64,000 bases of DNA, taken from Dehalococcoidia bacterium. GTDB taxonomy: Bacteria; Chloroflexota; Dehalococcoidia; GIF9; UBA5629. Below the pieces are notes generated by a model. It worked only from the letters and a program-made list of their open reading frames with translations, did not search any database and was not told the DNA's origin. Location of the stretch: NCBI GenBank assembly GCA_003142375.1, contig PLME01000004.1, positions 131,060 to 195,059 on the forward strand, given 5' to 3'. This document shows, one piece after another, positions 1 through 64,000 of this stretch. The translations under genes were made by a program, and so were the position numbers. Position 1 is the first letter of the stretch; each line of letters begins with the position of its first letter.

Positions 1-2
1 GC

Positions 3-227
3 AATTTGCCCTGGCATCATTCCCGCGACACCGGTGAGCGATTCTATGATCTTCGCCCCTTGATCGAAGACCTTTGGCTGATCGAGGTTAAAGAAACCTT
101 ATGCCGCATCGGCATGCTGCTGCGCTGCGATGCCTCCGGTACTGGCAGGCCCGAGCAGGTGGCCAGGGCATTGAACTTTACACAGCCACCCATGTGCATT
201 GAACGCACTAAACTCATCTTCGCCTGA
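3..227 (+). CDS. DUF2344 (radical-SAM-linked) protein, C-terminal end only
   Basis: The gene runs in from the left edge, so only about 74 C-terminal residues are visible. The segment YDLRPLI, followed by LRCDASGTGRPEQV and a closing IERTKLIFA, matches my memory of the end of the DUF2344/TIGR03936 family. That family is found fused to or beside radical SAM proteins, often in ribosome or tRNA-modification neighbourhoods. The function is not established. It is followed within about 20 to 80 bases by a phosphatase gene on the same strand and then tilS, so it probably belongs to the same operon. The true start lies outside the window. Confidence 0.6.
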   Translation, partial: NLPWHHSRDTGERFYDLRPLIEDLWLIEVKETLCRIGMLLRCDASGTGRPEQVARALNFTQPPMCIERTKLIFA

Positions 228-247
228 AGTGTCTCCCTGTTCTCTGA

Positions 248-925
248 TTGCGAGCATCCGGGTTTAACCATATAATAAACCGTCGGCCATCGCATTCAAG
301 GAGGAAACCCATCAGACTCTATCTTATACGGCACGGCGAGACCGTCTGGAACAAGCAGAGGATCATCCAGGGCAGCGGCAGCGATACGGAACTGAGTGAG
401 ACCGGCAAAATTCAGGTTGAGAAGCTGGCCCTGGTTATGAAGGATGTGCCGTTCACCGCGATATATTCCAGTCCCATGCAGCGCGCCATGGAGACCGCCG
501 GAGCAGTTGCGGGCTATCAAGGACTGGAAGTCCATCCGGAAGCCGATCTGAGGGAAATACATGTTGGCGAGATGGAAGGCATGTCTCTGGAGACCTTTGC
601 CAAAGGTTTCCCGCAGTTCCTGGTGGACTGGCAGACCAAAGGCGAGGAAGTCAACTTCAACGGCGGCGAAAAGCTGGGAGAGTTCAGGGACAGGGTATGG
701 GCGGTGGTTAAAAAGGTCGTTAAGTCCAATCCTGAGGGCACAGTGGCCCTGGTTTCACACTACTTTGTGACCGCTACTATCGTCTGCACAGCGCTGGGGC
801 TGCCCTTGACCAACCTGGTGAGAATACGCATTCAGCCCAGCAGCCGGACCATCCTGGACTTTGGGGACGGCTGTGACCCGCGCCTTTTACTATTGAGCGA
901 TACCTGCCATTTAAGGGAGAAGTGA
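248..925 (+). CDS. histidine phosphatase family protein (phosphoglycerate mutase-like)
   Basis: The protein has the RHGET phosphohistidine signature in LYLIRHGETVWN, a second arginine region (SSPMQRAMETA), the acidic EIHVGEMEG segment and a late VSHYFV histidine. These are the landmarks of the GpmB/CobC/PhoE branch of phosphatases; the substrate cannot be told. The stated start is the TTG at 248, the only legal codon far enough upstream. It has no ribosome site, and its first 21 residues look unlike protein sequence of this family. A perfect AAGGAGG at 298-304 lies 6 bases before an ATC codon (311) that begins IRLYLIRHGE, so translation probably starts there, giving 204 residues. tilS follows after one base. 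Confidence 0.85.
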   Translation: MRASGFNHIINRRPSHSRRKPIRLYLIRHGETVWNKQRIIQGSGSDTELSETGKIQVEKLALVMKDVPFTAIYSSPMQRAMETAGAVAGYQGLEVHPEADLREIHVGEMEGMSLETFAKGFPQFLVDWQTKGEEVNFNGGEKLGEFRDRVWAVVKKVVKSNPEGTVALVSHYFVTATIVCTALGLPLTNLVRIRIQPSSRTILDFGDGCDPRLLLLSDTCHLREK

Positions 926-926
926 T

Positions 927-2369
927 TTGCCCGCCAGTATCAGCAGCCTCCCTAAAGTTGTCGGCAGTTATATACGGAAGTACGGCCTGTTGTCCGGGGG
1001 GGAGAAGGTGCTGGTGGCGGTATCCGGTGGGCCGGACTCGGTGTGCCTGCTCCACGTGCTGAACAGCCTTAAGGACGAGCTCGGCATTCAGCTACATGTA
1101 GCGCACCTTGACCACAGCCTGCGCGGTGCGGAATCAGATGCCGACTCCCAGTATGTTTCCGCCCTGTCTGGGAAACTCAATTTACCTGTCACTATTGAAA
1201 AAAGGGACGTGCGCTCGCAAAGCGTCCAGGACAAAATTTCGCTTGAAGAAGCTGCCCGCGAAGTACGGTACAGGTTCCTGGATGAGACCGCCCGTCAGGT
1301 CGGCGCCTCCAGGGTTGCAGTGGGGCACACGCACAACGACCAGGTTGAAACAGTGCTCATGCACTACCTGCGCGGCACCGGCGTTCAGGGCTTGCGCGGG
1401 CTGAGGCCAGCCGTTCCCATACCCTGCGGCAAAAAGGATGACGGCATATGGGTGATACGTCCCCTGCTAAATCTCACGCGGGAGCAGACGGTAGAATATT
1501 GCAGCTCCCTCGACCTGAAGTCGCGCATCGATTCTACCAATGAGCAGACCGGCTTCCTGCGCAACCGCATCCGTCTGGAACTCTTGCCGCTGCTGAGGCA
1601 GTATAATCCCGACATTGATGATGCTCTCACCCGGCTGGCCGACCTGGCCGGTGAGGACGCTGATCTGCTGGATGCTCAGGCTACGGCCGCCTACGACCAG
1701 ACAGCCAGCAGCGAAGGCAACCTGACCTGTTTGGACTCCGGCAAGCTGCGCGGCGCTCCGCTGGCGCTTCAAAGGCGTGTTTTCCGCATTGCGCTGGAGC
1801 AGGCCTATGGCAGCCTGAAGGATATAGAAGCTCAGCACGTCAATGCTCTGGTAGACCTGCTGTTCGGCGCCACAGGCAGGTGTGTGAGCCTGCCGGGCGG
1901 GGTAACCGTCACCAGCGAGCGCAGCCGCATGGTCATATCCAAACCCGGAACCCCGGTCTGCCCGTGGCCCGTTTTAACCAAAAGCTATGATTTGAATATT
2001 CCCGGAGAGACAAAGCTGCCGGGCTGGGATGTCACAGCGGAGGTCATCGGTGAAAACTACTACAGGGACGATGATATATTCAGCGCCAGCCTCGATTTAA
2101 GTAAGGCCGGCAGGTCTCTCACGGTCAGAAGCCGGAAACCCGGCGACCGCTTCAGGCCGCTGGGCATGGAGCACAGCCGCAAGCTGCAGGATTTCATGGT
2201 TGATGCTGCCATACCGCGCTCATGGCGTGATACCGTTCCTCTGGTGTGCTCCCCCTCCCAGATCGCATGGGTGGTGGGTTGGCGCATCGACGACCGCGTT
2301 AAAGTGACGGGTGGCACCGGGCAAGTGTTGCGCCTGGAATTCCACCGGGCAAGCCAGGACTCATCATGA
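927..2369 (+). CDS. tilS: tRNA(Ile)-lysidine synthase
   Basis: TilS converts C34 of the CAU-anticodon tRNA-Ile2 to lysidine using ATP and lysine, which changes its decoding from AUG to AUA. The ATP-pyrophosphatase P-loop SGGPDS is at residues 33-38. It is followed by HLDHSLRG, the GHTHNDQVET segment and the RNRIR motif typical of the family. The C-terminal TilS domain (about residues 385-465) carries RKPGDRFRPLG and LQDFMVDAAIPR. At 480 residues the length is normal for the long form. The start is TTG at 927, preceded by AAGGGAGA. It sits one base after the phosphatase stop and overlaps the downstream Smr gene by 4 bases, so the genes are translationally coupled. Confidence 0.95.
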   Translation: MPASISSLPKVVGSYIRKYGLLSGGEKVLVAVSGGPDSVCLLHVLNSLKDELGIQLHVAHLDHSLRGAESDADSQYVSALSGKLNLPVTIEKRDVRSQSVQDKISLEEAAREVRYRFLDETARQVGASRVAVGHTHNDQVETVLMHYLRGTGVQGLRGLRPAVPIPCGKKDDGIWVIRPLLNLTREQTVEYCSSLDLKSRIDSTNEQTGFLRNRIRLELLPLLRQYNPDIDDALTRLADLAGEDADLLDAQATAAYDQTASSEGNLTCLDSGKLRGAPLALQRRVFRIALEQAYGSLKDIEAQHVNALVDLLFGATGRCVSLPGGVTVTSERSRMVISKPGTPVCPWPVLTKSYDLNIPGETKLPGWDVTAEVIGENYYRDDDIFSASLDLSKAGRSLTVRSRKPGDRFRPLGMEHSRKLQDFMVDAAIPRSWRDTVPLVCSPSQIAWVVGWRIDDRVKVTGGTGQVLRLEFHRASQDSS

Positions 2370-2650
2370 CCAAAGATAAATACAAGGCAGGGAAAGTTAA
2401 TAAGCCTGATATGAATATGGAGCTGGACCTGCATGCCATGACCGTAGACGAGGCGCTACCCCTTTTACACGAATACCTGAACGATGTCTGCCTGGCTGGC
2501 CTGAAGGAGGTCCGCATCGTACACGGAAAGGGTACAGGGACGCTGAGGCAGGCAGTCATGCGTGAGCTTAAAAAACATCCGCTGGTCAAGTCCTTCCGCA
2601 TCGGAGGCCGCTTCGAAGGAAGCACAGGCGCTACAGTGGTATTTCTCTAA
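2366..2650 (+). CDS. small stand-alone Smr-domain protein
   Basis: This 94-residue protein is almost entirely an Smr domain (the MutS2 C-terminal nuclease-like domain). LDLHAMTVDEA replaces the usual LDLHG motif, and HGKGTGTLR is the second signature, near residue 54. Smr domains bind or nick branched DNA and, in some proteins, act on mRNA at stalled ribosomes; which applies here cannot be told. No MutS part is fused or adjacent. The ATG lies inside the end of tilS (ATGA overlap), so it is the last gene of the operon. The gene ends just before a strong hairpin. Confidence 0.85.
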   Translation: MTKDKYKAGKVNKPDMNMELDLHAMTVDEALPLLHEYLNDVCLAGLKEVRIVHGKGTGTLRQAVMRELKKHPLVKSFRIGGRFEGSTGATVVFL

Positions 2651-2671
2651 GCTCAAGTTTTAATAATTAAA

Positions 2672-2697
2672 GGGGGGCGCACAATTTGTGCGCCCCC
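2672..2697. terminator. bidirectional hairpin terminator between convergent genes
   Basis: A perfect 11-bp GC-rich stem (GGGGGCGCACA / TGTGCGCCCCC) with a 4-base AATT loop lies between the Smr gene (plus) and the secreted protein gene (minus). On the minus strand the stem is followed by a T-rich stretch, so it should work best for the minus-strand gene. On the plus strand the T-run is poor. Confidence 0.8.
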
Positions 2698-2722
2698 TGC
2701 TATTGTACGTAAATTATGTTCT

Positions 2723-4042
2723 TTATTGTGTTATTGTGATTTTGGCGAAGCCGGGCCGGTAACCGTTTTTGTAGACGGCTATTTCGTACTGGCCCGCCGA
2801 ACTGAAAGTGTATACAACCTGGCCGTTGGAGTCGGTGTTGCCAGCCAGCGTTCCTTTGCCGTCATCACCCCTGTTGGACCAGGGCGCTTGCGCACCGGTG
2901 TTATTGTCCACGCACTGAACCGGTCGCTCCGCCTCTTTTTGAATCCTGTTATCCTGTGGGACGTTCTTCCCGTTCTCCCAAACGCCCATGCGGTTTCCCT
3001 TGCCGCCGAAGAGGTCGCTATGGTCGTTCGGAGAGTTGGAAATGGTTGGTATTAACTTTTTAACCACGTTGCCCTTGGGTGCAAGTATGTACACTGCGGC
3101 CCCAGATACAGGCGTGGTATTATCGGACACCGTAATGGTGACCTGTTGTCCGGCAGCAGATGACTGCGGGGCAGAGACTGTGAGCTGCTGAATGCCGTGG
3201 TCCGGCCTCGTATCGTTATCGGAAGCCGCCACAGACAGCATGGAGTACCCCGGCGAATAGTTGTCGCTGACGGCCATAAGGAAATAACGGCCGGCAGTGG
3301 AGAATGCGTAAGACACCTGTCCCTGGGCATCAGTGGTTCCCAGCAGGTTGCCGGATTCTTTAATGCCCGGTATTGAGATAGACCGGTTGTCGCTGCCGGG
3401 CTCTTTTGATTTATCGCCAAATAGCCCGAACTCCTTGTCAAGGCCGCCTGCCAGGCTGTTGCCTGCAAATCGCCGTCCGTAAAGCTGCGAACCGGCAACA
3501 GCTTGCCCGCCTTCCTTCTCAGTCACGGTGAAAATGACCGTCTCATTTAGAGCGGCAAATGATGGCGACTTTATAGTCAGCGCTTTTTCGGGCGCGGATG
3601 CCACTGTCAAGCGTGAAAAACCGGGTATAAAGCCATCTTTAGTTGCCACCAGCACAAAACGCCCGGTCGCAGTGAATTGGTAAGACAGAGTGCCGTTGTC
3701 GCTGGTAGTGCCAATCAGGGTACCTTTGGATTCGATGAGCGCCGCATACTCGGCGATCAACGTTGTGTAATTTTCACTGCCGGGCTTGATAACCAGGTCA
3801 TCGGCTTTGATTGAATACACTGAGGCTCCGGATATTTTATCGTGCCCGCGTTTGCCGAAAACGGCGATATTAACCGATTGACCCAAATCCACTTTGTTAG
3901 GGGCTTTTATTGCCAGGCCTGCCGGAAATGATGCGGCGGGCTTTTCTTTGTCTCCGGAATCTGCCATAACAGGCGCCGCAGCGGGTACTATCGCAGCCAG
4001 CGCCAGAGCAAGCACAAGAATACTTGAAAATATACGGTTCAA
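2723..4042 (-). CDS. secreted protein with three Ig/carboxypeptidase-regulatory-like repeats
   Basis: A clear signal peptide (basic start, long Leu/Ala core, cut near residue 27, AxA-type site) leads into three repeated beta-sandwich units of about 120 to 140 residues. Each opens with a segment like NKVDLGQSVNIAV and closes with a segment like TGRFVLVATKDGFIPGFS, and each contains GTT or GNT followed by D-x-x-G. The pattern resembles bacterial Ig-like or regulatory-like domains of surface proteins; no enzyme motif is visible. The start is TTG at 4042, preceded by GGAGGG at good spacing. A 15-codon reading frame with its own strong ribosome site lies just upstream. The protein is probably exported and structural, or binds a ligand. 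Confidence 0.75.
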   Translation of the reverse strand: MNRIFSSILVLALALAAIVPAAAPVMADSGDKEKPAASFPAGLAIKAPNKVDLGQSVNIAVFGKRGHDKISGASVYSIKADDLVIKPGSENYTTLIAEYAALIESKGTLIGTTSDNGTLSYQFTATGRFVLVATKDGFIPGFSRLTVASAPEKALTIKSPSFAALNETVIFTVTEKEGGQAVAGSQLYGRRFAGNSLAGGLDKEFGLFGDKSKEPGSDNRSISIPGIKESGNLLGTTDAQGQVSYAFSTAGRYFLMAVSDNYSPGYSMLSVAASDNDTRPDHGIQQLTVSAPQSSAAGQQVTITVSDNTTPVSGAAVYILAPKGNVVKKLIPTISNSPNDHSDLFGGKGNRMGVWENGKNVPQDNRIQKEAERPVQCVDNNTGAQAPWSNRGDDGKGTLAGNTDSNGQVVYTFSSAGQYEIAVYKNGYRPGFAKITITQ

Positions 4043-4055
4043 TTGATCCCTCCTG

Positions 4056-4103
4056 TTAAAACTGCCTGGCCCCGATGGGCATAAACAAACCTCTTAAATT
4101 CAT
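4056..4103 (-). CDS. possible 15-residue leader peptide upstream of secreted protein
   Basis: The frame ATG-AAT-TTA-AGA encodes 15 residues. It is preceded by AGGGAGGT at ideal spacing. Its stop codon TAA lies directly before the ribosome site of the following secreted-protein gene. Such a layout could couple translation or act as an attenuator. There is no obvious run of one amino acid. Small size makes this tentative. Confidence 0.35.
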   Translation of the reverse strand: MNLRGLFMPIGARQF

Positions 4104-4183
4104 ATTTGTACCTCCCTTGCGGTTTCATGTTATTAGTAACGATGCGAACCGGATAATAGTTTAGTCCGGGCTCGTGACAGTGC

Positions 4184-4202
4184 TTGACAGGATATCTGTC
4201 AA
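4184..4202. promoter_or_regulatory. TTGACAG-CTGTCAA inverted repeat, operator or promoter candidate
   Basis: Seven-base arms TTGACAG and CTGTCAA are separated by five bases, in the divergent region between the secreted protein (minus) and the gene at 4267 (plus). The left arm could double as a -35 box for the plus-strand gene, with TAGTAT 19 bases on as a weak -10. Confidence 0.4.
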
Positions 4203-4266
4203 CTGCGATAGTATATAGAAACAGGTTTACTTAAAGTTTTAATAAATGAGGCACGGGCGGTAATCG

Positions 4267-4842
4267 ATGGCAAGCCAAACTGACGGCTCTGATCTGGTCA
4301 ATAAATATAAAATCCTAGCGTGCACAGGTGAACTCGTATTTACAGGTACTTTTATATACGGATTCGAGCAGCGTCTGATAGATGCCTTGAACGAGGGAGT
4401 TAAGACCGGCGCCTCAACCAAGATAGTAGAGTTCCTGCCCCTGGAAGATGTGGTGATGAAGGCCCCGGAGGGCGACGATCAAAAGTTCAGCCAGATCTAT
4501 ATAGCTAAAAGCAATATAATCTTCGTGGCGCAAAGCCCTAGCATAAGCCGGGAGAAGCCGCTGAGCACCTATCCCTTCAGGCAAAAAACACCCGTGGGGG
4601 TGACCATATATGCCGCACAGATATATGTTGCTCAGGTCTATGCCGCCCCATACGTTTTGAAAGGCCAGCTATATATCGATACCTGGGGCCAGGTTGTCGA
4701 TGCTATTGAAAGTTCGGACGAATTCATCCCTCTGACGCAGGTGGAAATAACGCCTGCTCTACCGGACGGCAGCTCGAAATTCGACTTCATTGCTATCAAC
4801 AAGCAGCGTATCATCAGCATCAGCGAAAATCCCGGTTCGTAG
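4267..4842 (+). CDS. hypothetical protein with duplicated domain (DUF6812-like)
   Basis: This protein has 191 residues, no signal peptide and no membrane segment. It appears to contain two related halves. The first (about 15-90) has GELVFTGTFIYGFEQRLIDALN, then FLPL, then IYIAKSNIIFV. The second (about 115-190) has YVLKGQLYIDTWGQVVDAIE, then FIPLTQVEI, then FIAINKQRIISI. The pattern of a short beta domain with an R/Q-hydrophobic-D-hydrophobic helix and a terminal hydrophobic strand resembles small domains annotated DUF6812; I am not certain of the family. The function is unknown. The gene is expressed alone or with the flavin-binding gene 38 bases downstream. Confidence 0.65.
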   Translation: MASQTDGSDLVNKYKILACTGELVFTGTFIYGFEQRLIDALNEGVKTGASTKIVEFLPLEDVVMKAPEGDDQKFSQIYIAKSNIIFVAQSPSISREKPLSTYPFRQKTPVGVTIYAAQIYVAQVYAAPYVLKGQLYIDTWGQVVDAIESSDEFIPLTQVEITPALPDGSSKFDFIAINKQRIISISENPGS

Positions 4843-4880
4843 AAGCTCAAAATAGCCTTTTTAAAAAGCGGTAGGTAAAT

Positions 4881-5336
4881 TTGCCGGAAGATGAGCTTCA
4901 ACTCAAGAAGCTTCTCAAAGAACTGTTCAAGGGCCAGCTTTTTGCTGCACTGGCTACCCGGCAGTCGGACAGGCCCTACAGTAACCTGATCGCCTTTGCT
5001 GCCACCGAAGATCTCAAGAATATACTGTTTGTCACCGGGCGTGAGACGGCCAAATATGCCAACCTGGTTTCCAACGGCGTCGTCTCGGTGCTCATAGATA
5101 ATCGTACCAACCAGGATTCCGATGTCCGCAATGCCGTCGCTGTCACGGCTGTAGGGTTAGCGGAAGAAGTAACGGACGTCCGCAGAGAAAACCTGCTGCA
5201 ACTCTACCTGGTAAAACATCACAGTATGGGAAAGTTCGCTTATTCGCCCGGGTCCGCCCTTTTCAGTATCAAAGTCAAGGAGTACTTTATTGTACGCAAT
5301 TTCCAAGAAGTGGTGGAGCTTAAAATTGATAGCTAG
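4881..5336 (+). CDS. pyridoxamine 5'-phosphate oxidase-like, FMN-binding split barrel protein
   Basis: The 151-residue protein has the layout of the PPOX split-barrel superfamily. It has an early LFAALATRQSDRPYSNLIAF strand pair, then LFVTGRETAKYANL, where the R-x-T-x-K-x-x-N pattern is typical of flavin phosphate contacts, then VSVLIDNR. A late FSIKVKEYFIV strand closes the barrel. Members bind FMN, F420 or haem and carry out small redox reactions; the cofactor cannot be told. The start is TTG at 4881, with GGTAGGT upstream. Confidence 0.75.
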   Translation: MPEDELQLKKLLKELFKGQLFAALATRQSDRPYSNLIAFAATEDLKNILFVTGRETAKYANLVSNGVVSVLIDNRTNQDSDVRNAVAVTAVGLAEEVTDVRRENLLQLYLVKHHSMGKFAYSPGSALFSIKVKEYFIVRNFQEVVELKIDS

Positions 5337-5380
5337 AAATTAGCTTTGACCGTTTATGGTTAATGCGTGGAGGTCTGAAC

Positions 5381-6112
5381 ATGAGGAAATTCATTATGTC
5401 CGACCTGCATATAGGCCATCCGCAGGCACTGTACGATGCTATGGACGAGGTCGTCAAATATATCCTCCAGAGTGCACAGACGGGAGACAGTATCTGGGGC
5501 CTGGGGGACTGGTTCCACCTTAACGAAATGGGGCTGGACATTTGTATGAAACAGCCCATAACCTCGAAATTACGCGACCTTGCGGTAAGAATCCCCACCA
5601 GGCTCATACCCGGCAACCATGATAGAAAGCTGGGAATGTATTATGACAATCCCGACCAGGTCAATCCCATCAGCCCCATTGAAATCGCCAGGCCTTTCTG
5701 GCGTGACGGGTTCTTCTATTGCCACGGACATGAATATGATCCGGCCGCTAAATATATAGGATCGTGGCTTCCCTCCTTCTGGGACCGTTTCCTGCACAAG
5801 AAAACACCCGGGGAATTGAAATCGGAGACGTTAACCGAGGAGTACCTGATGGCGGTAGCGCTGGTCCATACAAGAGCGCTTCTAGCGCTTTCCCCAAAAG
5901 CCCGGGAAGAAGGCCAGGTATGCAGGGGAATCGTGATGGGGCACACCCATCTCGCGGTTATACAGCAGGCGCCGGAGCTGCCCTATCTGGTCAGTGACGG
6001 CGATATGAGGCACAGCGCCAGCTTTACCGTGCTGGACGATGGCGGTTTCCATCTGATGTGCTGGGACTATAAGCTTAAGAAATGGCACGAGTCCTCCAGC
6101 CTGAAACCCTGA
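5381..6112 (+). CDS. calcineurin-like metallophosphoesterase
   Basis: The protein carries the full two-metal phosphoesterase set in order: SDLHIGH (D-x-H), GLGDWFH (GD), PGNHDRK (GNHD), CHGHEYD and GHTHLAV. Family members cleave phosphodiesters or phosphomonoesters, including UDP-diacylglucosamine and nucleotides; the substrate is not evident. I place the start at ATG 5381 because GGAGGT lies 8 bases before it. An in-frame ATG at 5363 lies upstream of that ribosome site. It has 243 residues and no signal peptide, so it is cytoplasmic. Confidence 0.85.
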   Translation: MRKFIMSDLHIGHPQALYDAMDEVVKYILQSAQTGDSIWGLGDWFHLNEMGLDICMKQPITSKLRDLAVRIPTRLIPGNHDRKLGMYYDNPDQVNPISPIEIARPFWRDGFFYCHGHEYDPAAKYIGSWLPSFWDRFLHKKTPGELKSETLTEEYLMAVALVHTRALLALSPKAREEGQVCRGIVMGHTHLAVIQQAPELPYLVSDGDMRHSASFTVLDDGGFHLMCWDYKLKKWHESSSLKP

Positions 6113-6125
6113 TGTTGCCGCCAAA

Positions 6126-6154
6126 TTGACAATAGTATGAACTGCATATAAGAT
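6126..6154 (+). promoter_or_regulatory. sigma-70 type promoter for the repeat membrane protein gene
   Basis: TTGACA (6126-6131) and TAAGAT (6149-6154) are spaced by 17 bases, about 75 bases before the start of the gene at 6231. Confidence 0.6.
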
Positions 6155-6230
6155 ATATGCAAGGGATGGGCTTGGTGCGATTCTGGTGAGGATGGAGGAA
6201 GTCCCTGGATGAACGGGTAGGGGGTGCGAT

Positions 6231-7292
6231 ATGGCTGAAGAGTCAAAGAGATGGGTTGAGGGTGATCCTGCTAAAACGTTAAGCAATCAAGAAAAATACG
6301 TCTTAGATAATTATTCCAGCGTTAAAGCCGTCTTTGACGATTGTTCGAGCTTGATTGCCAAAGTGCGGCGGGACTTAATGGCAAAACCGCCGAAGCTCGG
6401 GAAGGCCAAGGATATACTATTAAAACTTGAGGCCAGAATCAAGAAAGCCGATGAGAGCCGTAATATATGGGATGAGAAAGATCTTCCCGGGACGTTAAGT
6501 AAACAGGAAAAATACGTCATAGATAATTATTCCAGCGTTAAAGCTGTATTTGATGATTGTTCGAGCTTGATTGCCAAGGCGCGGGACTTAGTTGGAAAGA
6601 CTGACCGGGTTGGGGAACTCACAGATATACTATTAAAACTCGAGGCCAGGATTCAAACCGCTGATAAAAGCAAGGAATTATTAGATAAAAAGCGTATTAA
6701 ATATGGGATATTAGCATATAATTTATGTTTTGCCATTATAGCTTTGGGGGTAGGTTGGTGGGCTATTTGCGGGCCTTATTTGCCCTGCAGATCCTGCGAT
6801 AATTCAACTCAAAGCGCGGTTGCAACTCCTGCCCCTCAGAGTTCTGGCCAGGCTTCTGTGCAGGGTCCTGAACAAAATCCCGCAGGGAACCCGATGGAGA
6901 AAATCAAGGCGCTTACTCTGGTGAACTGGCTGGTGCTGGGCTTCGCCGCCGGTACGCTGGGTGGCGCTATGGTAGGAATCTACGGATTAATATACCACGG
7001 TATACGGGGCGATTTTTCCTCGGATTATTTAGTCTGGTACTGGTCAAAGCCGTTTAAAGGCGGTTTGAGCGGACTGGTTGCCATATTGCCTTTTATGGCA
7101 GGCCTGGCCGTTTTTAAGATCGAATCTGCTGTGGAGGTCCAAACAACCATAGCTTATATCACCGTAGTTTCCTTTCTGACTGGTTATAATGAGAGATATT
7201 TCCTTCAACTTCTCAATACCGTTGGGAAGACCGTTTTTGGACCAGGGGAAACAAACGGTGGAACGGACAGCGCAATAACTAAACCCGGATAA
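6231..7292 (+). CDS. membrane protein with duplicated N-terminal helical repeat
   Basis: The first about 150 residues hold two copies of a 72-residue unit beginning TLSNQEKYVLDNYSS and TLSKQEKYVIDNYSS. Each continues with VKAVFDDCSSLIAK and ILLKLEARI, which looks like a helical cytoplasmic domain. Next come one membrane segment (about 160-180), a short Cys- and Gln-rich linker, and about three more membrane segments (residues 225-325). No known catalytic motif is visible. The two units are nearly identical in DNA as well, which suggests a recent internal duplication. The gene has its own promoter. Confidence 0.7.
   Translation: MAEESKRWVEGDPAKTLSNQEKYVLDNYSSVKAVFDDCSSLIAKVRRDLMAKPPKLGKAKDILLKLEARIKKADESRNIWDEKDLPGTLSKQEKYVIDNYSSVKAVFDDCSSLIAKARDLVGKTDRVGELTDILLKLEARIQTADKSKELLDKKRIKYGILAYNLCFAIIALGVGWWAICGPYLPCRSCDNSTQSAVATPAPQSSGQASVQGPEQNPAGNPMEKIKALTLVNWLVLGFAAGTLGGAMVGIYGLIYHGIRGDFSSDYLVWYWSKPFKGGLSGLVAILPFMAGLAVFKIESAVEVQTTIAYITVVSFLTGYNERYFLQLLNTVGKTVFGPGETNGGTDSAITKPG
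6276..6660 (+). repeat. tandem 216-base in-gene duplication
   Basis: The unit starting near 6276 recurs starting near 6492, an offset of exactly 216 bases, or 72 codons. Long identical stretches are visible, such as GATAATTATTCCAGCG followed by TTAAAGC in both copies. Confidence 0.8.
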
Positions 7293-7412
7293 GCCCTAAT
7301 CGCAAGCTCAAAACATTTTGTGTACCCTGTTTAACCGTAGGGCGATTTACTGAACGTTTGCTTACCGCGATTCCTGTATCCTGTGTTACCATATATAGCT
7401 ACTGACCTCTGA

Positions 7413-8084
7413 ATGAAAACCATGACTGATAGCTATGCGGTATCCTGGAGCGGCGGCAAAGACGGCTGCCTGGCGCTTTACGAGGCGCAGCGCAGAGGGT
7501 TTAATATATCCCACCTGGTCAACATGGTTAACACAGAGCCTGACAGGGTACGTCTGCACGGCAGAGACGCTGAATTGATCCAACTCCAGGCTGAGGCCCT
7601 CGGCATCCCGCTTGTGCAGGTGGAGACCACCTGGAAAGGCTACGAGCGGGACTTTAAATCAACCCTGCTGAAGTTGAAGCCGTTGGGCGTAAAGGGAATG
7701 ATCTTCGGGGACATCTATTTACAGGAGCACCTGGACTGGGTAAACCGGGTCTGCGGCGAGATCGGCGTTGAAGCTCTGGAACCCCTATGGAAAAGAGATA
7801 CGGAGCAGTTGTTTGATTCTTTCGTGGATGCCGGCTTCGAGGCCTCCATTGTCAGCGCCAAATCCGAGCTGATTGGCCGGGAATGGATCGGGCAAAATCT
7901 AGGCAAGCCGTTTGCAGAGTATATGCGGCAAAGGGGCATCGACTTCTGCGGCGAAAAGGGCGAATATCATACACTGGTAAAACACGGCCCGCCGTTCCGC
8001 CGCAGGTTGGTATTTGAGGAAACCCTTATCGCGGCACAGGACGGCTACTGGCTTTTAGATATTAGAAAATGCCGGCTGGAATAG
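7413..8084 (+). CDS. diphthine-ammonia-ligase-like ATP pyrophosphatase (Dph6/TIGR00290 family)
   Basis: The P-loop SWSGGKDGCLAL is at residues 9-20. It is followed by LHGRDAEL, GDIYLQEHLDW and, near the end, GEKGEYHTLV, the family signatures of the adenine-nucleotide alpha hydrolases related to Dph6. The archaeal/eukaryotic enzyme amidates diphthine on EF-2. Bacteria lack diphthamide, so the bacterial homologues are of unknown function; some are linked to B12 metabolism by gene context. At 223 residues it is complete. No RBS of note; the ATG 6 codons into an upstream T-rich stretch is taken as the start. Confidence 0.8.
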   Translation: MKTMTDSYAVSWSGGKDGCLALYEAQRRGFNISHLVNMVNTEPDRVRLHGRDAELIQLQAEALGIPLVQVETTWKGYERDFKSTLLKLKPLGVKGMIFGDIYLQEHLDWVNRVCGEIGVEALEPLWKRDTEQLFDSFVDAGFEASIVSAKSELIGREWIGQNLGKPFAEYMRQRGIDFCGEKGEYHTLVKHGPPFRRRLVFEETLIAAQDGYWLLDIRKCRLE

Positions 8085-8163
8085 CCTATTGTGGCCGTAT
8101 TAATATCAAAATCATGTAACAGGTATAATCTTGTTGCATATAGAGGCGAAAGGAAAACATTTA

Positions 8164-9621
8164 ATGACAGCTGATAAATTCTCTGCTCTATTTAATGCCC
8201 GTTCGGTGGCCCTGGTGGGCGCCTCCAAGGACGGGCGAAAATGGGGCTTTGTAACCTTGAAACACCTGGTCGACGGCGGCTTCGGCGGCCGTATATATCC
8301 CGTTAATCCGAGCGAAAATGAAATACTGGGCCTCAAGGTCTATAAGAGTATCGACGACCTGCCGGAGACGCCTGATATGGCTGTCATCGTAGTGCCCCCT
8401 CCCGCCGTTCCAGCCGTTATAAAGCAGTGTGTCGGCAAAGGGATAAAAGCAGGCATCATCATCACTGCCGGATTTGCCGAGCTGGGCGGCAAGGGTGTCC
8501 GGATACAGCAGGAGATAGCTGAAACTGCCCGCGCGGGCGGGATGGTTTTCGTGGGGCCTAACTGCAACGGAGTCATGAGCCCCTGGAACAAACAATATGT
8601 TCAGTTCCCGTCCTTTTTCGTTCCACCCGGCCCTATAGCTGTGGTAGCCCAGAGCGGCAATGTGATGGACTCTCTGGCGCGCCAGGTCATGATGTATGGC
8701 CAGGGCTGCAGTGTATGCGTTGCCAGCGGCAACGAGGCCAGTCTGCATATTGAGGACTACCTGGAATATCTGGCGGACGATCCACACACCAGGGTTATTC
8801 TGTCTTACGTCGAGGGATTCAAGGACGGCGGACGCTTCATCGAAGTGGCGAGCAAGGTCAGTAAAAAGAAACCCATTATCGTAGTTAAGGCCGGCAAGAC
8901 ACAGGCCGGGGCCAGGGCTGCAGCTTCGCATACCGCCTCTATCGCCGGCTCCGACGTTATTTTCGATGCTGTCTGTAAACAGTCGGGCATAATCAGGGCT
9001 GCCAGCCTGGACGAGCTGATTAACATCGGCCTGGGCCTTCTGCGGCAGCCTTTGCCCAAAGGGCGAGGCCTGGGCATAGTCACGGCGGGTGGAGGATGGG
9101 GGGTGCTGGCCGCCGATGCCTGCGCTGCACTGGGCTTCGATGTGGTCAAACTGCCGGACGATACCATCGAAGAGCTGGATAAGCTACTGCCGGCCTGGTG
9201 GAACAGGGGCAATCCGGTCGACCTGGTGGCCGGCGTGGCAGGCGACAATATTTTCAAAGCCATCGAGCTTGTCATGCAGGTCCCTTCGGTAGACTCCATG
9301 ATGTTTTTAAGCATCATGCCTGCCTTAAAGGTAAGGGGATTCGATGCGCCGCAGGAACCTGTAGCCAGGGAGAAATGGGGCGAGGAGATAACTGCAGCGG
9401 TGATAGAAGCCTTTGAACGGTTAAACGGAATTGCAGATAAGTATCACAAGCCTCTGGTGGTAGCCAGTGAGCATATGTGGTCTACGGCGGTCGAGCAAGC
9501 CAAGATTGGCTACACACTGGGGCAGCATAACGCCGTCTGCTACCATATGCCGCATGAAGCTGCTACTGTGCTGGACGCAATGGTAAAATATAACGATTAT
9601 TTACGGGAAAAAGCGCATTGA
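8164..9621 (+). CDS. ADP-forming acyl/acetyl-CoA synthetase alpha-type subunit
   Basis: The order of domains matches the alpha part of nucleoside-diphosphate-forming acyl-CoA synthetases. A CoA-binding Rossmann domain (SVALVGASKDGRKWG) comes first, followed by a succinyl-CoA ligase-like domain (AVVAQSGNVMDSLARQ, GNEASLHIEDYLEYL). After that is SHTASIAGSD, where the histidine is the usual phosphorylated residue, and then a C-terminal flavodoxin-like domain (GLGIVTAGGGWGVLAADAC). The reaction would be acyl-CoA + ADP + Pi to acid + CoA + ATP, giving substrate-level ATP. No ATP-grasp beta subunit is adjacent. The start at ATG 8164 has GAAAGGA upstream; a longer frame from TTG 8131 lacks one. Confidence 0.85.
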   Translation: MTADKFSALFNARSVALVGASKDGRKWGFVTLKHLVDGGFGGRIYPVNPSENEILGLKVYKSIDDLPETPDMAVIVVPPPAVPAVIKQCVGKGIKAGIIITAGFAELGGKGVRIQQEIAETARAGGMVFVGPNCNGVMSPWNKQYVQFPSFFVPPGPIAVVAQSGNVMDSLARQVMMYGQGCSVCVASGNEASLHIEDYLEYLADDPHTRVILSYVEGFKDGGRFIEVASKVSKKKPIIVVKAGKTQAGARAAASHTASIAGSDVIFDAVCKQSGIIRAASLDELINIGLGLLRQPLPKGRGLGIVTAGGGWGVLAADACAALGFDVVKLPDDTIEELDKLLPAWWNRGNPVDLVAGVAGDNIFKAIELVMQVPSVDSMMFLSIMPALKVRGFDAPQEPVAREKWGEEITAAVIEAFERLNGIADKYHKPLVVASEHMWSTAVEQAKIGYTLGQHNAVCYHMPHEAATVLDAMVKYNDYLREKAH

Positions 9622-9695
9622 ACCGATCGGAATTGCGCTTAACACGGAAGGGATAAGACAGGCTTCAGAAATATTTAGCAATATGTGAGTTACAA

Positions 9696-10436
9696 ATGGA
9701 TATCATCGAGGGCAAAAACCCCGTAATTGAGGCACTCAAGGCTGGACGGCCGATCAGCAAAATATTGCTGGACAACAGCCTCAGGGTGCACGGGGCAGCA
9801 GATCAAATAATTCGCCTGGCCAAAATCAAGGGTGTTGAAATCGAATATTTAAATAAGCAGGCTATGGACAGGCAGAGCGCAACGGGTTCGTACCAGGGAG
9901 TCATGGCCCTGGCCGCGGCCAAAAAATACATCGGCCTGTCCGACTTGCCGGCGATTTCAGAAGCAAAGAAAGAACCTGCCCTCTATCTGGTGCTGGACGG
10001 CATCGAAGATCCGCACAACCTGGGCGCGATTTTAAGGACGGCCGATGCTGCGGGGGTTCATGCTGTTGTCATTAGGGAAAGAAGGGCAGTAGGCATCACA
10101 CCGGCGGTGACCAAGGCCTCGGCCGGGGCGGTAGAATACGTTCCCGTGGCTATGGTATCCAACATCGCCCAGTCCATTGAGACGTTTAAGAAAAATGGCG
10201 TCTGGACCGTTGGGATAGACATGGAGGGTGAGACAAATTACGGCAGCGTGGACTTTACGCTACCGACTGCCATCGTGATCGGGGGAGAGGGAAAGGGGCT
10301 TTCTGAGTTGGTCAGAAAGCGCTGCGATTTCATCGCTTCTATTCCCATGAAGGGGCAAATCTCATCGCTTAACGCATCAGTGGCGGCTGCGGTGGTCATG
10401 TACGAGGCGCTCAGGCAGAGGACGCCTCAGCGATAG
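9696..10436 (+). CDS. rlmB: 23S rRNA (guanosine-2'-O-)-methyltransferase, SpoU/TrmH family
   Basis: RlmB methylates the 2'-OH of G2251 in 23S rRNA. The N-terminal substrate domain begins IIEGKNPVIEALKAG. The SPOUT knot carries LDGIEDPHNLGAILRTADAAG (motif 1 with N and R), IGGEGKGLSELVRKRCD (motif 2) and SLNASVAAAVVMYEALRQR (motif 3). All three methyltransferase motifs are intact, and 246 residues is the normal length. Assignment to RlmB rather than another TrmH paralogue rests on the N-terminal domain and is very likely. The next gene downstream is on the opposite strand. Confidence 0.9.
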   Translation: MDIIEGKNPVIEALKAGRPISKILLDNSLRVHGAADQIIRLAKIKGVEIEYLNKQAMDRQSATGSYQGVMALAAAKKYIGLSDLPAISEAKKEPALYLVLDGIEDPHNLGAILRTADAAGVHAVVIRERRAVGITPAVTKASAGAVEYVPVAMVSNIAQSIETFKKNGVWTVGIDMEGETNYGSVDFTLPTAIVIGGEGKGLSELVRKRCDFIASIPMKGQISSLNASVAAAVVMYEALRQRTPQR

Positions 10437-10520
10437 TACTGGCCGGCCTTCATTATCCACATGTTTATTAATATCTTTTTTGTAGCTTCGGTTAATTTCT
10501 TATAACCGTAGGCCTAAAAC

Positions 10521-10781
10521 TTAGAATGCCTTCTTTTTCTTGGCCATAACAATATATATGGCATAGATGACGGTCAGGTATCCGAGCACCCGAATCACCA
10601 GTATGAAACCGGACAGACTGGCGGCCAGCCCGATGAGGTTTAGCAGATGCGTTATGGCGAACAGGCCGAAGGCGATACCGATGTAAAGTATCGTACGAGA
10701 CTGGCTGCGTGCGTATTCCCATACCCCCATGATCAGTATGATAGTGGATAGAACGAGATTTGAGATAGTTACCATATCCAT
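10521..10781 (-). CDS. small membrane protein, three predicted helices
   Basis: The 86-residue protein has three hydrophobic segments (about 8-24, 33-52 and 58-80) and ends in a Lys-rich tail (MAKKKKAF), which should face the cytoplasm. I chose ATG 10781 because GGAGG lies 8 bases before it. No family was recognised. It stands between convergent rlmB and the anti-sigma-like gene. Confidence 0.65.
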   Translation of the reverse strand: MDMVTISNLVLSTIILIMGVWEYARSQSRTILYIGIAFGLFAITHLLNLIGLAASLSGFILVIRVLGYLTVIYAIYIVMAKKKKAF

Positions 10782-10896
10782 TTGACCAACCTCCAATTAG
10801 AATTACGATGAGTGCGGCCGTCTGCTAACTTCACAGGGCGGTCGACATCCATCATAACATTATTTTGGATGGACAGAAACTACGATATTCATACTT

Positions 10897-12165
10897 TTAG
10901 TAGACGGCTTTGGTCCAGGCAGTGAAGGTTTCCAGAGTTTTACCGTTTTTATCCAGGCAGTCTCCCCTGAATTCGTAGACAGGCACTGCGTAAGATTGTT
11001 TATCTGAAGGCGGCTCTATCCAGTATTTTAGCTCCACCTGTTTTACTGTTACCTGGCTGCATTCGAGCGGGATATCGATGCTGCCTCCCCCACCCGTCAT
11101 GTCAGCATATGCGCTGTCCTCCGGCCTTACATTGCCTAAATACTTGGGAACCGTGTCCCTCCAGCCCCAGAACAGGCTTATAATCTGTCCGTTATCGCCG
11201 ACTATGACCTCGATTTTGCCCCCGGGCCCTGTCGCCGGTACCCCACCGATTAGATAGGGGAAATCTACTATCCAGTAACCCGGCTCTTTTTGCATGGCTT
11301 GCCCCGTGCCCTGGCTGTACACCGGATAATTACCGCCGGCTGTAACAGTGATGGCATTTTCGATTTTAGAATATTTATCATAGCCGATGGGCAGCAGGTC
11401 GGCCTGTTTTAAGAAGTCATAAGCTATACGTTTGGCAGTGAGGGTTGACGGCAAGTTTAGGGCTGATGCGGGATAAAGCTTCTCGGGGTTGACGTAGCCC
11501 CACTCTACTGCCCCCGAAGCCGTCCATATTGTCAGTTGCCTGGCATCAGGGCCGGCCTTTTCGGCGACCACGATCCTGGAATTCCCGTCGCTATAGGCAG
11601 CTTTGCCTATCACACCCATTTTAGCCGCCAGTTCATCGGCATAACCCAAATCTACGTTGGGAGTATTGACCTGATATACCGTGGCATGCGTCGCATTTGT
11701 CGAAAGCGGTGTTTGCAGGCTGAAAGTCAGATTGGAGGGCGTGATCCGGGAAGGCAGATTGACGCTATAGGAACCTTCGGGTAGAGAGCTCATAGCGGCG
11801 GGGGCGGGAACATTTTGATACCTGGTCGAATACCATACAGTTGAAACGGCTACCAGCGTTATGACCAGGGCGGCCGTTGCCAGGCTTCCCCAGACCAACC
11901 TCCGGCTGAATATATCTTCCAGCCATTCACGGAACCCGGTGTTCTTTACCGGTGGTGCGGTCATGGTTTGCAGAGCAAGTTTCCTCAGCAGCTGATTCCT
12001 AAGTTGAATCCTGAAGCTTTGTGAGGGCTCATCACGGCTGGCCAGCATTATACGGGCGAATTCCAGATCAGCACGGAGATCATCGCTCAGCCGTTCCTCC
12101 GGCCGAATCTCTCCGCCTGCCAGCAGCCTGTCCAAATATTCATTGAACAGCTTCTCTTCAGACAT
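10897..12165 (-). CDS. membrane-anchored anti-sigma-like protein
   Basis: The protein has an N-terminal cytoplasmic part of about 90 residues, one membrane helix (about 91-111) and a large exported domain. The N-terminal part, rich in acidic and Arg residues (EEKLFNEYLDRLLAGG), fits an anti-sigma domain. The outer domain has no motif I recognise. The gene starts 8 bases inside the ECF sigma gene with its own GGAGGGGT, so the two are made together. This coupling is the usual arrangement for an ECF sigma factor and its regulator. Function as an anti-sigma factor is inferred from context. Confidence 0.7.
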   Translation of the reverse strand: MSEEKLFNEYLDRLLAGGEIRPEERLSDDLRADLEFARIMLASRDEPSQSFRIQLRNQLLRKLALQTMTAPPVKNTGFREWLEDIFSRRLVWGSLATAALVITLVAVSTVWYSTRYQNVPAPAAMSSLPEGSYSVNLPSRITPSNLTFSLQTPLSTNATHATVYQVNTPNVDLGYADELAAKMGVIGKAAYSDGNSRIVVAEKAGPDARQLTIWTASGAVEWGYVNPEKLYPASALNLPSTLTAKRIAYDFLKQADLLPIGYDKYSKIENAITVTAGGNYPVYSQGTGQAMQKEPGYWIVDFPYLIGGVPATGPGGKIEVIVGDNGQIISLFWGWRDTVPKYLGNVRPEDSAYADMTGGGGSIDIPLECSQVTVKQVELKYWIEPPSDKQSYAVPVYEFRGDCLDKNGKTLETFTAWTKAVY

Positions 12166-12745
12166 TACCCCTCCCGTCCAGCCATTTGCGGAAGCAGTCC
12201 CTGAGTTTATGGATGGCCCTGAAGAGAATAATTCCCACGTTGCCTTCCTTAAGGCCGAGAACCGTAGCTATGCGGCGGTTATTAAGCTCTGCCCCGAATT
12301 TAAGGGATACGATCTCCTGTTCCCGCGGAGGCAGCACCGAGTAACAGATGCGCAATACTTCGTACTCTTCCCCTTTCTCGGCTGCCTCTTCAGGCGACGG
12401 GTCGTCGGACTCGATATGCGAGATACTTTCCAGCGTCTGCGTTTGCCTTCGGGATGACTTGCGCAGGTAGTCGGTGACCGTATTCCTGGCAATGGCGATA
12501 AGCCAGGTCTGAGGGGCTGCCTTCTCCCTGCGATATCCGGGGAAGGCCGCCAGCGCCTTTTCGAACACAACGGATGTTAAATCGGCTACGACCGATTTGT
12601 CAGCAATTCTGTAGCTTATATAGCGGTAGACTCCCGTCAGGTGGTCTTCATATAGCCGGGCAAAGCTGGTAACGATGTCGGCTTCGTGGCCGGAGTTGCT
12701 ATGAACCATAGTTTCATCCGTGTAGATCTTTTGAAATGTTATCAT
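12158..12745 (-). CDS. ECF-type RNA polymerase sigma factor
   Basis: Region 2 is seen in FARLYEDHLTGVYRYISYRI, VVFEKALAAFPGYR and TWLIAIARNTVTDYLRK. Region 4 is seen in LPPREQEIVSLKFGAELNNRRIATVLGLKEGNVGIILFRAIHKLR, which forms the helix-turn-helix. At 195 residues it has the ECF length. The start at ATG 12745 has GGAG five bases before it. It follows the VWA lipoprotein gene after about 55 bases and overlaps the anti-sigma-like gene, so the three probably form one operon. Target promoters cannot be told from the window. Confidence 0.9.
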   Translation of the reverse strand: MITFQKIYTDETMVHSNSGHEADIVTSFARLYEDHLTGVYRYISYRIADKSVVADLTSVVFEKALAAFPGYRREKAAPQTWLIAIARNTVTDYLRKSSRRQTQTLESISHIESDDPSPEEAAEKGEEYEVLRICYSVLPPREQEIVSLKFGAELNNRRIATVLGLKEGNVGIILFRAIHKLRDCFRKWLDGRGNV

Positions 12746-12800
12746 ATATGCTCCGGCCACACCCGTATACCATATTTCTCACGGTCTCTTGCAGTACAGG

Positions 12801-14723
12801 TCAGTCACCTTTGTAGCTGGAATGTCCCAGCAGCTGCAGGATATCCAGCTCCTGGTTCAAGGTTGAATCCGAGATCTCGCGCATCTCATTCGAGAAATAG
12901 TAACTGAAATCTCTAAAAAGGCTGCGGTAAGGCGACGATACTGTCAGAGGCAGCGACTGACGTTCCCAGGTCCCCAGGAATGTTGCAGGGATTATGATAC
13001 CCTCTTCTGTGTTGACCATGGGCAGCCAGGATTGGCCCTGTCTTATATTTCCCCTTTCATCGATAAGCCAGTCCTTCATCAGGTTGGCGTACCTGGCCAG
13101 CAGGATACCTTTGCGTATGCCGTTATTTTCGTAGTATTCGCGCCCCGTGTTTTCGAAATATACCAGGGCTTCGCTGCCGTCCTGATTACCCGACCTGTCC
13201 TCATAGGTAACCCGCAGTTTCAGCAGGTCGTTCTCGCCCCCGGTCCTCCTCAGTTTAAGCAGGATAAGGCCGCCTTTGGTCTGCCCTGCCTCTTTTTTGG
13301 ATGGGAACAGGGTGTTGACCTTCATGATCTCTCCAGTGGCTTTATCGGCTTCGGGACTGCCGTAAACCTGTTCGATCTGCCAGCCTGTTCCGTCCATCGA
13401 CAGCACGAGATTGAATATCAGCGGGGTCACCATGTAGTCGAACTCCTCGTTCATGCGCTGCACGAACTCACCCGGAGAATGAACGGAGTAATAGTTGGCG
13501 CCCCTGGTTTTGGTCATATAGTCGATTAATTCGGTATTGAAGTCGACTCCGATGCCGACATAGGTGGTATAAATCTTATTGCCCGCATTGCTTCTCATCA
13601 TGCTTCGCAGGCTGTATTCTCCCGTTTCTCCCGTGTTGGGCATGGCATCCGTTAAGAAGATAACCCTGTTCTCATAATCGTTTGGATTGGCCCAGCGGTA
13701 TTCATCCAGCAGGTCGGTGGCGAGCTGCATGCCGGCCGAAAGATCGGTGCTGCCGCCGGCGGCAACCTGCCTGACGGCGTCCATGGCGTAATCCAGGTTG
13801 TCACGGCTGGCCTCGCTCATCCGCTGCAGCAGGTAGGACCGCTGGTTGTATAGCACGATGCTGAAATGATCGTCGCGGTTCAGTTTATTGAGGATAGCTT
13901 TAATAGCGTCTTTGGCCACTTCTATTTTCTGTGTATTGCGTTCCCACATATTCAACTCTTGTTTAACGCCAAATTGATCGTAATAATACTCATCAAAGGG
14001 GCTGGACATAGACCCTGAGATATCCAGAACTATGACCAGGTTCAACTTCTTGCGTGCAAAGTCGCTCTCTTTCATGCCTGAGTTCAGGCCGACGGAAAGG
14101 TAATACTCGGACTTGCCCGAAAAGGGGTCTTTGGAAACCGCACAGCTGTACGAAGGGCAATATAACTTGTTGCAGGGCGTGTCATTGCCGGTATCGAAAT
14201 AATAGTCGTAGTACAGGCCTTCATAGGTGATATCCGTAGGCAGTGGCAGATAATTAGCCCTGATATTTTCACGGAAATTGTTAACGTCTTTGGCCCCTCC
14301 CACTGCCAGCCCGATGGTACCCGAATTGCCTGGCGGCGGCGCTGCCCCACATTTCCCCCCTGCTGCGCCCCCCAATGATGATAAAGGAGAGTTGATGGAA
14401 AAAGAGCTGGTCGGGGGAGGCGTATATGGTTGCGAGGGAGCCGGTGGCTGTGACGGAATGGTAGCTGCCGGAGCGTGCTGTCCATATGAAGGAGCAGCCG
14501 GCGCTGGGGATGGCACGGGCACTGTAGTGGGAATGAACGATGGGGCTGAAGGTGCAGCCGGTGCTGTGGGCTGAGTATGAGATTGAGCCGGTGCTGTTGC
14601 TGTTTTGTCAGGGACTTTGGCCGGCTCTGAACTGGAACAGGCGGCGGCCAATAGGGCCGCCAGTATGATGAAGGCCAGCAGGGCATGACATATGCGGGAT
14701 TTAGATAGCTGCCGATAACTCAT
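12801..14723 (-). CDS. von Willebrand factor A domain lipoprotein (YfbK-like)
   Basis: The N-terminus is a lipoprotein signal with lipobox LAAAC. A Pro/Ala/Ser-rich linker of about 110 residues follows, then a segment common to YfbK-type proteins (NNFRENIRANYLPLP). The VWA domain spans about residues 230-420, with an intact metal site (D-I-S-G-S at the start, T in GGSTDLS, and LTDAMPN). The C-terminal part resembles DUF3520-type tails. VWA domains bind protein ligands via a divalent metal. The start ATG 14723 has GGAGGT 7 bases upstream. It is first in an operon with an ECF sigma factor and its regulator. Confidence 0.85.
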   Translation of the reverse strand: MSYRQLSKSRICHALLAFIILAALLAAACSSSEPAKVPDKTATAPAQSHTQPTAPAAPSAPSFIPTTVPVPSPAPAAPSYGQHAPAATIPSQPPAPSQPYTPPPTSSFSINSPLSSLGGAAGGKCGAAPPPGNSGTIGLAVGGAKDVNNFRENIRANYLPLPTDITYEGLYYDYYFDTGNDTPCNKLYCPSYSCAVSKDPFSGKSEYYLSVGLNSGMKESDFARKKLNLVIVLDISGSMSSPFDEYYYDQFGVKQELNMWERNTQKIEVAKDAIKAILNKLNRDDHFSIVLYNQRSYLLQRMSEASRDNLDYAMDAVRQVAAGGSTDLSAGMQLATDLLDEYRWANPNDYENRVIFLTDAMPNTGETGEYSLRSMMRSNAGNKIYTTYVGIGVDFNTELIDYMTKTRGANYYSVHSPGEFVQRMNEEFDYMVTPLIFNLVLSMDGTGWQIEQVYGSPEADKATGEIMKVNTLFPSKKEAGQTKGGLILLKLRRTGGENDLLKLRVTYEDRSGNQDGSEALVYFENTGREYYENNGIRKGILLARYANLMKDWLIDERGNIRQGQSWLPMVNTEEGIIIPATFLGTWERQSLPLTVSSPYRSLFRDFSYYFSNEMREISDSTLNQELDILQLLGHSSYKGD

Positions 14724-14876
14724 CTTTGGACCTCCTGTAATGCCTTTTATAGATATATACGCCCGGCCCACCGAAGTATTACAGGATTTATGCCGACAAT
14801 TGCTAACTAATATTAAATTATGGGGGTAGTTACCCTGCTTTAAGACGTCGATTCAGGGTTTGATGTTTTGGAAAAC

Positions 14877-15391
14877 CTACAGTATTTTTACCAGCTCGAG
14901 TTCGAATGTCAGGTCTTTACCGGCCAGGGGATGGTTGGCATCTATGGTGACCGAGGTGTTGTCGGTTACCTTGATTATGGTTACCACCATTGTGGAGCCG
15001 TCCCTCTGGGTCGACTGCAATTGCATGCCCACCTGCGGGGTCATATTGCCCGGGAGTTGTGCCATGGGCACTTCGGCAACCAGGTCATTACGGCGTTCTC
15101 CATAGGCGTCGGTTGCGGGGATCGTCACGGTTTTCTTCTCGCCGACCCTCATGCCAGTGACCGCTTTATCGAGCCGGGGATTACCTGACCCGATCCCAGG
15201 GTGAACTCCAGCGGCTGGCCGCCGACGGACGAATCGAACACGGTGCCGTCCGCCAGTTTGCCGGTGTAATGAACCTGGACTTTGTCTCCTGCTTTGGCCT
15301 GGGGTCCCGCGTTCAAGACACTACATCCTGTTATCAGCATGGCGCTGAATAGTACAAGTATTGTTAAGAAAATGTGGTTTTGTTTCACCAC
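14877..15391 (-). pseudogene. FKBP-type peptidyl-prolyl isomerase lipoprotein, single-base frameshift
   Basis: The two frames join into one FKBP of about 171 residues. The 5' frame (GTG 15391, with GGAGG upstream) encodes a lipoprotein signal (LITGC) and [16 protein letters not shown], then GSGQVIPG. The 3' frame continues [20 protein letters not shown] and the SlyD-like insert and end. Near 15170-15173 one base is missing: where the family has P-G-F-D-K-A-V-x-G-M, the frame is lost between G and the D-K-A codons, which read on in the next frame. Restoring one T (minus strand) repairs it. It is either a recent pseudogene or a sequencing error. Confidence 0.8.
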
Positions 15392-15477
15392 GTACCTCCG
15401 AATTTAAACAATAAGATGTCAAGCTCGTAGGAAATATGGTATAGATCATAGCATACTTCTGAACGGGACCTTAAATA

Positions 15478-16386
15478 TTAAGAACCTAGGTGGTTTTGCG
15501 AATAAACGGCGGTGCAGATTTTATACATACGCAGAACTTCCCGGACTCGGGACTTATCAAGCGGCACTTTGTCCACACAGGTAAGCCGGTCGAAGATGAA
15601 GCTGCAATCCTGAAGTGAAGCTTGAAATCCCCCCTGTTCCAAGAATTTCACGATTTCTTCCAGAGTGGCGAACTGGTGGAACTTCCTGCTGGTTTTTTTC
15701 TCAATACGTCTGTCTAAGAACTTTAGCATCCAGGTCTTGCGCATTTTTTCGTAAGCATAAAAATCAGTAGTTATCCAGACTCCCTTGGCAGCGTAACGGT
15801 CGAAGAACCCTGCTATACTATCACGCAGCTTAACTTTTTCCTCTGCAGTCAGGTATTGTGCCAGCCCCTCATGAATCACGGCGATGTTGCTATTATTTCC
15901 GCCGAAAAACCTGCGGCCGAGCTCATCCCACGCGATAGGATCAAGCGCATTGAGAGCGTAGAAGTGATACTTCGGGCTTTGCGCCATGCTTTTCTCGGCT
16001 AGAATCTTTTGAACGACCTTCTGCTTGGTGGCCAGCATGTCAGGCAGATCCGTCTCGATATAAACGGAAGGCCTGGACATCCTTTCCAGCCCTCTGGCGG
16101 ACAGGCCGGAAGCGATCTCTATTACCGTGTAGCTGTCATCAAGTTTGTTAACTGCTTCATTGAGTGATAGATACCTGCCCTCGAGATAGGCCAGCCGGCC
16201 AGTGGTGCCGGGTGAGAATTTGAACAGCCTGCGAAAAATCGAAGGGGGTCTTTTAGAGAAATAGGGTTTGGTCATCTGTCTCACCGCGGAATATATTTCC
16301 GCCGCATAAGGCATATTGGTGTAACGGGCGCGCATCAAGGCCACCAGCACTGCCGTGGGGCTTATCTTCTCATAATCTTCAGGCAT
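15478..16386 (-). CDS. leucine carboxyl methyltransferase (LCMT)-family SAM methyltransferase
   Basis: The 302-residue protein has LEGRYLSLNEAV, then VIEIASGLSARGLE as the SAM-binding motif I (with the LCMT-type 'E-x-x-x-G-x-x-x-R-G' layout), then YIETDLPDM, and VIHEGLAQYLTAEEK, which matches the 'EG-x-x-x-YL' signature of the PPM1/LCMT/TIGR00027 families. These O-methylate carboxyls or small molecules. The bacterial substrate is unknown. It has no operon partner. All motifs are intact. Confidence 0.75.
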   Translation of the reverse strand: MPEDYEKISPTAVLVALMRARYTNMPYAAEIYSAVRQMTKPYFSKRPPSIFRRLFKFSPGTTGRLAYLEGRYLSLNEAVNKLDDSYTVIEIASGLSARGLERMSRPSVYIETDLPDMLATKQKVVQKILAEKSMAQSPKYHFYALNALDPIAWDELGRRFFGGNNSNIAVIHEGLAQYLTAEEKVKLRDSIAGFFDRYAAKGVWITTDFYAYEKMRKTWMLKFLDRRIEKKTSRKFHQFATLEEIVKFLEQGGFQASLQDCSFIFDRLTCVDKVPLDKSRVREVLRMYKICTAVYSQNHLGS

Positions 16387-16430
16387 GAGCCTTGTAAATT
16401 ATAGCAATTAAATCCTGGCAGAAGGACAGT

Positions 16431-17852
16431 TTAATCGAATATCTTGCCGGGATTGAGAATACAGTGAGGGTCGAGGGCAGCCTTGATATTTTTGAGCGTT
16501 TTCAGCACCACCTTATCTCCCGTAGTATTGAAGAAGGCTTTTTTATCCATGCCGATGCCATGCTCGCCGCTCACGGCGCCCCCGTAGCGGCCGCATAGCT
16601 CATAGATGTCTTTCATCATGCTGTCAAGTTTCCTCATCCATGCATCATAGGGCATATCCCTGCAAATCGGATGCAGATGGACGTTGCCGTCCCCTGCGTG
16701 GCCGTATACGACCACCGGAATACCGTATTTAGGCTCCAGCTTTTTCACGTCGGCGACGAAGCGTGCGATCTCGCTCCGGGGAACGACGGCATCCAATATC
16801 TGCATAGGGGCGAATTTTTTGATGGCATGGTAAAAGCCTTCCCTGGCCTCCAGCAGTTTTTTCATGGCCAGCCGTCCGGGAGGCACCAGCGCATCGGCCG
16901 CTCCGTGTTTCCGAACGACCGCTTCCACGTCGCAGAAGTAGCCGGCGATCTCGTCCTGGCTGTCGGCCTCGGCCAGCACCAGCAGGAAGGCCGCATAGCC
17001 CCGGTAAGGCAGCTTCTTGCCGGTATAACTCTCAGCGATCTGCAGGATGCTTTCTTCCATGAACTCCAGGCCAACCGGGACCTTGCCCAGCATCAGTATC
17101 TCGGGCACGGAGTCAATGGCTTGCTGCAGACTGTGGAAAGGGATGAAGAGAGCTTCACGGCAGGCCGGCTTGATATGCAGCTTGAGGGTAACCTCCGTAA
17201 TAATTGCCAGGGTCCCTTCCGAGCCCACCAGCAATTGCGTCAGGTCATATCCGGAGGAGCATTTAACAAACCTGCCCCCCGTATGTATTATTTCTCCATT
17301 GGCCAGCACCGCTTCCAAACCCAGAACATGGTGGCGGGTCACGCCGTATTTAACGGCATTCATGCCCCCGGCATTGGTGGCGACACTGCCACCCACCGTA
17401 GCCGTCATCTCTCCCAGTGCGACCGGATAGCTTAACCCCACTGCTTCCAGGCTATCTCTGAGTTTGCCCAGCTGCAGGCCGGGCTGGACCACTGCCACGA
17501 AGTTGTTATGGTCGATCTCCAGCAAGCGGTCCATTTTCTCCAGCGACAGGACGATTCCATTGTGAAGGGGCACACAGCCCCCGCTCAGGCCGGTCCCACC
17601 GCCGCGCGTGGTTACGGGAATGCGTTTGCTGTCGGCGTATTTAAGAAGGGCGGAAACAGTCTGGACAGTCTGCGGTTTGACGACCAGCTCCGGCAACCTG
17701 GGCTCAAGCAGAGGTGTCTCGTCCCGGCCGTAATCAAGCAGCTTTTCCGGCGCAGCGATGACATTTCCGCGACCGGCTATAGCAGACAGCGCTGCAGAGT
17801 CTTCGGATGTGATTTTATGATAGCGGCGCAACCCTTTTTTTTCAGGGGACAC
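16431..17852 (-). CDS. FAD-linked oxidase, GlcD / D-lactate dehydrogenase type
   Basis: The PCMH-type FAD domain carries VTTRGGGTGLSGGCVP and, later, GGSVATNAGGMNAVKYG and GSEGTLAIITEVTLKL. The C-terminal half has the substrate-cap motifs VYGHAGDGNVHLHP and SGEHGIGMDKK, which includes the metal or substrate histidines. It oxidises 2-hydroxy acids such as glycolate or D-lactate, with electrons going to a partner protein not seen here. An open frame extends up to 17954, but that part is out-of-frame sequence of the upstream gene. I prefer GTG 17852, which has GAGGAG about 8 bases before it. It overlaps the HD-GYP gene by 11 bases. Confidence 0.85.
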   Translation of the reverse strand: MSPEKKGLRRYHKITSEDSAALSAIAGRGNVIAAPEKLLDYGRDETPLLEPRLPELVVKPQTVQTVSALLKYADSKRIPVTTRGGGTGLSGGCVPLHNGIVLSLEKMDRLLEIDHNNFVAVVQPGLQLGKLRDSLEAVGLSYPVALGEMTATVGGSVATNAGGMNAVKYGVTRHHVLGLEAVLANGEIIHTGGRFVKCSSGYDLTQLLVGSEGTLAIITEVTLKLHIKPACREALFIPFHSLQQAIDSVPEILMLGKVPVGLEFMEESILQIAESYTGKKLPYRGYAAFLLVLAEADSQDEIAGYFCDVEAVVRKHGAADALVPPGRLAMKKLLEAREGFYHAIKKFAPMQILDAVVPRSEIARFVADVKKLEPKYGIPVVVYGHAGDGNVHLHPICRDMPYDAWMRKLDSMMKDIYELCGRYGGAVSGEHGIGMDKKAFFNTTGDKVVLKTLKNIKAALDPHCILNPGKIFD

Positions 17853-20499
17853 TACCCGGCTCCTCGAGCGAAAAGCCTTTTTCGCGGAAAAGTCGGATAC
17901 AGGCAGCCCCCACCGCTGTATCGTAAAGTGTTCCGCCGTTGCTCGAAATTTCATCCAGGGCGGCGTCGATGCCCCGGCTGGGGCGGTAAGGACGGTGTGA
18001 GCCCATGGCTTCTACTACATCCGCCACCATTAGGATTTTAGCTTCCAGAATGATCTCGTTTTCCTTTAAATGGCGGGGGTAGCCGGAACCATCCAGGCGC
18101 TCGTGATGCTGGTAAGCCGATTCGGCCACCGGCCAGGGGAAATCAATGGACTTTAAAATATCGAAACTTCCGGCGGCATGTGTCTGAATGATCTGCCGCT
18201 CAATAGCGGTGAGTGTGCCGGGCTTGCTGAGGATCTCCATTGGAACGTAAACCTTGCCTATATCATGGATTTTGGCGGTGAACTCGATACCCTGAGCCAA
18301 CTCTTCCGGCAGGCCCATCTCTTCGGCGATGGCCCTGGCCAACCTGGCTACCCTTTCCTGATGCCCGGAGGTGTAGGGATCCTTGAGTTCCACTACCTTG
18401 GCCATAGCATCGATCACTCCCAGGATGGTCCTTTCCAGCATCGCCAGGCTTCTCTCGGCCTTCTCTTCGGCAGCTTTACGGTCGGATATCTCCCTGCCCT
18501 CGCAGAGGATGGCGGTAGGTACCCCTTCCTGGTTCCTGATTAGGGAGATAATTACCTCGGACCAATAGGTCGAGCCGTCCTTCCCGTACAATTCCAGTTC
18601 TATGGTGCGCGAGCGGTGGGGATCGGCCTTGCCCGACTTCTCTTCCTCCAGTTCCTCCTCATAAAGCTGCAGTGCCCTTTGCAGGGAATCGGGCGCTAGC
18701 TGCTGGTCAAGGGGAAGGGACATCCTTGCTTCCTCTGAGAACCCGCGGCGTGGCTGTCCGAACGGGTTGACCCAGAGGAGCTTCAAGTTCATGTCCATCA
18801 GCCATATCCTGCTTTTGATATTTTCCGATACATCAAGACCATACTCACTATGTTTCATATCAGTTATCTCTTCACGAACAGGTTTTTTGTATAGGGCAAG
18901 GTCGAACAACGTCGCTGTTTGCTGATTAGAGCCGGGTACAGCGCTGATGTAGACCATGACTTCTTTCAGGTTACCTTGCCGGTCGGCAAAGCTGAACTGA
19001 TAGGCATCGGGCGCAGAGCCGGGGTCCAGCCTCCTCATAAGATAATACCTCTTCAACCGGGCCCGGTCTTCCTCTGCCACAAACTCAATCCAGCTTTTCT
19101 TACCCTCTATCTCCGATCGGGGGTAGCCGGATAACTTTTCAAAAGCGCCGTTGACGGCGGATATAGTAGTATCTTCGTTAATCAGGATAAATGCTGTGGA
19201 CGTGTTCTCCAGCGCTGCCGCGATAGCCGGGACCATTGGTTGTTCCGGATGAACTGCAGGTGCCTCTCTAACAGCAGGCTTTTCATCTCGCGGTAAGGTC
19301 GTTTCAACTGCGGCCTGTTTTTCGTCCGCCCTGGCGCGCACGTTGATAACGATGCAAAGCGGCGCTCCCTTATCATTGTTAATCCATGAAATGTCCATTG
19401 ATACCGGGACGGCCGCGCCGTCCTTTTTAATCAATGAGCAGCCGATCCTGCCCGGTGAACCCTGCCTCAGGATATCCATTATCGCTGGCTGCATGCCTTC
19501 ACTTTCCGACCCTGCCGCCAGGCTGCTTACATTTTTGCCCAGCAAATCTTGGCCGCTGTCATAGCCGAGCAGCGAGACAAACCTGCGTGACACATGGGTC
19601 AAATGACAGTCCAGGTCGGCCACTGCTACGGGTTCAAGTGAAAGGTCTACCAGCGAGCGGTAAAGGTTTTCTTCTTCCTTCAGCCCTGCCTCGACCCTTT
19701 TTTGCTCGGTGATATCCTGGAAGTTCACGATGAAATATGTTGGGCCGTCTTCGCTGTCCCCGATGAGCGATATATTTACGGCCACCCAGACCAGCCTGCC
19801 GTCCCTACTCTGAAGGCGCATCTGAAACGGCCTGTCCGGCTTTTCCAGGGAAAGAAAGAGGGCCATAATATCGCCGCAGGTTTCACGGTCCTCCGGGCAC
19901 AGCACCTCATCGAAGCGGCTCTCCAGTATATCTTTTTCTTCATAGCCGATCATATCGCAGAATGACTTATTGACCTTGAGGAAAATACCCTCCGTGCCTA
20001 TGATAGTTAGGCCCGTAGCCAAGTCTTCGAAAGCCGACTGAAAACGCCTTTCCGCCTCGCGCCAGGCCTTTTCAACGGAATGGTGCTCGCTGATATCCAA
20101 CCAGTGTCCCAGTGTCAGCCAGTTGCCGCCGTACTTGAAATAAGTGATTTTTTCGGAGATCCATTTTTTCTTACCGTCGCGGGTGGTGATCTTAAACTCG
20201 TGCCCGGTATCGTTGTCATCTTCCCACAGGAATGCGACGTTCTGCTTGGGCATTTGCCTGTAGCGCGGGTTGATGATCCTCTGGTAATCTTTGCCAGAAA
20301 GCTCGTCCTGGCTGTAGCCAGTAATGCGCCGAAATTCGATATTGGTGTAGATGAACTTGCCGTCGCGGGTAATATAGATACCCGCAGGCGAGTTTCTGAA
20401 CAGCGCTGTGCAGAGCTCTGCAGCCGCTTCAGGCAATATTTTCAGGACGTCAGTCCTGTCAGAGATCACATCCATAAATTTACTCTCGGTAGTCGCCAT
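17842..20499 (-). CDS. multi-PAS sensor with C-terminal HD-GYP phosphodiesterase domain
   Basis: About five PAS units fill residues 30-690, several with the PAC tail such as YFIVNFQDITEQKR. The last is a distinctive type (WLMDMNLKLLWVNP, then MSLPLDQQLAPDSL, then EGREISDRKAAEE). Residues about 700-870 are an HD-GYP domain with KDPYTSGHQERVARLA, the HDIGK metal motif and HHERLDGSGYP. HD-GYP domains hydrolyse cyclic di-GMP, so this is a probable soluble sensor that lowers c-di-GMP. No membrane segment is visible. The start at ATG 20499 has GGAGGT 6 bases upstream. The GlcD-type oxidase gene overlaps its end. Confidence 0.9.
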   Translation of the reverse strand: MATTESKFMDVISDRTDVLKILPEAAAELCTALFRNSPAGIYITRDGKFIYTNIEFRRITGYSQDELSGKDYQRIINPRYRQMPKQNVAFLWEDDNDTGHEFKITTRDGKKKWISEKITYFKYGGNWLTLGHWLDISEHHSVEKAWREAERRFQSAFEDLATGLTIIGTEGIFLKVNKSFCDMIGYEEKDILESRFDEVLCPEDRETCGDIMALFLSLEKPDRPFQMRLQSRDGRLVWVAVNISLIGDSEDGPTYFIVNFQDITEQKRVEAGLKEEENLYRSLVDLSLEPVAVADLDCHLTHVSRRFVSLLGYDSGQDLLGKNVSSLAAGSESEGMQPAIMDILRQGSPGRIGCSLIKKDGAAVPVSMDISWINNDKGAPLCIVINVRARADEKQAAVETTLPRDEKPAVREAPAVHPEQPMVPAIAAALENTSTAFILINEDTTISAVNGAFEKLSGYPRSEIEGKKSWIEFVAEEDRARLKRYYLMRRLDPGSAPDAYQFSFADRQGNLKEVMVYISAVPGSNQQTATLFDLALYKKPVREEITDMKHSEYGLDVSENIKSRIWLMDMNLKLLWVNPFGQPRRGFSEEARMSLPLDQQLAPDSLQRALQLYEEELEEEKSGKADPHRSRTIELELYGKDGSTYWSEVIISLIRNQEGVPTAILCEGREISDRKAAEEKAERSLAMLERTILGVIDAMAKVVELKDPYTSGHQERVARLARAIAEEMGLPEELAQGIEFTAKIHDIGKVYVPMEILSKPGTLTAIERQIIQTHAAGSFDILKSIDFPWPVAESAYQHHERLDGSGYPRHLKENEIILEAKILMVADVVEAMGSHRPYRPSRGIDAALDEISSNGGTLYDTAVGAACIRLFREKGFSLEEPGSVP

Positions 20500-20673
20500 C
20501 ACCAGACCTCCGCATTCACCGGGCTAGCATGGATAGCGGACATAACCCGTTTCCACCGGCACTATTTTACCCTTATTGAGGTCATCAGTAAAAACCACAT
20601 ATACCTGCAAGGCAAGGGAAATGTTATAATAGCAATAACCTGTTGGGGCCGGGATAATTCACGGGGAACGAAT

Positions 20674-21852
20674 ATGAAAACGGTTACCTTTATTGCGGCA
20701 ATTGTTGTGGCTATAACCGTTTTGCTGGCGCCCGCCTGCAAAATGACCCCGCCCGAGCTTCCGGCGCAGATACCCCTCGGCTGCCTGATGCCATCGTCCA
20801 CTACGCCTACCTGGGGCCCCAACTTAATCAAGGCGGCCCAACTGGCAGTGGACGAGGTAAATGCTGCCGGAGGAGTAGATGGTAAATCCCTTTTGTTGGT
20901 GGTTGAGGATGAGGGTCCCACCCCTGCTTCGGCTCTGTACGCGGCACATAAGCTTGTCGAAGAGCAAAAGGTGCAGGTCATTATCGGCGGAACGACCAGC
21001 GACGCAGTGATGAATATCGGCCCTTATCTGGATAGCAAAGGAGTGTTGCTGGTAACCCCTTCCGCAACATCCAGCACCCTGGCCAGCCAGAGTTGGTCCA
21101 GTTGGGTCTATCTGGTATCCCCGGAGGACTCTCTGCAGGGTGGCGTGGTCGCCAAGTTGATAAAAGATGCCGGATGCAAGAAGGTTGCCACCATCGTACA
21201 GGATACTATCTACGGCAGGGGCATTGCAGATATGGCCGAGCAATTCCTGAAAGGCAGGGCCGATATCGTTGCTTCCATCAAGTATGATCCTGCCAAGCTG
21301 AGCTACTTTGCCGAGCTCAATCAACTCAAGGATAAACAGCCGGATTGCGTCCTGCATGCCGGTTACTATAGCGATAGCGCAGTCATATATGAACAGGCTC
21401 GCCAGTCCGGCCTGGACGGTATACCCTGGGTTACATCCGACGGGGTCTATGACATGCCGCTGGATAAATACCTCGAGGCTGCTAAGTTTATGGAGAAGGC
21501 GGTCACAGGCACTGTGCCCGTTCCCGACCTGCAGTCTGACGCCTATAAGAACTACGCGGCGGCCTACCAGCAGGCTTACGGCCTGGCCCCCACCATTTTC
21601 TGCGATACGAGTTATGATGGGGTGAAACTGATAGCTGCGGCCTTGAAGAAGGCCAACGTCTATGACGGGGCGGCTATCAGGGATGCCCTGGGCATCGTAG
21701 GGAAGGACTACCGCGGCGTCAGCGGGACGATTACATTCAACCAGTCAGGTGAACGTATAGCCGGCAACTACGGTATATGGAAAGTGAAGATGGTGGGCAC
21801 GCAATATCAGTTCGTAATGACCGGGCAATCAGTCAGCTTTTTGAAACCGTAG
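20674..21852 (+). CDS. ABC transporter substrate-binding lipoprotein, branched-chain amino acid type
   Basis: The 392-residue protein starts with a lipoprotein signal (lipobox LAPAC, Cys near residue 20). It then has the LivJ/Peripla_BP_6 pattern: GPNLIKAAQLAVDEVNAAGGVDG, VIIGGTTSDAVMNIGPYL, VTPSATSSTLA and DTIYGRGIADMAEQFL. It should bind an amino acid or similar small ligand outside the membrane. No permease or ATPase genes are adjacent, so it is an orphan here. It is divergent from the HD-GYP gene. The longer open frame upstream is antisense to that gene, so ATG 20674 with a GGGGAA upstream is preferred. Confidence 0.9.
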   Translation: MKTVTFIAAIVVAITVLLAPACKMTPPELPAQIPLGCLMPSSTTPTWGPNLIKAAQLAVDEVNAAGGVDGKSLLLVVEDEGPTPASALYAAHKLVEEQKVQVIIGGTTSDAVMNIGPYLDSKGVLLVTPSATSSTLASQSWSSWVYLVSPEDSLQGGVVAKLIKDAGCKKVATIVQDTIYGRGIADMAEQFLKGRADIVASIKYDPAKLSYFAELNQLKDKQPDCVLHAGYYSDSAVIYEQARQSGLDGIPWVTSDGVYDMPLDKYLEAAKFMEKAVTGTVPVPDLQSDAYKNYAAAYQQAYGLAPTIFCDTSYDGVKLIAAALKKANVYDGAAIRDALGIVGKDYRGVSGTITFNQSGERIAGNYGIWKVKMVGTQYQFVMTGQSVSFLKP

Positions 21853-21907
21853 CTGAAACTCCGAATAACCCTCGATTCAGGTTTCCATGTTCTAAATCGT
21901 ATTCCGC

Positions 21908-22177
21908 TTAATGCGGAAGTCCGTCGGCCGAAAAATAGGGATAGTCCTGGGTGATGACGAATTTATCCCATCTGCTGATATGGCCGTAGAGAAGGTGGCA
22001 TTTCTGGCAGAGTAATACGCAGTTGCTCAGCGAGGTATCGCCGCCCAGCTCGGCGGGCTTCTTAAGGTGAGGGAATCCGCTATCTACCTCCACCCGCTGG
22101 CCGCAGTGGGCGCAGGCCCCTTTCTGACGGACGTAAGCCTTATCCTTGATGTCCTGGGTAAATTCCTTCAGGCTCAT
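21908..22177 (-). CDS. HNH-endonuclease-like zinc protein
   Basis: The 89-residue protein has CAHCGQR, then HLKKPAELGGDTSLSNCVLLCQKCH. This gives the two CxxC knuckles and the H-N-H arrangement of small McrA-type nuclease domains. The lone domain could be a homing-type or accessory nuclease, or a non-catalytic zinc protein. It sits downstream of the hydrogenase maturation genes on the same strand, but no functional link is evident. Confidence 0.7.
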   Translation of the reverse strand: MSLKEFTQDIKDKAYVRQKGACAHCGQRVEVDSGFPHLKKPAELGGDTSLSNCVLLCQKCHLLYGHISRWDKFVITQDYPYFSADGLPH

Positions 22178-22246
22178 AAGTTAAAATCCTATCTACTAAA
22201 GTTATCTATAAGTTTAGTCTAATTTAAGCATAACGTGCAATTGATT

Positions 22247-22714
22247 TCAATATGACGACTTCAGTTCCCGGTCTATTGTATTCAGTATCTGCGGCAGCAA
22301 GGCCTCGATCTCTGGGGTCAGGTTTAAACCGTGTGACGTATCCGCCGGTTCGATGCCGATGATCACCACTTCGGGTGACTGCATACCCAGTTTATGCATC
22401 ATCTTGAGGCTGTCCAGCACACCCAGCCCGTGCACTGATCGCGGAGCATCATCAGCTATATTGGACTCATGAATCTCCAGCCTGTACAGCGTGCCCGGTT
22501 GGCCGCCCCCACCCAACGCGTCTACGATTATTAACTTCTTAATATTCTCATCCAGCAATGAGAGGAGGTCGGGCGCAGTGCCGCCGTCAATAATCTCGAC
22601 TCCGGTATACTTGTCACAGTCCCGCATCTCCGTGATAACGCGGATGCCCAGGCCATCATCCCGGCAGAGCGGATTGCCGATGCCCATCACTGCTATTCTC
22701 GTTTTATCCGTCAT
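22247..22714 (-). CDS. [NiFe]-hydrogenase maturation endopeptidase (HycI/HyaD/FrxA family)
   Basis: The protein begins with VMGIGNPLCRDDGLGIRVI, the family's nickel-site glutamate position being D in RDDG. It continues with DGGTAPDLL and LIIVDALGGG, then SVHGLGVLDSL. These proteases clip the C-terminal tail of the large subunit once nickel is inserted. It follows hypE by 4 bases, so it belongs to the hyp operon. Two large subunits are encoded upstream and only this one peptidase is in the window, so it may serve one or both. Confidence 0.9.
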   Translation of the reverse strand: MTDKTRIAVMGIGNPLCRDDGLGIRVITEMRDCDKYTGVEIIDGGTAPDLLSLLDENIKKLIIVDALGGGGQPGTLYRLEIHESNIADDAPRSVHGLGVLDSLKMMHKLGMQSPEVVIIGIEPADTSHGLNLTPEIEALLPQILNTIDRELKSSY

Positions 22715-22718
22715 GGCT

Positions 22719-23723
22719 TCAGCAGATGCGCGGCAGTATCTCCCCTGTGGGCATATCCAGTATGCGTGACGACCCGATCCTGGTCTTGAGGACTACCCGG
22801 CCTTTTCGCTCACCGGTTACCTCCCCGATGACGGCTGCCTGTCCCGCATATTTGTTCATCCGCATAGCGGAAAGCACTTTCTGTGCATCTTCCGGCGCTA
22901 CGGCAGCCACCAGCTTTCCCTCGTTGGCTATATAGAGCGGGTCGAGTCCCAGAAGCTCGCAGGCGCCCCTGACGCCATCGTGGATAGGGATCTTGTCTTC
23001 CTCAATAGTTATGCCCACGCCGGATTGCCCGGCGAATTCGTTAAGCGTGGAAGCCAGGCCGCCCCTGGTGGGGTCGCGCAGGCTATGGATATTGCTGCTG
23101 ACCGCCAGCATTTCCGACACGAGTTTATTGAGCGGAGCGCAGTCGCTGACCACGGGTAACCTGAATTGAAGTCCTTCACGCTGGCTCATTACAGCCATTC
23201 CGTGCTCACCGATGCCGCCGCTCAGGATGATCTTATCGCCTTCCCTTGCGTTGGAGCCGGAGATGTCCAGTCCCGCACTAATTACGCCTATGCCGGCGGT
23301 GTTGATGAACAGGCGGTCGGCCTTGCCCCGGTTGACCACTTTGGTGTCGCCTGTAACTATTTGTACGCCCGCCTCCTCAGCGGTTTCCCTGACCGATTCG
23401 ACGATTTTACGCAGCTCATCGATCTCCAGCCCCTCCTCGATGATCAGGGCCAGGCTGATATAAAGGGGTTTGGCACCGCTCATCGAGAGATCGTTGACGG
23501 TCCCGCAAACAGCCAATCTGCCGATATTGCCGCCGGGGAAAAATATGGGATTGACTACATAGCTATCGGTGGTGAAGGCCAGCTTGCCCGAAAGCTCGAA
23601 CACGGCAGAGTCGTCCATGCGTGAAAGGATGGCATTGTTAATGGGGGGCGTGAGTATTTTTTCGATCAGATCGTGGCTCAGTTTGCTTCCGCTGCCGTGT
23701 GCCAGCAGTATCCTGTCATTCAT
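22719..23723 (-). CDS. hypE: hydrogenase expression/formation protein HypE
   Basis: HypE dehydrates the carbamoyl group made by HypF to make the cyanide ligands of the NiFe site. The protein has the AIR-synthase fold markers: MDDSAVFEL, GGNIGRLAVCGTVNDLSMSGAKPLY, IVTGDTKVV and SLRDPTRGGLASTLNE. It ends in LPRIC, the C-terminal cysteine that carries the thiocyanate. The ATG at 23723 overlaps the hypD end by 8 bases; the open frame upstream of it is antisense noise. The protein has 334 residues, a normal length. Confidence 0.95.
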   Translation of the reverse strand: MNDRILLAHGSGSKLSHDLIEKILTPPINNAILSRMDDSAVFELSGKLAFTTDSYVVNPIFFPGGNIGRLAVCGTVNDLSMSGAKPLYISLALIIEEGLEIDELRKIVESVRETAEEAGVQIVTGDTKVVNRGKADRLFINTAGIGVISAGLDISGSNAREGDKIILSGGIGEHGMAVMSQREGLQFRLPVVSDCAPLNKLVSEMLAVSSNIHSLRDPTRGGLASTLNEFAGQSGVGITIEEDKIPIHDGVRGACELLGLDPLYIANEGKLVAAVAPEDAQKVLSAMRMNKYAGQAAVIGEVTGERKGRVVLKTRIGSSRILDMPTGEILPRIC

Positions 23724-24807
23724 CGAAGTCTCCATACTGATAGTATGCGGCGCAGGTGCCTTCGGAGGATACCATGCACGGACCGATGGGGTTTTCCGGC
23801 ACGCATAATTTGCGGAAGAGCTTGCACTCCGTCGGCCTGATAATACCGCGCAGCACTTCGCCGCAGCGGCAGCCCGGAGCCTCCTTGACGGGAGGAATCT
23901 CGACATCAAACTCCTCGTCCGCATCGAACCTGACATATTTTTCTTTGAGTTTAAAGCCGCTATTGGGGATATCCCCGATACCACGCCAGCTTGCGCCGGC
24001 TACATCGAAAACACTGTGCATCAATTCCAGGGCCTTAAGGTTGCCCTCGGGTTTGACGCCCCGTGTGTAGGCTATCTCGACCTGCGGGTTATTATTCTCT
24101 ATTTGCACGATCAGCATTTCGATAGCCTGCAGTATATCTACCGGTTCGAATCCGGCCACCACGCAGGCGATTCCATAATCGCGCGCATAGGACTCATAAG
24201 ACCTGGTGCCGATAATGGCGCTGACATGGCCGGGACAGATGATGCCGTTCAAATTGACTTCGCCCAGGTCCAGTATGGCTTTCATGGCAGGAGGGGTCAT
24301 CTTGAGTTGGCAGAGTACGAAGAAATTTTTGAGGTTTTCTTTCTCGGCCTGGAGCACAGCAGCGGCGATGGTCGGCGCGGTAGTTTCGAAGCCGATGCCG
24401 ATGAAGATGACCGACTGCTGAGTATTCTCCCTGGCAATCTGCAGCGCATCCTGCGTGGAATAAACAATGCGGATGTCGCCGCCCTCGGCGCGGGCCTTCT
24501 GTAGGCTGCTATAGCTGCCGGGGACCTTCAGCATATCGCCAAAGGTAGTGATGGTTACATCCGGCAGGGAGGCCAGAGCGATGGCCTTATCGATATCCCG
24601 GTTGGCAGTGACGCAGACGGGGCAGCCGGGACCGGAGAGCATCTCGATGTTGTCGGGCAGAAGCTGGCGGATGCCGTTGCGCATAATAGCTACGGTGTGG
24701 CCGCCGCAGAACTCCATCAGCCTGGCGGGCTTATGGGAGATGCCGGTAATCTTTTGCGCCAGCTTTTGTGCCAGCCCCACATCCCTGAACTCATCTATAA
24801 ACCTCAT
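23716..24807 (-). CDS. hypD: hydrogenase expression/formation protein HypD
   Basis: HypD is the iron-sulfur scaffold on which the Fe(CN)2CO group is built with HypC. Key features are MEFCGGHTVAIMRNGI, LSGPGCPVCVT, GIGFETTAPT and, near the end, the cysteine pair region APGCRCGEVLRG and CKLFRKLC, followed by GPCMVSSEGTCAAYY. At 363 residues it is full length. hypE overlaps its end. The gene upstream is a PD40 lipoprotein, which separates it from hypC. Confidence 0.95.
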   Translation of the reverse strand: MRFIDEFRDVGLAQKLAQKITGISHKPARLMEFCGGHTVAIMRNGIRQLLPDNIEMLSGPGCPVCVTANRDIDKAIALASLPDVTITTFGDMLKVPGSYSSLQKARAEGGDIRIVYSTQDALQIARENTQQSVIFIGIGFETTAPTIAAAVLQAEKENLKNFFVLCQLKMTPPAMKAILDLGEVNLNGIICPGHVSAIIGTRSYESYARDYGIACVVAGFEPVDILQAIEMLIVQIENNNPQVEIAYTRGVKPEGNLKALELMHSVFDVAGASWRGIGDIPNSGFKLKEKYVRFDADEEFDVEIPPVKEAPGCRCGEVLRGIIRPTECKLFRKLCVPENPIGPCMVSSEGTCAAYYQYGDFDE

Positions 24808-24858
24808 CAGGCGCTAACTCTACTTGAAATCAAGACCTACCTGCAAACATGCTGATTT

Positions 24859-25887
24859 TTAGTGCCAGGAGGCGAGCCCTGCATCAGTACAATCGCTGTA
24901 TGTAATACGGGTCTGGCCGGTGCCGTCGGCATTCATGATGTATATTTCACCGTTGTCGTTAGTGCAATCGCGCTTGGAATAAAATACGATTTTGGTGCCG
25001 TCCGGCGACCAGGCAGGGTATTTGTTATCGATATTGCCGCCGGTGATGCGCGTGCGCCCGCCGCCGTCTGCTTTCATCGTGTAAATCTCGAAATGCCCCA
25101 GTTCGCTGCTCTGAAAGACGATTTTGCTGCCATCGGGCGACCATGCAGGGTAATCATCGGTAAAAAGGGTTGAGCTGAGCTTGGTCTGGTTGAAGCCGTC
25201 GGCATCCATGACGTAGATCTTGGGATTGCCCTCACGGTCACTCTGGAAGGCGATCTTCTTGCCGTCGGGCGACCAGGAGGGAGCCGCATCGTCGCTGGAG
25301 TTATTGGTAAGCCGTACCTGGCTGCTGCCGTCGGCGTTCATAACGTATATCTGCTCGACGCTGTCACGGTCCGAGGTAATGGCTATTTTGGCCCCATCCG
25401 GCGACCAGGCCGGTAAAGAGTCATTGAATTTATCATTGGTAAGCTGTACCTGATTGCTGCCGTCGGCGTTGATAACATAGATCTGGTTATTGCCGGTCAT
25501 GTCGGAGTAGAAGGCAATCTTCGTGCCGTCGGGCGACCACTTGGGGAACCACTCCCCGCCTTTGGTATTGGAGGTCAGCTTGAGCCAGTTGTTGCCGTTG
25601 GCAGTAGAAGTATACAGCTGCGGCCCTCCCACATCGTTGGTGCCGGAAACAAACACCAGTTTCCCGGTATAAGCCAGTGGGCCGTTTGACGCTTCACCCG
25701 TAGTCTCAGGTACGGGTGCTACGTGGATGGAAGAATTGGTTGGCAGGGTCAGGGTTGGCCTGGTTACAGGCTGAGAATTTTCCGATGGAACCGCCGGGGC
25801 CTGGGCAGCCTGAGAAGCACAACCCGATATCGTCACACTTAAAGCTATTAAGATTACGGAAAAAAGAATGATTAATCGCCTGAACAT
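24859..25887 (-). CDS. TolB/PD40 beta-propeller lipoprotein
   Basis: A lipoprotein signal (lipobox ISGCAS) and a Thr/Pro-rich linker precede six or seven repeats of the TolB-like propeller, each with a PAWSPDGKKIAF-type core and a following Q-I-Y-V-M-N-A-D-G-S-x-Q turn. Such blades bind other proteins or form a scaffold outside the membrane. No TolA or Pal genes are near. The start ATG 25887 has AAGGAGG 7 bases before it. It stands between hypC (77 bases upstream) and hypD (51 bases downstream), both on the same strand, so it may be co-transcribed with the maturation genes. Confidence 0.85.
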   Translation of the reverse strand: MFRRLIILFSVILIALSVTISGCASQAAQAPAVPSENSQPVTRPTLTLPTNSSIHVAPVPETTGEASNGPLAYTGKLVFVSGTNDVGGPQLYTSTANGNNWLKLTSNTKGGEWFPKWSPDGTKIAFYSDMTGNNQIYVINADGSNQVQLTNDKFNDSLPAWSPDGAKIAITSDRDSVEQIYVMNADGSSQVRLTNNSSDDAAPSWSPDGKKIAFQSDREGNPKIYVMDADGFNQTKLSSTLFTDDYPAWSPDGSKIVFQSSELGHFEIYTMKADGGGRTRITGGNIDNKYPAWSPDGTKIVFYSKRDCTNDNGEIYIMNADGTGQTRITYSDCTDAGLASWH

Positions 25888-25963
25888 TACTGGCCTCCTT
25901 GGCAGCTTAAATATTAAAAGAATTATATGTTTATCACTATAACTATTGGAGTGGGGGCTGTCC

Positions 25964-26194
25964 TTAATCCCCGCCTTCACCGGCTTCAACCATGCGTTCC
26001 AACAAACTAAGCGTTTCCTGCGCTTCCTCTTCGTTTAAAACGTTTATGGCATAGCCGGTATGCAGCAGCACATAATCACCCACCCTGGCTTCGGGTGTAA
26101 GTATAATGCTGACCTTGCGTCCCACGCCGCCGATATCGACTTCGGCCTGCTCGCCATCGATAGAGGTGATCTTAACCGGGACTGCTAAACACAT
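25964..26194 (-). CDS. hypC: hydrogenase assembly chaperone HypC
   Basis: This 76-residue protein starts MCLAVPVKITSIDG, the family signature with the essential Cys2. It continues with VDIGGVGRKVSIILTPEARVGDYVLLHTGYAI and a Glu-rich C-terminal helix. HypC brings the iron group between HypD and the large subunit. There is no ribosome site. A -10 box lies just upstream, so the transcript may start at or near the ATG. Confidence 0.95.
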   Translation of the reverse strand: MCLAVPVKITSIDGEQAEVDIGGVGRKVSIILTPEARVGDYVLLHTGYAINVLNEEEAQETLSLLERMVEAGEGGD

Positions 26195-26202
26195 ATGAAA
26201 TA

Positions 26203-26231
26203 AGTATACTCAAAAAGGATACGGCGAACAA
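26203..26231 (-). promoter_or_regulatory. promoter of hypC, likely leaderless
   Basis: On the minus strand, TTGTTC (26226-26231) and TATACT (26203-26208) are 17 bases apart. Only 8 bases separate the -10 box from the hypC ATG. No Shine-Dalgarno motif is present. Confidence 0.6.
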
Positions 26232-26295
26232 GAATCGTAACGCGTGACGCCCGGCGAAAGGACTTGCCACCCTTGCTAAAACTTGAGATAATATC

Positions 26296-26319
26296 TATTG
26301 ATTGACTGACAAATCAATA
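26296..26319. promoter_or_regulatory. 24-bp palindrome upstream of CoA-transferase gene
   Basis: Perfect 8-base arms TATTGATT and AATCAATA are separated by 8 bases. The site lies just before the ribosome site (AGAAGGAG) of the CaiB-type gene and after a TAATAT -10-like box. Its length and position suit a dimeric repressor operator. Confidence 0.5.
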
Positions 26320-26335
26320 TAGAAGGAGAATATTC

Positions 26336-27529
26336 ATGCCCGGAGCTTTATCAGATATACGCGTTGCGGACTTCAGCCGGATGTACGCCGGCCCGTTTTG
26401 TTCGATGATTTTGCGTGAGTTGGGGGCGGAGGTTATCAAGGTGGAGTTCCGGGAAAGCGGGGATGCTTGCCGGACAATTCCTCCCATCACCGATGGCGGT
26501 GAAGGCTACACCTTTTCTATGCTCAACCGCGGCAAAAAGAGTATCACGCTGGAGCTGAAAACCGAAGAGGGCCAAAAGATAGCGCGTGAACTGATTTCAA
26601 AGTGTGATGTGATGCTGGAAAACTTCAAACCCGGCGTGATGGACAGGCTGGGGTTGGGCTGGGACGATGTTAAAAAAATTAATCCGGGGCTTATTTATGC
26701 TTCACTTTCAGGGTTCGGGCAGACCGGTCCTTATGCCCACAAACCGGCCTTCGACATGGTGGCGCAGGCTATGGGTGGATTGATGAGCGTAACGGGTTTT
26801 CCTGAAAATCCGCCAACCAAGTGCGGGCCTCCTATTGCGGACCTTGGCGGTGGCGCATATACTGCCATTGGAATACTGGCAGCGCTTCAGCACAGACATA
26901 GCACCGGCGTCGGCCAGCATATAGATATATCATTGCAGGACTCTATTTGGGCCATGACGGCGGTTGAATCGCTGGCTGCATATGCCCTTACGGGCACTCC
27001 ACCGGGCAGAATTGGCAATATGCATCCGGGCATCGTGCCCTGGAATGTCTACCAGGCCAGGGACGGTTATGTGGTCCTATGCATTCTGACCATAGGGCAC
27101 TGGCAAAAATTCGGCCGGATCATCGGTAGGCCAGAATTGGTGGAAGACCCGGATCAATGTGCCATGGTGTTACGTGTGGGCAGGCGGGCGGAGTTGGATG
27201 GCATTGTGGCCGCCTGGGTGAAAGACAGGACCATAGCCGAAATAGTACAGATGATGGATGAAGCAGAATTGCCCTGCTCTCCCGTTCTGGATACAGCCCA
27301 GGTGGTGAATGACCCGCATATGAAGAGCCGGGAGATGACGGTGGAGGTCGAACAGATGATTTCCGGCCCGCTCAAGATGCCGGGGACGGTCTTTAAAATG
27401 TCCGAGACCCCGGGCGACCCCTATAACCCCGCTCCTTTTTTGGGCGAACATAACGGCGAGGTCTATACGGAGCTGCTGGGGTATAGCGAGGAAAAGCTGG
27501 GCGAGTTGATGAACAAGGAAATCGTCTAG
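26336..27529 (+). CDS. CaiB/BaiF-type (class III) CoA transferase
   Basis: The protein has LSDIRVADFSRMYAGPFC, LRELGAEVIKVE, the catalytic-Asp segment GPPIADLGGGAYTA, NRGKKSITLELK and, at the end, GEHNGEVYTELLGYS. These are conserved in the formyl-CoA / carnitine / benzylsuccinate transferase family. It moves CoA between acids. The true substrate cannot be told. At 397 residues it is full length. It converges with hypF, and both genes use the same CTAG for their stop codons, so their ends overlap by 2 bases. A palindrome upstream suggests regulation by a repressor outside the window. Confidence 0.9.
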   Translation: MPGALSDIRVADFSRMYAGPFCSMILRELGAEVIKVEFRESGDACRTIPPITDGGEGYTFSMLNRGKKSITLELKTEEGQKIARELISKCDVMLENFKPGVMDRLGLGWDDVKKINPGLIYASLSGFGQTGPYAHKPAFDMVAQAMGGLMSVTGFPENPPTKCGPPIADLGGGAYTAIGILAALQHRHSTGVGQHIDISLQDSIWAMTAVESLAAYALTGTPPGRIGNMHPGIVPWNVYQARDGYVVLCILTIGHWQKFGRIIGRPELVEDPDQCAMVLRVGRRAELDGIVAAWVKDRTIAEIVQMMDEAELPCSPVLDTAQVVNDPHMKSREMTVEVEQMISGPLKMPGTVFKMSETPGDPYNPAPFLGEHNGEVYTELLGYSEEKLGELMNKEIV

Positions 27530-29820
27530 ATTGCCCCGGCTATTACTGCCTGTCCCAGGGAGACCCCGCCGTCGTTGCAGGGCACCTGTTTGTGGACGAG
27601 CACGTTGAAACCCGCCGCTTTAAGATCCTCTAACGTTTTAACCAGCAGCAGGCGGTTTTGATAACAGCCACCGCTCAGCGCAACTGTGTTCAGCCCCGAT
27701 TGTTCTTTTATTTTGAGGCAGACGTCGCGGGTCATAGCTGCCACCGTATTGTGGAATCGCATGGCTACCACCTGCGGGGGGCAACCTTTAAGCAGGTCAT
27801 CCAGTATGGCTGCCACCAGGTTGTGGAGCAGGATGATGGTATAGGTTTCGTCGCCGGTGGTTGAGAAGGGGTAAGAACCTTTTTCGTGTTCCGCTTCGTA
27901 AGCCTTCATCTCCATCTCTATGGCCGCCTGAGCTTCATAATCTATGGCTGACCGTATGCCTGCCATGGCTGAGACGGCGTCGAACAGCCTGCCCATGCTG
28001 GATGTAAGAGGCGAATTCAGGCCCGACTCAATCTGTTTACGCACCAGTTCCAGCTCGACCGGGTCGAAGCTTTTGAGAAATCCCAGCCTGCCGTCCAGTG
28101 CGCCGTATCCGAGCAGCGCCATGATGTAGCCCGCAGCTATACGCATAGGCCTCTTGATGGCCAGTGATCCGCCCGGAAGCGGTAGATATTCGAGCTGGCC
28201 GGCGCGCCTGAAGCCTTTGGCATCGGCGATGAGGAATTCCCCGCCCCAAAGATGGCCGTCACTGCCGTAGCCCGTGCCGTCGAAGGCGACGCCGATGACA
28301 GGCCCCTCCGCGGCATTATCAGTCAGGCAGGAGGCTATATGCGCATGATGGTGTTGTACGGGGACTGCCTTTAGCCCGTCCCTTTCGACCTGCTCCAGGG
28401 CGTACTTGGTCGGCAGATATTCGGGGTGCATATCATAGGCTATGATCTCCGGTTGAATACGGAAAAGCCTTTTATACAGCTCGATCGTCCTCTCGTAGTG
28501 CTCCATGGTCTCCATATTTTCCATATCGCCGATATGCTGGCTGACGAATGCGTGGTTGTCCCTGGTGAGGCAAAAGGTGTTCTTCTCCTCCGCGCCGCAG
28601 GCCAGGATTTGGGGGGACTGACAGGTAAGGTGAATTGGGTAGGGGGCATAGCCCCTGGCCCGGCGTAATATCTGCGGCGTTTTGTTCACAACCATGGTCA
28701 CGCTGTCGTCGTAGGTCGAATATATCTCGCGGTTATGCGTCAGGAAATAGTCTGCAATATCCCCCAGCCTGTGCAGTGCCTCGTCGTTCTGGCCGGCGAT
28801 GGGCTCTTCGCTGAGGTTGCCGCTGGTCATAACCAGGGGCAGGCCGGCTTCCCGCATGATGAGGTGATGCAGCGGCGTATAAGGCAGCATCACTCCCAGG
28901 TATTTGAGGCCGGGTGCGACCTCCTTACAAATTGAGGATTCGGATTTCCATTTTAATAATATGATAGGACTCTGGGGAGATTTGAGCAGCTTTTCCTCCG
29001 CCTCCGTAACTTCGCAGTGCCTGCGCACTTCATCCATATCCTTGAGCATGACGGCGAAAGGCTTGGAAGGCCGCCTTTTGCGCTGTCGCAGCGCTGTCAC
29101 AGAACCGGCGTTTTCGGCGTTACAAGCCAGCAGGAAGCCTCCCAGGCCTTTGATGGCTATGATGCCGCCTTCCTTCAGCAGGGACCCCGTTTTTTGGATG
29201 ATGTCATCGTAACCGACCCGCTTGCCTTTATTATCGACAAGCTCAAGCCGGGGGCCGCATACCGGGCAGGCGTTGGGCTGGGCGTGGAAGCGCCGGTCCA
29301 GCGGGTCTTTATACTCACGGTGGCAGTCCGGGCACATCTTGAAGACTGACATGGTGGTGAGGGGCCGGTCGTAGGGGATGTCCTTGATGATGGTGAAACG
29401 CGGCCCGCAGTTAGTACAGTTGGTAAAGGGATAGTGCCAGCGGCGATTGCCCGCCGTAAAGATATCCTCCAGGCATGGCTCGCAGGTGGCGATGTCCGGT
29501 GAAACGAGCTGGTACTTGCCGGGTTGTGCTACGCTGTGGCGTATCTCGAAACCCTTATATCCAGCGGGCGCATCGAAGCTGACGGACACGCTCTCTATGC
29601 GCGCCAGCGGCGGGGCCTTATGCTCCAGGTCGGACATGAAAAGATCGAGGGTTTTCCTATCTCCCTCGACCTCGATCTTAACATCTTCCGAAGTGTTGCA
29701 AACCCAGCCGTTAAGCCTGTGTTTTTTCGCCAGCCCGTATATGAAGGGCCTGAAGCCCACTCCCTGCACCACACCCCTTGCGCTGATACGGGCGAGCTCT
29801 TTCTTTTCGCTTTTAGCCAT
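27526..29820 (-). CDS. hypF: carbamoyltransferase HypF
   Basis: HypF makes thiocarboxamide on HypE from carbamoyl phosphate, the source of the cyanide ligands. In order the protein has an acylphosphatase domain (VVQGVGFRPFIYGLA), paired zinc fingers (CEPCLEDIF, CTNCGPRF, CPDCHREY, CPVCGPRL), a YrdC-like domain (IIAIKGLGGFLLACNAE) and a Kae1-like domain (VQHHHAHIASCLTD). It has about 764 residues. I prefer ATG 29820 (MAKSEKKEL) over the upstream ATG at 29874, because the segment between does not look like family sequence. It lies just after the hydrogenase operon terminator. Confidence 0.95.
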   Translation of the reverse strand: MAKSEKKELARISARGVVQGVGFRPFIYGLAKKHRLNGWVCNTSEDVKIEVEGDRKTLDLFMSDLEHKAPPLARIESVSVSFDAPAGYKGFEIRHSVAQPGKYQLVSPDIATCEPCLEDIFTAGNRRWHYPFTNCTNCGPRFTIIKDIPYDRPLTTMSVFKMCPDCHREYKDPLDRRFHAQPNACPVCGPRLELVDNKGKRVGYDDIIQKTGSLLKEGGIIAIKGLGGFLLACNAENAGSVTALRQRKRRPSKPFAVMLKDMDEVRRHCEVTEAEEKLLKSPQSPIILLKWKSESSICKEVAPGLKYLGVMLPYTPLHHLIMREAGLPLVMTSGNLSEEPIAGQNDEALHRLGDIADYFLTHNREIYSTYDDSVTMVVNKTPQILRRARGYAPYPIHLTCQSPQILACGAEEKNTFCLTRDNHAFVSQHIGDMENMETMEHYERTIELYKRLFRIQPEIIAYDMHPEYLPTKYALEQVERDGLKAVPVQHHHAHIASCLTDNAAEGPVIGVAFDGTGYGSDGHLWGGEFLIADAKGFRRAGQLEYLPLPGGSLAIKRPMRIAAGYIMALLGYGALDGRLGFLKSFDPVELELVRKQIESGLNSPLTSSMGRLFDAVSAMAGIRSAIDYEAQAAIEMEMKAYEAEHEKGSYPFSTTGDETYTIILLHNLVAAILDDLLKGCPPQVVAMRFHNTVAAMTRDVCLKIKEQSGLNTVALSGGCYQNRLLLVKTLEDLKAAGFNVLVHKQVPCNDGGVSLGQAVIAGAI

Positions 29821-29894
29821 GGATTCAACCGAATTGTACTTCAAGCTATAGGTGCGGGCAAGGTAATGTCGCATCGCTTTGCCTCCCTCACATA

Positions 29895-29927
29895 TAAAAA
29901 AAGGCGGGGCCTTGGCCCCGCCTTTTA
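29895..29927 (-). terminator. rho-independent terminator of the hydrogenase operon
   Basis: On the minus strand, a 10-bp stem (AAGGCGGGGC / GCCCCGCCTT, 4-base loop) ends in a run of seven T's. It lies between the hydA stop and hypF and should separate structural from maturation genes. Confidence 0.9.
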
Positions 29928-29943
29928 AAAATCCATGTAATCG

Positions 29944-31239
29944 TTACTTGAATTTCACTTCCAGCATGTGGGTGGAGCAGGAGACGCAGGGGTCGTAGGC
30001 CCTGACCAGCATCTCCATGGTCAGCTTGATCTTTTCCTGTGGCTGGTCGATTATCTCGGGCAGCAGTTTGTCAAAGTCATGCTGGATGCTGTTGTGGTTC
30101 TCATTGGTTGGTATGATGATATTGGCGGCAATGCATTTGCCGGCATCATCGAAAGTGTAGTCGTGGAAGAGGATGCCCCTGGGAGCCTCCACCGCGCCCA
30201 CGCCCCTGCCGGCTTTGACCTTGACTTCAGGTTTTTCCGGCTTGATGCCTTTAGTGAGCAGCTTGTCCAGAATCATGATGCTGTTTTCAACTACGTGCAT
30301 GGATTCCACGAGCTGGGCTGCGCTGATGAGGAAGGGATTGTAGCAGGGCGCCTTGAGGCCGAATGCCTGGGCGACCTTCTTGGCTTTGGGGTGAAGTTTA
30401 TCGTGGTTGACGTTGAAGCGAGCCAGCGCGCCGACCTGGAAAGACTCCCTGAGGTGCTTGGTCCATTTGGCGGTCGATTGCGGTACGCAGAACTCGTTGG
30501 TTACCTTTTGATAGTCGTTGATCGGCATGGGCTTGCAGTCGGTTGAGCCGATGGCGCCGCCGATGAATGCGTACTCATCAGGCTTGGTCAGCGCGATATA
30601 CTCGGTCTCGCGCACGAAATCGGGGAACTTGAGTGTCTTAAAGAGATCGACGCTGATCTCGAGGTCCTTCATGATCTCGCCTTCCAGTTTGTCTTTTATC
30701 CATTTAAGCTGCTCTACGGTGGGGAACTTGACGAAGCCGCCGGCCACCTGCGAGATGGGATGTGTCTTGCGGCCGCAAAAGATATCCGCCCAATCGTTGC
30801 CGAACTTTTTCATGCGCAGCGCCCGCAGCACAACATCGGTATGAGTGGTTGCCAGCGGTATGACGCTGCCTACGCCAAGGAAGTCGGGTGCAATGAGGAA
30901 ATAGGTGTGCAGTATATGGCTGGTGAAGGTTTCAGCATCGAAAAGGGTATCGCGCATCAGTATGGACTGCTCGCTGAGCTTGACGCCGAAGGCTGCCTCG
31001 GTGGCTGCGATAGAGGCGTTGGCATGCGCCACGGCGCAGATACCGCAGATGCGCGGGGCAATGAAGTTGACGTCGGAATAACTCAGTCCGCGCAGCATTG
31101 ATTCGAAAAAGCGCGGGGATTCGGGGATTTCCCACTTGCACTCTTCGATCTTGCCGTCTTTAGCATTGACTATGATATTGCCGTGCCCTTCAATGCGGGC
31201 CACGTGATGTACAGTGAAATTTACTTCTTTGGTTGTCAT
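29944..31239 (-). CDS. hydA: group 3b [NiFe] hydrogenase large (alpha) subunit
   Basis: The protein carries the NiFe site: L1 motif RICGICAVAHA (about residues 63-73) and L2 motif DPCVSCSTH near the end. It is paired with HydB, HydG and HydD in the order of the bifunctional NADP-linked sulfhydrogenase of Pyrococcus and many Chloroflexota. The subunit oxidises H2 or makes H2. Only seven residues (MLEVKFK) follow the L2 histidine, a short tail of the kind trimmed in group 3b enzymes. The ATG overlaps the hydD stop (TAATG). Confidence 0.95.
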   Translation of the reverse strand: MTTKEVNFTVHHVARIEGHGNIIVNAKDGKIEECKWEIPESPRFFESMLRGLSYSDVNFIAPRICGICAVAHANASIAATEAAFGVKLSEQSILMRDTLFDAETFTSHILHTYFLIAPDFLGVGSVIPLATTHTDVVLRALRMKKFGNDWADIFCGRKTHPISQVAGGFVKFPTVEQLKWIKDKLEGEIMKDLEISVDLFKTLKFPDFVRETEYIALTKPDEYAFIGGAIGSTDCKPMPINDYQKVTNEFCVPQSTAKWTKHLRESFQVGALARFNVNHDKLHPKAKKVAQAFGLKAPCYNPFLISAAQLVESMHVVENSIMILDKLLTKGIKPEKPEVKVKAGRGVGAVEAPRGILFHDYTFDDAGKCIAANIIIPTNENHNSIQHDFDKLLPEIIDQPQEKIKLTMEMLVRAYDPCVSCSTHMLEVKFK

Positions 31240-31976
31240 TATTTTGAAACCTCCAGTGCTCCGTTGAAGATCTTGAGCTGCATCAGCATATCATCTACGG
31301 TCAGGCCGTATCTGGCTAGCAGCTCCTTTTCAGAGTTGACATTGGGCTCATCCACCGGTGCGCGGCAGCCCCAGCATTTGCGGCCTCCCGTGACGCAGAC
31401 GGCGTTGCAGCCGCCGCGTGTTACCGGGCCCAGGCAGAACTCTCCCCGTTCAAAGGCGCAAATATTTTCGGCCAGCTTGCACTCTACGCAAACCGGATCG
31501 TGGTAAAGCTCGAATTTCTTGCCGGTAAGCAGGCACTTCACCAGCCTGATAACCTCGTTGCGGTTGGGTGGGCAGCCGTGTATGAAAGCGTCTACCTTGA
31601 CATAGGCGCTGGTGGGCCTGGTGGGTATGGTCGTGTATAATTTGGCGGAATCGCCGTAAACGACCTTGAGGTTCTCCTCCATGGAGAAGCGGTTCTTGAG
31701 TGCGTTGACCCCGCCGGTGCAGGAACAGGCGCCCAGGGCGACCAGTATCTTGGCCCTTTCCCTTATTTTCTGTATCCTCTCCACATCCCTGTCCGTCGTC
31801 TGGCTGCCCTCGATGAAGGCGATATCATATTCGTCGGAATGGTCGGAGCTGGCCTCGCGGAACTCCACGATATCCACAGCACCGATCAGGTCTACGATCT
31901 CCAGGTTGAAGTTGAGCACTTCAAGCTGGCAGCCTTCGCAGCCCGTAAAATCGAAGAAAGCGACTCTCGGTTTCAT
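31239..31976 (-). CDS. hydD: group 3b hydrogenase small (delta) subunit
   Basis: The protein relays electrons from the NiFe site through three iron-sulfur clusters. Proximal cluster cysteines are in GCEGCQLEVL, GACSCTGGVN and HGCPPNR. More distal sets are CVECKLAENICAF and CLGPVTRGGCNAVCVTGGRKCWGC. At 245 residues it has the short form without a signal peptide, so the complex is cytoplasmic. It abuts hydG upstream (1 base) and hydA downstream (1-base overlap). Confidence 0.95.
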   Translation of the reverse strand: MKPRVAFFDFTGCEGCQLEVLNFNLEIVDLIGAVDIVEFREASSDHSDEYDIAFIEGSQTTDRDVERIQKIRERAKILVALGACSCTGGVNALKNRFSMEENLKVVYGDSAKLYTTIPTRPTSAYVKVDAFIHGCPPNRNEVIRLVKCLLTGKKFELYHDPVCVECKLAENICAFERGEFCLGPVTRGGCNAVCVTGGRKCWGCRAPVDEPNVNSEKELLARYGLTVDDMLMQLKIFNGALEVSK

Positions 31977-32819
31977 TTATACTGCCTCCTTTAATGACTT
32001 GACCTGTGCGTAAGTGAAGACGGGCCCCTCCTGGCAGCAGTACAGCCCGTTGATCTGGCAATGACCGCACTTGCCCACGCCGCATTTCATCCTGCGCTCC
32101 AGCGACATGATGATATGGTCGTCCGCCAGCCCTTTCTTGAGGCACTCGGCGATGACGAAGCGGTACATGATGGGCGGGCCCACCACGATGGCGTAAGTTT
32201 TAGCCGGGTCGAATGAGACCTTGGGGAAAAGCGTGGTGATGACGCCCACATTGCCGGACCAGGAGTCGTCGGCGCACCTGTCGACCGTCTCCAGGAAGCA
32301 CATATCCTTGCAGCTATTCCATTCGGCAAGCTGGCCGATGAAAAGCCTCTCCTGCGGCGAGCGGCAGCCGAAAAGCGTATTGACCTCGCCGAAGTCCTTG
32401 CGGTTATCCAGTACGTAGTTGATCAGCGAGCGCAAGGGGAAGAGGCCGATGCCGCCGGCTACGAAGAGGATATCCTTGCCCTTGAGCGTCTGGATGGGGA
32501 AGCCGTTGCCGAAAGGTCCCCTGATGCCGACTTTGGCTCCCTTATCCAGGGTGTGCAGTTTGTTGGTCACACTGCCGGTGGCCCTCACGGCCAGCTCGAA
32601 AGAGCCCTTGTGAGTGGGGGATGAGGTTACGGAGATGGGCGCTTCGCCGACTCCGAAGATGGATATTTCAACGAACTGGCCGGGCATCTGCCCAAGCTCC
32701 TTGCCGTCGTCGAATTTGAACTCAAATACCTTCTCCCTGTCGCTTAGCGCTTCCACACGGATGAGCTCGGCTATGCGGGGCAGGTGAAGGGACTGTTTGG
32801 CCGAAAGCTGCATTACCAT
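31977..32819 (-). CDS. hydG: group 3b hydrogenase FAD/NAD(P)-binding (gamma) subunit
   Basis: This subunit carries electrons between NAD(P)H and the clusters. It has the ferredoxin-reductase fold: an FAD region with GIRGPFGNGFP, the NAD(P)-binding VAGGIGLFPLRSLI, and a C-terminal [2Fe-2S] motif of four cysteines (RRMKCGVGKCGHCQINGLYCC). It is also related to dihydroorotate dehydrogenase electron-transfer subunits and anaerobic sulfite reductase B. The context with HydA, B and D fixes the assignment. The start ATG directly follows the hydB stop. Confidence 0.95.
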   Translation of the reverse strand: MVMQLSAKQSLHLPRIAELIRVEALSDREKVFEFKFDDGKELGQMPGQFVEISIFGVGEAPISVTSSPTHKGSFELAVRATGSVTNKLHTLDKGAKVGIRGPFGNGFPIQTLKGKDILFVAGGIGLFPLRSLINYVLDNRKDFGEVNTLFGCRSPQERLFIGQLAEWNSCKDMCFLETVDRCADDSWSGNVGVITTLFPKVSFDPAKTYAIVVGPPIMYRFVIAECLKKGLADDHIIMSLERRMKCGVGKCGHCQINGLYCCQEGPVFTYAQVKSLKEAV

Positions 32820-33854
32820 TTACTTTCCCTCCTTGATCAGATTGAAGGTCTCGGCCGGGCTGGCGATCTGTGCCAGGCAGGCGATGGCGCATCTGCCGCA
32901 GCCCACGCACCCAAGGTACTTGTACCTTTCAAGCAGGTACTTGCCCTTGCGGTACATGCGGTGGCGGAACCTCTGCTCCTTATGCTCGCGGAAATTCTCA
33001 CCGCTGGCCACTTTGGCAAACTCGGTGAGCATGCAGCCGTCCCAGCGGCGGTAGCGTTCGCCCCCTTTAAGGTTGAGTGCCGGATCGTCCTGTACGTCGA
33101 AGCATACGCAGGTGGGGCAGACCATCACGCAGGAGCCGCAGCTGAAGCAGGTGGCCGCCTTATCGTTGAAGACCTTGCTCTCCCAGTTGGCGTCAAGCAG
33201 GGCAGGAATCTCGTCCGCCTTCATCTTGAGGGTAACCTGGTATTTTTTGAGGGTGTCCTTACGCACCTTGTCGCGTTTCTCCTGGTCGGCCGGGGTGGCG
33301 TCCCTGGTTTTGGCTTTCTTGATCAGGCTGTCGCCTTTGGTAGTGCCGACCGTAACGAAATAATCACCGCCGATATCGGTCAGCATCAGGTCGAAGCCTT
33401 CATCGGTGACGGCCGTGCCCATGCTGGCGGCGAAAGACTTGGGGTTGGGGGTCAGGCAGTCGACGCCGATGATGGTCGAGTTTCTCCTCTTCATCAAAAG
33501 GTTGGCGTCGGGGTTGGCGCCGCCGTAGACGGCGTCGAAGAGCAGGATGCCCCGGATATCGAAGGGGTGAACGCCGACCAGGCACATGGCCTTGTCGTCG
33601 ACCACAGGCTCGACTTTGGGGGTAGCGCCGAACTCGTACTTCAACACCGTTTCTATCTGCGGGAAGAAGTACTTCTTGGGCGGAAGCAGGGCTATGTCAT
33701 AATCAAGGCGCAGCTCGGCAGCATTTTTCAGCGTGCCGAAATTGAATTTATCATCCTTGGCCTTGATACCGATCACTTCCCCGGCGGCCTTCGTTTTGAT
33801 CAGATCATCCACGAAGCCGGCCAGGTCTTTTTTGGAAATCACCCGGTTCTGCAT
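32820..33854 (-). CDS. hydB: group 3b hydrogenase ferredoxin-like (beta) subunit
   Basis: The protein transfers electrons via two [4Fe-4S] clusters in its C-terminal third: CFSCGSCVMVCPTCVC and CVGCGRCAIACL. The N-terminal part is the HydB/AsrA-like domain. I choose ATG 33854 (MQNRVISKKD), since AAGGAG lies 6 bases before it. The frame extends 10 codons further up without a ribosome site. The protein has 344 residues. It is the first gene of the HydBGDA block and follows mvhA after about 120 bases. Confidence 0.95.
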   Translation of the reverse strand: MQNRVISKKDLAGFVDDLIKTKAAGEVIGIKAKDDKFNFGTLKNAAELRLDYDIALLPPKKYFFPQIETVLKYEFGATPKVEPVVDDKAMCLVGVHPFDIRGILLFDAVYGGANPDANLLMKRRNSTIIGVDCLTPNPKSFAASMGTAVTDEGFDLMLTDIGGDYFVTVGTTKGDSLIKKAKTRDATPADQEKRDKVRKDTLKKYQVTLKMKADEIPALLDANWESKVFNDKAATCFSCGSCVMVCPTCVCFDVQDDPALNLKGGERYRRWDGCMLTEFAKVASGENFREHKEQRFRHRMYRKGKYLLERYKYLGCVGCGRCAIACLAQIASPAETFNLIKEGK

Positions 33855-33898
33855 GAACAACTCCTTCTGGTTTATTTTTTCCACATAAGGCTATGCAG

Positions 33899-33912
33899 CA
33901 TATTTAAATATG
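33899..33912. promoter_or_regulatory. 14-bp AT palindrome between mvhA and hydB
   Basis: CATATTTAAATATG is a perfect palindrome in the gap between the two hydrogenase blocks. It might be an operator or part of an internal promoter. No clear -35 box was found. Confidence 0.3.
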
Positions 33913-33974
33913 TTCATAAATAGGTGCCGGACACGTACAGTAAACCTATTCAGTTAAAAGCTCTTTTAAAAAGA

Positions 33975-35435
33975 TTAGCGGGACAGTTTCTTAACTATAC
34001 AACCGCTGCTGTCGACGACCGTGATTTCCAGCGGCATCTTGCCAGGCAGGGTGTGCGTGGAACAGGACATGCAGGGATCATAGGGCCTCCATGCCATCTC
34101 GATCTGATCGAGCAGGGATTCGGGGATGTCCTTGCCGGGCTGGATGAGCGCCTGAGCCGCCTTCTTGACGGACATAAAAATCGCCGCCTGGTTATTGGTG
34201 GTGCCCACTATCAGGTTGCATTTCTTGATGCAGCCCTTCTCGTCCGCCACGTAGTGGTGGGTGAGCGTGCCGCGCGGGGCCTCCACGATGCCAACGCCCT
34301 CGGTGGGCTTGCTGGTGGGTATATTCCTTATATTGGGTCCGGTAATTTCTTTATCCTGGCTGAGCTCCAGCAGCCTCTCGGCGGCGTAGAGCAACTCTAT
34401 CAGGCGCGCCCAGTGGGTGGCCAGCGTGTGGTGCACTGGCTTGCCGCCCAGTGTGGTATACATCTTCTCGTATTCAACCTGCGCCAGCGGAGTGGCCATG
34501 CCGTCGGCCGCATTCAGACGTGAGAGCGGGGTGGCGCGGTAAACGCCGCTGTCCTTCCCGTCCACGAAGCCTTTCCAGCCGACCTTCTTGAGGAAGGGGA
34601 ACTTGGTGTAGCTCCAGGGCTCGACGTGCTCGGCAATGTTCTCCAGATATTCCGCCGGTGTGTACTTGGCGAACTCTTTGCCGGAGGGGTCGACCACCCT
34701 GACCTTGCCGTCGTAGAAGTTGACCTTATTCTTATCGTCCACCAGCCCCATATAGTAGGTCTGATGGGTAAAGGCGTCGCTCATGATCATGTCTACATAG
34801 CCCTTGTTCTTGAGCACGATGTCGGTGAAGACCTTGAGTGACAGTTGTGCAAAGGCTACATCCCTTTTTGCGATATCTTCGATTTTCGCCCTGTCTTCCT
34901 CCGAGATGCGTTTGCTTACGCCGCCGGGGAGGCCGAAGACCGGATGTATCTGCCTGCCGCCCACCGCCTGGATGATCCAGTGGTTTTCCTTGCGTGTGTT
35001 GAGCACCTGTCCCGCCAGGTCCAGGCCCACCTTGGCGATGACGCCCAGTATATTGCGCTGGGCCACCGGGGCATCGGGGCCCATGATGAAGTCGGGCCCG
35101 GCCAGGATATAAAAATGCGTGGTATGGTCGGTTACATAAAATGCGCTGTAAAGCAGCTCGCGTATCTTCTTGGCGGTGCTGGTGGGCTCGATGTGGAACA
35201 TATCGTCCAGCGCCTTGGTAGCCGCCATGTGGTGGGCTTCGGGGCAGACGCCGCAGATGCGCTGTGTGATCTGAGGCATGTCCTCGACCGGGCGGCCTTC
35301 GCAGAACTTCTCGAAGCCGCGCAGCTCGGGTATCTGCGTGTAGACGTTGGCAACGCTGCCGTCGTCATTGAGGAAGATGGTGATCTTGCCGTGGCCTTCC
35401 AGCCTGGTGATGGGATCGATGATTATCTTCTTCAT
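33975..35435 (-). CDS. mvhA: group 3c [NiFe] hydrogenase large subunit (MvhA/VhuA type)
   Basis: The protein is 486 residues long. The L1 motif is RICGVCPEAHH (about residue 62) and L2 is DPCMSCSTH, followed by a 25-residue tail that should be removed by a maturation peptidase. The neighbours mvhG and mvhD identify it as the methyl-viologen / heterodisulfide-reductase-linked type, which sends electrons from H2 to HdrABC-like complexes. No Hdr genes are in the window. It overlaps mvhG by 4 bases. Confidence 0.95.
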   Translation of the reverse strand: MKKIIIDPITRLEGHGKITIFLNDDGSVANVYTQIPELRGFEKFCEGRPVEDMPQITQRICGVCPEAHHMAATKALDDMFHIEPTSTAKKIRELLYSAFYVTDHTTHFYILAGPDFIMGPDAPVAQRNILGVIAKVGLDLAGQVLNTRKENHWIIQAVGGRQIHPVFGLPGGVSKRISEEDRAKIEDIAKRDVAFAQLSLKVFTDIVLKNKGYVDMIMSDAFTHQTYYMGLVDDKNKVNFYDGKVRVVDPSGKEFAKYTPAEYLENIAEHVEPWSYTKFPFLKKVGWKGFVDGKDSGVYRATPLSRLNAADGMATPLAQVEYEKMYTTLGGKPVHHTLATHWARLIELLYAAERLLELSQDKEITGPNIRNIPTSKPTEGVGIVEAPRGTLTHHYVADEKGCIKKCNLIVGTTNNQAAIFMSVKKAAQALIQPGKDIPESLLDQIEMAWRPYDPCMSCSTHTLPGKMPLEITVVDSSGCIVKKLSR

Positions 35436-36394
35436 GGCGCAATCCTTGCCCTGTTGATCATGGAGTCCGCCAGGCTGTAGCGGTAGAAGGTTCCTGCCGG
35501 ATCGACGATGCCGTCCAGTATCTTCTCGATCTCATCCGGGTCGTTGGAGTCGATAATCGAGGCCAGCGCCGTCAGGAAATGGCTGCCCTGGTCGCGCACG
35601 CCCTCGACAGGTCCGTAGCAGCCGGTGCAGGGCATGTTGGCCTGGGGGCAGGGGGCGCCGCAGCCTCCGCGGGTGGCCACGCCATAGCAGAGCAATCCCT
35701 GCTCGAGAAGACATTTGTCGGGTTCAGGGACTATCTCGTAAGGCCTGTGGAAGGCTTTGATCTTCTTTTCATGTTTGACGCGGGGACAATCGTTGCATAC
35801 AGCATTGGACGGGTGGGCGATGACCGTTCCCTTGGGCGGCAGCTTGCCGCTCAGCAGCGCTTCAAGCGCCAGCCATGTGGTCCTTTCCTCCGGCGGGCAT
35901 CCGGGGACGAAGAAATCTACGTCAACCGTCTGGGCCAGCGTCCTGACCGTCTCCCACAGCAGCGGCAGTTCGAGCTCGCCCTCAGGGACATTGACTCTGG
36001 TCTGCGGCAATATCTTATCCACGTTATCGGTGGAAGCTGTATCTATGAAAGCGGTATCCAACACCATCTTGAGGTTGTAAAAATTGGCCAGGCCCGGTAT
36101 GCAGCCCTCGACGGCGCACGAGCCGTAGGCGATCAGGATCTTCGATTTCTGCCGCAGCAGTTTGGCCATATGCTCGTTCTCGGAGTTGCGGATGGCGCCG
36201 TTGAAGAGGCAGGCGTCGATGCTTTTATCGGCCATCTTCTCCACGTCGGCGTATTTGGTGTCGACGGCGACGGGCCAGAAGACGATATCGGCGGCTTCGG
36301 CCAGCTTGAGAATTTTGTCGCCGATGGCGAGGGTGGCTATTTCGCAGCCGCCGCAGGAGGCGGCCCAGTAGAGGGCGACCTGCAGTTTAGGCAA
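35432..36394 (-). CDS. mvhG: group 3c hydrogenase small subunit (MvhG type)
   Basis: The protein is 320 residues. Cluster cysteines are seen in ASCGGCEIATL, YGSCAVEGCIPGL and VPGCPPEERT. A second half has CNDCPRVKHEKK, LLEQGLLCYGVATRGGCGAPCPQANMPCTGCYGP. It has no signal peptide, so it is cytoplasmic. It overlaps mvhD by 8 bases and mvhA by 4, so the three are translationally coupled. Confidence 0.95.
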   Translation of the reverse strand: MPKLQVALYWAASCGGCEIATLAIGDKILKLAEAADIVFWPVAVDTKYADVEKMADKSIDACLFNGAIRNSENEHMAKLLRQKSKILIAYGSCAVEGCIPGLANFYNLKMVLDTAFIDTASTDNVDKILPQTRVNVPEGELELPLLWETVRTLAQTVDVDFFVPGCPPEERTTWLALEALLSGKLPPKGTVIAHPSNAVCNDCPRVKHEKKIKAFHRPYEIVPEPDKCLLEQGLLCYGVATRGGCGAPCPQANMPCTGCYGPVEGVRDQGSHFLTALASIIDSNDPDEIEKILDGIVDPAGTFYRYSLADSMINRARIAP

Positions 36395-36812
36395 CTTTGG
36401 CCTCCTCTCTGGCTTTAAAAGGGCCGAGCGCCCTGACTTTCTCGGTCATATCGTTGACAACATGGGTGAAGCGGTCGCCTTCGGAAGCGGAAACCCAGTC
36501 CAGGCGGAACCTGTCTTCTTCGATGCCCAGTTGTTTGAGCATCCTTTTGAGCAGCATCATGCGCCGCAGGGCCTTGTAGTTGCCCTCGGCATAGTGGCAG
36601 TCGCCAGGGTGGCAGCCCAGCACCAGCACGCCGTCGGCACCGAGCTCAAAAGCACGGAGGATAAAGGCGGGCTCGACGCGGCCGCTGCACATAACGCGGA
36701 TGGCGCGTACATTGGCGGCGCACTTCATTCGGGAGGTGCCTGCCAGATCTGCCCCGCGGTATGAACACCAGTTGCATAGGAACGCGACGATCTTTGGTTC
36801 GAAGTCTGTCAT
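36387..36812 (-). CDS. mvhD: hydrogenase iron-sulfur subunit MvhD
   Basis: MvhD passes electrons from the hydrogenase to heterodisulfide reductase subunit A. The 141-residue protein has FLCNWCSYRGAD, IRVMCSGRV and GCHPGDCHY, the cysteines that bind its [2Fe-2S] cluster. It ends in the usual helical tail. It is the first gene of the operon, 88 bases after the ArsR gene end. A promoter with a palindrome lies in that gap. Confidence 0.95.
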   Translation of the reverse strand: MTDFEPKIVAFLCNWCSYRGADLAGTSRMKCAANVRAIRVMCSGRVEPAFILRAFELGADGVLVLGCHPGDCHYAEGNYKALRRMMLLKRMLKQLGIEEDRFRLDWVSASEGDRFTHVVNDMTEKVRALGPFKAREEAKVA

Positions 36813-36830
36813 ATCAGTAAAGTAAAAGTA

Positions 36831-36846
36831 TTGACTTAGTCGTCAA
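36831..36846. promoter_or_regulatory. TTGAC-GTCAA palindrome, operator candidate for hydrogenase operon
   Basis: TTGAC and GTCAA are separated by six bases between the -10 box and the mvhD start. A longer 9-base arm pair AGTATTGAC / GTCAATACT is also formed with the -35 region at 36882-36891. The ArsR protein encoded just upstream is a natural candidate to bind it. Confidence 0.5.
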
Positions 36847-36858
36847 CAGGCCTTGTAA

Positions 36859-36887
36859 ATTAAACTACCAACCTGCTGAAATGTCAA
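36859..36887 (-). promoter_or_regulatory. sigma-70 promoter of the hydrogenase operon
   Basis: On the minus strand, TTGACA (36882-36887) and TTTAAT (36859-36864) are 17 bases apart. The position fits transcription of mvhD and all genes up to the terminator at 29.9 kb. Confidence 0.7.
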
Positions 36888-36899
36888 TACTAAATCTTT

Positions 36900-37253
36900 T
36901 TACCTGCCGGGTTGCTTGTCATTAGCCCTGGCTACGGGCCTCTTCAGGCGCTCACGGTGCAGCTGGGCGGTCTGGTCTGTCGCAAAAGCCTGCTTGACCA
37001 TGGCATCCAGGCCGGGGCAAGTCTTTTTAATCTCGCGGCTGTCCAGCGAGTAGAACACCAGCGGGCCTTCACGGCGGGCCTTGAGCAGGCCGGCGTCGTT
37101 CAGGATGCCCAGGTTGCGGGAAGCGCGGGTCTGGCTGATGCGCATGGCCTGTTTGATTTCCAGCACGCAGGCCTCCCTTTCCGTTAATAGGTAAAGGATC
37201 CTTAACCTTGTTTCGTCGCCAGCGGCTTTGAAGACTTTAAGTAACTCTCGCAT
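36900..37253 (-). CDS. ArsR-family transcriptional regulator
   Basis: The 117-residue protein has the winged helix of ArsR proteins: LKVFKAAGDETRLRILYLLTERE, VLEIKQAMRISQTRASRNLGILNDAGLLKARREGPLVFYSL. One Cys sits in REACVLEI and one at KKTCPGL, so it might sense metal or redox, but the classical ELCVC metal site is not seen. A TTATGC / GCATAA palindrome lies just upstream, so it may control itself. It is immediately upstream of the hydrogenase operon on the same strand and may regulate it. Confidence 0.85.
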   Translation of the reverse strand: MRELLKVFKAAGDETRLRILYLLTEREACVLEIKQAMRISQTRASRNLGILNDAGLLKARREGPLVFYSLDSREIKKTCPGLDAMVKQAFATDQTAQLHRERLKRPVARANDKQPGR

Positions 37254-37269
37254 TACGATCGCCTCATAT

Positions 37270-37289
37270 TTATGCGCACATGAGCATAA
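37270..37289. promoter_or_regulatory. TTATGC-GCATAA palindrome upstream of arsR-like gene
   Basis: Perfect 6-base arms are separated by eight bases, 17 bases upstream of the ATG of the ArsR-family gene. The position suits autoregulation. Confidence 0.45.
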
Positions 37290-37405
37290 GTAGTAAACTT
37301 GTGTGATATTTTACCGCAGTAATTTTAGCATGTCAAAATGAGTTTAGCCAAACGTGGTGCGGAAAATGGCGAAAAAGTAAAAAGGAGGGCGTTGAAGATG
37401 ATCTA

Positions 37406-37651
37406 TTGACGTATATTTCTTTATACCTCTATACTTTACTGGCTATGTTCCAATGGATTGAAAAAAACTTTCTAGCCATCCTGTTATATGTGTCTTCTGC
37501 CGCCTCTATTGTTGTTGGAGTATTTATTATTATAGTGCCTCTTGATGCGATACCGGGGACTACTACAAGAGTCATGCTTGGCATTGCAATGACGGCAGCC
37601 GGTATAACCGGGTTCATATATAACATGCGTGCTTTCACAAAGAATAAATGA
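37406..37651 (+). CDS. small membrane protein, two to three helices
   Basis: The 81-residue frame has two strong hydrophobic segments (about 23-46 and 52-72) and a basic tail (MRAFTKNK). A strong AAGGAGGG lies at 37381-37388, but the nearest ATG after it (37398) closes after three codons. The real start is therefore TTG 37406 or ATG 37445 (MFQWIEKNF). No family recognised. It stands at the GC-content drop that begins the island. Confidence 0.55.
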   Translation: MTYISLYLYTLLAMFQWIEKNFLAILLYVSSAASIVVGVFIIIVPLDAIPGTTTRVMLGIAMTAAGITGFIYNMRAFTKNK

Positions 37652-37724
37652 CATGAGTTTAGAGAACTGAGGCCCACCCTCCGCTACCTATTCTTCATCT
37701 GCATTGAGGGTATTCCAAAAACCA

Positions 37725-37753
37725 TTGACATAAAACGGCTCAATCGGTAGAAT
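37725..37753 (+). promoter_or_regulatory. promoter of tRNA(CAU)
   Basis: TTGACA (37725-37730) and TAGAAT (37748-37753) are 17 bases apart. The tRNA begins 13 bases after the -10 box. Confidence 0.75.
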
Positions 37754-37766
37754 TTTACTCCGGTGT

Positions 37767-37841
37767 GGCAGCGTAGCTCAGTGGTAGAGCAGGGGACTCA
37801 TAAGCCCTTGGTCACTAGTTCGAATCTAGTCGCTGCCACCA
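37767..37841 (+). tRNA. tRNA-Met (anticodon CAU), attachment-site tRNA
   Basis: All arms fold: acceptor GGCAGCG/CGCTGCC, D stem GCTC/GAGC, anticodon loop CTCATAA, T arm ACTAG-TTCGAAT-CTAGT and an encoded CCA. G1-C72 pairing favours elongator Met over initiator; tRNA-Ile2 cannot be excluded. The anticodon stem has a non-pair A31-G39. The last 46 bases (37796-37841) recur elsewhere in the window as integration scars. Confidence 0.9.
37796..37841 (+). repeat. 46-bp tRNA 3'-half repeat, copy 1 (inside the tRNA gene)
   Basis: The unit starts in the anticodon loop (ACTCATAAGCCC) and ends with CCA. It is repeated at 46343-46388 (one mismatch) and 48077-48122 (identical). A shorter copy is at 38878-38909. 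Confidence 0.9.
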
Positions 37842-37870
37842 AACCTCTTAAATCTTCCGCATTCCTTACA

Positions 37871-37905
37871 CGTCATTGCGAGGCGCATAGCGCCGTGACA
37901 ATTCG
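37871..37905. repeat. REP-like palindrome, copy 1
   Basis: CGTCATTGCGAGGCGC is followed by an inverted GCGCCGTGACAAT. A closely similar copy is at 48153-48187. Elements beginning GTCATTGCGAG are common dispersed palindromes in many genomes. Confidence 0.6.
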
Positions 37906-37972
37906 TATAATCGAAGAGACCATCATCCGAACAAGGATTCGTCAAAATCTAACAGGCTTATTTTGCTATCAC

Positions 37973-38032
37973 GTCAGGACAAGGGATTTCTATTTCTAAG
38001 GCTATTGAAGGCTTCTTATTAACCCTGCAAGG
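37973..38032 (+). repeat. 60-bp intergenic repeat Z, copy 1
   Basis: It shares ACAAGGGATT, TTTCTAAGGCTATTGAA and CCTGCAAGG, in the same order and spacing, with 54956-55013. Confidence 0.6.
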
Positions 38033-38092
38033 TGGTAGACAATACAATTGATAAAACATAAAATTGACGCATGAACGATCGGCGGATATTCC

Positions 38093-38800
38093 ATGCTTAA
38101 AATAATAGAACTATTACTATTGGTACTTATTTTGATGGCAATTTCATGTATGTATACGACTACATGCTATGCCAATTCAGCGGAGCCCCCATCAATATTG
38201 GTCATAGTTCCAAACTCGCCAGCCGACCTCGAAATTAGTATTGAAAATGTAAGAGCTAATAGAACTAATAAGGGTATCGAAAGCTATTACACCTTTTATC
38301 GTTATGATTTAAAATCCAACGATTATACTATGACGGTAACTACGGGTGGTAGATCATTTAAAGTTGTACCGGATACCCCGCTGCAGTTCTATAACAACGT
38401 GTTTACATTAGATTTAGAAAGGCAAACCCTGACCGCAGGTAAATCATTGTTTAGGTCTATCACCTTGGTATCCTTAAGGATAGTTTTAACACTTATACTA
38501 GAGGGTATTGTATTTTATCTCTTTGGTTTCAGAAGTAAAAGATCATGGCTTATTTTCCTAATTGTTAATTTGCTTACTCAAGGAATATTAAATATCTGGC
38601 TTAATACATTCATGCCTTTCAACGATTACATAATACTCTCCTTAATTTTTGGGGAAATACTGGTATTTATCATTGAGATGATTGCCTTTATGGTCATGGT
38701 AAAGGAGCATAGTCATTTACGGATTGGACTGTATGTGGTGGTGGCAAATCTGTTAAGCCTGATTGCGGGAGGCTATTTAATTACGTTGGTACCTATATAG
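38093..38800 (+). CDS. membrane protein with N-terminal signal and about five helices
   Basis: The 235-residue protein begins with a hydrophobic signal or anchor (residues 5-25, with Cys at 19). An exported domain of about 90 residues follows, rich in Asn and Thr (FYRYDLKSNDYTMTVTTGG). Four or five membrane helices complete it (about 125-232). The function is unknown and no family recognised. It is the only gene between tRNA repeat copies 1 and 2, so it is cargo of the first island segment. Its codons are AT-rich, unlike the hydrogenase region. Confidence 0.65.
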   Translation: MLKIIELLLLVLILMAISCMYTTTCYANSAEPPSILVIVPNSPADLEISIENVRANRTNKGIESYYTFYRYDLKSNDYTMTVTTGGRSFKVVPDTPLQFYNNVFTLDLERQTLTAGKSLFRSITLVSLRIVLTLILEGIVFYLFGFRSKRSWLIFLIVNLLTQGILNIWLNTFMPFNDYIILSLIFGEILVFIIEMIAFMVMVKEHSHLRIGLYVVVANLLSLIAGGYLITLVPI

Positions 38801-38877
38801 CATGCGCCAATTTAGGTTCATTGATATTGTTATTCAATCACCCATATTAATGTTAAAGCCTAGTATCGCAGGTCCCT

Positions 38878-38909
38878 GGTCACTAGTTCGAATCTAGTCG
38901 CTGCCACCA
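38878..38909 (+). repeat. tRNA 3'-end repeat, copy 2 (32 bp)
   Basis: Identity to the tRNA runs from GGTCACTAG to the final CCA. The anticodon-loop part is not preserved. The following 160 bases hold no convincing gene; a short stop-bounded frame ending near 39029 may be a gene relic. Confidence 0.85.
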
Positions 38910-39071
38910 AACTTTTTATTGCACCAGTCATTGAACAGGGGATTGGTCAATAGTCACTTGAATACGTCTTGATAAGGAAATGGTAAAGGAAGCTTCGGAA
39001 GGCGTGGCAAAGGTGGTAATGGAGGAATAGAGGTTTGGGCTGGGAAGTGCATGCCATACGCTCTTCGTTGC

Positions 39072-39266
39072 TCATGGTTTTACCATTTTCTTTTTGTATA
39101 AATAGGCTATGGCACTTGTCACCCAAGCAATTGTCAATCCGACACCGACTCCACGGATATAGTGGTTATCTATAAGATACCCCACCACAATGAATACCAC
39201 GCTCAGAACCAATTCGAATACTATCAGCGTCGTATCCAACCGATTCAAAATGCTTTTTCTCCACAT
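39072..39266 (-). CDS. small membrane protein, two helices
   Basis: The 64-residue protein has two hydrophobic helices (about 13-31 and 36-56) and a basic end (YKKKMVKP). A good ribosome site (AGAGGTG) lies before ATG 39266. No family is recognised. Confidence 0.6.
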   Translation of the reverse strand: MWRKSILNRLDTTLIVFELVLSVVFIVVGYLIDNHYIRGVGVGLTIAWVTSAIAYLYKKKMVKP

Positions 39267-39544
39267 GCTTTTTCACCTCTTTATCATAATGTTCTGCCAC
39301 TACTTAGATACCCTGTCCTTAGGGCGGGGTTCTTTATTTAGGCAACCTCTTAATCGAGGCTTCACCTTTTTCGATAGCTAGAATGAACCAGTGCCAGAAT
39401 ATATATGTCTATATCCCCACTGACCCCAAGCCAGAGCATTACGTAGGGTATTATACAACTAAACTTATATCCACGGTCCTATTGATCTTCTCCTAATTCG
39501 AGACTATCCTCTCACGCACTCTAACGAGAATAAGGAGAGGTTCA

Positions 39545-40495
39545 ATGTCTACAAAAGCAAAAGTTACTACAATCAAGCAAGCCATTGATAGCTTCCTGCT
39601 ATCCTGTAAGGTAGAGGGTAAATCCTTTGGCACAATTGAGTGCTATTCGGATAAACTAAAAGGCTTTCTGTGGTACGCCACCAATTACCACTGGCCCGAT
39701 GATATCCAGTTAATAACTACTGATCATCTGAGGCAATTCTTAGCCTATCTAAGGGAGACTCCACATAGGTTCAATAGTACCTGCCCACGAGCCATGAAGC
39801 CTATCAACTCTACCACCGTTCAGAAGTATTACCGGGCATTATCTGCCTTGTTTAATTGGTTAATACGTGAAGAATTGCTGACATATAACCCATTAATCAA
39901 GATCAAAGTACCTAAAGCTGAGAAGAAAGTAGTTAAAGCTCTGTCGTATGCTGAAGTTAATCAAATTGTATCCACATTTGGTAATCGGTTCGAAGATAAG
40001 CGTAATAAGGCGATCATACTGGTCTTGGTGGACTGTGGCTTAAGGTTAGGAGAGTTGCTCAATATAAAAATGGCTGATGTAAATATGCAGCAACAATTAC
40101 TTAAAGTTGATGGCAAAACCGGAGAACGCGTGGTAAGGTTCGGATTGACTACAGCTAAAGCATTACTGAAGTACATGATGGCAAGACAGGTATTGAATGG
40201 ACATAGTGACCAGTTATGGATAATCAGGGAAGGTACTGGCTTGAAAGATTCAAGTGTTGAGACTTTATTTATCAAGCTGTCGAAGAAAACAGGCATACCA
40301 GTACATCCACATTTATTGAGGCATACATTTGCTACTTTGTGGCTAAAGAATGGTGGTGATAGCTTGATGCTGCAAAGGTTACTTGGACATACAACATTGA
40401 TGATGACGAATAGGTATTGCCAGGCAGTGGGTTGTTATGATGCGGTGGAGGCACACAAGAAGTTTAGTCCGGTGGATAACTTCAAGTCTAGTTAA
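39545..40495 (+). CDS. tyrosine recombinase / phage-type integrase
   Basis: The protein is 316 residues. The N-terminal SAM-like core-binding domain (residues 8-110) includes IDSFLLSCKVEGKSFGTI. The catalytic domain has Arg in CGLRLGELLNI, Lys in VDGKTGERVV, HLLRHTF, LLGHTTLMMTNRY with the second His and the nucleophile Tyr. All the catalytic residues are present. About 26 residues follow the Tyr. The start has AAGGAGAGG before ATG. It probably acts at the tRNA(CAU) 1.7 kb upstream, whose 3' half is repeated in the island. Confidence 0.95.
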   Translation: MSTKAKVTTIKQAIDSFLLSCKVEGKSFGTIECYSDKLKGFLWYATNYHWPDDIQLITTDHLRQFLAYLRETPHRFNSTCPRAMKPINSTTVQKYYRALSALFNWLIREELLTYNPLIKIKVPKAEKKVVKALSYAEVNQIVSTFGNRFEDKRNKAIILVLVDCGLRLGELLNIKMADVNMQQQLLKVDGKTGERVVRFGLTTAKALLKYMMARQVLNGHSDQLWIIREGTGLKDSSVETLFIKLSKKTGIPVHPHLLRHTFATLWLKNGGDSLMLQRLLGHTTLMMTNRYCQAVGCYDAVEAHKKFSPVDNFKSS

Positions 40496-40619
40496 ATACA
40501 ATGCTTCATCTTTTTTGGGGAAGCTGTACTGTCCACTGCCAAATAGTGAACATAATATAGAAAAGGGTATAATTATTGTGGCTAGGTCATACTGAAATGA
40601 AAATGAAAAGGAAAGGCAT

Positions 40620-40958
40620 ATGGTAGAACACGAAGAACCCAGAGACCGCAGAATACACGGAGAACACGGAGAACGAGAGCCACATAGGTGGCCACCTGGA
40701 AAAGGCACTCCAAGCTATGAAGCCTCACACGAGGTTTACCTTACCAAGGACTTCGGATCAGAAAGGGAGGGAGACCTGATAGCTTTTATCAACAAGCACA
40801 TCACTGAGTTTAAAGGGAAGACTGAGGATAAGCAAGGCATCCCTCTAATGCTTTTTGAGAGGCAGCAAGACGCTCACAATTTTGCTAATGAGATCAGTGC
40901 CAGACTTAATATAAGCAAAGAACACATAACAGTTAAGGCACGGAAATATACACGCTAG
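40620..40958 (+). CDS. hypothetical protein
   Basis: The 112-residue frame has a charged, repetitive N-terminus (EHGEREPHRWPPGKG) and a more regular C-terminal half (DLIAFINKHI, then HNFANEISARLNISKEHITVKARKY), which looks like a small alpha/beta domain. AAAGGAAAGG lies before ATG. No family was recognised. It follows the recombinase on the same strand. Confidence 0.5.
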   Translation: MVEHEEPRDRRIHGEHGEREPHRWPPGKGTPSYEASHEVYLTKDFGSEREGDLIAFINKHITEFKGKTEDKQGIPLMLFERQQDAHNFANEISARLNISKEHITVKARKYTR

Positions 40959-40980
40959 CATATTTAAGCTTAGAAATACG

Positions 40981-41195
40981 AAATTCTGAGAGAGTCATTC
41001 ACAATATCCGCCATGCTGAATTTTTCTAAATTCTTAACCGGGATATATATTCAAATAGTAACCATATTAACCTTAGTGCCAGTGGGATGGATACCTGGTC
41101 AGGGCTATATAAAAACTGGTTCTTTTTGGTGAAATACTCCGTGTATTTATGAAGAATCTGAGGATAGATTTAGGGATGCGATGGATTGGGCGTAC
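40981..41195 (+). repeat. intergenic composite repeat XY, copy 1 (gap 40959-41260)
   Basis: The X part (40981-41050: GAAATTCTG, CATTCAC, TTTTTCTAAATTCTTAACC) and Y part (41110-41195: CTGGTTCTTTTT, GTGAAATAC, GGGATGCGATGGATTGGGC) recur at 43.65-43.96 kb and, for X, at 46.1 kb. No gene is seen in this gap. Confidence 0.6.
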
Positions 41196-41260
41196 CGGTC
41201 TATAGGTAGTCAGAAATGCCTTATAAATATGTGAAATTTTGAGAGAGCTATCCTCTAACG

Positions 41261-41476
41261 TTATTTGCCCCAAATCTTAGCATATAGAGGGATCGATATC
41301 ACCAGAGCTACAACAAGAAATATCCACCATGTCCATATTGGCAACCATATTGCCAGCAGCAAACCTATTGCCACTCCAGCAAGAAACTTGACCGTTATAA
41401 ATAGTATCAGGTGACATTTTGATAACTGTCTTAACTTTTCTATCCCTTTATCATACCAACTGACAATACCCGTCAT
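41261..41476 (-). CDS. small membrane protein, two helices
   Basis: The 71-residue protein has two hydrophobic helices (about 23-43 and 46-66, the second Trp-rich: WLPIWTWWIF) and a basic N-terminus (DKGIEKLRQLSK). GGAGGT is well placed before ATG 41476. The function is unknown. Confidence 0.6.
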   Translation of the reverse strand: MTGIVSWYDKGIEKLRQLSKCHLILFITVKFLAGVAIGLLLAIWLPIWTWWIFLVVALVISIPLYAKIWGK

Positions 41477-41516
41477 AGTATTTACCTCCTGTCTCAGTTA
41501 CGAAATCATGATAGCA

Positions 41517-41565
41517 CAGATGCGGTAGAGGCACATAGGAGGTTTAGTCCGGTGGATGGCTTGGC
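41517..41565 (+). pseudogene. recombinase 3'-end scar b
   Basis: The sequence matches the end of the recombinase gene (D-A-V-E-A-H-R-R-F-S-P-V-D-G) but no catalytic part is left. The frame continues to a TAG nine codons on. Confidence 0.85.
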
Positions 41566-41734
41566 GAAATACCTATATTAGTCCAGTTATTGGAATATGC
41601 CTATTTGTTCCCCAATCTTAAGTCAAATTTAGGAATTGTCAGTTTCATATCAGGTATTTATAAGTCAGCCGTCAAGTATAACCAAAACTACTCCTCTATA
41701 CTAAGCATAAAGTAATATCGAGAGGAGGTTAAAG

Positions 41735-42127
41735 TTGAAAAACAAATCCCTTATTGTTTTACTGACATTAGCGCTATTAACAATAGTTGTGGCCACAGGT
41801 TGCAGTTCCTCGTACGTAACCAGGGAGCAGTTCACGGCTTTACAAAATCAGGTCAATTCACTCAGCAACTCACTCAATTCAGCTCAGCAACAACTGGCGT
41901 CAACTCAGCAACAACTGTCTTCAACTCAGCAACAACTGTCTTCAGCCCAGCAGTCGCTCTCTCAAGCGCAATCCAAGCTGCAGCAGCAGAATACGTATGG
42001 TACCTATGCGCAACCGTCATATCAACCTAATATTATCTATCGAACCTATCCATACGGATATCAAAGCTATCCATATGGTTATCAAACCTATCCCTACGGA
42101 TATCGATACTATCCATACGGATATTGA
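41735..42127 (+). CDS. coiled-coil lipoprotein with C-terminal Tyr/Gly repeats
   Basis: The 130-residue protein has a lipoprotein signal (VVATGCSS), then a coiled coil with four perfect 7-residue units of the type QQLSSTQ (residues about 45-80). A tail of about 30 residues has four copies of YPYGY. It resembles Lpp-like or surface-stalk lipoproteins, and the tail may bind to the wall or to itself. The TTG start (41735) has GAGGAGG before it. Both coding repeats are visible as near-identical DNA repeats. Confidence 0.75.
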   Translation: MKNKSLIVLLTLALLTIVVATGCSSSYVTREQFTALQNQVNSLSNSLNSAQQQLASTQQQLSSTQQQLSSAQQSLSQAQSKLQQQNTYGTYAQPSYQPNIIYRTYPYGYQSYPYGYQTYPYGYRYYPYGY

Positions 42128-42214
42128 ATTACAGAATCTAGTAAAAGTTAATATCGGTTAGGCTGTATATCCAATTATGTCATAATATTTTCACTCAAAT
42201 TCTGTAACACGCAC

Positions 42215-42721
42215 ATGAAACAACTCATACGAATAGGTGTTTCGAGTTTTTTTATCGTGGCCTTGACTTTAAGTTGTCAATCACCTGTTCCGACGGATAT
42301 TCCAAACGAGCAATACCCGGCGGACATCAGTGGGCGTGTTATCATGGCTGAGTTTCTGTCAGAACAGGGGTCAATTTACAGGCCTCCTAATGACGAGACT
42401 TTCTGGGTCGTAGACATCACTTTCACCAATAAGGCGTATGAGCTACCAGATATTAGCGGTTACGACCACTGGAATATCGTGGTTGGGGATAAGTATTATT
42501 GGATACCAGAGTTGTTGAAGCAGGATAGACTGCCGCTTCTTAACGTCCCTGCAAACCAAACTGAGAAAAAAATAGTGTGCTTCCAAGTTCCCAGCAGTTT
42601 GAAGGTAGGAGATGCTAGACTGGCATATCAGGCTCAAAAACTAGTCTCTTTTGGGCGGTTGACTGGTGATGGGAAAGTGGCTGGGTATGATTGGGGTTCG
42701 AGAACGGCGGTCAATAAATAG
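42215..42721 (+). CDS. lipoprotein, function unknown
   Basis: The 168-residue protein has a lipoprotein signal (LTLSCQS, Cys near residue 21) and one compact beta-rich domain with WVVDITFTNKAYELPDIS, resembling DUF4352-type immunoglobulin-like domains. No enzyme motif is seen. It follows the coiled-coil lipoprotein on the same strand after 87 bases. Confidence 0.65.
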   Translation: MKQLIRIGVSSFFIVALTLSCQSPVPTDIPNEQYPADISGRVIMAEFLSEQGSIYRPPNDETFWVVDITFTNKAYELPDISGYDHWNIVVGDKYYWIPELLKQDRLPLLNVPANQTEKKIVCFQVPSSLKVGDARLAYQAQKLVSFGRLTGDGKVAGYDWGSRTAVNK

Positions 42722-42825
42722 GAAATGCCGATGCTAAGAACGCTCATATTGTTAACCTTGGTCTAGCTGGTAGTGCCCATGCCCGATCAGGGTAAGATTA
42801 AAGTTGCACATGCTACAATGAAATA

Positions 42826-43212
42826 ATGAGACCAATACTAATCAAAGTTGTCTGGGGAGTCTTTGCAGTCCTCGTGGCGCTTTTCATATTCGCACTGACT
42901 CCATTCAGGGAGCAGTTCGGACGTTTTGAAGTATTTCCTGGCATTCCGCTAATTGTACTGGGCCTCATGTTGGTGGTCTTGGCCGCCACACTAAACATGA
43001 AGACCCTCCTCAAGTGTTTTCTGGTAGTTGCTGGAGCTTCGGCCATCGGGTGGCCCTCCAGCCTCTTCCTGCACAATTTTCTTTATTATTACTACCCTAC
43101 TGAGCCAATAACTTATATTCTCTTTTTCCTTGTTTTTCCGCTTTCCTTCGCAATTGGCTCTACAGGTTCAATAGTCGTCGGCTTAATATCGTTGTTACAT
43201 CGCAATATATAG
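42826..43212 (+). CDS. membrane protein, four helices
   Basis: The 128-residue protein has four hydrophobic helices (about 7-26, 39-58, 62-83 and 95-124). There is no recognised family. It is the last of three plus-strand genes in this segment. Confidence 0.6.
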   Translation: MRPILIKVVWGVFAVLVALFIFALTPFREQFGRFEVFPGIPLIVLGLMLVVLAATLNMKTLLKCFLVVAGASAIGWPSSLFLHNFLYYYYPTEPITYILFFLVFPLSFAIGSTGSIVVGLISLLHRNI

Positions 43213-43354
43213 GTAATTTACGACTGCTTAGACTTACGATAATTGGGCGTAGTGCGCATGGCGCCACTCAACATAAGAACACAATTATTGATATTCGATC
43301 TGAGTAATACAAACTTTGAATTCAATTGGAAGAGATTACAGTCATCTGAACACG

Positions 43355-43501
43355 CTACTTTTTTGTCTGTTTCTTGATTGTTTTAAGCTGTTTGTCTTTT
43401 CTTGCTTTTCTTCCATCCGGATTTCGAATTGTTCCCTTTGGCAAACCATGTTTTTTCTCGATGCTCCCAACAGTTATATCACTACGATCTTTACGTGGCA
43501 T
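43355..43501 (-). CDS. small basic protein, 48 residues
   Basis: Reading the minus strand gives MPRKDRSDITVGSIEKKHGL, then PKGTIRNPDGRKARKDKQLK and a Lys-rich end. GGGAGGT lies before the ATG. About one third of residues are Lys or Arg. The sequence reads like a real folded motif (a DITVGSIEKK-GLPKGTIRNPDGRxAR pattern) and might bind nucleic acid. The family is not recognised. Confidence 0.55.
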   Translation of the reverse strand: MPRKDRSDITVGSIEKKHGLPKGTIRNPDGRKARKDKQLKTIKKQTKK

Positions 43502-43583
43502 GTAATCAACCTCCCATTTTTGATCGTATTAAATATAGATTATCATGATATGCTTGTCAATTAATTGTCTATGTACTAACACG

Positions 43584-43633
43584 ATATAATGCAGTAGAGG
43601 CACATAAGAGGTTTAGTCCGGTAGATGGATTGA
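43584..43633 (+). pseudogene. recombinase 3'-end scar c
   Basis: It encodes N-A-V-E-A-H-K-R-F-S-P-V-D-G-L-R and a stop. It matches the end of the intact recombinase with replacements. Nothing of the catalytic domain remains. Confidence 0.85.
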
Positions 43634-43649
43634 GGTAATGGGCGGTTGG

Positions 43650-43960
43650 ACGGATTTTAGGATTGGTTCTTTTTAGTGAGATACCCCGTTTATATACGAG
43701 GAATCTTGAGACGGAATAAGGGATGCAAGGGATTGGGCAGGGAAATAGGGCATGGATAAAAAAGTGCGATTATTAATGAGGAAATTCAGGGAATAGGCAA
43801 ATCTGCAAATTCTGCATGACTCATTCATCATTCCACATGGTCGTAACCTTTCTAACTTTTCACGGCGGTATCAATATTGGGATTGAGGTTATGGAAATAG
43901 GCTAGAATGATATAAGAGCTGGTTCTTTTTACTGAGATTCATCGGTAATTAAAGGTGCAA
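43650..43960 (+). repeat. composite repeats Y2, X2 and Y3 (gap 43634-43992)
   Basis: Y2 (43650-43740), X2 (43806-43875) and Y3 (43911-43950) match the XY repeat at 41.0-41.2 kb, sharing GGTTCTTTTT and TTTCTAACTTTT segments. No gene is seen in this gap. Confidence 0.55.
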
Positions 43961-43992
43961 CTGAAGACGTATTAAGTGTAGTAGCCATGACT

Positions 43993-44430
43993 TCATGTGA
44001 CAGTTGAGATCTCTATAACCTTGCGTTCAAAAGTTCTGATATCTTCTTCCGAAGGCACATTTCTGAGATTTGGGTGATCAGCTTCTATACCCTTAAGTTC
44101 CATTAGGCAAGTGATCTTTTTCCCATCATGTGGATCAAAATAGAAACACTGCCCTCCATTGCTCACCAGAGGACAATCATCCCATCGCCATGCAGATGAT
44201 ACTCCAAACATTGCCGTTCCATCTTTCCGTGGTCTTGTTTTGATTTCGCCTGTGGCAATTTGTCCTATCAACTCTTCATTCGGTAAATTCAAGTAGATTA
44301 GGAGGTCTTGAGTACTCAGCCACTTCTGCTCTACTAAGTCTGCTCGTTTTCTGTAATTGTCAACTAATACCCTACATTTGTTTAGAGTAGGAATATAATG
44401 CTTACAGTTATAACCAAAATGATATTCCAT
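43993..44430 (-). CDS. hypothetical Cys-containing protein
   Basis: The 145-residue protein has two Cys-His groups: CKHYIPTLNKC near the start and CPLVSNGGQCFYF with a later C. Part of it (WLSTQDLLIYLNLPNEELIGQIATGEIKTRPRKDG) resembles an excisionase-like helix-turn-helix. Zinc or iron-sulfur binding is possible. It follows the exonuclease gene by 26 bases on the same strand, so the two are probably one operon. Confidence 0.6.
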   Translation of the reverse strand: MEYHFGYNCKHYIPTLNKCRVLVDNYRKRADLVEQKWLSTQDLLIYLNLPNEELIGQIATGEIKTRPRKDGTAMFGVSSAWRWDDCPLVSNGGQCFYFDPHDGKKITCLMELKGIEADHPNLRNVPSEEDIRTFERKVIEISTVT

Positions 44431-44456
44431 TCTGACCTCCTCTGCGCGTAGCAGGA

Positions 44457-45314
44457 TTAGTATTCCAAATCAACCAGATGCTTAAAATCAGTTTCTTGGA
44501 GAATACGTATTTGTTGGCCTTGCATTATCAATGATTCAGCCTTCCTATGCTTTAAACTTTTTTCGTGACCCGCTAACCGTCTAATATCTTGATTCCCGAC
44601 AACCAATATGGTTGTGTCTTTATTAACTCCAGTTTGCACATTACAGCCTATTCTGGCTGCCATTTCTGCTGCTTCCCTCCTTGGTATTTCTAAAGCTCCT
44701 GTAAATACCAAGTTGTTACCATATAAACAACCTTCCGGATTCCCCTCGGATTTAATATCTTGAATATGGTTTGGGTCAATTGGTTGTTTTACCCTTTGAA
44801 GCCAACCATCTATACCTAACCCGCTCCGTTCCATAGCAGCTAAGAATATGACTGCTGCTGCCTTGGCATCTTCTAAAGCATCATGACATTCGAACTCATA
44901 ACCAATATCTTTACATATGTTTGCCAATCCATAACCAGACCAAGCAAATTTTTCCCATGTTCTTCGGGCAACCCTTGCTGAGTCTAGCCATATGGGTTCA
45001 GGGTGACGAAGATTATATTTATCAAAAGCTTGATTTATTGATACACGGTCAAAATGAGTGTGACTAATAACAACGTTGTTATCGAGATAATGATATATTT
45101 CCCCAGATAATTCATTTAATTTTGGGGCACTTTGTACTGTGGACTCATCAATGCCATGAATGGAAATATTAATCGGACTAAAGAAATCTTCTGGATCAAC
45201 ATAGGTTTTCCACTCTTCAGATAAATTCCCGTTTGTATATCTAACTACTCCAATTTGGCATATTGATGAACAGTCAGGATTTGCAGTCTCGACATCAATG
45301 GCAACAAATTCCAT
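44457..45314 (-). CDS. DnaQ-like 3'-5' exonuclease with C-terminal BRCT domain
   Basis: Residues 1-170 are a DEDDh exonuclease: VAIDVETAN (D, E), THFDRVSINQAF (D), and HDALEDAKAAA (H and D). Residues about 195-280 are a BRCT-like domain starting LVFTGALEIPRREAAEMAARIG and VNKDTTILVVG. Proteins with this layout are related to DNA polymerase III epsilon and act in DNA repair or RNA turnover. It is part of a minus-strand group with a Zn-ribbon protein and a Cys-containing protein inside the island, so it is accessory cargo. Confidence 0.85.
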   Translation of the reverse strand: MEFVAIDVETANPDCSSICQIGVVRYTNGNLSEEWKTYVDPEDFFSPINISIHGIDESTVQSAPKLNELSGEIYHYLDNNVVISHTHFDRVSINQAFDKYNLRHPEPIWLDSARVARRTWEKFAWSGYGLANICKDIGYEFECHDALEDAKAAAVIFLAAMERSGLGIDGWLQRVKQPIDPNHIQDIKSEGNPEGCLYGNNLVFTGALEIPRREAAEMAARIGCNVQTGVNKDTTILVVGNQDIRRLAGHEKSLKHRKAESLIMQGQQIRILQETDFKHLVDLEY

Positions 45315-45513
45315 CTCATGCTTCCTTCTTCAGAATAAAATCTCAAAATCCTAATCTGCTTGTTCCTTGGTCTGCGCGGCTTTACTTAATTGATGCAAGT
45401 TCTCGGTCAACGGTCTCATTCCAATGTAAGGTTTGTTTAAGATTGCCTATCAGCCCATTTATCCAAGATTTTCTTGGTTCAGTATTGAAATATATTTCCA
45501 TTGCATTCCAGAC

Positions 45514-46011
45514 TTAATCTCCCTTTCGCGGAATTGCATTATAGCTACCAGACACCTGATAGATAAGAACGCTAGAACGCTGATTTCTGGGATGAACGAA
45601 GTTTACACCGGCACAGATATGAGTTTTACAGTTTCCCCATTCATTATGTATTTTCAAAAGGATGTCATTTTGTAGCCTTAAAAGGTCTTCTTGGTTTGCT
45701 ACACAAAGTGTTGATATCCTGCCATTTGTTGTAATAGCAGGTATCAAGATAGAAGAATGTCCTCCTAAATTCCAACCTACTAATCGTTTATCACGAGGGT
45801 CAAGAGATAAAAGATGCAAAGACGGTTCTTGTAACTGTGTTGTAGGCCAGGGAAACATAGCACCGCACTTTGTGCAATTCATGAATTGTGTATCGGCTAT
45901 AGCACCACATGTAGGACAGCTATATTGGAATTGTGATTGGCAGTTCCAGCAACAGAGTTGCCCCATATTGTTTTGTGCACCGCATCTGTAACACTGAAAT
46001 GTTTGTTGCAT
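45514..46011 (-). CDS. double zinc-ribbon protein
   Basis: The first 50 residues hold four CxxC pairs (CYRCGAQ, CCWNCQS, CPTCGAI, CTKCGAM), which make two zinc ribbons. The rest (about 60-165) is a domain with SLDPRDKRLVGWNLGG, unfamiliar to me. It is upstream of the exonuclease/BRCT gene on the same strand with a 199-base gap that holds no clear gene. Confidence 0.7.
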   Translation of the reverse strand: MQQTFQCYRCGAQNNMGQLCCWNCQSQFQYSCPTCGAIADTQFMNCTKCGAMFPWPTTQLQEPSLHLLSLDPRDKRLVGWNLGGHSSILIPAITTNGRISTLCVANQEDLLRLQNDILLKIHNEWGNCKTHICAGVNFVHPRNQRSSVLIYQVSGSYNAIPRKGD

Positions 46012-46102
46012 TAAACAACCTCACGACAGCGCCAATATTCTATTGTATCCGTATTGCTAAAACAACACCACTTGTAGGGAGCATTAATAAGCTCGCAGTT
46101 CT

Positions 46103-46205
46103 CGAAATTCTGCCAGACTCGTTCAATATTCCGCACGTTCCCATTTTTTCTAACTTTTCAACCTGGCTACCTATAGGTGGGCTATATATTATAAAAACGC
46201 CATCC
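46103..46205 (+). repeat. composite repeat X3 (gap 46012-46523)
   Basis: It shares GAAATTCTG, GTTCAATATTCCGCA, TTTTTTCTAACTTTTCAACC and GGGCTATATAT with 40981-41115. The remainder of the gap holds tRNA repeat copy 3 and no gene. Confidence 0.55.
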
Positions 46206-46342
46206 TCACCTTAACTACGTTCCTCTTGACCTTAGCCCCTCGGCCTATTATAGTTAAGCTGCCTTAACCAGTTGGCACAAACTGGATTATATATTGAAGA
46301 AAATAGAAGAATATGACGGTATCAATTTTGATAGAGACTGGA

Positions 46343-46388
46343 ACTCATAAGCCCTTGGTCACTAGTTCAAATCTAGTCGCTGCCACCA
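46343..46388 (+). repeat. 46-bp tRNA 3'-half repeat, copy 3
   Basis: Identical to 37796-37841 except one base (TTCAAAT for TTCGAAT in the T loop). Preceding sequence is not tRNA, so this is an integration scar and not a gene. Confidence 0.95.
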
Positions 46389-46523
46389 TTCCTCTTCAAT
46401 CTCCTTTAGCCAACCAAGGGATTCATCAAAAACATCAGACTTATTTAGCTACCGAGCCGGACAAATGGATCTCCATTGAAATGCAAACTGGAAAGCAAAT
46501 CTAATAATAATGCTATTCTGCCC

Positions 46524-47960
46524 CTATTTAACCATTTGTATTGCCGGGGGTACCCATGACTTGTCCATCACCGACTTTTGGGGCCAGTACAGACGCAGCG
46601 TCAGTGAAAAGCTACCGCTGGCCGGAGTGGGTAACCAGTTGGGCATCTTGGCAGAGTCAGGTGAATCGCGCTGTATGTAGATGTCAATCGAGCCGTCGGG
46701 ATTCTTCAACAGAGGCGGGTCACTTAATGAGCCCAGACAGTATCTATTGATCGGGTTGGCTGCAAACAGGATTTTTTCATTGTACATGGAAAGCGACCAG
46801 AAGCCGTTTACAGGCGGTATGCCATCCTTGTCGAAATGAATTACATATTTGTTAGTGCTCGAAAACTTGGCTCCATCGCCGCTGGTTGCTGCTGAGGCAT
46901 AGAAAGCGTCATCAATTAGATTAGCCCCCAGCCCCCGATAAGCTATAGCTGCTCTCAGCGTGTAGTCAGTCCCGTAATTGCCGGTATCGTAAGAGAGTTG
47001 CCACCCATTCTTGACAGCACCCATTCCTTCTGCAGGAATTCCAGTCAGAGCGGACTGATAGCCGGTTTGGATTGCCGACTTAATTCCATTGTCCAGCCCC
47101 GCAAAATATGACTTATAGTCAACTCCAGCCCTGATGCCAATCTTTGCCATCCTATCCAGCGCCGGCGCATCTGCTGGATAAGGTGGGCTTTCAATCATCA
47201 ACTGGCAGACATAGTTGAAATAGCTGGCTGCATCCAGAGCCAGCAACTGGTTCAGAGGCGAAACCCTGGTATTGACATTAGGATCGACCGGAACATTAGC
47301 CGGCGGCACATAATTGGTGCCCCAGGCAGAGAGCGGCGTCAGCTTCAGCTGGTCCTGAAGTTTCGAGACGTTCTGGTAGTCGGAAGGACCCGTACAGGCG
47401 ATGCGACCGACTATCCAGACCCATCTGGTCGAAGATTTCATTTCTGTGAAGCCTTCAGGTAATTTGCCACTCCAATTCGGGCCAGTGATGGCAAAATTAC
47501 CAGATCCGGTACCGGTAGTGCGTGAGCCAGGCGAGGCAAAAGAGTCCGTCCAGTAGTTAAGCATAGGCATCAGGTAGTAGCGGCCCTGAGTGTCTGGCAG
47601 AGAAATGATAATAGGTTCTTTCCCGGTATCAACCCAGGCTGATGAATAAAGCGTGTCAGCATTTGGGTTTACTACATTAACAAAAGTCGCATCAGGAAAC
47701 ACCTTCTTACTGCCGAATTGGTTGGCTGGCGACCCATACGCATTAGGTGCGGGGACTGCGGTAAAGACCTGCCGGGTGAGGTCCATAATGACTAGCGGGA
47801 AGCCGTATACCGCGGCATCATAAGCGATTTGCTGGGCTTCCTGAGGGCTACTATTTTGCTGCGCTGTATTCGTCGTGGAGGCGCATCCAGTAGCTAAAGT
47901 ACACAATATGATCAGTAAAACGATGAGAATTAGAAACCTATGCAGAATTATATTTTTCAT
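46524..47960 (-). CDS. DUF1254/DUF1214-domain lipoprotein
   Basis: A lipoprotein signal (lipobox ATGCAS) is followed by a DUF1254 domain (QQIAYDAAVYGFPLVIMDLTRQ, NPNADTLYSSAWVDTG) and a C-terminal DUF1214 domain (DKDGIPPVNGFWSLSMYNE, FAANPINRYCLG). The function is unknown. Such proteins are widespread, often as single genes. It is the only gene between tRNA repeat copies 3 and 4, so it is the cargo of one island segment. Confidence 0.85.
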   Translation of the reverse strand: MKNIILHRFLILIVLLIILCTLATGCASTTNTAQQNSSPQEAQQIAYDAAVYGFPLVIMDLTRQVFTAVPAPNAYGSPANQFGSKKVFPDATFVNVVNPNADTLYSSAWVDTGKEPIIISLPDTQGRYYLMPMLNYWTDSFASPGSRTTGTGSGNFAITGPNWSGKLPEGFTEMKSSTRWVWIVGRIACTGPSDYQNVSKLQDQLKLTPLSAWGTNYVPPANVPVDPNVNTRVSPLNQLLALDAASYFNYVCQLMIESPPYPADAPALDRMAKIGIRAGVDYKSYFAGLDNGIKSAIQTGYQSALTGIPAEGMGAVKNGWQLSYDTGNYGTDYTLRAAIAYRGLGANLIDDAFYASAATSGDGAKFSSTNKYVIHFDKDGIPPVNGFWSLSMYNEKILFAANPINRYCLGSLSDPPLLKNPDGSIDIYIQRDSPDSAKMPNWLPTPASGSFSLTLRLYWPQKSVMDKSWVPPAIQMVK

Positions 47961-48076
47961 ATGATTCCATTACCTTTTCACTACACTAGTTTCCAAGCAA
48001 TTATACTACGACTCCGCAATATTTCACCTTTCCCAGGGAGATGAAATCTGCAACGATATCAAAAGCTGAACTTGGC

Positions 48077-48122
48077 ACTCATAAGCCCTTGGTCACTAGT
48101 TCGAATCTAGTCGCTGCCACCA
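48077..48122 (+). repeat. 46-bp tRNA 3'-half repeat, copy 4
   Basis: Identical over 46 bases to the end of the tRNA gene. The following 100 bases also match the sequence after the tRNA (CCTCTTAAATC, then GTCATTGCGAGGCGC). Confidence 0.95.
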
Positions 48123-48152
48123 CTCCTCTTAAATCCTCCCTGTCCCTTATCA

Positions 48153-48187
48153 CGTCATTGCGAGGCGCATGGCGCCGTGGCAATCTC
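48153..48187. repeat. REP-like palindrome, copy 2
   Basis: Same element as 37871-37905 with base changes in the loop and one arm. Confidence 0.6.
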
Positions 48188-48246
48188 TATAAGCGAAGGA
48201 ATCGATTCGAACCAAGGGACTGTTTAAAACCAACAGGCTCATTTAG

Positions 48247-48314
48247 CTGTGGGATGCTATGATGTGGTGGGAGCACATAAGAGATTTAGCCCGGTGGATG
48301 GGATAAAGGGGTAG
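48247..48314 (+). pseudogene. recombinase 3'-end scar d
   Basis: It encodes A-V-G-C-Y-D-V-V-G-A-H-K-R-F-S-P-V-D-G-I-K-G and stop. It matches the recombinase C-terminus. It is directly downstream of tRNA repeat copy 4, with about 125 bases between. Confidence 0.85.
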
Positions 48315-48357
48315 CTTTTTATAGGGGCTCATTTTCGGGGAGCAGGTCACTATTAGT

Positions 48358-49302
48358 TTACACTTTACTACCTATGTAACTTTGCCAAATATCATCAAGG
48401 AGATTTTCAGGAGGAGATGGCGGCATTGGTATTGCTGGACGTATAAGTAGTATGGGTTGTGATGATTCCTCCACAATCCTGTTTGCCACGCTACCGTACA
48501 CCCTGCGACTAACCCCAGCGCGTCCTTGGGTAGCAATAACTATCAGGTCAATATTCTCTTCTTTGGATACGTGCATGATGGTTTTTACAACTTCTCCGGT
48601 TTGAGCTTTTACGACCCTTGATTTTACCTTCATTCCTTTTTTCTTTAGTGCAGCCATTGTCTTATTGAGATAAGTTGTTGATAATTTTTCCATCTCTCCC
48701 CACATATTGTCCTGGTATTTCTTCCAGGTCGGGTTAATAGGGCGTGAGCCGTACGATGGTACGATCGGTGGTTCGCAGATATGGAGGAGTAAGATTTCCT
48801 TATTAGTCTTCTTAGTTAATTCCTCAACATAAGGAAAAACAGATTCGGAGAAAGAAGAGCCATCAACAGGAATTAATATCCTGTTGAATTCCGCTGAAAC
48901 TTCACGAGATTTTGATTTTATTAAAAGGACGGGAATTTCGGTGCCATAGAGGACTTTCTGGGCTATACTTCCAAACATCCACTGTTTAGCCTTTGAATAA
49001 CCGTGTGTGGCCATGACAACCAAGTCTATTTTGTTATTATTTGCGTATTTAACTATTTCTTCTGCCACGTCACCATAGCTTGTAGCCGTGGTAGTTTTTA
49101 TTCCTTCTGTATTGAGTTCTTTAGCATTAACTTCCAGATAGGATGAGAAAAGGCGGTCACGTCTATCAACGAAAATGGTCAAACTAACAGCAAAAAGTAT
49201 CACCTGGCTTTTTTTAAGCTTTGCTATACTTTTAGCGTATGGGAGAGCTTTTTCGGCTAGCTCAGAGCCGCTCAAAGGAACTAGTATTTTTTTATATGCC
49301 AT
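48358..49302 (-). CDS. universal stress protein, two tandem UspA domains
   Basis: Domain 1 (residues 1-150) begins YKKILVPLSGSELAEKAL and ends VVMATHGYSKAKQWMFGSIAQKVL. Domain 2 (155-300) begins FNRILIPVDGSSFSE and ends IVIATQGRAGVSRRVYGSVANRIV, with an ATP-binding GxxGxxxxxxxGS motif. These proteins aid stress survival and some bind ATP. It is flanked by two recombinase scars (d and e), so it lies in a cassette-like position. Confidence 0.9.
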   Translation of the reverse strand: MAYKKILVPLSGSELAEKALPYAKSIAKLKKSQVILFAVSLTIFVDRRDRLFSSYLEVNAKELNTEGIKTTTATSYGDVAEEIVKYANNNKIDLVVMATHGYSKAKQWMFGSIAQKVLYGTEIPVLLIKSKSREVSAEFNRILIPVDGSSFSESVFPYVEELTKKTNKEILLLHICEPPIVPSYGSRPINPTWKKYQDNMWGEMEKLSTTYLNKTMAALKKKGMKVKSRVVKAQTGEVVKTIMHVSKEENIDLIVIATQGRAGVSRRVYGSVANRIVEESSQPILLIRPAIPMPPSPPENLLDDIWQSYIGSKV

Positions 49303-49389
49303 GGCTACTCCTTTCTGGTATAAAATTAATTATATTCTAATATACCTGTGGTGACAATGCTCATTCACCTAGCAGTGGATTCTTTAACC

Positions 49390-49602
49390 GCAAAACAATG
49401 GGCAGGAATAGCGGTACATCCACACTTATTGAGGCATACATTTGCTATGTTGTGGTTGAAGAATAGTAGAGATAGCTTAATGCTTCAAAGATTATTGGGA
49501 CATACAACGCTTATGATGACGAATAGGTATTGCCAAGCAGTAGGGTGCTATGATGCAGTGGAAGCACATAAGACATTTAGCCCGGTTGATAACATTAAAT
49601 AG
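49390..49602 (+). pseudogene. recombinase 3' fragment e (keeps catalytic H-R-H-Y)
   Basis: About 70 residues match the end of the intact recombinase: VHPHLLRHTFAMLWLKN, then LLGHTTLMMTNRYCQAVG and the usual end VDNIK. The N-terminal domain and the first catalytic Arg and Lys are missing. The frame stays open to a stop. This is the longest of the five scars and is most like the intact gene. Confidence 0.9.
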
Positions 49603-49689
49603 CATGGACCTGCATTACTGAAGGAGTTATTCAGTAGCTACGGCTTGATTAATGGGAGTAGTAATCGTGTTTGTTTTGACCCGTGATTC

Positions 49690-50124
49690 TCAGTCAGACG
49701 ATAAGATATTATCCAATGAAAGAATACCTTTTACCGTGGTTATTAGCTCCTTCGAGGAAATTGGTTTGTGTAAAAAATCCGAAGCTCCATAGCTATAGCC
49801 CAGTTGTAATTCCTTTAATCCAACCCCCGCCGGTCCCCGCTTTTCATCAATATTCCCCTTTGAACTAAGGAAAACAACCGGGATATTTGAAGTGTTTGGA
49901 TCCAACCTCAATTGGCGGCAAACCGCATAGCCATCAGGCCCGGGCATGCTAATATCGAGGATTATGATATCCGGTTTTTCACTTTGTGCCTTTTCCATTC
50001 CTTCGGTTCCGTCGAACGCAGTACTAACGTCATAACCTTCTTTTTGTAAGATGCGTGCCATGACCATTACCAGTGATTTGTTGTCATCGACCACCAATAT
50101 TCTTTTACTACTACTTGTCATCAT
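49690..50124 (-). CDS. single-domain response regulator (REC)
   Basis: The 144-residue protein has the REC acidic pair (VVDDNK), phospho-acceptor Asp (IIILDISMPG), the Thr/Ser (VVFLSSKG) and Lys (FLHKPISS). There is no output domain. It lies 83 bases downstream of the hybrid kinase gene, so it is its likely partner. Confidence 0.9.
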   Translation of the reverse strand: MMTSSSKRILVVDDNKSLVMVMARILQKEGYDVSTAFDGTEGMEKAQSEKPDIIILDISMPGPDGYAVCRQLRLDPNTSNIPVVFLSSKGNIDEKRGPAGVGLKELQLGYSYGASDFLHKPISSKELITTVKGILSLDNILSSD

Positions 50125-50207
50125 CAGAGCTCCTCTTCATATGATTGGTTTTATATGAAATTTTATTTTATGACATCTCACTCTATCCTAATAATTGGCA
50201 AAAGAAA

Positions 50208-53200
50208 CTAAATTTCCGACAGCGAAAAGAACTCCGTAAATTGTTTAAATTCGGCTTCCAAGTTATCTATCAATCCTATTGTCCCTTCAAGGTTACCTAT
50301 ACGGCCTTTTTCTTCAATGTGTTGGGCAATATCTCCAAGTATCATTCCTCCGAAGGTACGTGCATTACCCTTTATAGAATGCGCAGCCGCTTTAATTTTC
50401 TGGGCATTCAGTGACTCTACCCCCTCCTTTAACTGTTTTAACTGTTCCGGATAATCCTGCTCAATAAATATGCTAAGTGCCTCCAGTAGTAGTTCCTTAT
50501 CACCTCCAACTGCTTGTAAAGCGATTTCGAGGTCAACGGTCTTGTTCTCAGCGGGCTTCTTTTCTTCATCTCCGTTCTCGGCAACTATTCTTCCATCAGG
50601 CAGTAATTTGTCGATTAGAGCATAAAGGTCTTTGCTTTTAACCGGTTTGACCAAGTAATCATTCATACCGGCCACCAAACATTTTTCCTTGTCTTCCTTT
50701 GTGGCGTAAGCAGTCATAGCGACAATCGGTATATCCCGGCCCGACTTTTTCTCCTTACCTCGAATAACTTTAGTCGCTTCCAATCCATTCATTATAGGCA
50801 TCTCCACATCCATGAATACGATGTCAAAATGGCTGTCAGCGATCTTTTCGCAGGCTTGGGCGCCGTTTCCAACTATAGATACAACATGCCCCTTTTTCTC
50901 CAGCATCTTTTTCGCGATTAATTGAGAAGTAGAGTTATCCTCTGCAACCAATATGTTCAGTTTTGGACTGTCGGTGCTGGAGATTTTGGTAGGGGGATGC
51001 TCTATAACAACTTGTTTCTGCTCGGTACGAGTCTTTTTAGCAAATTTTATCGTGAAGTGAAAGGTACTGCCGATTCCCACATCGCCTTCTACCCAGATTC
51101 GCCCTCCCATTTTTTCTACCAGAGATCGCGATATTGTCAATCCGAGACCGGTGCCGCCTCGCCGTCGTTCTACCGAACTGTCGGCCTGCGAAAAGGCATC
51201 GAAAATCAAATCCTGTTTTTCTTTCGGTATCCCGATTCCAGTATCCTTAACGGAAAAATGAAGCACTACCTTATCGTTCTCATCAATTTCTTTATTTATA
51301 GATATAAGTATCTCTCCCTTTTCGGTGAACTTCACTGAATTGCTAAGCAAATTGAGCAGTATCTGACGCAGGTGGGTGGGATCACCCCATAATACAGTCG
51401 GCACGTCAGGCGATAATTGATGCATAATTTCCAAGCCTTTTTTTTGAGCAATCACGGACACTGTATTCGAAGATGCCTCGACTACAGATTCCAAATCAAA
51501 TTCTTCAGACTCCAACTCAAATTTACCCGCTTCGATCTTGGAAAAATCCAGAATGTCACTAATAACACTTAAAAGTGCATCGGCCGATGATCTGGCTAAT
51601 GACAGGTATTCCTGCTGTTGGAGGTCCAGTTTACCGTCTGACAGCAGATCAAGTATGCCGGTTACCCCGTGCAACGGTGTCCTGATCTCATGACTCATAC
51701 GCGCTAAGAATTCACTTTTTGCCTGATTTGCAGTGTTAGCTTCAACTATCGCTTTGCGCAGCGATACCTCCAATTCAGCCAGATGGTCACGATGCGATCT
51801 TATTTCGTCCTCCATCTGTCTCCGCTCGGTGACATCGCTAATTGTCATGAGGTTGCATGGTTGATTATTTATGGTTATTATCCTCGCAGAAAATACCCCT
51901 CTTCGTATATGTCCAGCCTTGTTTCGGAATGTGATCTCCGCGTCGCTAACTTTATGTTCCTTTCGTATCAGCGGAGCTATTCTTGCATGTTCATCTGTAT
52001 GTGGCCACAATTGGAGTTCTCTTGCAGTACGACCTAAAACATTCTCACGGCTATAATCAATAAGTTTAAGAAAACTCTCGTTCACTTCAATAAATTTTCC
52101 ATCAGTGAAGGAAGTAATGGCTGAAGGAGTAGGATTTGAGTCAAACGCGTTATAAAAAGCTTCATAGGCAATTATGTTTTTTAAAGCATTGGAACAGTGT
52201 GCGCTAATCATTTCCAGGATATCCAATGGTACTTCTCCATCGAGCATGAACAGCAAGGTACCCCATTTCTGGTCATCCAATATCACCGGCACGAAGACGA
52301 AACTTTTGATACCCAGTGCGTTTTGTATCGAATCGCACATGACCTTTGGCCACGCATATTGAACAATTTGAGATAACTTTTTCTTAACAATCGGAGTAGT
52401 AGTTTCTTCAAGCTCTCGTACAATCCTAAACTGTGCGGATTTGAACTGTAGTTTTTCATCAGAAGATGCCTTTCCTAAATAGTCTGCCAGGTTGAAGCCG
52501 AGTGCGGTTGATGAACCTACAGCATCACTTTCTCCTATTCTAGAATAATACATGAGGATTAACTTGTCTTTAGTCTCATTATATTTCAAAGCTAATGCAA
52601 ATCTGACGCCAAGCAGTTCCCGTGACCTTTCGGCAACGAGGCTCAATATATCGGTAGTGGTTTTGCATTTATTGGTGCCGAGTGCAATTTCTCGTACCTT
52701 GTATAGTTGATTGTTTCTGCGCTGTAATTCGGCATTTAAGCGCTTTAAGTCTTCTAGGGTTTTCTGCAAAGAGATCTCAGCCTGCTTGCGAGCAATAATA
52801 TCCCTGCCCTGCATCAAAATGCCGACGGCTTTTCCCTGGCTGTCCCTGATGAACTGGAGCCTGTTCTCGGTCCACAGGGTATGCCCGTCTTTGTGGTAAA
52901 TCTCCAGCTCAATATCGTGATGGCGGTCGGGCGCCGCGGAGCCCGACTTTTCCATCTCCAACTCGGCTGCGAACTCGTTCAACGCCCTGTTCAGGGATTC
53001 CGGAGTCATTTGCTTATCGATGGGCAAAGATATTTGCTCTTCGCGGGTATAACCGGTCAGCTTTTCGCAGGAAGATGATAACCATGTTATATTGAAGTCC
53101 ATATCCATAATGGTTATGACATCGCTGGTATTTTCCGCCAGCAAGCGGTAGTTCTTTTCGCTTTCATCCCTGGCCCGCTCGGCAGCCCTGCGCGCCGTTA

Positions 53201-54806
53201 TATCCCTTCCCTCTGCAAGAATACCAATCGCCTTTTCCTGCTCGTCCCTGATGAACTGGAATGTGCAGTCGAGCAGGACGGTATGGCCGTCTTTGCAGTA
53301 GAACTCCAGCTCCGTTGAAATAGTGCCGCCGGGTTCCGGAGTGCGTCCTCCCTTCTCAATATGTATCCATTTCCCAAGCAAATGCGCTGCTTTTCCTAGG
53401 GAGTCAGGCGTCAACTGTTTGTCCAGCGGCAGGATAATTGTTTCGTCCAGGCTGAAGCCCCTTACTTTCTCGCTGGACGGGCTTAACCAGGTAACATTGA
53501 GGTCCAGGTCCATCATCCACACAACATCGTTAATGTGTTCCGCCAGCAGACGATAGGTATCCTCGCTCTTCTGCAGGGCTTCTTCTGCTTTCTTGCGTGC
53601 GGAGATGTCCCTTGCCTCACCTACGACGGATACCACTCTGCCACTTGCATCCCTGATGATGCCGAACTTACTTTCTGTCCAGATTGTGGCGCCGTCCTTG
53701 CAGTAAAATTCCAATTCCAGGGTGATGACTGGATTGTGGTCCGGGTCAGCCTTTACCCTGGGAAACTCCGCAGCTAGGGCCGCGGTCGCCAGTTTGAGTG
53801 ATTCCGGCGTGAGCTGCTTATCCAGAGGTATTTCTGCGACTTCTTCGAGAGTGAATCCGCGCATTTTTTGCCCTGACGGGCTCTGGTACGTGGTCTTGAG
53901 ATTTTTATCCATCAGCCACACGGCATCAGTGGTATGTTCGGCTACCAGGTTGTATAGCTCCTGTGTCTTTCTTAATTCTTCTTCCGCCTGCTTGCGCTGG
54001 GTCACGTCATTGGAGATGCCACGCAGCCCGACTATCTCACCCTTATCGTTCCTGATAGGGAAGATCGAGTCTTCCCGGTAGCCTATCGTCCCATCCTTGT
54101 TAACGCCCACGGCGGAGCGCCGCCGCTGAGGAATACCGGTAACAAATACCCTGACATAGTCAGCTACGGTTTCGGACCAGTTCTCACGGGGCGTGAACTG
54201 CTTATAGTTCATGCCCAGCATTTCTTGCCTGGTATAGTTATACATGTGGGCCGTGGCCTCATTAACTAAGGTGACGTTGCCCTTCGCATCAATTTCGTAG
54301 TATGCCTCATCCATTTCTTCGAGGATCTGGTGGTATTTCGCTTCAGAATCGAACAGTTCCTTCTGCAGCTTTTTCAGATCAGATATGTCTGAGAAGCTCT
54401 CAAGCAATAAATCCCGGCCGTCCAGGTTGCCACAAACTATGGTCTTAATGATAGGGATCGAGATGCCATCTTTTCTGAGTAAGACATGGTCCGCTTTATC
54501 GACGGTCATCCCCAGGTCGAGCACAGGGCATTTGCCTATATCAGCCGAACAAACATAATTGTGGCATACCGAGCCGACTATCCTGTCTCTCGATTCACCA
54601 AACATCCTGGCTAATGTCTGGTTAATATATACGATACTGTGTGTGAGAGGGTCTATCACCATAATGCCGGAGGGCATTAAATCAAAGATGGTGCGGTATT
54701 TTTCTTCCAGCTTCGAGAGCCCGTTTTGTAGTTTTTTCACGCGGGACACTTCCGCCGAGACCGGACCGGGGACGTTTTTCAGCTTCCTCTCACTGTGAAT
54801 CCGCAT
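50208..54806 (-). CDS. hybrid sensor histidine kinase, PAS-rich, with REC and Hpt domains
   Basis: The protein has 1532 residues and no clear membrane segment. In order come five PAS units (about 25-690), a GAF-like domain (about 700-870) and a sixth PAS (880-1000). Then follow HisKA with phospho-His in FLARMSHEIRTPLHG, HATPase with NSVKFTEKG and DTGIGIP, REC with AEDN and FMDVEMP, and an Hpt domain with AAHSIKGNA. Three PAS units are of the type also seen in the HD-GYP protein at 17842 (LPLDKQLTPESL). It is a complete multi-step phosphorelay. The stand-alone REC gene follows. Confidence 0.9.
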   Translation of the reverse strand: MRIHSERKLKNVPGPVSAEVSRVKKLQNGLSKLEEKYRTIFDLMPSGIMVIDPLTHSIVYINQTLARMFGESRDRIVGSVCHNYVCSADIGKCPVLDLGMTVDKADHVLLRKDGISIPIIKTIVCGNLDGRDLLLESFSDISDLKKLQKELFDSEAKYHQILEEMDEAYYEIDAKGNVTLVNEATAHMYNYTRQEMLGMNYKQFTPRENWSETVADYVRVFVTGIPQRRRSAVGVNKDGTIGYREDSIFPIRNDKGEIVGLRGISNDVTQRKQAEEELRKTQELYNLVAEHTTDAVWLMDKNLKTTYQSPSGQKMRGFTLEEVAEIPLDKQLTPESLKLATAALAAEFPRVKADPDHNPVITLELEFYCKDGATIWTESKFGIIRDASGRVVSVVGEARDISARKKAEEALQKSEDTYRLLAEHINDVVWMMDLDLNVTWLSPSSEKVRGFSLDETIILPLDKQLTPDSLGKAAHLLGKWIHIEKGGRTPEPGGTISTELEFYCKDGHTVLLDCTFQFIRDEQEKAIGILAEGRDITARRAAERARDESEKNYRLLAENTSDVITIMDMDFNITWLSSSCEKLTGYTREEQISLPIDKQMTPESLNRALNEFAAELEMEKSGSAAPDRHHDIELEIYHKDGHTLWTENRLQFIRDSQGKAVGILMQGRDIIARKQAEISLQKTLEDLKRLNAELQRRNNQLYKVREIALGTNKCKTTTDILSLVAERSRELLGVRFALALKYNETKDKLILMYYSRIGESDAVGSSTALGFNLADYLGKASSDEKLQFKSAQFRIVRELEETTTPIVKKKLSQIVQYAWPKVMCDSIQNALGIKSFVFVPVILDDQKWGTLLFMLDGEVPLDILEMISAHCSNALKNIIAYEAFYNAFDSNPTPSAITSFTDGKFIEVNESFLKLIDYSRENVLGRTARELQLWPHTDEHARIAPLIRKEHKVSDAEITFRNKAGHIRRGVFSARIITINNQPCNLMTISDVTERRQMEDEIRSHRDHLAELEVSLRKAIVEANTANQAKSEFLARMSHEIRTPLHGVTGILDLLSDGKLDLQQQEYLSLARSSADALLSVISDILDFSKIEAGKFELESEEFDLESVVEASSNTVSVIAQKKGLEIMHQLSPDVPTVLWGDPTHLRQILLNLLSNSVKFTEKGEILISINKEIDENDKVVLHFSVKDTGIGIPKEKQDLIFDAFSQADSSVERRRGGTGLGLTISRSLVEKMGGRIWVEGDVGIGSTFHFTIKFAKKTRTEQKQVVIEHPPTKISSTDSPKLNILVAEDNSTSQLIAKKMLEKKGHVVSIVGNGAQACEKIADSHFDIVFMDVEMPIMNGLEATKVIRGKEKKSGRDIPIVAMTAYATKEDKEKCLVAGMNDYLVKPVKSKDLYALIDKLLPDGRIVAENGDEEKKPAENKTVDLEIALQAVGGDKELLLEALSIFIEQDYPEQLKQLKEGVESLNAQKIKAAAHSIKGNARTFGGMILGDIAQHIEEKGRIGNLEGTIGLIDNLEAEFKQFTEFFSLSEI

Positions 54807-54955
54807 GTGTCTTACCTATGGTGACCGAGGTTTCTATTGCCGCGCATAATATACCCATTATTAATGTGTAAATTTTATAGGAATGATGGTAAGGGTGTCT
54901 GCTTCTAACCGGCTCACTTCGGCTAGACTAATGGTTCTTTTTAGCCTTGACGTAC

Positions 54956-55013
54956 ATAGGACAAGGGATTTGTGTTTCTAAGGCTATTGAAAACTTCTTG
55001 CAATCCTGCAAGG
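54956..55013 (+). repeat. repeat Z, copy 2 (gap 54807-55161)
   Basis: Matches 37973-38032. The rest of the gap holds a Y-like GGTTCTTTTTAG piece at 54932 and no gene. Confidence 0.6.
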
Positions 55014-55161
55014 ATAACCTGCAAAAAGTGGTTGACCGAAGCGTAAGGACGGTGGCAGGAATTGGAATACTTCAGCCAGTGAGGAGCTATCATAAATGCC
55101 GTACGTCGCTAATATACCTGCTATAATGCTAATGGAAACGAATTTAATACGGAGGTCAGAC

Positions 55162-55263
55162 ATGGGAAGCAAAGGAAGAAGGAACGAGAAAAAGCCTAAG
55201 AAAAAAGTAGAAACGAAGTCAACAGCGAAGACACCGGATAAGACAGAACAAAAAAAGAGATAA
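55162..55263 (+). CDS. small Lys-rich protein, 33 residues
   Basis: The ATG follows GGAGGTCAGAC at good spacing. The product begins MGSKGRRNEKKPKKK, about half basic residues. Such peptides are common in related genomes, but a function is unknown. It is too short for certainty. Confidence 0.45.
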   Translation: MGSKGRRNEKKPKKKVETKSTAKTPDKTEQKKR

Positions 55264-55398
55264 TAGTACCGGTAATACGAATTGGAACACGCCGGCAACC
55301 CAATTCACTCTTGGTTTTTTTCGGAAATTTCATTGTACTATCAATGAAATTTCACCGCGAAAATATCCTTGGAGGTAATTTGGCATGAGGAGGATGAA

Positions 55399-56871
55399 AT
55401 GCTGAAAAAGGATGAAATGAAAAAGAAACTGACCACCGCCGCCGGCGCCCCTGTCGTAGACAATCAAAACACGATGACTGCCGGTCCCAGAGGCCCCGCG
55501 CTCTTACAGGATATCTGGTTCCTGGAAAAACTCGGCCATTTTGACCGTGAGGTTATACCGGAACGGCGCATGCACGCTAAGGGTTCTGGCGCCTATGGTA
55601 CATTTACAGTTACTCACAATGTTACCCGCTATACCAAAGCCAAAATCTTTTCCAAGGTGGGTAAAAAGACCGACCTCTTCATTCGCTTTTCGACCGTGGC
55701 TGGTGAACGTGGCGCTGCCGATGCCGAACGTGATATCCGTGGCTTCGCCATGAAGTTCTATACCGATGAAGGCAACTGGGACCTGGTGGGCAACAATACG
55801 CCCGTATTCTTCCTGCGCGACCCGCTCAAATTTCCTGACCTCAATCACGCTGTTAAGCGGGACCCGCGTACCAACTTGAGAAGCGCCAAAAACAACTGGG
55901 ACTTCTGGACTTCGCTTCCGGAAGCACTGCACCAGGTCACCATCGTCATGAGCGACCGCGGTATCCCTTATTCTTTCCGCCATATGCATGGCTTCGGCAG
56001 CCACACCTTCAGCCTTATCAATGCTAAAAATGAAAGGTTTTGGGTTAAGTTTCACCTGAAAACACAACAGGGTATTCGCAACCTGACTGATGCAGAAGCT
56101 GAAGCGATCATAGGTAAGGACCGCGAAAGCAACCAGCGTGACCTGTATCAAAGTATCGAAAAGGGCGATTATCCACGCTGGACTATGTATTTCCAGATAA
56201 TGCCGGAAAAAGAGGCTGCTAAATGCCCCTATAATCCCTTTGATCTGACTAAGGTCTGGTTCCACAAGGATTATCCTTTGATGGAAGTGGGCGTGCTTGA
56301 ACTCAACCGCAACCCCGAAAACTACTTTGCCGAAGTGGAACAGGCAGCTTTCAATCCGGCCAATATCGTTCCGGGTATCGGTTTCTCTCCTGATAAGATG
56401 CTGCAGGGCAGGCTTTTCTCCTATGGCGATGCTCAACGTTACCGCCTGGGAGTCAATCATCACTTGATCCCGGTCAATGCCCCGCGCTGCCCGGTTCATA
56501 GCTATCACCGCGATGGCACCATGCGGGTTGACGGCAATTATGGCAGTACGCTGGCTTACGAACCAAACAGCTATGGTGAGTGGCAGGAACAGCCCTCTTT
56601 TGCCGAGCCACCTCTTGGCTTGAAAGGCGCCGCTGACCACTGGAATTTTCGTGAGGATGATGATGATTACTTTACTCAGCCGGGCCTCCTCTTCCGCCTA
56701 ATGAGCCCCAAGCAGAAGGCGGTACTCTTTGCAAATACCGCTCGAGCTATAGGCGATGCGCCCCAGGAAGTCAAAATCAGACATATTGGCAACTGCCTGA
56801 AGGCCGACAAGGCTTATGGCCACGGTGTCGCTCAAGCGCTGGGTATTCCTCTTAGTAAAGTCCCAAAATAA
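55399..56871 (+). CDS. katA: catalase (monofunctional haem)
   Basis: The protein breaks hydrogen peroxide to water and oxygen. Haem-site residues are intact: the distal His in [13 protein letters not shown], the distal Asn in [12 protein letters not shown], and the proximal Tyr in [15 protein letters not shown]. The start ATG 55399 has GAGGAGG 5 bases before it. At 490 residues it is of the small-subunit (clade 3) type. It stands before a methyltransferase and a 5TM protein. A catalase is unusual cargo for an anaerobe and suggests oxygen exposure. Confidence 0.95.
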
Positions 56872-56945
56872 GGATAGTGTTTAACTTCTATAGCCTGATG
56901 ATAAAAGGAATGAGGCTCGTTTCTTAGCGATTCAAGGGGGCTGCA

Positions 56946-57533
56946 ATGACACTGGCTGACAAATTGCTTCATCGGCAGGGCACCTGTCCCTGGTGGGTTT
57001 GCTTCACTTTCGATAACCCAATGCGCAGAAAGCTGCAAAACCCTGAGAAGATACTACAGGGCCTGGTGAAGGAAGGGCAAACTGTCTATGACATAGGTTG
57101 CGGCATGGGATATTTCTCCCTGACGCTGGCGCGCATGGTGGGCAAGGCGGGAACAGTGATATGCGTAGATCTGCAGAAGGAGATGCTGTCGGCAGCCGGG
57201 CGCAGGGCGGAACGGGCCGGCCTTGATGACCGGATCAGGTTGAAACAATGCAGTCCACAAAGCCTTGAATTGGACGGTATTGCAGATTTCGCACTGGCAT
57301 TCTGGATGGTGCATGAGGTACCCGACAAGCAGCGGTTCCTGGGTGAGATAAATCGAGCACTCAAGCCGGGCGGGACCCTGCTGCTGGTTGAGCCGACAAT
57401 ATTAAACCACGTGACCAGACAGGGCTTTAATGCCACTGTCGCAACTGCGCGGTCTGTCGGGTTTGAAGTAGTGGGAGAACCGAATGTGCGATTTAGCATG
57501 GCAGTGCTCTTGAGAGCGACAACACCTTCGTAG
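56946..57533 (+). CDS. class I SAM-dependent methyltransferase
   Basis: The protein has SAM motif I in VYDIGCGMGYFSLTLARMVG, then VICVDLQKEMLSAA and later LLLVEPT. At 195 residues it is a small single-domain enzyme. The substrate is not evident. It follows catalase after 75 bases on the same strand. Confidence 0.85.
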   Translation: MTLADKLLHRQGTCPWWVCFTFDNPMRRKLQNPEKILQGLVKEGQTVYDIGCGMGYFSLTLARMVGKAGTVICVDLQKEMLSAAGRRAERAGLDDRIRLKQCSPQSLELDGIADFALAFWMVHEVPDKQRFLGEINRALKPGGTLLLVEPTILNHVTRQGFNATVATARSVGFEVVGEPNVRFSMAVLLRATTPS

Positions 57534-57534
57534 C

Positions 57535-57660
57535 ATGCGGGCAAATCCATTTATAAAACAAATTGATGAACAGGCGCTTGAATTATGTTCTTTGCTCAGA
57601 GAAAAACCTAAAAATTTCATTGATAAATTCAGACCATCGGCCACCGGTGCCAGCAACTAG
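57535..57660 (+). CDS. possible small protein, 41 residues
   Basis: The ATG lies one base after the methyltransferase stop codon. The product starts MRANPFIKQIDEQALEL and looks helical. No ribosome site is seen, but translational coupling is possible. Weakly supported. Confidence 0.3.
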   Translation: MRANPFIKQIDEQALELCSLLREKPKNFIDKFRPSATGASN

Positions 57661-57758
57661 GCCCCGGTTTCACTAACGTCGTTGCATCGATAGTAAAAGG
57701 AGTAGTAGAATGACGGCTGCTCCGAGAGCCGGACTCACCTTAATCAGGACATAAGAAA

Positions 57759-58418
57759 GTGATACACAATATTTTAGCCCTATTTGCAACAACAGAAGTA
57801 TTTATATATGTCTTCGTAGAGCTCATTGTTCACATTGAATCCGTCCGGAGGGTGCTTTCCAGGATAGCCAGCCGTTATGACAAAATTTTTTTCATGTCAA
57901 TTTTTGGTGCATTTTCTATATTTGGCACCTACACCGGCATTGAGTTGCCCGGGGGAGCAATAAGCAGCATCAGGGATCTCGGTCCGATGGTGGCCGGACT
58001 GGTGGCCGGCCCTGTGGTCGGCCTGGGGGCCGGGTTGATCGGTGGTATACAGCGCTATTTTCTTGGCGGATTTACCGCCGTTCCGTGCGGACTGGCCACC
58101 GTCCTAGCCGGTTTGATCGGCGGCATAGTTTACCTTATCAATAAGAAGAAGCTGGTAGGAATCTTTTTTGCCATATTTGCGGCCGTCTTCGTCGAAGTTA
58201 TCCATGGCGCACTGGCGCTTTTAATCGCCCGGCCGTTTGACGATGCTTTTGAGGTTGTCCGTACGGCTATTCCCGCCATGATGGTAGCCAACGGTATGGG
58301 AGCTGCCATAAGTATTATCGTCCTGGAACGTGCATTAAAGGAGCTTAAAACGGGCAAGCCAGCAGAAGGGCCAAATAAAACCGTCAACGATATTGAAAGC
58401 GGAGACATCGAGTCATAA
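57759..58418 (+). CDS. stand-alone 5TM-5TMR (LytS/YhcK-type) membrane domain protein
   Basis: The 219-residue protein is almost wholly the five-helix receptor domain seen in LytS kinases and YhcK-type GGDEF proteins. The key segment is VRRVLSRIASRYDKIFFMSIFGAFSIFGTYTGIELPGGAISSIRD, then GGIQRYFLGGFTAVPCGLATVLAGLIGG. No kinase, GGDEF or other output domain follows; only a charged tail ends it. The start is GTG 57759. A 14-codon reading frame with AAAAGGAG lies at 57710-57754 just upstream. Confidence 0.75.
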   Translation: MIHNILALFATTEVFIYVFVELIVHIESVRRVLSRIASRYDKIFFMSIFGAFSIFGTYTGIELPGGAISSIRDLGPMVAGLVAGPVVGLGAGLIGGIQRYFLGGFTAVPCGLATVLAGLIGGIVYLINKKKLVGIFFAIFAAVFVEVIHGALALLIARPFDDAFEVVRTAIPAMMVANGMGAAISIIVLERALKELKTGKPAEGPNKTVNDIESGDIES

Positions 58419-58423
58419 GACAT

Positions 58424-58454
58424 GGGCATGGGTTCAATCCCAGCCACCTCCACC
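58424..58454 (+). repeat. decayed tRNA 3'-end relic, different tRNA
   Basis: GGGTTCAATCCC (T arm), CACCTCC and CCA suggest the 3' end of a tRNA, but the T stem is broken and no 5' part exists. The sequence downstream (CAAGGGATCCGTCAGAATC) resembles that following the tRNA(CAU) repeats. Confidence 0.4.
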
Positions 58455-58536
58455 AATCCTCCTAAAATCCCCATATCCCGACAAGGGATCCGTCAGAATC
58501 ATAAATACCGCTTCAGAGCTATTATGCCATCTCAAA

Positions 58537-58995
58537 CTATTTCCGGTCGTCTAAACGCCGGTATATTTTTTCAACTTTCTCGTTTAGATTCTCCAGATGT
58601 TGCAGAATAGTTTCAATCTCCCTTTCTGCTTCAATGTTTATTTCATAGTCCGAATTGGCTTTTTTCTCAGCGTGGCGACCCTGGAGATTCTGGCCTATCA
58701 TTATCAATGGCATAAGGAAGATCTGAATCATATTGGAGATAAAAAGCCATAAGACAAAAGCAGGCAAAGGATCAAATCTTAATTCAACAGGCGCAAATGC
58801 ATTCCAGGAAAGCCAAAAAATAGTCCATACAAAAATAATGAAGAAAAATCCCATTGTGCCGATGCGTTCGGTAATCCAAAGTGCAATCCGGTCAAGATAA
58901 GTCAGGCTTTTTCTATGTTCAATGTTTACGTTACTTATTTGTTTACGTAACTTCTTAAGCTCATCAAGCGAAAGGGGTGATTTTTGTTTCTCCAT
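58537..58995 (-). CDS. DUF1003 membrane protein
   Basis: The 152-residue protein has the DUF1003 core: RIALWITERIGTMGFFFIIFVWTIFWLSWNA and FDPLPAFVLWLFISNMIQIFLMPLIMIGQNLQ. Two membrane helices are followed by a cytoplasmic coiled coil (EREIETILQHLENLNEKVEKI). The function is unknown. Confidence 0.85.
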   Translation of the reverse strand: MEKQKSPLSLDELKKLRKQISNVNIEHRKSLTYLDRIALWITERIGTMGFFFIIFVWTIFWLSWNAFAPVELRFDPLPAFVLWLFISNMIQIFLMPLIMIGQNLQGRHAEKKANSDYEINIEAEREIETILQHLENLNEKVEKIYRRLDDRK

Positions 58996-59032
58996 TGGCT
59001 ATAGTCTAGTATATTCTGGAAGATTTGAAAAT

Positions 59033-59105
59033 TGCTGTCAGGCTGTGGGATGCTACGATTCAGTGGCGGCGCATAAGAGGTTTAGTCCGGTGGATGGATT
59101 GTGGA
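59033..59105 (+). pseudogene. recombinase 3'-end scar f
   Basis: It encodes C-Q-A-V-G-C-Y-D-S-V-A-A-H-K-R-F-S-P-V-D-G and then runs on open. It matches the recombinase C-terminus just after the catalytic Tyr. It is the rightmost scar seen. Confidence 0.85.
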
Positions 59106-59187
59106 AATCGTGGATGGATTACCAACTATATAAACTATATATGCATCCAATGTATGGAGGCTTCTTAGCGAATGATATAATTAAATC

Positions 59188-59739
59188 ATGGATCCAGAAA
59201 AACCAAATAATTTGCATGATTCTCTCAATCTCTTCACATATAGGGAAAACTGGATTAGTCGAGATGGGAGAACCGTAATATTAAGATCAATAACATCAAA
59301 AGATAAGCGAATAGAGAAAGAGCTTATTAACGGACTGTCAATTCAATCATCTAACTACAGATTCTTCCACGTGCTTAAAGAGGCCACTGAGGAAATGGTC
59401 AATCAATTTTGCGATATTGATTATAAGAATGAGATTGCTATCATAGCTGAATACAATTCAAATGATAAGAAACGAAACGTTGGTGTTGTTAGACTTTTTA
59501 TTGACCCAAGTCAAAAAACCGGCGAATTTGCTATATTAGTAGCTGATAGCTTCCAGAACAGTGGTTTAGGCACGAAATTCATGGAGACATTGATTGATAT
59601 TGGGCGTGAAAGGGGATTGAAAAGTATTTACGGCACAGTGCTGGCAGACAATGACAGAATGCTGACTCTGGTAAAAAAGTTCGATTTTAATATTGGCACA
59701 AATTCATCCGGTGAAATAAGAATTGACCGGCAACTTTAG
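59188..59739 (+). CDS. GNAT acetyltransferase, Pat/AcuA-like
   Basis: The 183-residue protein begins with WISRDGRTVILRSITSKDKR and YRFFHVLKEATEEMVNQFCDIDYKNEIAIIA. This part is familiar from the acetyltransferase domains of Pat-type protein lysine acetyltransferases. The acetyl-CoA site is FQNSGLGTKFMETLI (Q/R-x-x-G-x-G/A). It may acetylate proteins such as acyl-CoA synthetases. It is complete and not fused to the CoA-ligase domain. Confidence 0.75.
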   Translation: MDPEKPNNLHDSLNLFTYRENWISRDGRTVILRSITSKDKRIEKELINGLSIQSSNYRFFHVLKEATEEMVNQFCDIDYKNEIAIIAEYNSNDKKRNVGVVRLFIDPSQKTGEFAILVADSFQNSGLGTKFMETLIDIGRERGLKSIYGTVLADNDRMLTLVKKFDFNIGTNSSGEIRIDRQL

Positions 59740-59906
59740 GACTTAGGCCCGAGCCTACTCCTTCATCAAAATATCATAACTATTTAACTTTCTCCCTTCT
59801 TATTTTATTACTAATCCATATCTCGCATGATAGGATTTCCGCAGTTGCTATTAGTGACTGATACATGTAGATGTCGCAGACAACATATTATTTGGAGGTG
59901 ACTAAA

Positions 59907-60299
59907 TTGAAAAGGTTCGTTTTTCTTTCTTTATCACTACTATTGCTACTGATACTCATCCCGGGTTGTACCACAGTTCAAACTCCGCCATCAGCGACTA
60001 CCCCACCGGCAGGAGCGCAACCGGAAAGAACTCCACCGGTTATCATATTCAGCAGTAATCTTAACTCCGATAACACGTCAACTCTGTCATGGAATGTGGC
60101 AGGGGCTGACCAGGTGAGCATAGACCAGAATATCGGTATTGTTAATGCGGCGGGGACCAAGGTAGTAGCACCGGCAACACCCACTGTTTATACTCTAACT
60201 GCCACTTACGCAAAGGGGAATTGGACCAACGATATTGGTACCGTTACCAAATTAGTGACGGTTCAGGCCTCGGTCTCAAGTACTCCCTGGGTTAAATGA
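59907..60299 (+). CDS. lipoprotein with one Ig-like domain (paralogue 1)
   Basis: A lipoprotein signal (LILIPGCTT) leads to a single domain with TSTLSWNVAGADQVSIDQNIG and VYTLTATYAKG, ending TPWVK. TTG 59907 is taken as the start because GGAGGTGA lies before it. It is paralogous to 60988-61668 and shares 140 bases of upstream sequence with it. Confidence 0.75.
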   Translation: MKRFVFLSLSLLLLLILIPGCTTVQTPPSATTPPAGAQPERTPPVIIFSSNLNSDNTSTLSWNVAGADQVSIDQNIGIVNAAGTKVVAPATPTVYTLTATYAKGNWTNDIGTVTKLVTVQASVSSTPWVK

Positions 60300-60345
60300 T
60301 GCGGTATCGACTAAAAACGGCCTTGTTAATATTACAAGGTTATGA

Positions 60346-60576
60346 ACGTGTCGATGTCGCAACGGTCCCGGCACAGCGACTTACAGGTGGGAAAGAGAAG
60401 ACCTCAGATATAGCGATACCCAAAGCATCACCTTTAACGCAGCCGGTACACAAACAACAACGATGCAGTGGAATTTTGGTGAAACGTCTTCCGGTTGGAT
60501 TCGTGTTCACATGTTGATTCCCAGTGAAATAACTTCGGTTCCGGTATATTACACACTCAATTGTAGTGGTGGCTGA
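60346..60576 (+). pseudogene. decayed C-terminal fragment of an Ig-like secreted protein
   Basis: A stop-bounded frame without a start codon encodes NGPGTATYRWERED, SITFNAAGTQTTTMQWNF and GWIRVHML, then VYYTLNCSGG and stop. This is a beta-sandwich C-terminus of a type found in Chloroflexota surface proteins. The frame differs from that of a spurious open frame on the same strand. Confidence 0.55.
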
Positions 60577-60633
60577 TCGTTAGTGAAGGCATAATTGTGG
60601 GTGTCCGCATGGCTATGATCAGGAGAAACTGAA

Positions 60634-60678
60634 TTTGCCGCCATTGGGAGCCACAAAGTCATCCCCAATGGCAGCAAA
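60634..60678 (+). terminator. long hairpin downstream of paralogue 1 (gap 60577-60987)
   Basis: A 15-bp stem with one mismatch (TTTGCCGCCATTGGG / CCCAATGGCAGCAAA) has a 14-base loop. No T-run follows, so it may not be a rho-independent terminator. The rest of the gap holds the duplicated upstream sequence of the second paralogue (60810-60987) and no gene. Confidence 0.45.
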
Positions 60679-60987
60679 TCTAATCCAGAAATTAAGGTGT
60701 TCAGCTCCGTGACCGGAGAGCAAAGTTTGGCTCCGCTACGGATTATCCCTTTTATTATTCCTGGCGGGTTTGTTTCCCAAAGGATTTAGAACGAAGGAGC
60801 AGACTTCGTAAAATATCATAACTATTCAACTATATGCCTTCCTATTATATTACTAATCCACATCTCGCATGATAAGATTTTTGTAATTGCCAGTAGTGAC
60901 CGACACGTCTCTATAACAGGCAACAGTCCATACAAAGATTAAGGACGTGTCGATATCGCAGGCAACATATTTTTGGAGGAAACTACA

Positions 60988-61668
60988 TTGAAAAAGTTTG
61001 TTTTTCTTTCTTTATCACTATTATTATTACTGATTCTCATCCCGAGCTGTATAACAGTTCAACCTCAGGCATCAGTGAATACACTACCGGCTGGACAGCC
61101 TTCGGTTATTGGAACCTTTAGCAGCAGTCCATCTACGATCAATCCGGGTGGCACTTCAACTCTGTCATGGAGTGTGACGGGAGCTAACTCCGTAAGTATA
61201 GACCAGGGTATTGGTCTGGTTAATGCTGCTGGTACCAGGACAATCGCGCCGGCTTCAACCACTGTTTATACTATTAGTGCTACCAACTACGCCGGCACAA
61301 TTACCCAATCAGCGGTGACTACGGTCAACGCACCGGCCGCCGGCTCCGTAGTCTATTATAACAATGGCTCTACCTCAATAGACGGTGCAACAAGGGTGCC
61401 AGCGGTTATCACAGAATTCAGCAGTAATCTTAATTCCGATGGCACGTCAACTCTGTCCTGGAATGTGACTGGAGCTGATACTGTGAGTATAGACCAGTAT
61501 ATAGGTATGGTTAATGCTGTGGGGACCAGGATAGTGTCACCTGCCGCATCCACTCTGTATACCCTAACTGCTACTTGGGCAAAGGGGAATTCTACCAACG
61601 ATATTGGGCTTATTACCAGATCAGTTAGCACGGTCCACTCGGGCTCAAATACTCCATGGGTTCAATAA
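60988..61668 (+). CDS. lipoprotein with two Ig-like domains (paralogue 2)
   Basis: Same signal as paralogue 1 (LILIPSCIT) and two domains (TSTLSWSVTGANSVSIDQGIG and TSTLSWNVTGADTVSIDQYIG), each about 75 residues. It ends TPWVQ. TTG 60988 is the start, with TTGGAGGA before it. Upstream DNA matches that of paralogue 1. Confidence 0.75.
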   Translation: MKKFVFLSLSLLLLLILIPSCITVQPQASVNTLPAGQPSVIGTFSSSPSTINPGGTSTLSWSVTGANSVSIDQGIGLVNAAGTRTIAPASTTVYTISATNYAGTITQSAVTTVNAPAAGSVVYYNNGSTSIDGATRVPAVITEFSSNLNSDGTSTLSWNVTGADTVSIDQYIGMVNAVGTRIVSPAASTLYTLTATWAKGNSTNDIGLITRSVSTVHSGSNTPWVQ

Positions 61669-61770
61669 TGCAGTCTCGAGCAAAATCGACTTTACCATAA
61701 CGTGCGGAGGTCTATCTCAACCGAAGTAGATATTCAAACCACCTATGGGTATCATCATAGAAATTGAATA

Positions 61771-61814
61771 TGCTGCCACTGGGGGCTTTAAAGCGGTCTC
61801 CAATGGCGGCAGCA
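61771..61814 (+). terminator. imperfect hairpin downstream of paralogue 2
   Basis: TGCTGCC pairs with GGCAGCA, with a 3-base bulge further in. It is the counterpart of the 60634-60678 hairpin. No T-run follows. Confidence 0.35.
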
Positions 61815-61831
61815 AATAAAGGAGAAATATC

Positions 61832-61996
61832 ATGACAACACAAATTAGGTTGGACAATGGCCAGGAGAGCAAAATACGCAGGAGTCCTCCTGCAATTGAC
61901 GGGCTAAAATTTTCTTGCGCTGGAAAGGGTTGTGTAACAAAGGAGACGTGCGCAAGATGGAATCGTATCTATAAAGAAAAATACCGCAACAATTGA
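61832..61996 (+). CDS. small Cys-containing protein, 54 residues
   Basis: The ATG has AAAGGAGAA before it. The product includes LKFSCAGKGCVTKETCARWN, three Cys residues that could bind a metal. It lies just after the hairpin of paralogue 2. The family is unknown. Confidence 0.45.
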   Translation: MTTQIRLDNGQESKIRRSPPAIDGLKFSCAGKGCVTKETCARWNRIYKEKYRNN

Positions 61997-62039
61997 AGAT
62001 CAAATGTGACAAGGCTTAGCTCGCGGACTTAGGAGCAGT

Positions 62040-62417
62040 CTATTTCTGATTTGGCCGAAACTCATTTTGTGCGCTGGAAATAAGTATGATTGCCGGTATG
62101 CCGCAGGGGAAAAACGTTATTGTGCCGGCAATAGCCCCGGCGAGGGCTAATCCCCAATGCTTTCTCTTCAATGTCAACTCACCAGCTACTATAGCAAAAA
62201 TGCCGATAATGGCAGCCAAGGATGCCCAGCCGGTTTATATGATGCTCATGAGCTGATATATGTTAACGGAAAAACTGGGAAATTCATGCATATCGGCAAA
62301 TTTAGACATGAAGTTCAACCAAATGGTCATGAAATAAGTCCATCCCAGCCAGAACACGCCAAATATTCCGGAGACGATAGAAAGGATTCCCGCTATGCCT
62401 GCCTTATTTTGCATCAT
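62040..62417 (-). pseudogene. membrane protein gene (DUF4064-like) with internal stop codon
   Basis: The frame starts MMQNKAGIAGILSIVSGIFG, with a further helix, and is halted by TAA at 62235-62237. The same frame then goes on as WASLAAIIGIFAIVAGELTL, HWGLALAGAIAGTITFFPCGIP to a stop at 62040. This is clearly the missing end of the protein. A single change would restore 125 residues with about four helices. Confidence 0.7.
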
Positions 62418-62421
62418 TTTA

Positions 62422-62638
62422 CTACTGCTGCATTGTTGCCTGGGACTGTTGAAGTCCTTCAGGGCCAAATACAAATCCCATAATGGTGAAAAATAGCCCT
62501 ACTATGGGTGTAAAATTGGCCTGTCCTTTCATAAGCTGAGCCATTAAGATATAGAAACCACCCATCGCAACATAAAAAATCGAGAACGCCCCTTGAGATG
62601 ATGGTAAGGATCCCGCCTGTTCTGGCATAGCTCGGCAT
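62422..62638 (-). pseudogene. small membrane protein gene with one-base frameshift
   Basis: It starts MPSYARTGGILTIIS in one frame (GGAGGTG before ATG 62638) and goes on as GAFSIFYVAMGGFYILMAQL and FTPIVGLFFTIMGFVFG in the next. One extra A lies in the TCAAGGGG tract near 62593-62596. It is related in sequence style to the pseudogene directly downstream. Confidence 0.65.
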
Positions 62639-62764
62639 AGCCACCTCCACACTATGATTTGAGACGCCGCCCTGGATTCGCCGAAATCTAATAAAAATTA
62701 TAGATGCGAATATTCTATCAGCAATAATGTGCACTGACAATACGCAGCCAACACATTAAAGTCA

Positions 62765-62977
62765 TTACCGATCCTCTGTGTTGCGTGTCCATTTGTCTTT
62801 GCTATCGTCATAAACATATTCGTTAGGATCTTCATCTAATATGGCTCTTATCTCGCCTTCATCCGTGTCCTGTCCGGTATTATCCCGGATCCGGTCCCGT
62901 ATTTGATCTATTGTTAAATACAATTGATCTTCATCCAGTACATCATTTAATGCCTGTATCAAATCGCTCCTGGTCAC
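62765..62977 (-). CDS. small acidic protein
   Basis: The 70-residue protein begins with GTG 62977, with GGAGG 9 bases before it. It has RSDLIQALNDVLDEDQLYLTIDQIRDRIRDNTGQDTDEGEIRAIL, which looks like a helical-bundle or winged-helix element, and an acidic end. The function is unknown. Confidence 0.55.
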   Translation of the reverse strand: MTRSDLIQALNDVLDEDQLYLTIDQIRDRIRDNTGQDTDEGEIRAILDEDPNEYVYDDSKDKWTRNTEDR

Positions 62978-63002
62978 TGTCTTCTACCTCCGAATTTAAG
63001 GG

Positions 63003-63539
63003 CTAAGGGGCAATCCATGTCTCACTGGTAACGGCGGGAATGGAATCACCGACTTTGGATGGTACCATGTGCAGGTTATATGAAATTGCTTGTGAGGAGG
63101 AGTTCTTTATCACATAGCTGAAGCTGGTTACATTCGAAGTGTAGCCCAACCTGGCGCTGCTCTGGGGGGCTGGAATTTGCACAGCAATACCGTTTATATC
63201 CAGCGATACATTATCACTGGGCAAATATTCGAACCAGAAATCTATTGGTTTTTGGGCATTTACCTGGCGTTCTTCTGTGTAGCCGGGTGGCATGCCGATC
63301 GAAAATACGCTGTTAGCCGCAGTGATCGTAACCTGCCGTACTGTGGGGTTATTGGGCTGCACGGGAGATTGGACCTGGGGCGGGGTGGGTGGTTGCGCTA
63401 TCTCCTGCCCGCCCGGTTTTTCTGGCCCCGAATAGACCTTTATATCCCCCTGCAATGGGTTACAGGCAAATCCGGCAATGAGCACTATAGCTGTCAGCAT
63501 GAACGCAGTGAGTGACCGGATAAGCGTTGTTGTCATCAT
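63003..63539 (-). CDS. lipoprotein, function unknown
   Basis: A lipoprotein signal (IAGFACN) is followed by a Pro/Gln-rich linker (residues about 40-65) and a beta-rich domain with VFSIGMPPGYTEERQ. ATG 63539 has AAGGAGA before it. It lies 25 bases upstream of the acidic protein gene, so the two may be an operon. Confidence 0.65.
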   Translation of the reverse strand: MMTTTLIRSLTAFMLTAIVLIAGFACNPLQGDIKVYSGPEKPGGQEIAQPPTPPQVQSPVQPNNPTVRQVTITAANSVFSIGMPPGYTEERQVNAQKPIDFWFEYLPSDNVSLDINGIAVQIPAPQSSARLGYTSNVTSFSYVIKNSSSQAISYNLHMVPSKVGDSIPAVTSETWIAP

Positions 63540-63579
63540 ATTTGTCTCCTTCATCTACCGCAATACTGTGATTGATCCC

Positions 63580-63972
63580 TTACCTACTCTGTTTAAAATG
63601 CTTAAAATACCGTTGTCTTAGTTCCGGATTCCAGTCTCTCGCTTTGAAATCAGGAAGGTAGTTACCTCTACCGGCAGAACCCATCCCTTCCGGCAGTTCA
63701 TCGATCCGGTCATAGACAGATCTGCCATTTGTTGCCCTGTATGCCTCATCCATGTCTTTGAAAATACTGTTAATAGCCCGTAAATGGCTGAGGCCCTCGC
63801 GTATCCGCATGTCATACATTTTGGTAAACAGGGCTTTATGCTCTTTCATGAACCCTTGCCAGCGTAGAGTGGTTAAGTCTAACGGATGTGTCTTCTTTGA
63901 GGTTAGCTCTTCATGTCCGCCATTGTTTTTTCCTTTTTCGGAGTAGGCTTTCGTAACTATATCAATGGCCAT
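63580..63972 (-). CDS. hypothetical protein
   Basis: The 130-residue protein is charged and helical (FMKEHKALFTKMYDMRIREGLSHLRAINSIFKDMDEAYRATNG) and ends in basic residues. No family is recognised. It starts 29 bases from the right edge, and upstream sequence is outside the window. Confidence 0.5.
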   Translation of the reverse strand: MAIDIVTKAYSEKGKNNGGHEELTSKKTHPLDLTTLRWQGFMKEHKALFTKMYDMRIREGLSHLRAINSIFKDMDEAYRATNGRSVYDRIDELPEGMGSAGRGNYLPDFKARDWNPELRQRYFKHFKQSR

Positions 63973-64000
63973 AAACCGGCTAAACCGGTGATCTCGTAAC

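What the first reader, a model, noticed from the sequence alone, without database searches (positions are those of the whole stretch)
37767..48122. tRNA-Met locus with three 46-bp tRNA-half repeats and a shorter copy: stacked integration scars
The last 46 bases of tRNA(CAU), from the anticodon loop to CCA, recur at 46343 (one mismatch) and 48077 (identical), with a 32-bp copy at 38878. Copies 1 and 4 also share about 100 bases of downstream sequence. Each interval carries accessory genes. I infer successive integrations of related elements at one attachment site, the earlier ones left as scars.
Basis: partly seen in the sequence, partly recalled or inferred. Interest (0 to 1): 0.8.

Follow-up and report, generated by a model that had tools for sequence, protein, structure and literature searches.

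The report
Self-splitting integrase elements stacked at tRNA-Met
At one methionine tRNA gene of an uncultivated Dehalococcoidia-type bacterium, several small mobile elements have inserted one behind another, and relatives show that these elements carry the insertion site inside their own integrase gene, so that each insertion cuts the gene from its start; a 2021 review says this trick is found only in archaea.

Summary
The repeats are real: tRNA-Met 37767-37841, 46-bp copies of its 3' half at 46343 (one mismatch) and 48077 (identical), and a 33-bp copy at 38877, with none elsewhere in the genome. Stacked integration is supported. A same-genus relative has one copy, followed directly by the gene that lies beyond the last copy here. 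A relative from another genus has an array of about six copies that shares the DUF1254 cassette.

The unexpected part lies next to the repeats. After the half-tRNA comes a linker that reads in frame into the N-terminus of a tyrosine integrase. Before many displaced copies lies an in-frame start codon, often with ribosome site and promoter. One intact 4.75-kb element in a relative's tRNA-fMet shows the logic: joining its ends restores a 350-aa integrase, integration leaves no start codon between tRNA and integrase body, and another relative has the empty site. attP thus lies inside the 5' coding region, as in archaeal 'suicidal' integrases. The window holds decayed, integrase-less cassettes of this type plus one unsplit integrase that could act in trans. 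Only one element is intact; nothing is tested in vivo.

The parts
37767..37841 (+). tRNA-Met (CAT), integration target
   Evidence: ARAGORN
37796..37841 (+). att copy 1 (anticodon loop to CCA), restored within the tRNA
37842..38030 (+). int(C) N-terminal remnant (linker ...EQGF..., ISISKAIEGFLL), frame broken by a REP-like palindrome at 37869-37916
38093..38800 (+). cargo: 235-aa protein, probably membrane-anchored, no Pfam hit
38877..38909 (+). att copy 2, 33 bp, 5' edge and int(N) lost
39072..39266 (-). cargo: 64-aa ORF between att copy 2 and the integrase
39482..39510 (+). probable integrase promoter TTGATC-17-TATCCT, conserved in relatives
39545..40495 (+). complete unsplit tyrosine integrase (type B), PF00589; residues R, K, HxxRH, H, Y present
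41515..41562 (+). integrase 3'-end remnant (DAVEAHRRFSPVDG)
41735..43212 (+). cargo: three ORFs (41735-42127, 42215-42721, 42826-43212), also found after uspA in G001
43585..43639 (+). integrase 3'-end remnant
44457..45314 (-). cargo: exonuclease plus BRCT protein (RNase_T, BRCT)
45514..46011 (-). cargo: zinc-ribbon protein
46313..46342 (+). int(N) of the unit to the left of copy 3: in-frame ATG plus codons MTVSILIETG
46343..46388 (+). att copy 3, one mismatch
46389..46480 (+). int(C) remnant linker (IPLQSPLANQGIHQKHQTYLAT)
46524..47960 (-). cargo: DUF1254/DUF1214 protein, cassette shared with G012 and G017; a 75% relative near tRNA-Met in G029
48041..48076 (+). int(N): ATG plus 11 codons in frame with the core (MKSATISKAELG)
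48077..48122 (+). att copy 4, identical to the tRNA half
48123..48242 (+). int(C) linker with REP-like palindrome at 48151-48198
48243..48310 (+). integrase 3'-end remnant joined directly to the linker (internal deletion of integrase)
48358..49302 (-). universal stress protein gene; in G001 it follows the single tRNA copy directly
49348..49602 (+). C-terminal integrase fragment (PF00589)
58421..59100 (+). second, separate unit: half of another tRNA, same type of linker, DUF1003 gene (58537-58995, minus strand), integrase 3' remnant at 59057

Best explanation
The locus is a stack of small integrative elements at the 3' end of a tRNA-Met gene. Their tyrosine integrase carries its attachment site inside its own 5' coding region. 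In the circle, a promoter, ribosome site, start codon and about 6-13 codons (int(N)) read through the tRNA-derived att core and a linker into the integrase body (int(C)). Integration by crossover in the anticodon loop restores the tRNA and leaves int(C) beside it without a start codon, while int(N) goes to the far end. The integrase is thus switched off by its own action and the element is trapped. New elements can still enter the restored tRNA, so old ones pile up, lose the integrase body and keep both ends plus one or a few cargo genes. Such cassettes can move only if an integrase is supplied in trans; the unsplit integrase at 39545-40495 is a candidate. Shown by sequence: repeats, frames, start codons, restored ORF in one intact element, an empty site in a relative, one integrase clade, and cassette identity that points to movement between genera. 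Inferred: the crossover point, the switch-off, the trapping and the mobilisation in trans.
For: Intact element in tRNA-fMet of G016: joining attR-left to attL-right gives one ORF with SD GGGAGGG and MYSELAHNPKVAGSNPAPATNKRN...LRSLVDGFLLDRK..., 350 aa with PF00589; the integrated copy has no ATG, GTG or TTG between tRNA and the integrase domain. Empty site in G028: tRNA-fMet followed at once by the sequence right of the G016 attR. An integrase running in frame out of tRNA-Ala without a start codon in G014, and a decayed one on a tRNA-Val half in G006. Of 19 displaced tRNA-Met halves with an intact 5' edge, 10 have an open in-frame ATG within 20 codons, against 1 and 4 in the other frames (shuffle mean 3.5, P 0.0009); 7 have it exactly 13 codons upstream, mostly with AGGAG-type sites. 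Promoters before several int(N) resemble the promoter of the unsplit integrase. Control: nearly all other tRNA-adjacent integrases of the class have their own start codon after the tRNA. Split types plus the window integrase form one clade, support 95/92. The DUF1254 cassette is 88-92% identical between genera whose hydrogenase genes are 82-83% identical to the window's.
Against: Only one split element is intact at both ends; the tRNA-Met copies in the window are remnants, so their split origin is by analogy. The linker shows no clear protein-level constraint (pN/pS 0.76 in frame against 0.83 and 0.73 in the other frames). Nine of 19 displaced copies have no in-frame ATG, and related copies are not independent. 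The integrated frame is open back through the tRNA to a GTG or TTG, so silence of int(C) is unproven. All genomes are draft or metagenome-assembled, and no circular forms were seen.
Confidence: 0.72

Rival explanations
1. Ordinary tRNA-targeting genomic islets stacked by accretion. The integrase has an ordinary start, and the in-frame ATG at the displaced copies is a chance or an unrelated leader ORF.
For: Stacking and integrase-less units are known at tRNA and tmRNA genes (PMC3146451). Most integrases of the class next to tRNAs have their own start codon, as does the complete one in the window.
Against: The G016 and G014 integrases have no start codon after the tRNA. The G016 joined ORF with a good ribosome site is hard to get by chance. 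ATG sits exactly 13 codons upstream in 7 of 19 copies from several species.
Confidence: 0.2
2. The repeats arose by duplication of the locus (homologous recombination or tandem duplication of the tRNA region), not by site-specific integration.
For: A relative (G021) has a tandem duplication that includes the whole tRNA and its upstream region. Short integrase 3' remnants could seed homologous recombination.
Against: In the window the copies start exactly at the anticodon loop and never include the 5' tRNA half; different cargo lies in each interval; an integrase is present; an exact empty site is known for the G016 case.
Confidence: 0.04
3. An integron-like system: the cassettes are actively gained and lost through the unsplit integrase 39545-40495, and the split elements are only the ancestors.
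For: Array of about six units in G012, mostly with one or two genes; DUF1254 cassette in different positions in different genera; unsplit integrase with complete catalytic residues; a 74% identical integrase in another family of the class.
Against: No circular cassette seen. The unsplit integrase gene has decayed to fragments in G012. Its site preference is unknown.
Confidence: 0.3

Closest known systems
Archaeal suicidal (SSV-type) integrases: SSV1, pTN3, pT26-2 (Badel et al. 2021, PMC8371274)
   Same: attP lies inside the integrase gene and is often tRNA-derived; integration splits the gene into int(N) and int(C); att of 40-50 bp; several elements can lie in tandem at one locus
   Different: Here in Chloroflexota, with PF00589 plus SAM-like domain rather than PF16795. 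[quoted passage not shown]
Myxococcus phage Mx8/Mx9 integrase (PMC6070905)
   Same: Bacterial phage integrase with attP inside its coding sequence
   Different: In Mx8 integration gives int a new 3' end and does not inactivate it; here the start codon and promoter are removed
Dehalococcoides ssrA genomic islands with DsiB (McMurdie et al. 2011, PMC3146451)
   Same: Tandem islands at one RNA gene in a related bacterium, integrase-less units, possible accretion; recombinase gene overlaps attL
   Different: Serine recombinase, overlap at the 3' end of the gene, tmRNA target
ICE/CIME accretion at tRNA genes (own knowledge; cis-mobilizable elements are also invoked in PMC3146451)
   Same: Integrase-less elements with attL and attR stacked at one site, to be mobilised in trans
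   Different: No split integrase gene described there, to my knowledge
Integron gene cassettes (own knowledge)
   Same: Array of small gene units next to a tyrosine recombinase
   Different: tRNA halves instead of attC sites; no IntI-type integrase found

Membership tests
Suicidal / SSV-type integrase | attP lies inside the integrase coding sequence | tested here: met
   G016 rejoined ORF; in the window only remnants
Suicidal / SSV-type integrase | Integration separates start and promoter (int(N)) from the catalytic part (int(C)) | tested here: met
   G016: no start codon between tRNA and domain; start with SD at attR. One intact case only.
Suicidal / SSV-type integrase | Phage_integr_3 (PF16795) domain, one archaeal clade | tested here: not met
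   PF00589 and SAM-like domains only. So it works like, but is not a member of, the archaeal family.
Suicidal / SSV-type integrase | Split integrase is inactive after integration | not testable with these tools
   Needs expression or activity data
tRNA-integrated genomic island | Direct repeats of the tRNA 3' end at both ends, intact tRNA restored | tested here: met
tRNA-integrated genomic island | Empty site in a relative | tested here: met
   Exact for tRNA-fMet, G016 against G028. For the window locus G001 lacks units 1-3 but keeps one linker, so it is not a fully empty site.
tRNA-integrated genomic island | Excised circular form | not testable with these tools
   No reads available
Accretion / CIME array | Units with att at both ends and no integrase gene | tested here: met
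   Unit 46343-48122; G012 array
Integron | IntI-type recombinase and attC sites | tested here: inconclusive
   Sites are tRNA halves; the integrase aligns best with Xer-type structures, IntI4 weakly; attC structure was not searched
Mx8-type integrase | attP at the 3' end of int | tested here: not met
   att is in the 5' coding region

The most novel reading that the evidence does not exclude
A clade of Chloroflexota integrases evolved, independently of archaea, a gene that is switched off by its own integration. The trapped, decayed elements then became tRNA-anchored arrays of small gene cassettes, which an unsplit descendant of the same integrase (39545-40495) mobilises in trans: a second, independent route to an integron-like gene-capture system.
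Probability: 0.3. Interest if true: 0.82.

Novelty: new variant of a known kind. Interest (0 to 1): 0.68.

Why it matters
A 2021 review holds that integrases which destroy their own gene on integration exist only in archaea (PMC8371274). A bacterial case from an unrelated integrase family would show that this irreversible-integration switch evolved more than once. It would also explain why tRNA genes in this family collect piles of stranded cassettes, and it makes a question testable: can a self-splitting integrase give rise to a cassette-array system served in trans by an unsplit relative?

Tried and rejected
Codon-position and pN/pS test on the linker: inconclusive. Integrase relatives in viral contigs: none. 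Right end of the tRNA-Ala element in G014: not found, contig ends inside the integrase. Start or right end for the tRNA-Val element in G006: contig ends, gene decayed by a stop and a frameshift. Class-wide search for more start-less tRNA-fused integrases: none outside the window's family. Considered and rejected: the integrase 3' remnants as a second attachment site. They share a start point near the catalytic Tyr region, but their codon-level match to the integrase C-terminus and the longer fragments at 49348-49602 and in G001 make decayed genes more likely; why the same short tail is kept so often is not explained. Defence-system models hit only the exonuclease domain. Papers: searches for split or disrupted integrase genes returned only archaeal descriptions of this arrangement; the library does not hold most subscription journals.
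Full report
Observation. The window has one tRNA, tRNA-Met(CAT) at 37767-37841. Its last 46 bases, from the anticodon loop to CCA, recur at 48077-48122 without change and at 46343-46388 with one change; a 33-bp copy lies at 38877-38909. The best other match in the window has 21 mismatches, and the whole genome has no other copy. The copies begin at the anticodon loop and never contain the 5' tRNA half, as expected for crossover in the anticodon loop by a tyrosine recombinase.

Surroundings. A complete tyrosine integrase (PF00589 with SAM-like N-terminal domain) lies at 39545-40495; it aligns with XerA and XerD through the active-site motifs GLRLGEL, HLLRH, LLGH and NRY. Short or longer integrase 3' ends lie at 41519, 43588, 48261, 49348-49602 and 59057. 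Cargo genes are small and mostly of unknown function: a probable membrane protein, a lipoprotein-like ORF with YPYGY repeats, an exonuclease-BRCT protein, a zinc-ribbon protein and a DUF1254/DUF1214 protein. PADLOC models hit only the exonuclease domain.

Relatives. All are draft or metagenome genomes. Named records with the same tRNA half are Dehalococcoidia/Chloroflexi MAGs. G001, of the same genus, has a single tRNA copy followed by one linker and then uspA, the gene that in the window follows copy 4. The hydrogenase genes upstream are about 92% identical in the two. So the segment between copies 1 and 4 is absent there, by insertion here or deletion there. Cargo ORFs 41735-43212 lie after uspA in G001 but before copy 3 here, so units have been rearranged. 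G012, another genus, carries about six copies in under 10 kb, with one or a few genes per interval. The DUF1254 gene lies between or beside such copies in G000, G012 and G017. It is 91.5% identical between G000 and G012, 87.8% between G000 and G017 and 91.7% between G012 and G017, while the hydrogenase genes of G000 are 83% and 82% identical to those of G012 and G017. The cassette has therefore probably moved horizontally.

The split integrase. After every copy, the tRNA included, comes a conserved linker. In the frame of the core, THKPLVTSSNLVAAT, it reads on as ...EQGIHQN..AYLAT.SDQGISISKAIESFLL, which matches the start of the integrase domain (TTIKQAIDSFLLSC in the window enzyme). Before the displaced copies lies a start: for 10 of 19 copies with an intact 5' edge an in-frame ATG with no stop before the core, against 1 and 4 in the two other frames; shuffled sequences give 3.5 on average and reach 10 in 0.09% of trials. 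In 7 copies from several species the ATG is exactly 13 codons upstream. By hand, this has a probability of about 1e-8 if the copies were independent, which they are not. Several of these starts have AGGAG-type ribosome sites and a promoter TTGACC-N16/17-TATATC or TATCGT like that of the unsplit integrase.

The intact case. In G016 a 4.75-kb element sits in tRNA-fMet (L110, 14035 down to about 9284). The integrase frame runs without a stop and without ATG, GTG or TTG from the tRNA into the integrase domain. The distal repeat is preceded by GGGAGGGAAAAGTAAA-ATG-TAT-TCT-GAA-TTG-G. Joining the two ends as in the circle gives a single ORF, MYSELAHNPKVAGSNPAPATNKRN..., 350 aa with PF00589 and no PF16795. 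The element also carries an excisionase-like HTH gene, a PsbP-like lipoprotein gene and an IS3-type insertion. G028, of the same genus, has the empty site: tRNA-fMet followed directly by the terminator-like sequence that lies right of the G016 distal repeat. A second integrase of this kind runs out of tRNA-Ala in G014; a decayed one runs out of a tRNA-Val half in G006.

Controls. Other integrases next to tRNA-Pro, Val, Gly, Lys, Ile, Ala and Arg in the order and class have a start codon after the tRNA, and most have stops between the tRNA and that start. A tree of 29 integrases puts the three split ones and the unsplit window type (window, G262, G020) in one clade, support 95/92, and the others outside. 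The split arrangement thus looks like one innovation; the window type lacks the att and linker and has its own promoter, so it may be a re-joined descendant.

Working model. In the circle the integrase is whole and active; on integration the start goes to one end and the body to the other. The restored tRNA remains a target, so elements accumulate with the newest next to the tRNA. Stranded elements lose the integrase body (linker joined to 3' tail at 48242/48243; linker joined to DUF1254 at about 46480) but keep the ends. The DUF1254 unit, if excised, would form a 1,734-bp circle with only a 65-aa integrase stub, so it needs help in trans; 39545-40495 is the only complete relative of this clade in the genome. 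The functional steps (switch-off, trapping, help in trans) are inferred.

Known systems. Badel et al. 2021 (PMC8371274) describe archaeal suicidal integrases with attP in the gene and state that they are found exclusively in archaea and share PF16795; here the domain differs, so this works like them but is not a member. Mx8 has attP in int, but integration gives a new 3' end and keeps the enzyme active (PMC6070905). DsiB of Dehalococcoides ssrA islands overlaps attL at its 3' end, and its authors already wondered whether it is fully functional only in the circle (PMC3146451). Targeted paper searches found split integrase genes described only for archaea; the library is incomplete, so novelty is likely but not certain.

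Limits. One intact element, no reads, remnants in the window, and no protein-level selection signal in the linker.

Noticed in passing
58421-59100: A second unit of the same build: half of another tRNA, the same linker type (GACAAGGGATCCGTCAGAATC), a DUF1003 gene on the minus strand and an integrase 3' remnant, followed by a GNAT gene. In G001 the same GNAT gene follows a degenerate tRNA-Met half with int(N).
   Followed up: partly
37869-37916 and 48151-48198: REP-like palindrome (GTCATTGCGAGGCGCATAGCGCC) inserted at the same place in the linker after copies 1 and 4. Relatives (L036, L039, L041, L043, L088) have similar palindromes shortly after the tRNA half, so this spot seems to attract them.
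   Followed up: partly
41519, 43588, 48261, 49552, 59057: Integrase 3' ends are kept as tails of about 45-60 bp with nearly the same 5' limit, often just after the start of a reverse-strand gene. Why this piece survives so often is not explained.
   Followed up: partly
L036 (G021:C55) 2105-2179 and 2977-3055: Tandem duplication of the tRNA-Met gene with its upstream region; the second copy is mutated, with an integrase fragment between them.
   Followed up: no
L166 (G262:C250): An integrase 74% identical to the window enzyme, with the same type of promoter, in a different family of the class: a sign of transfer between families.
   Followed up: no
L105 (VGOM01000042) and L107 (PCSL01000022): Further stacks of tRNA-Met halves in other Chloroflexi MAGs; L107 has two copies 1.5 kb apart, each with an in-frame start 13 codons upstream.
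   Followed up: partly
55369-58418: Downstream of a large sensor kinase gene lie catalase, methyltransferase and 5TM-5TMR_LYT genes, just before the second unit.
   Followed up: no
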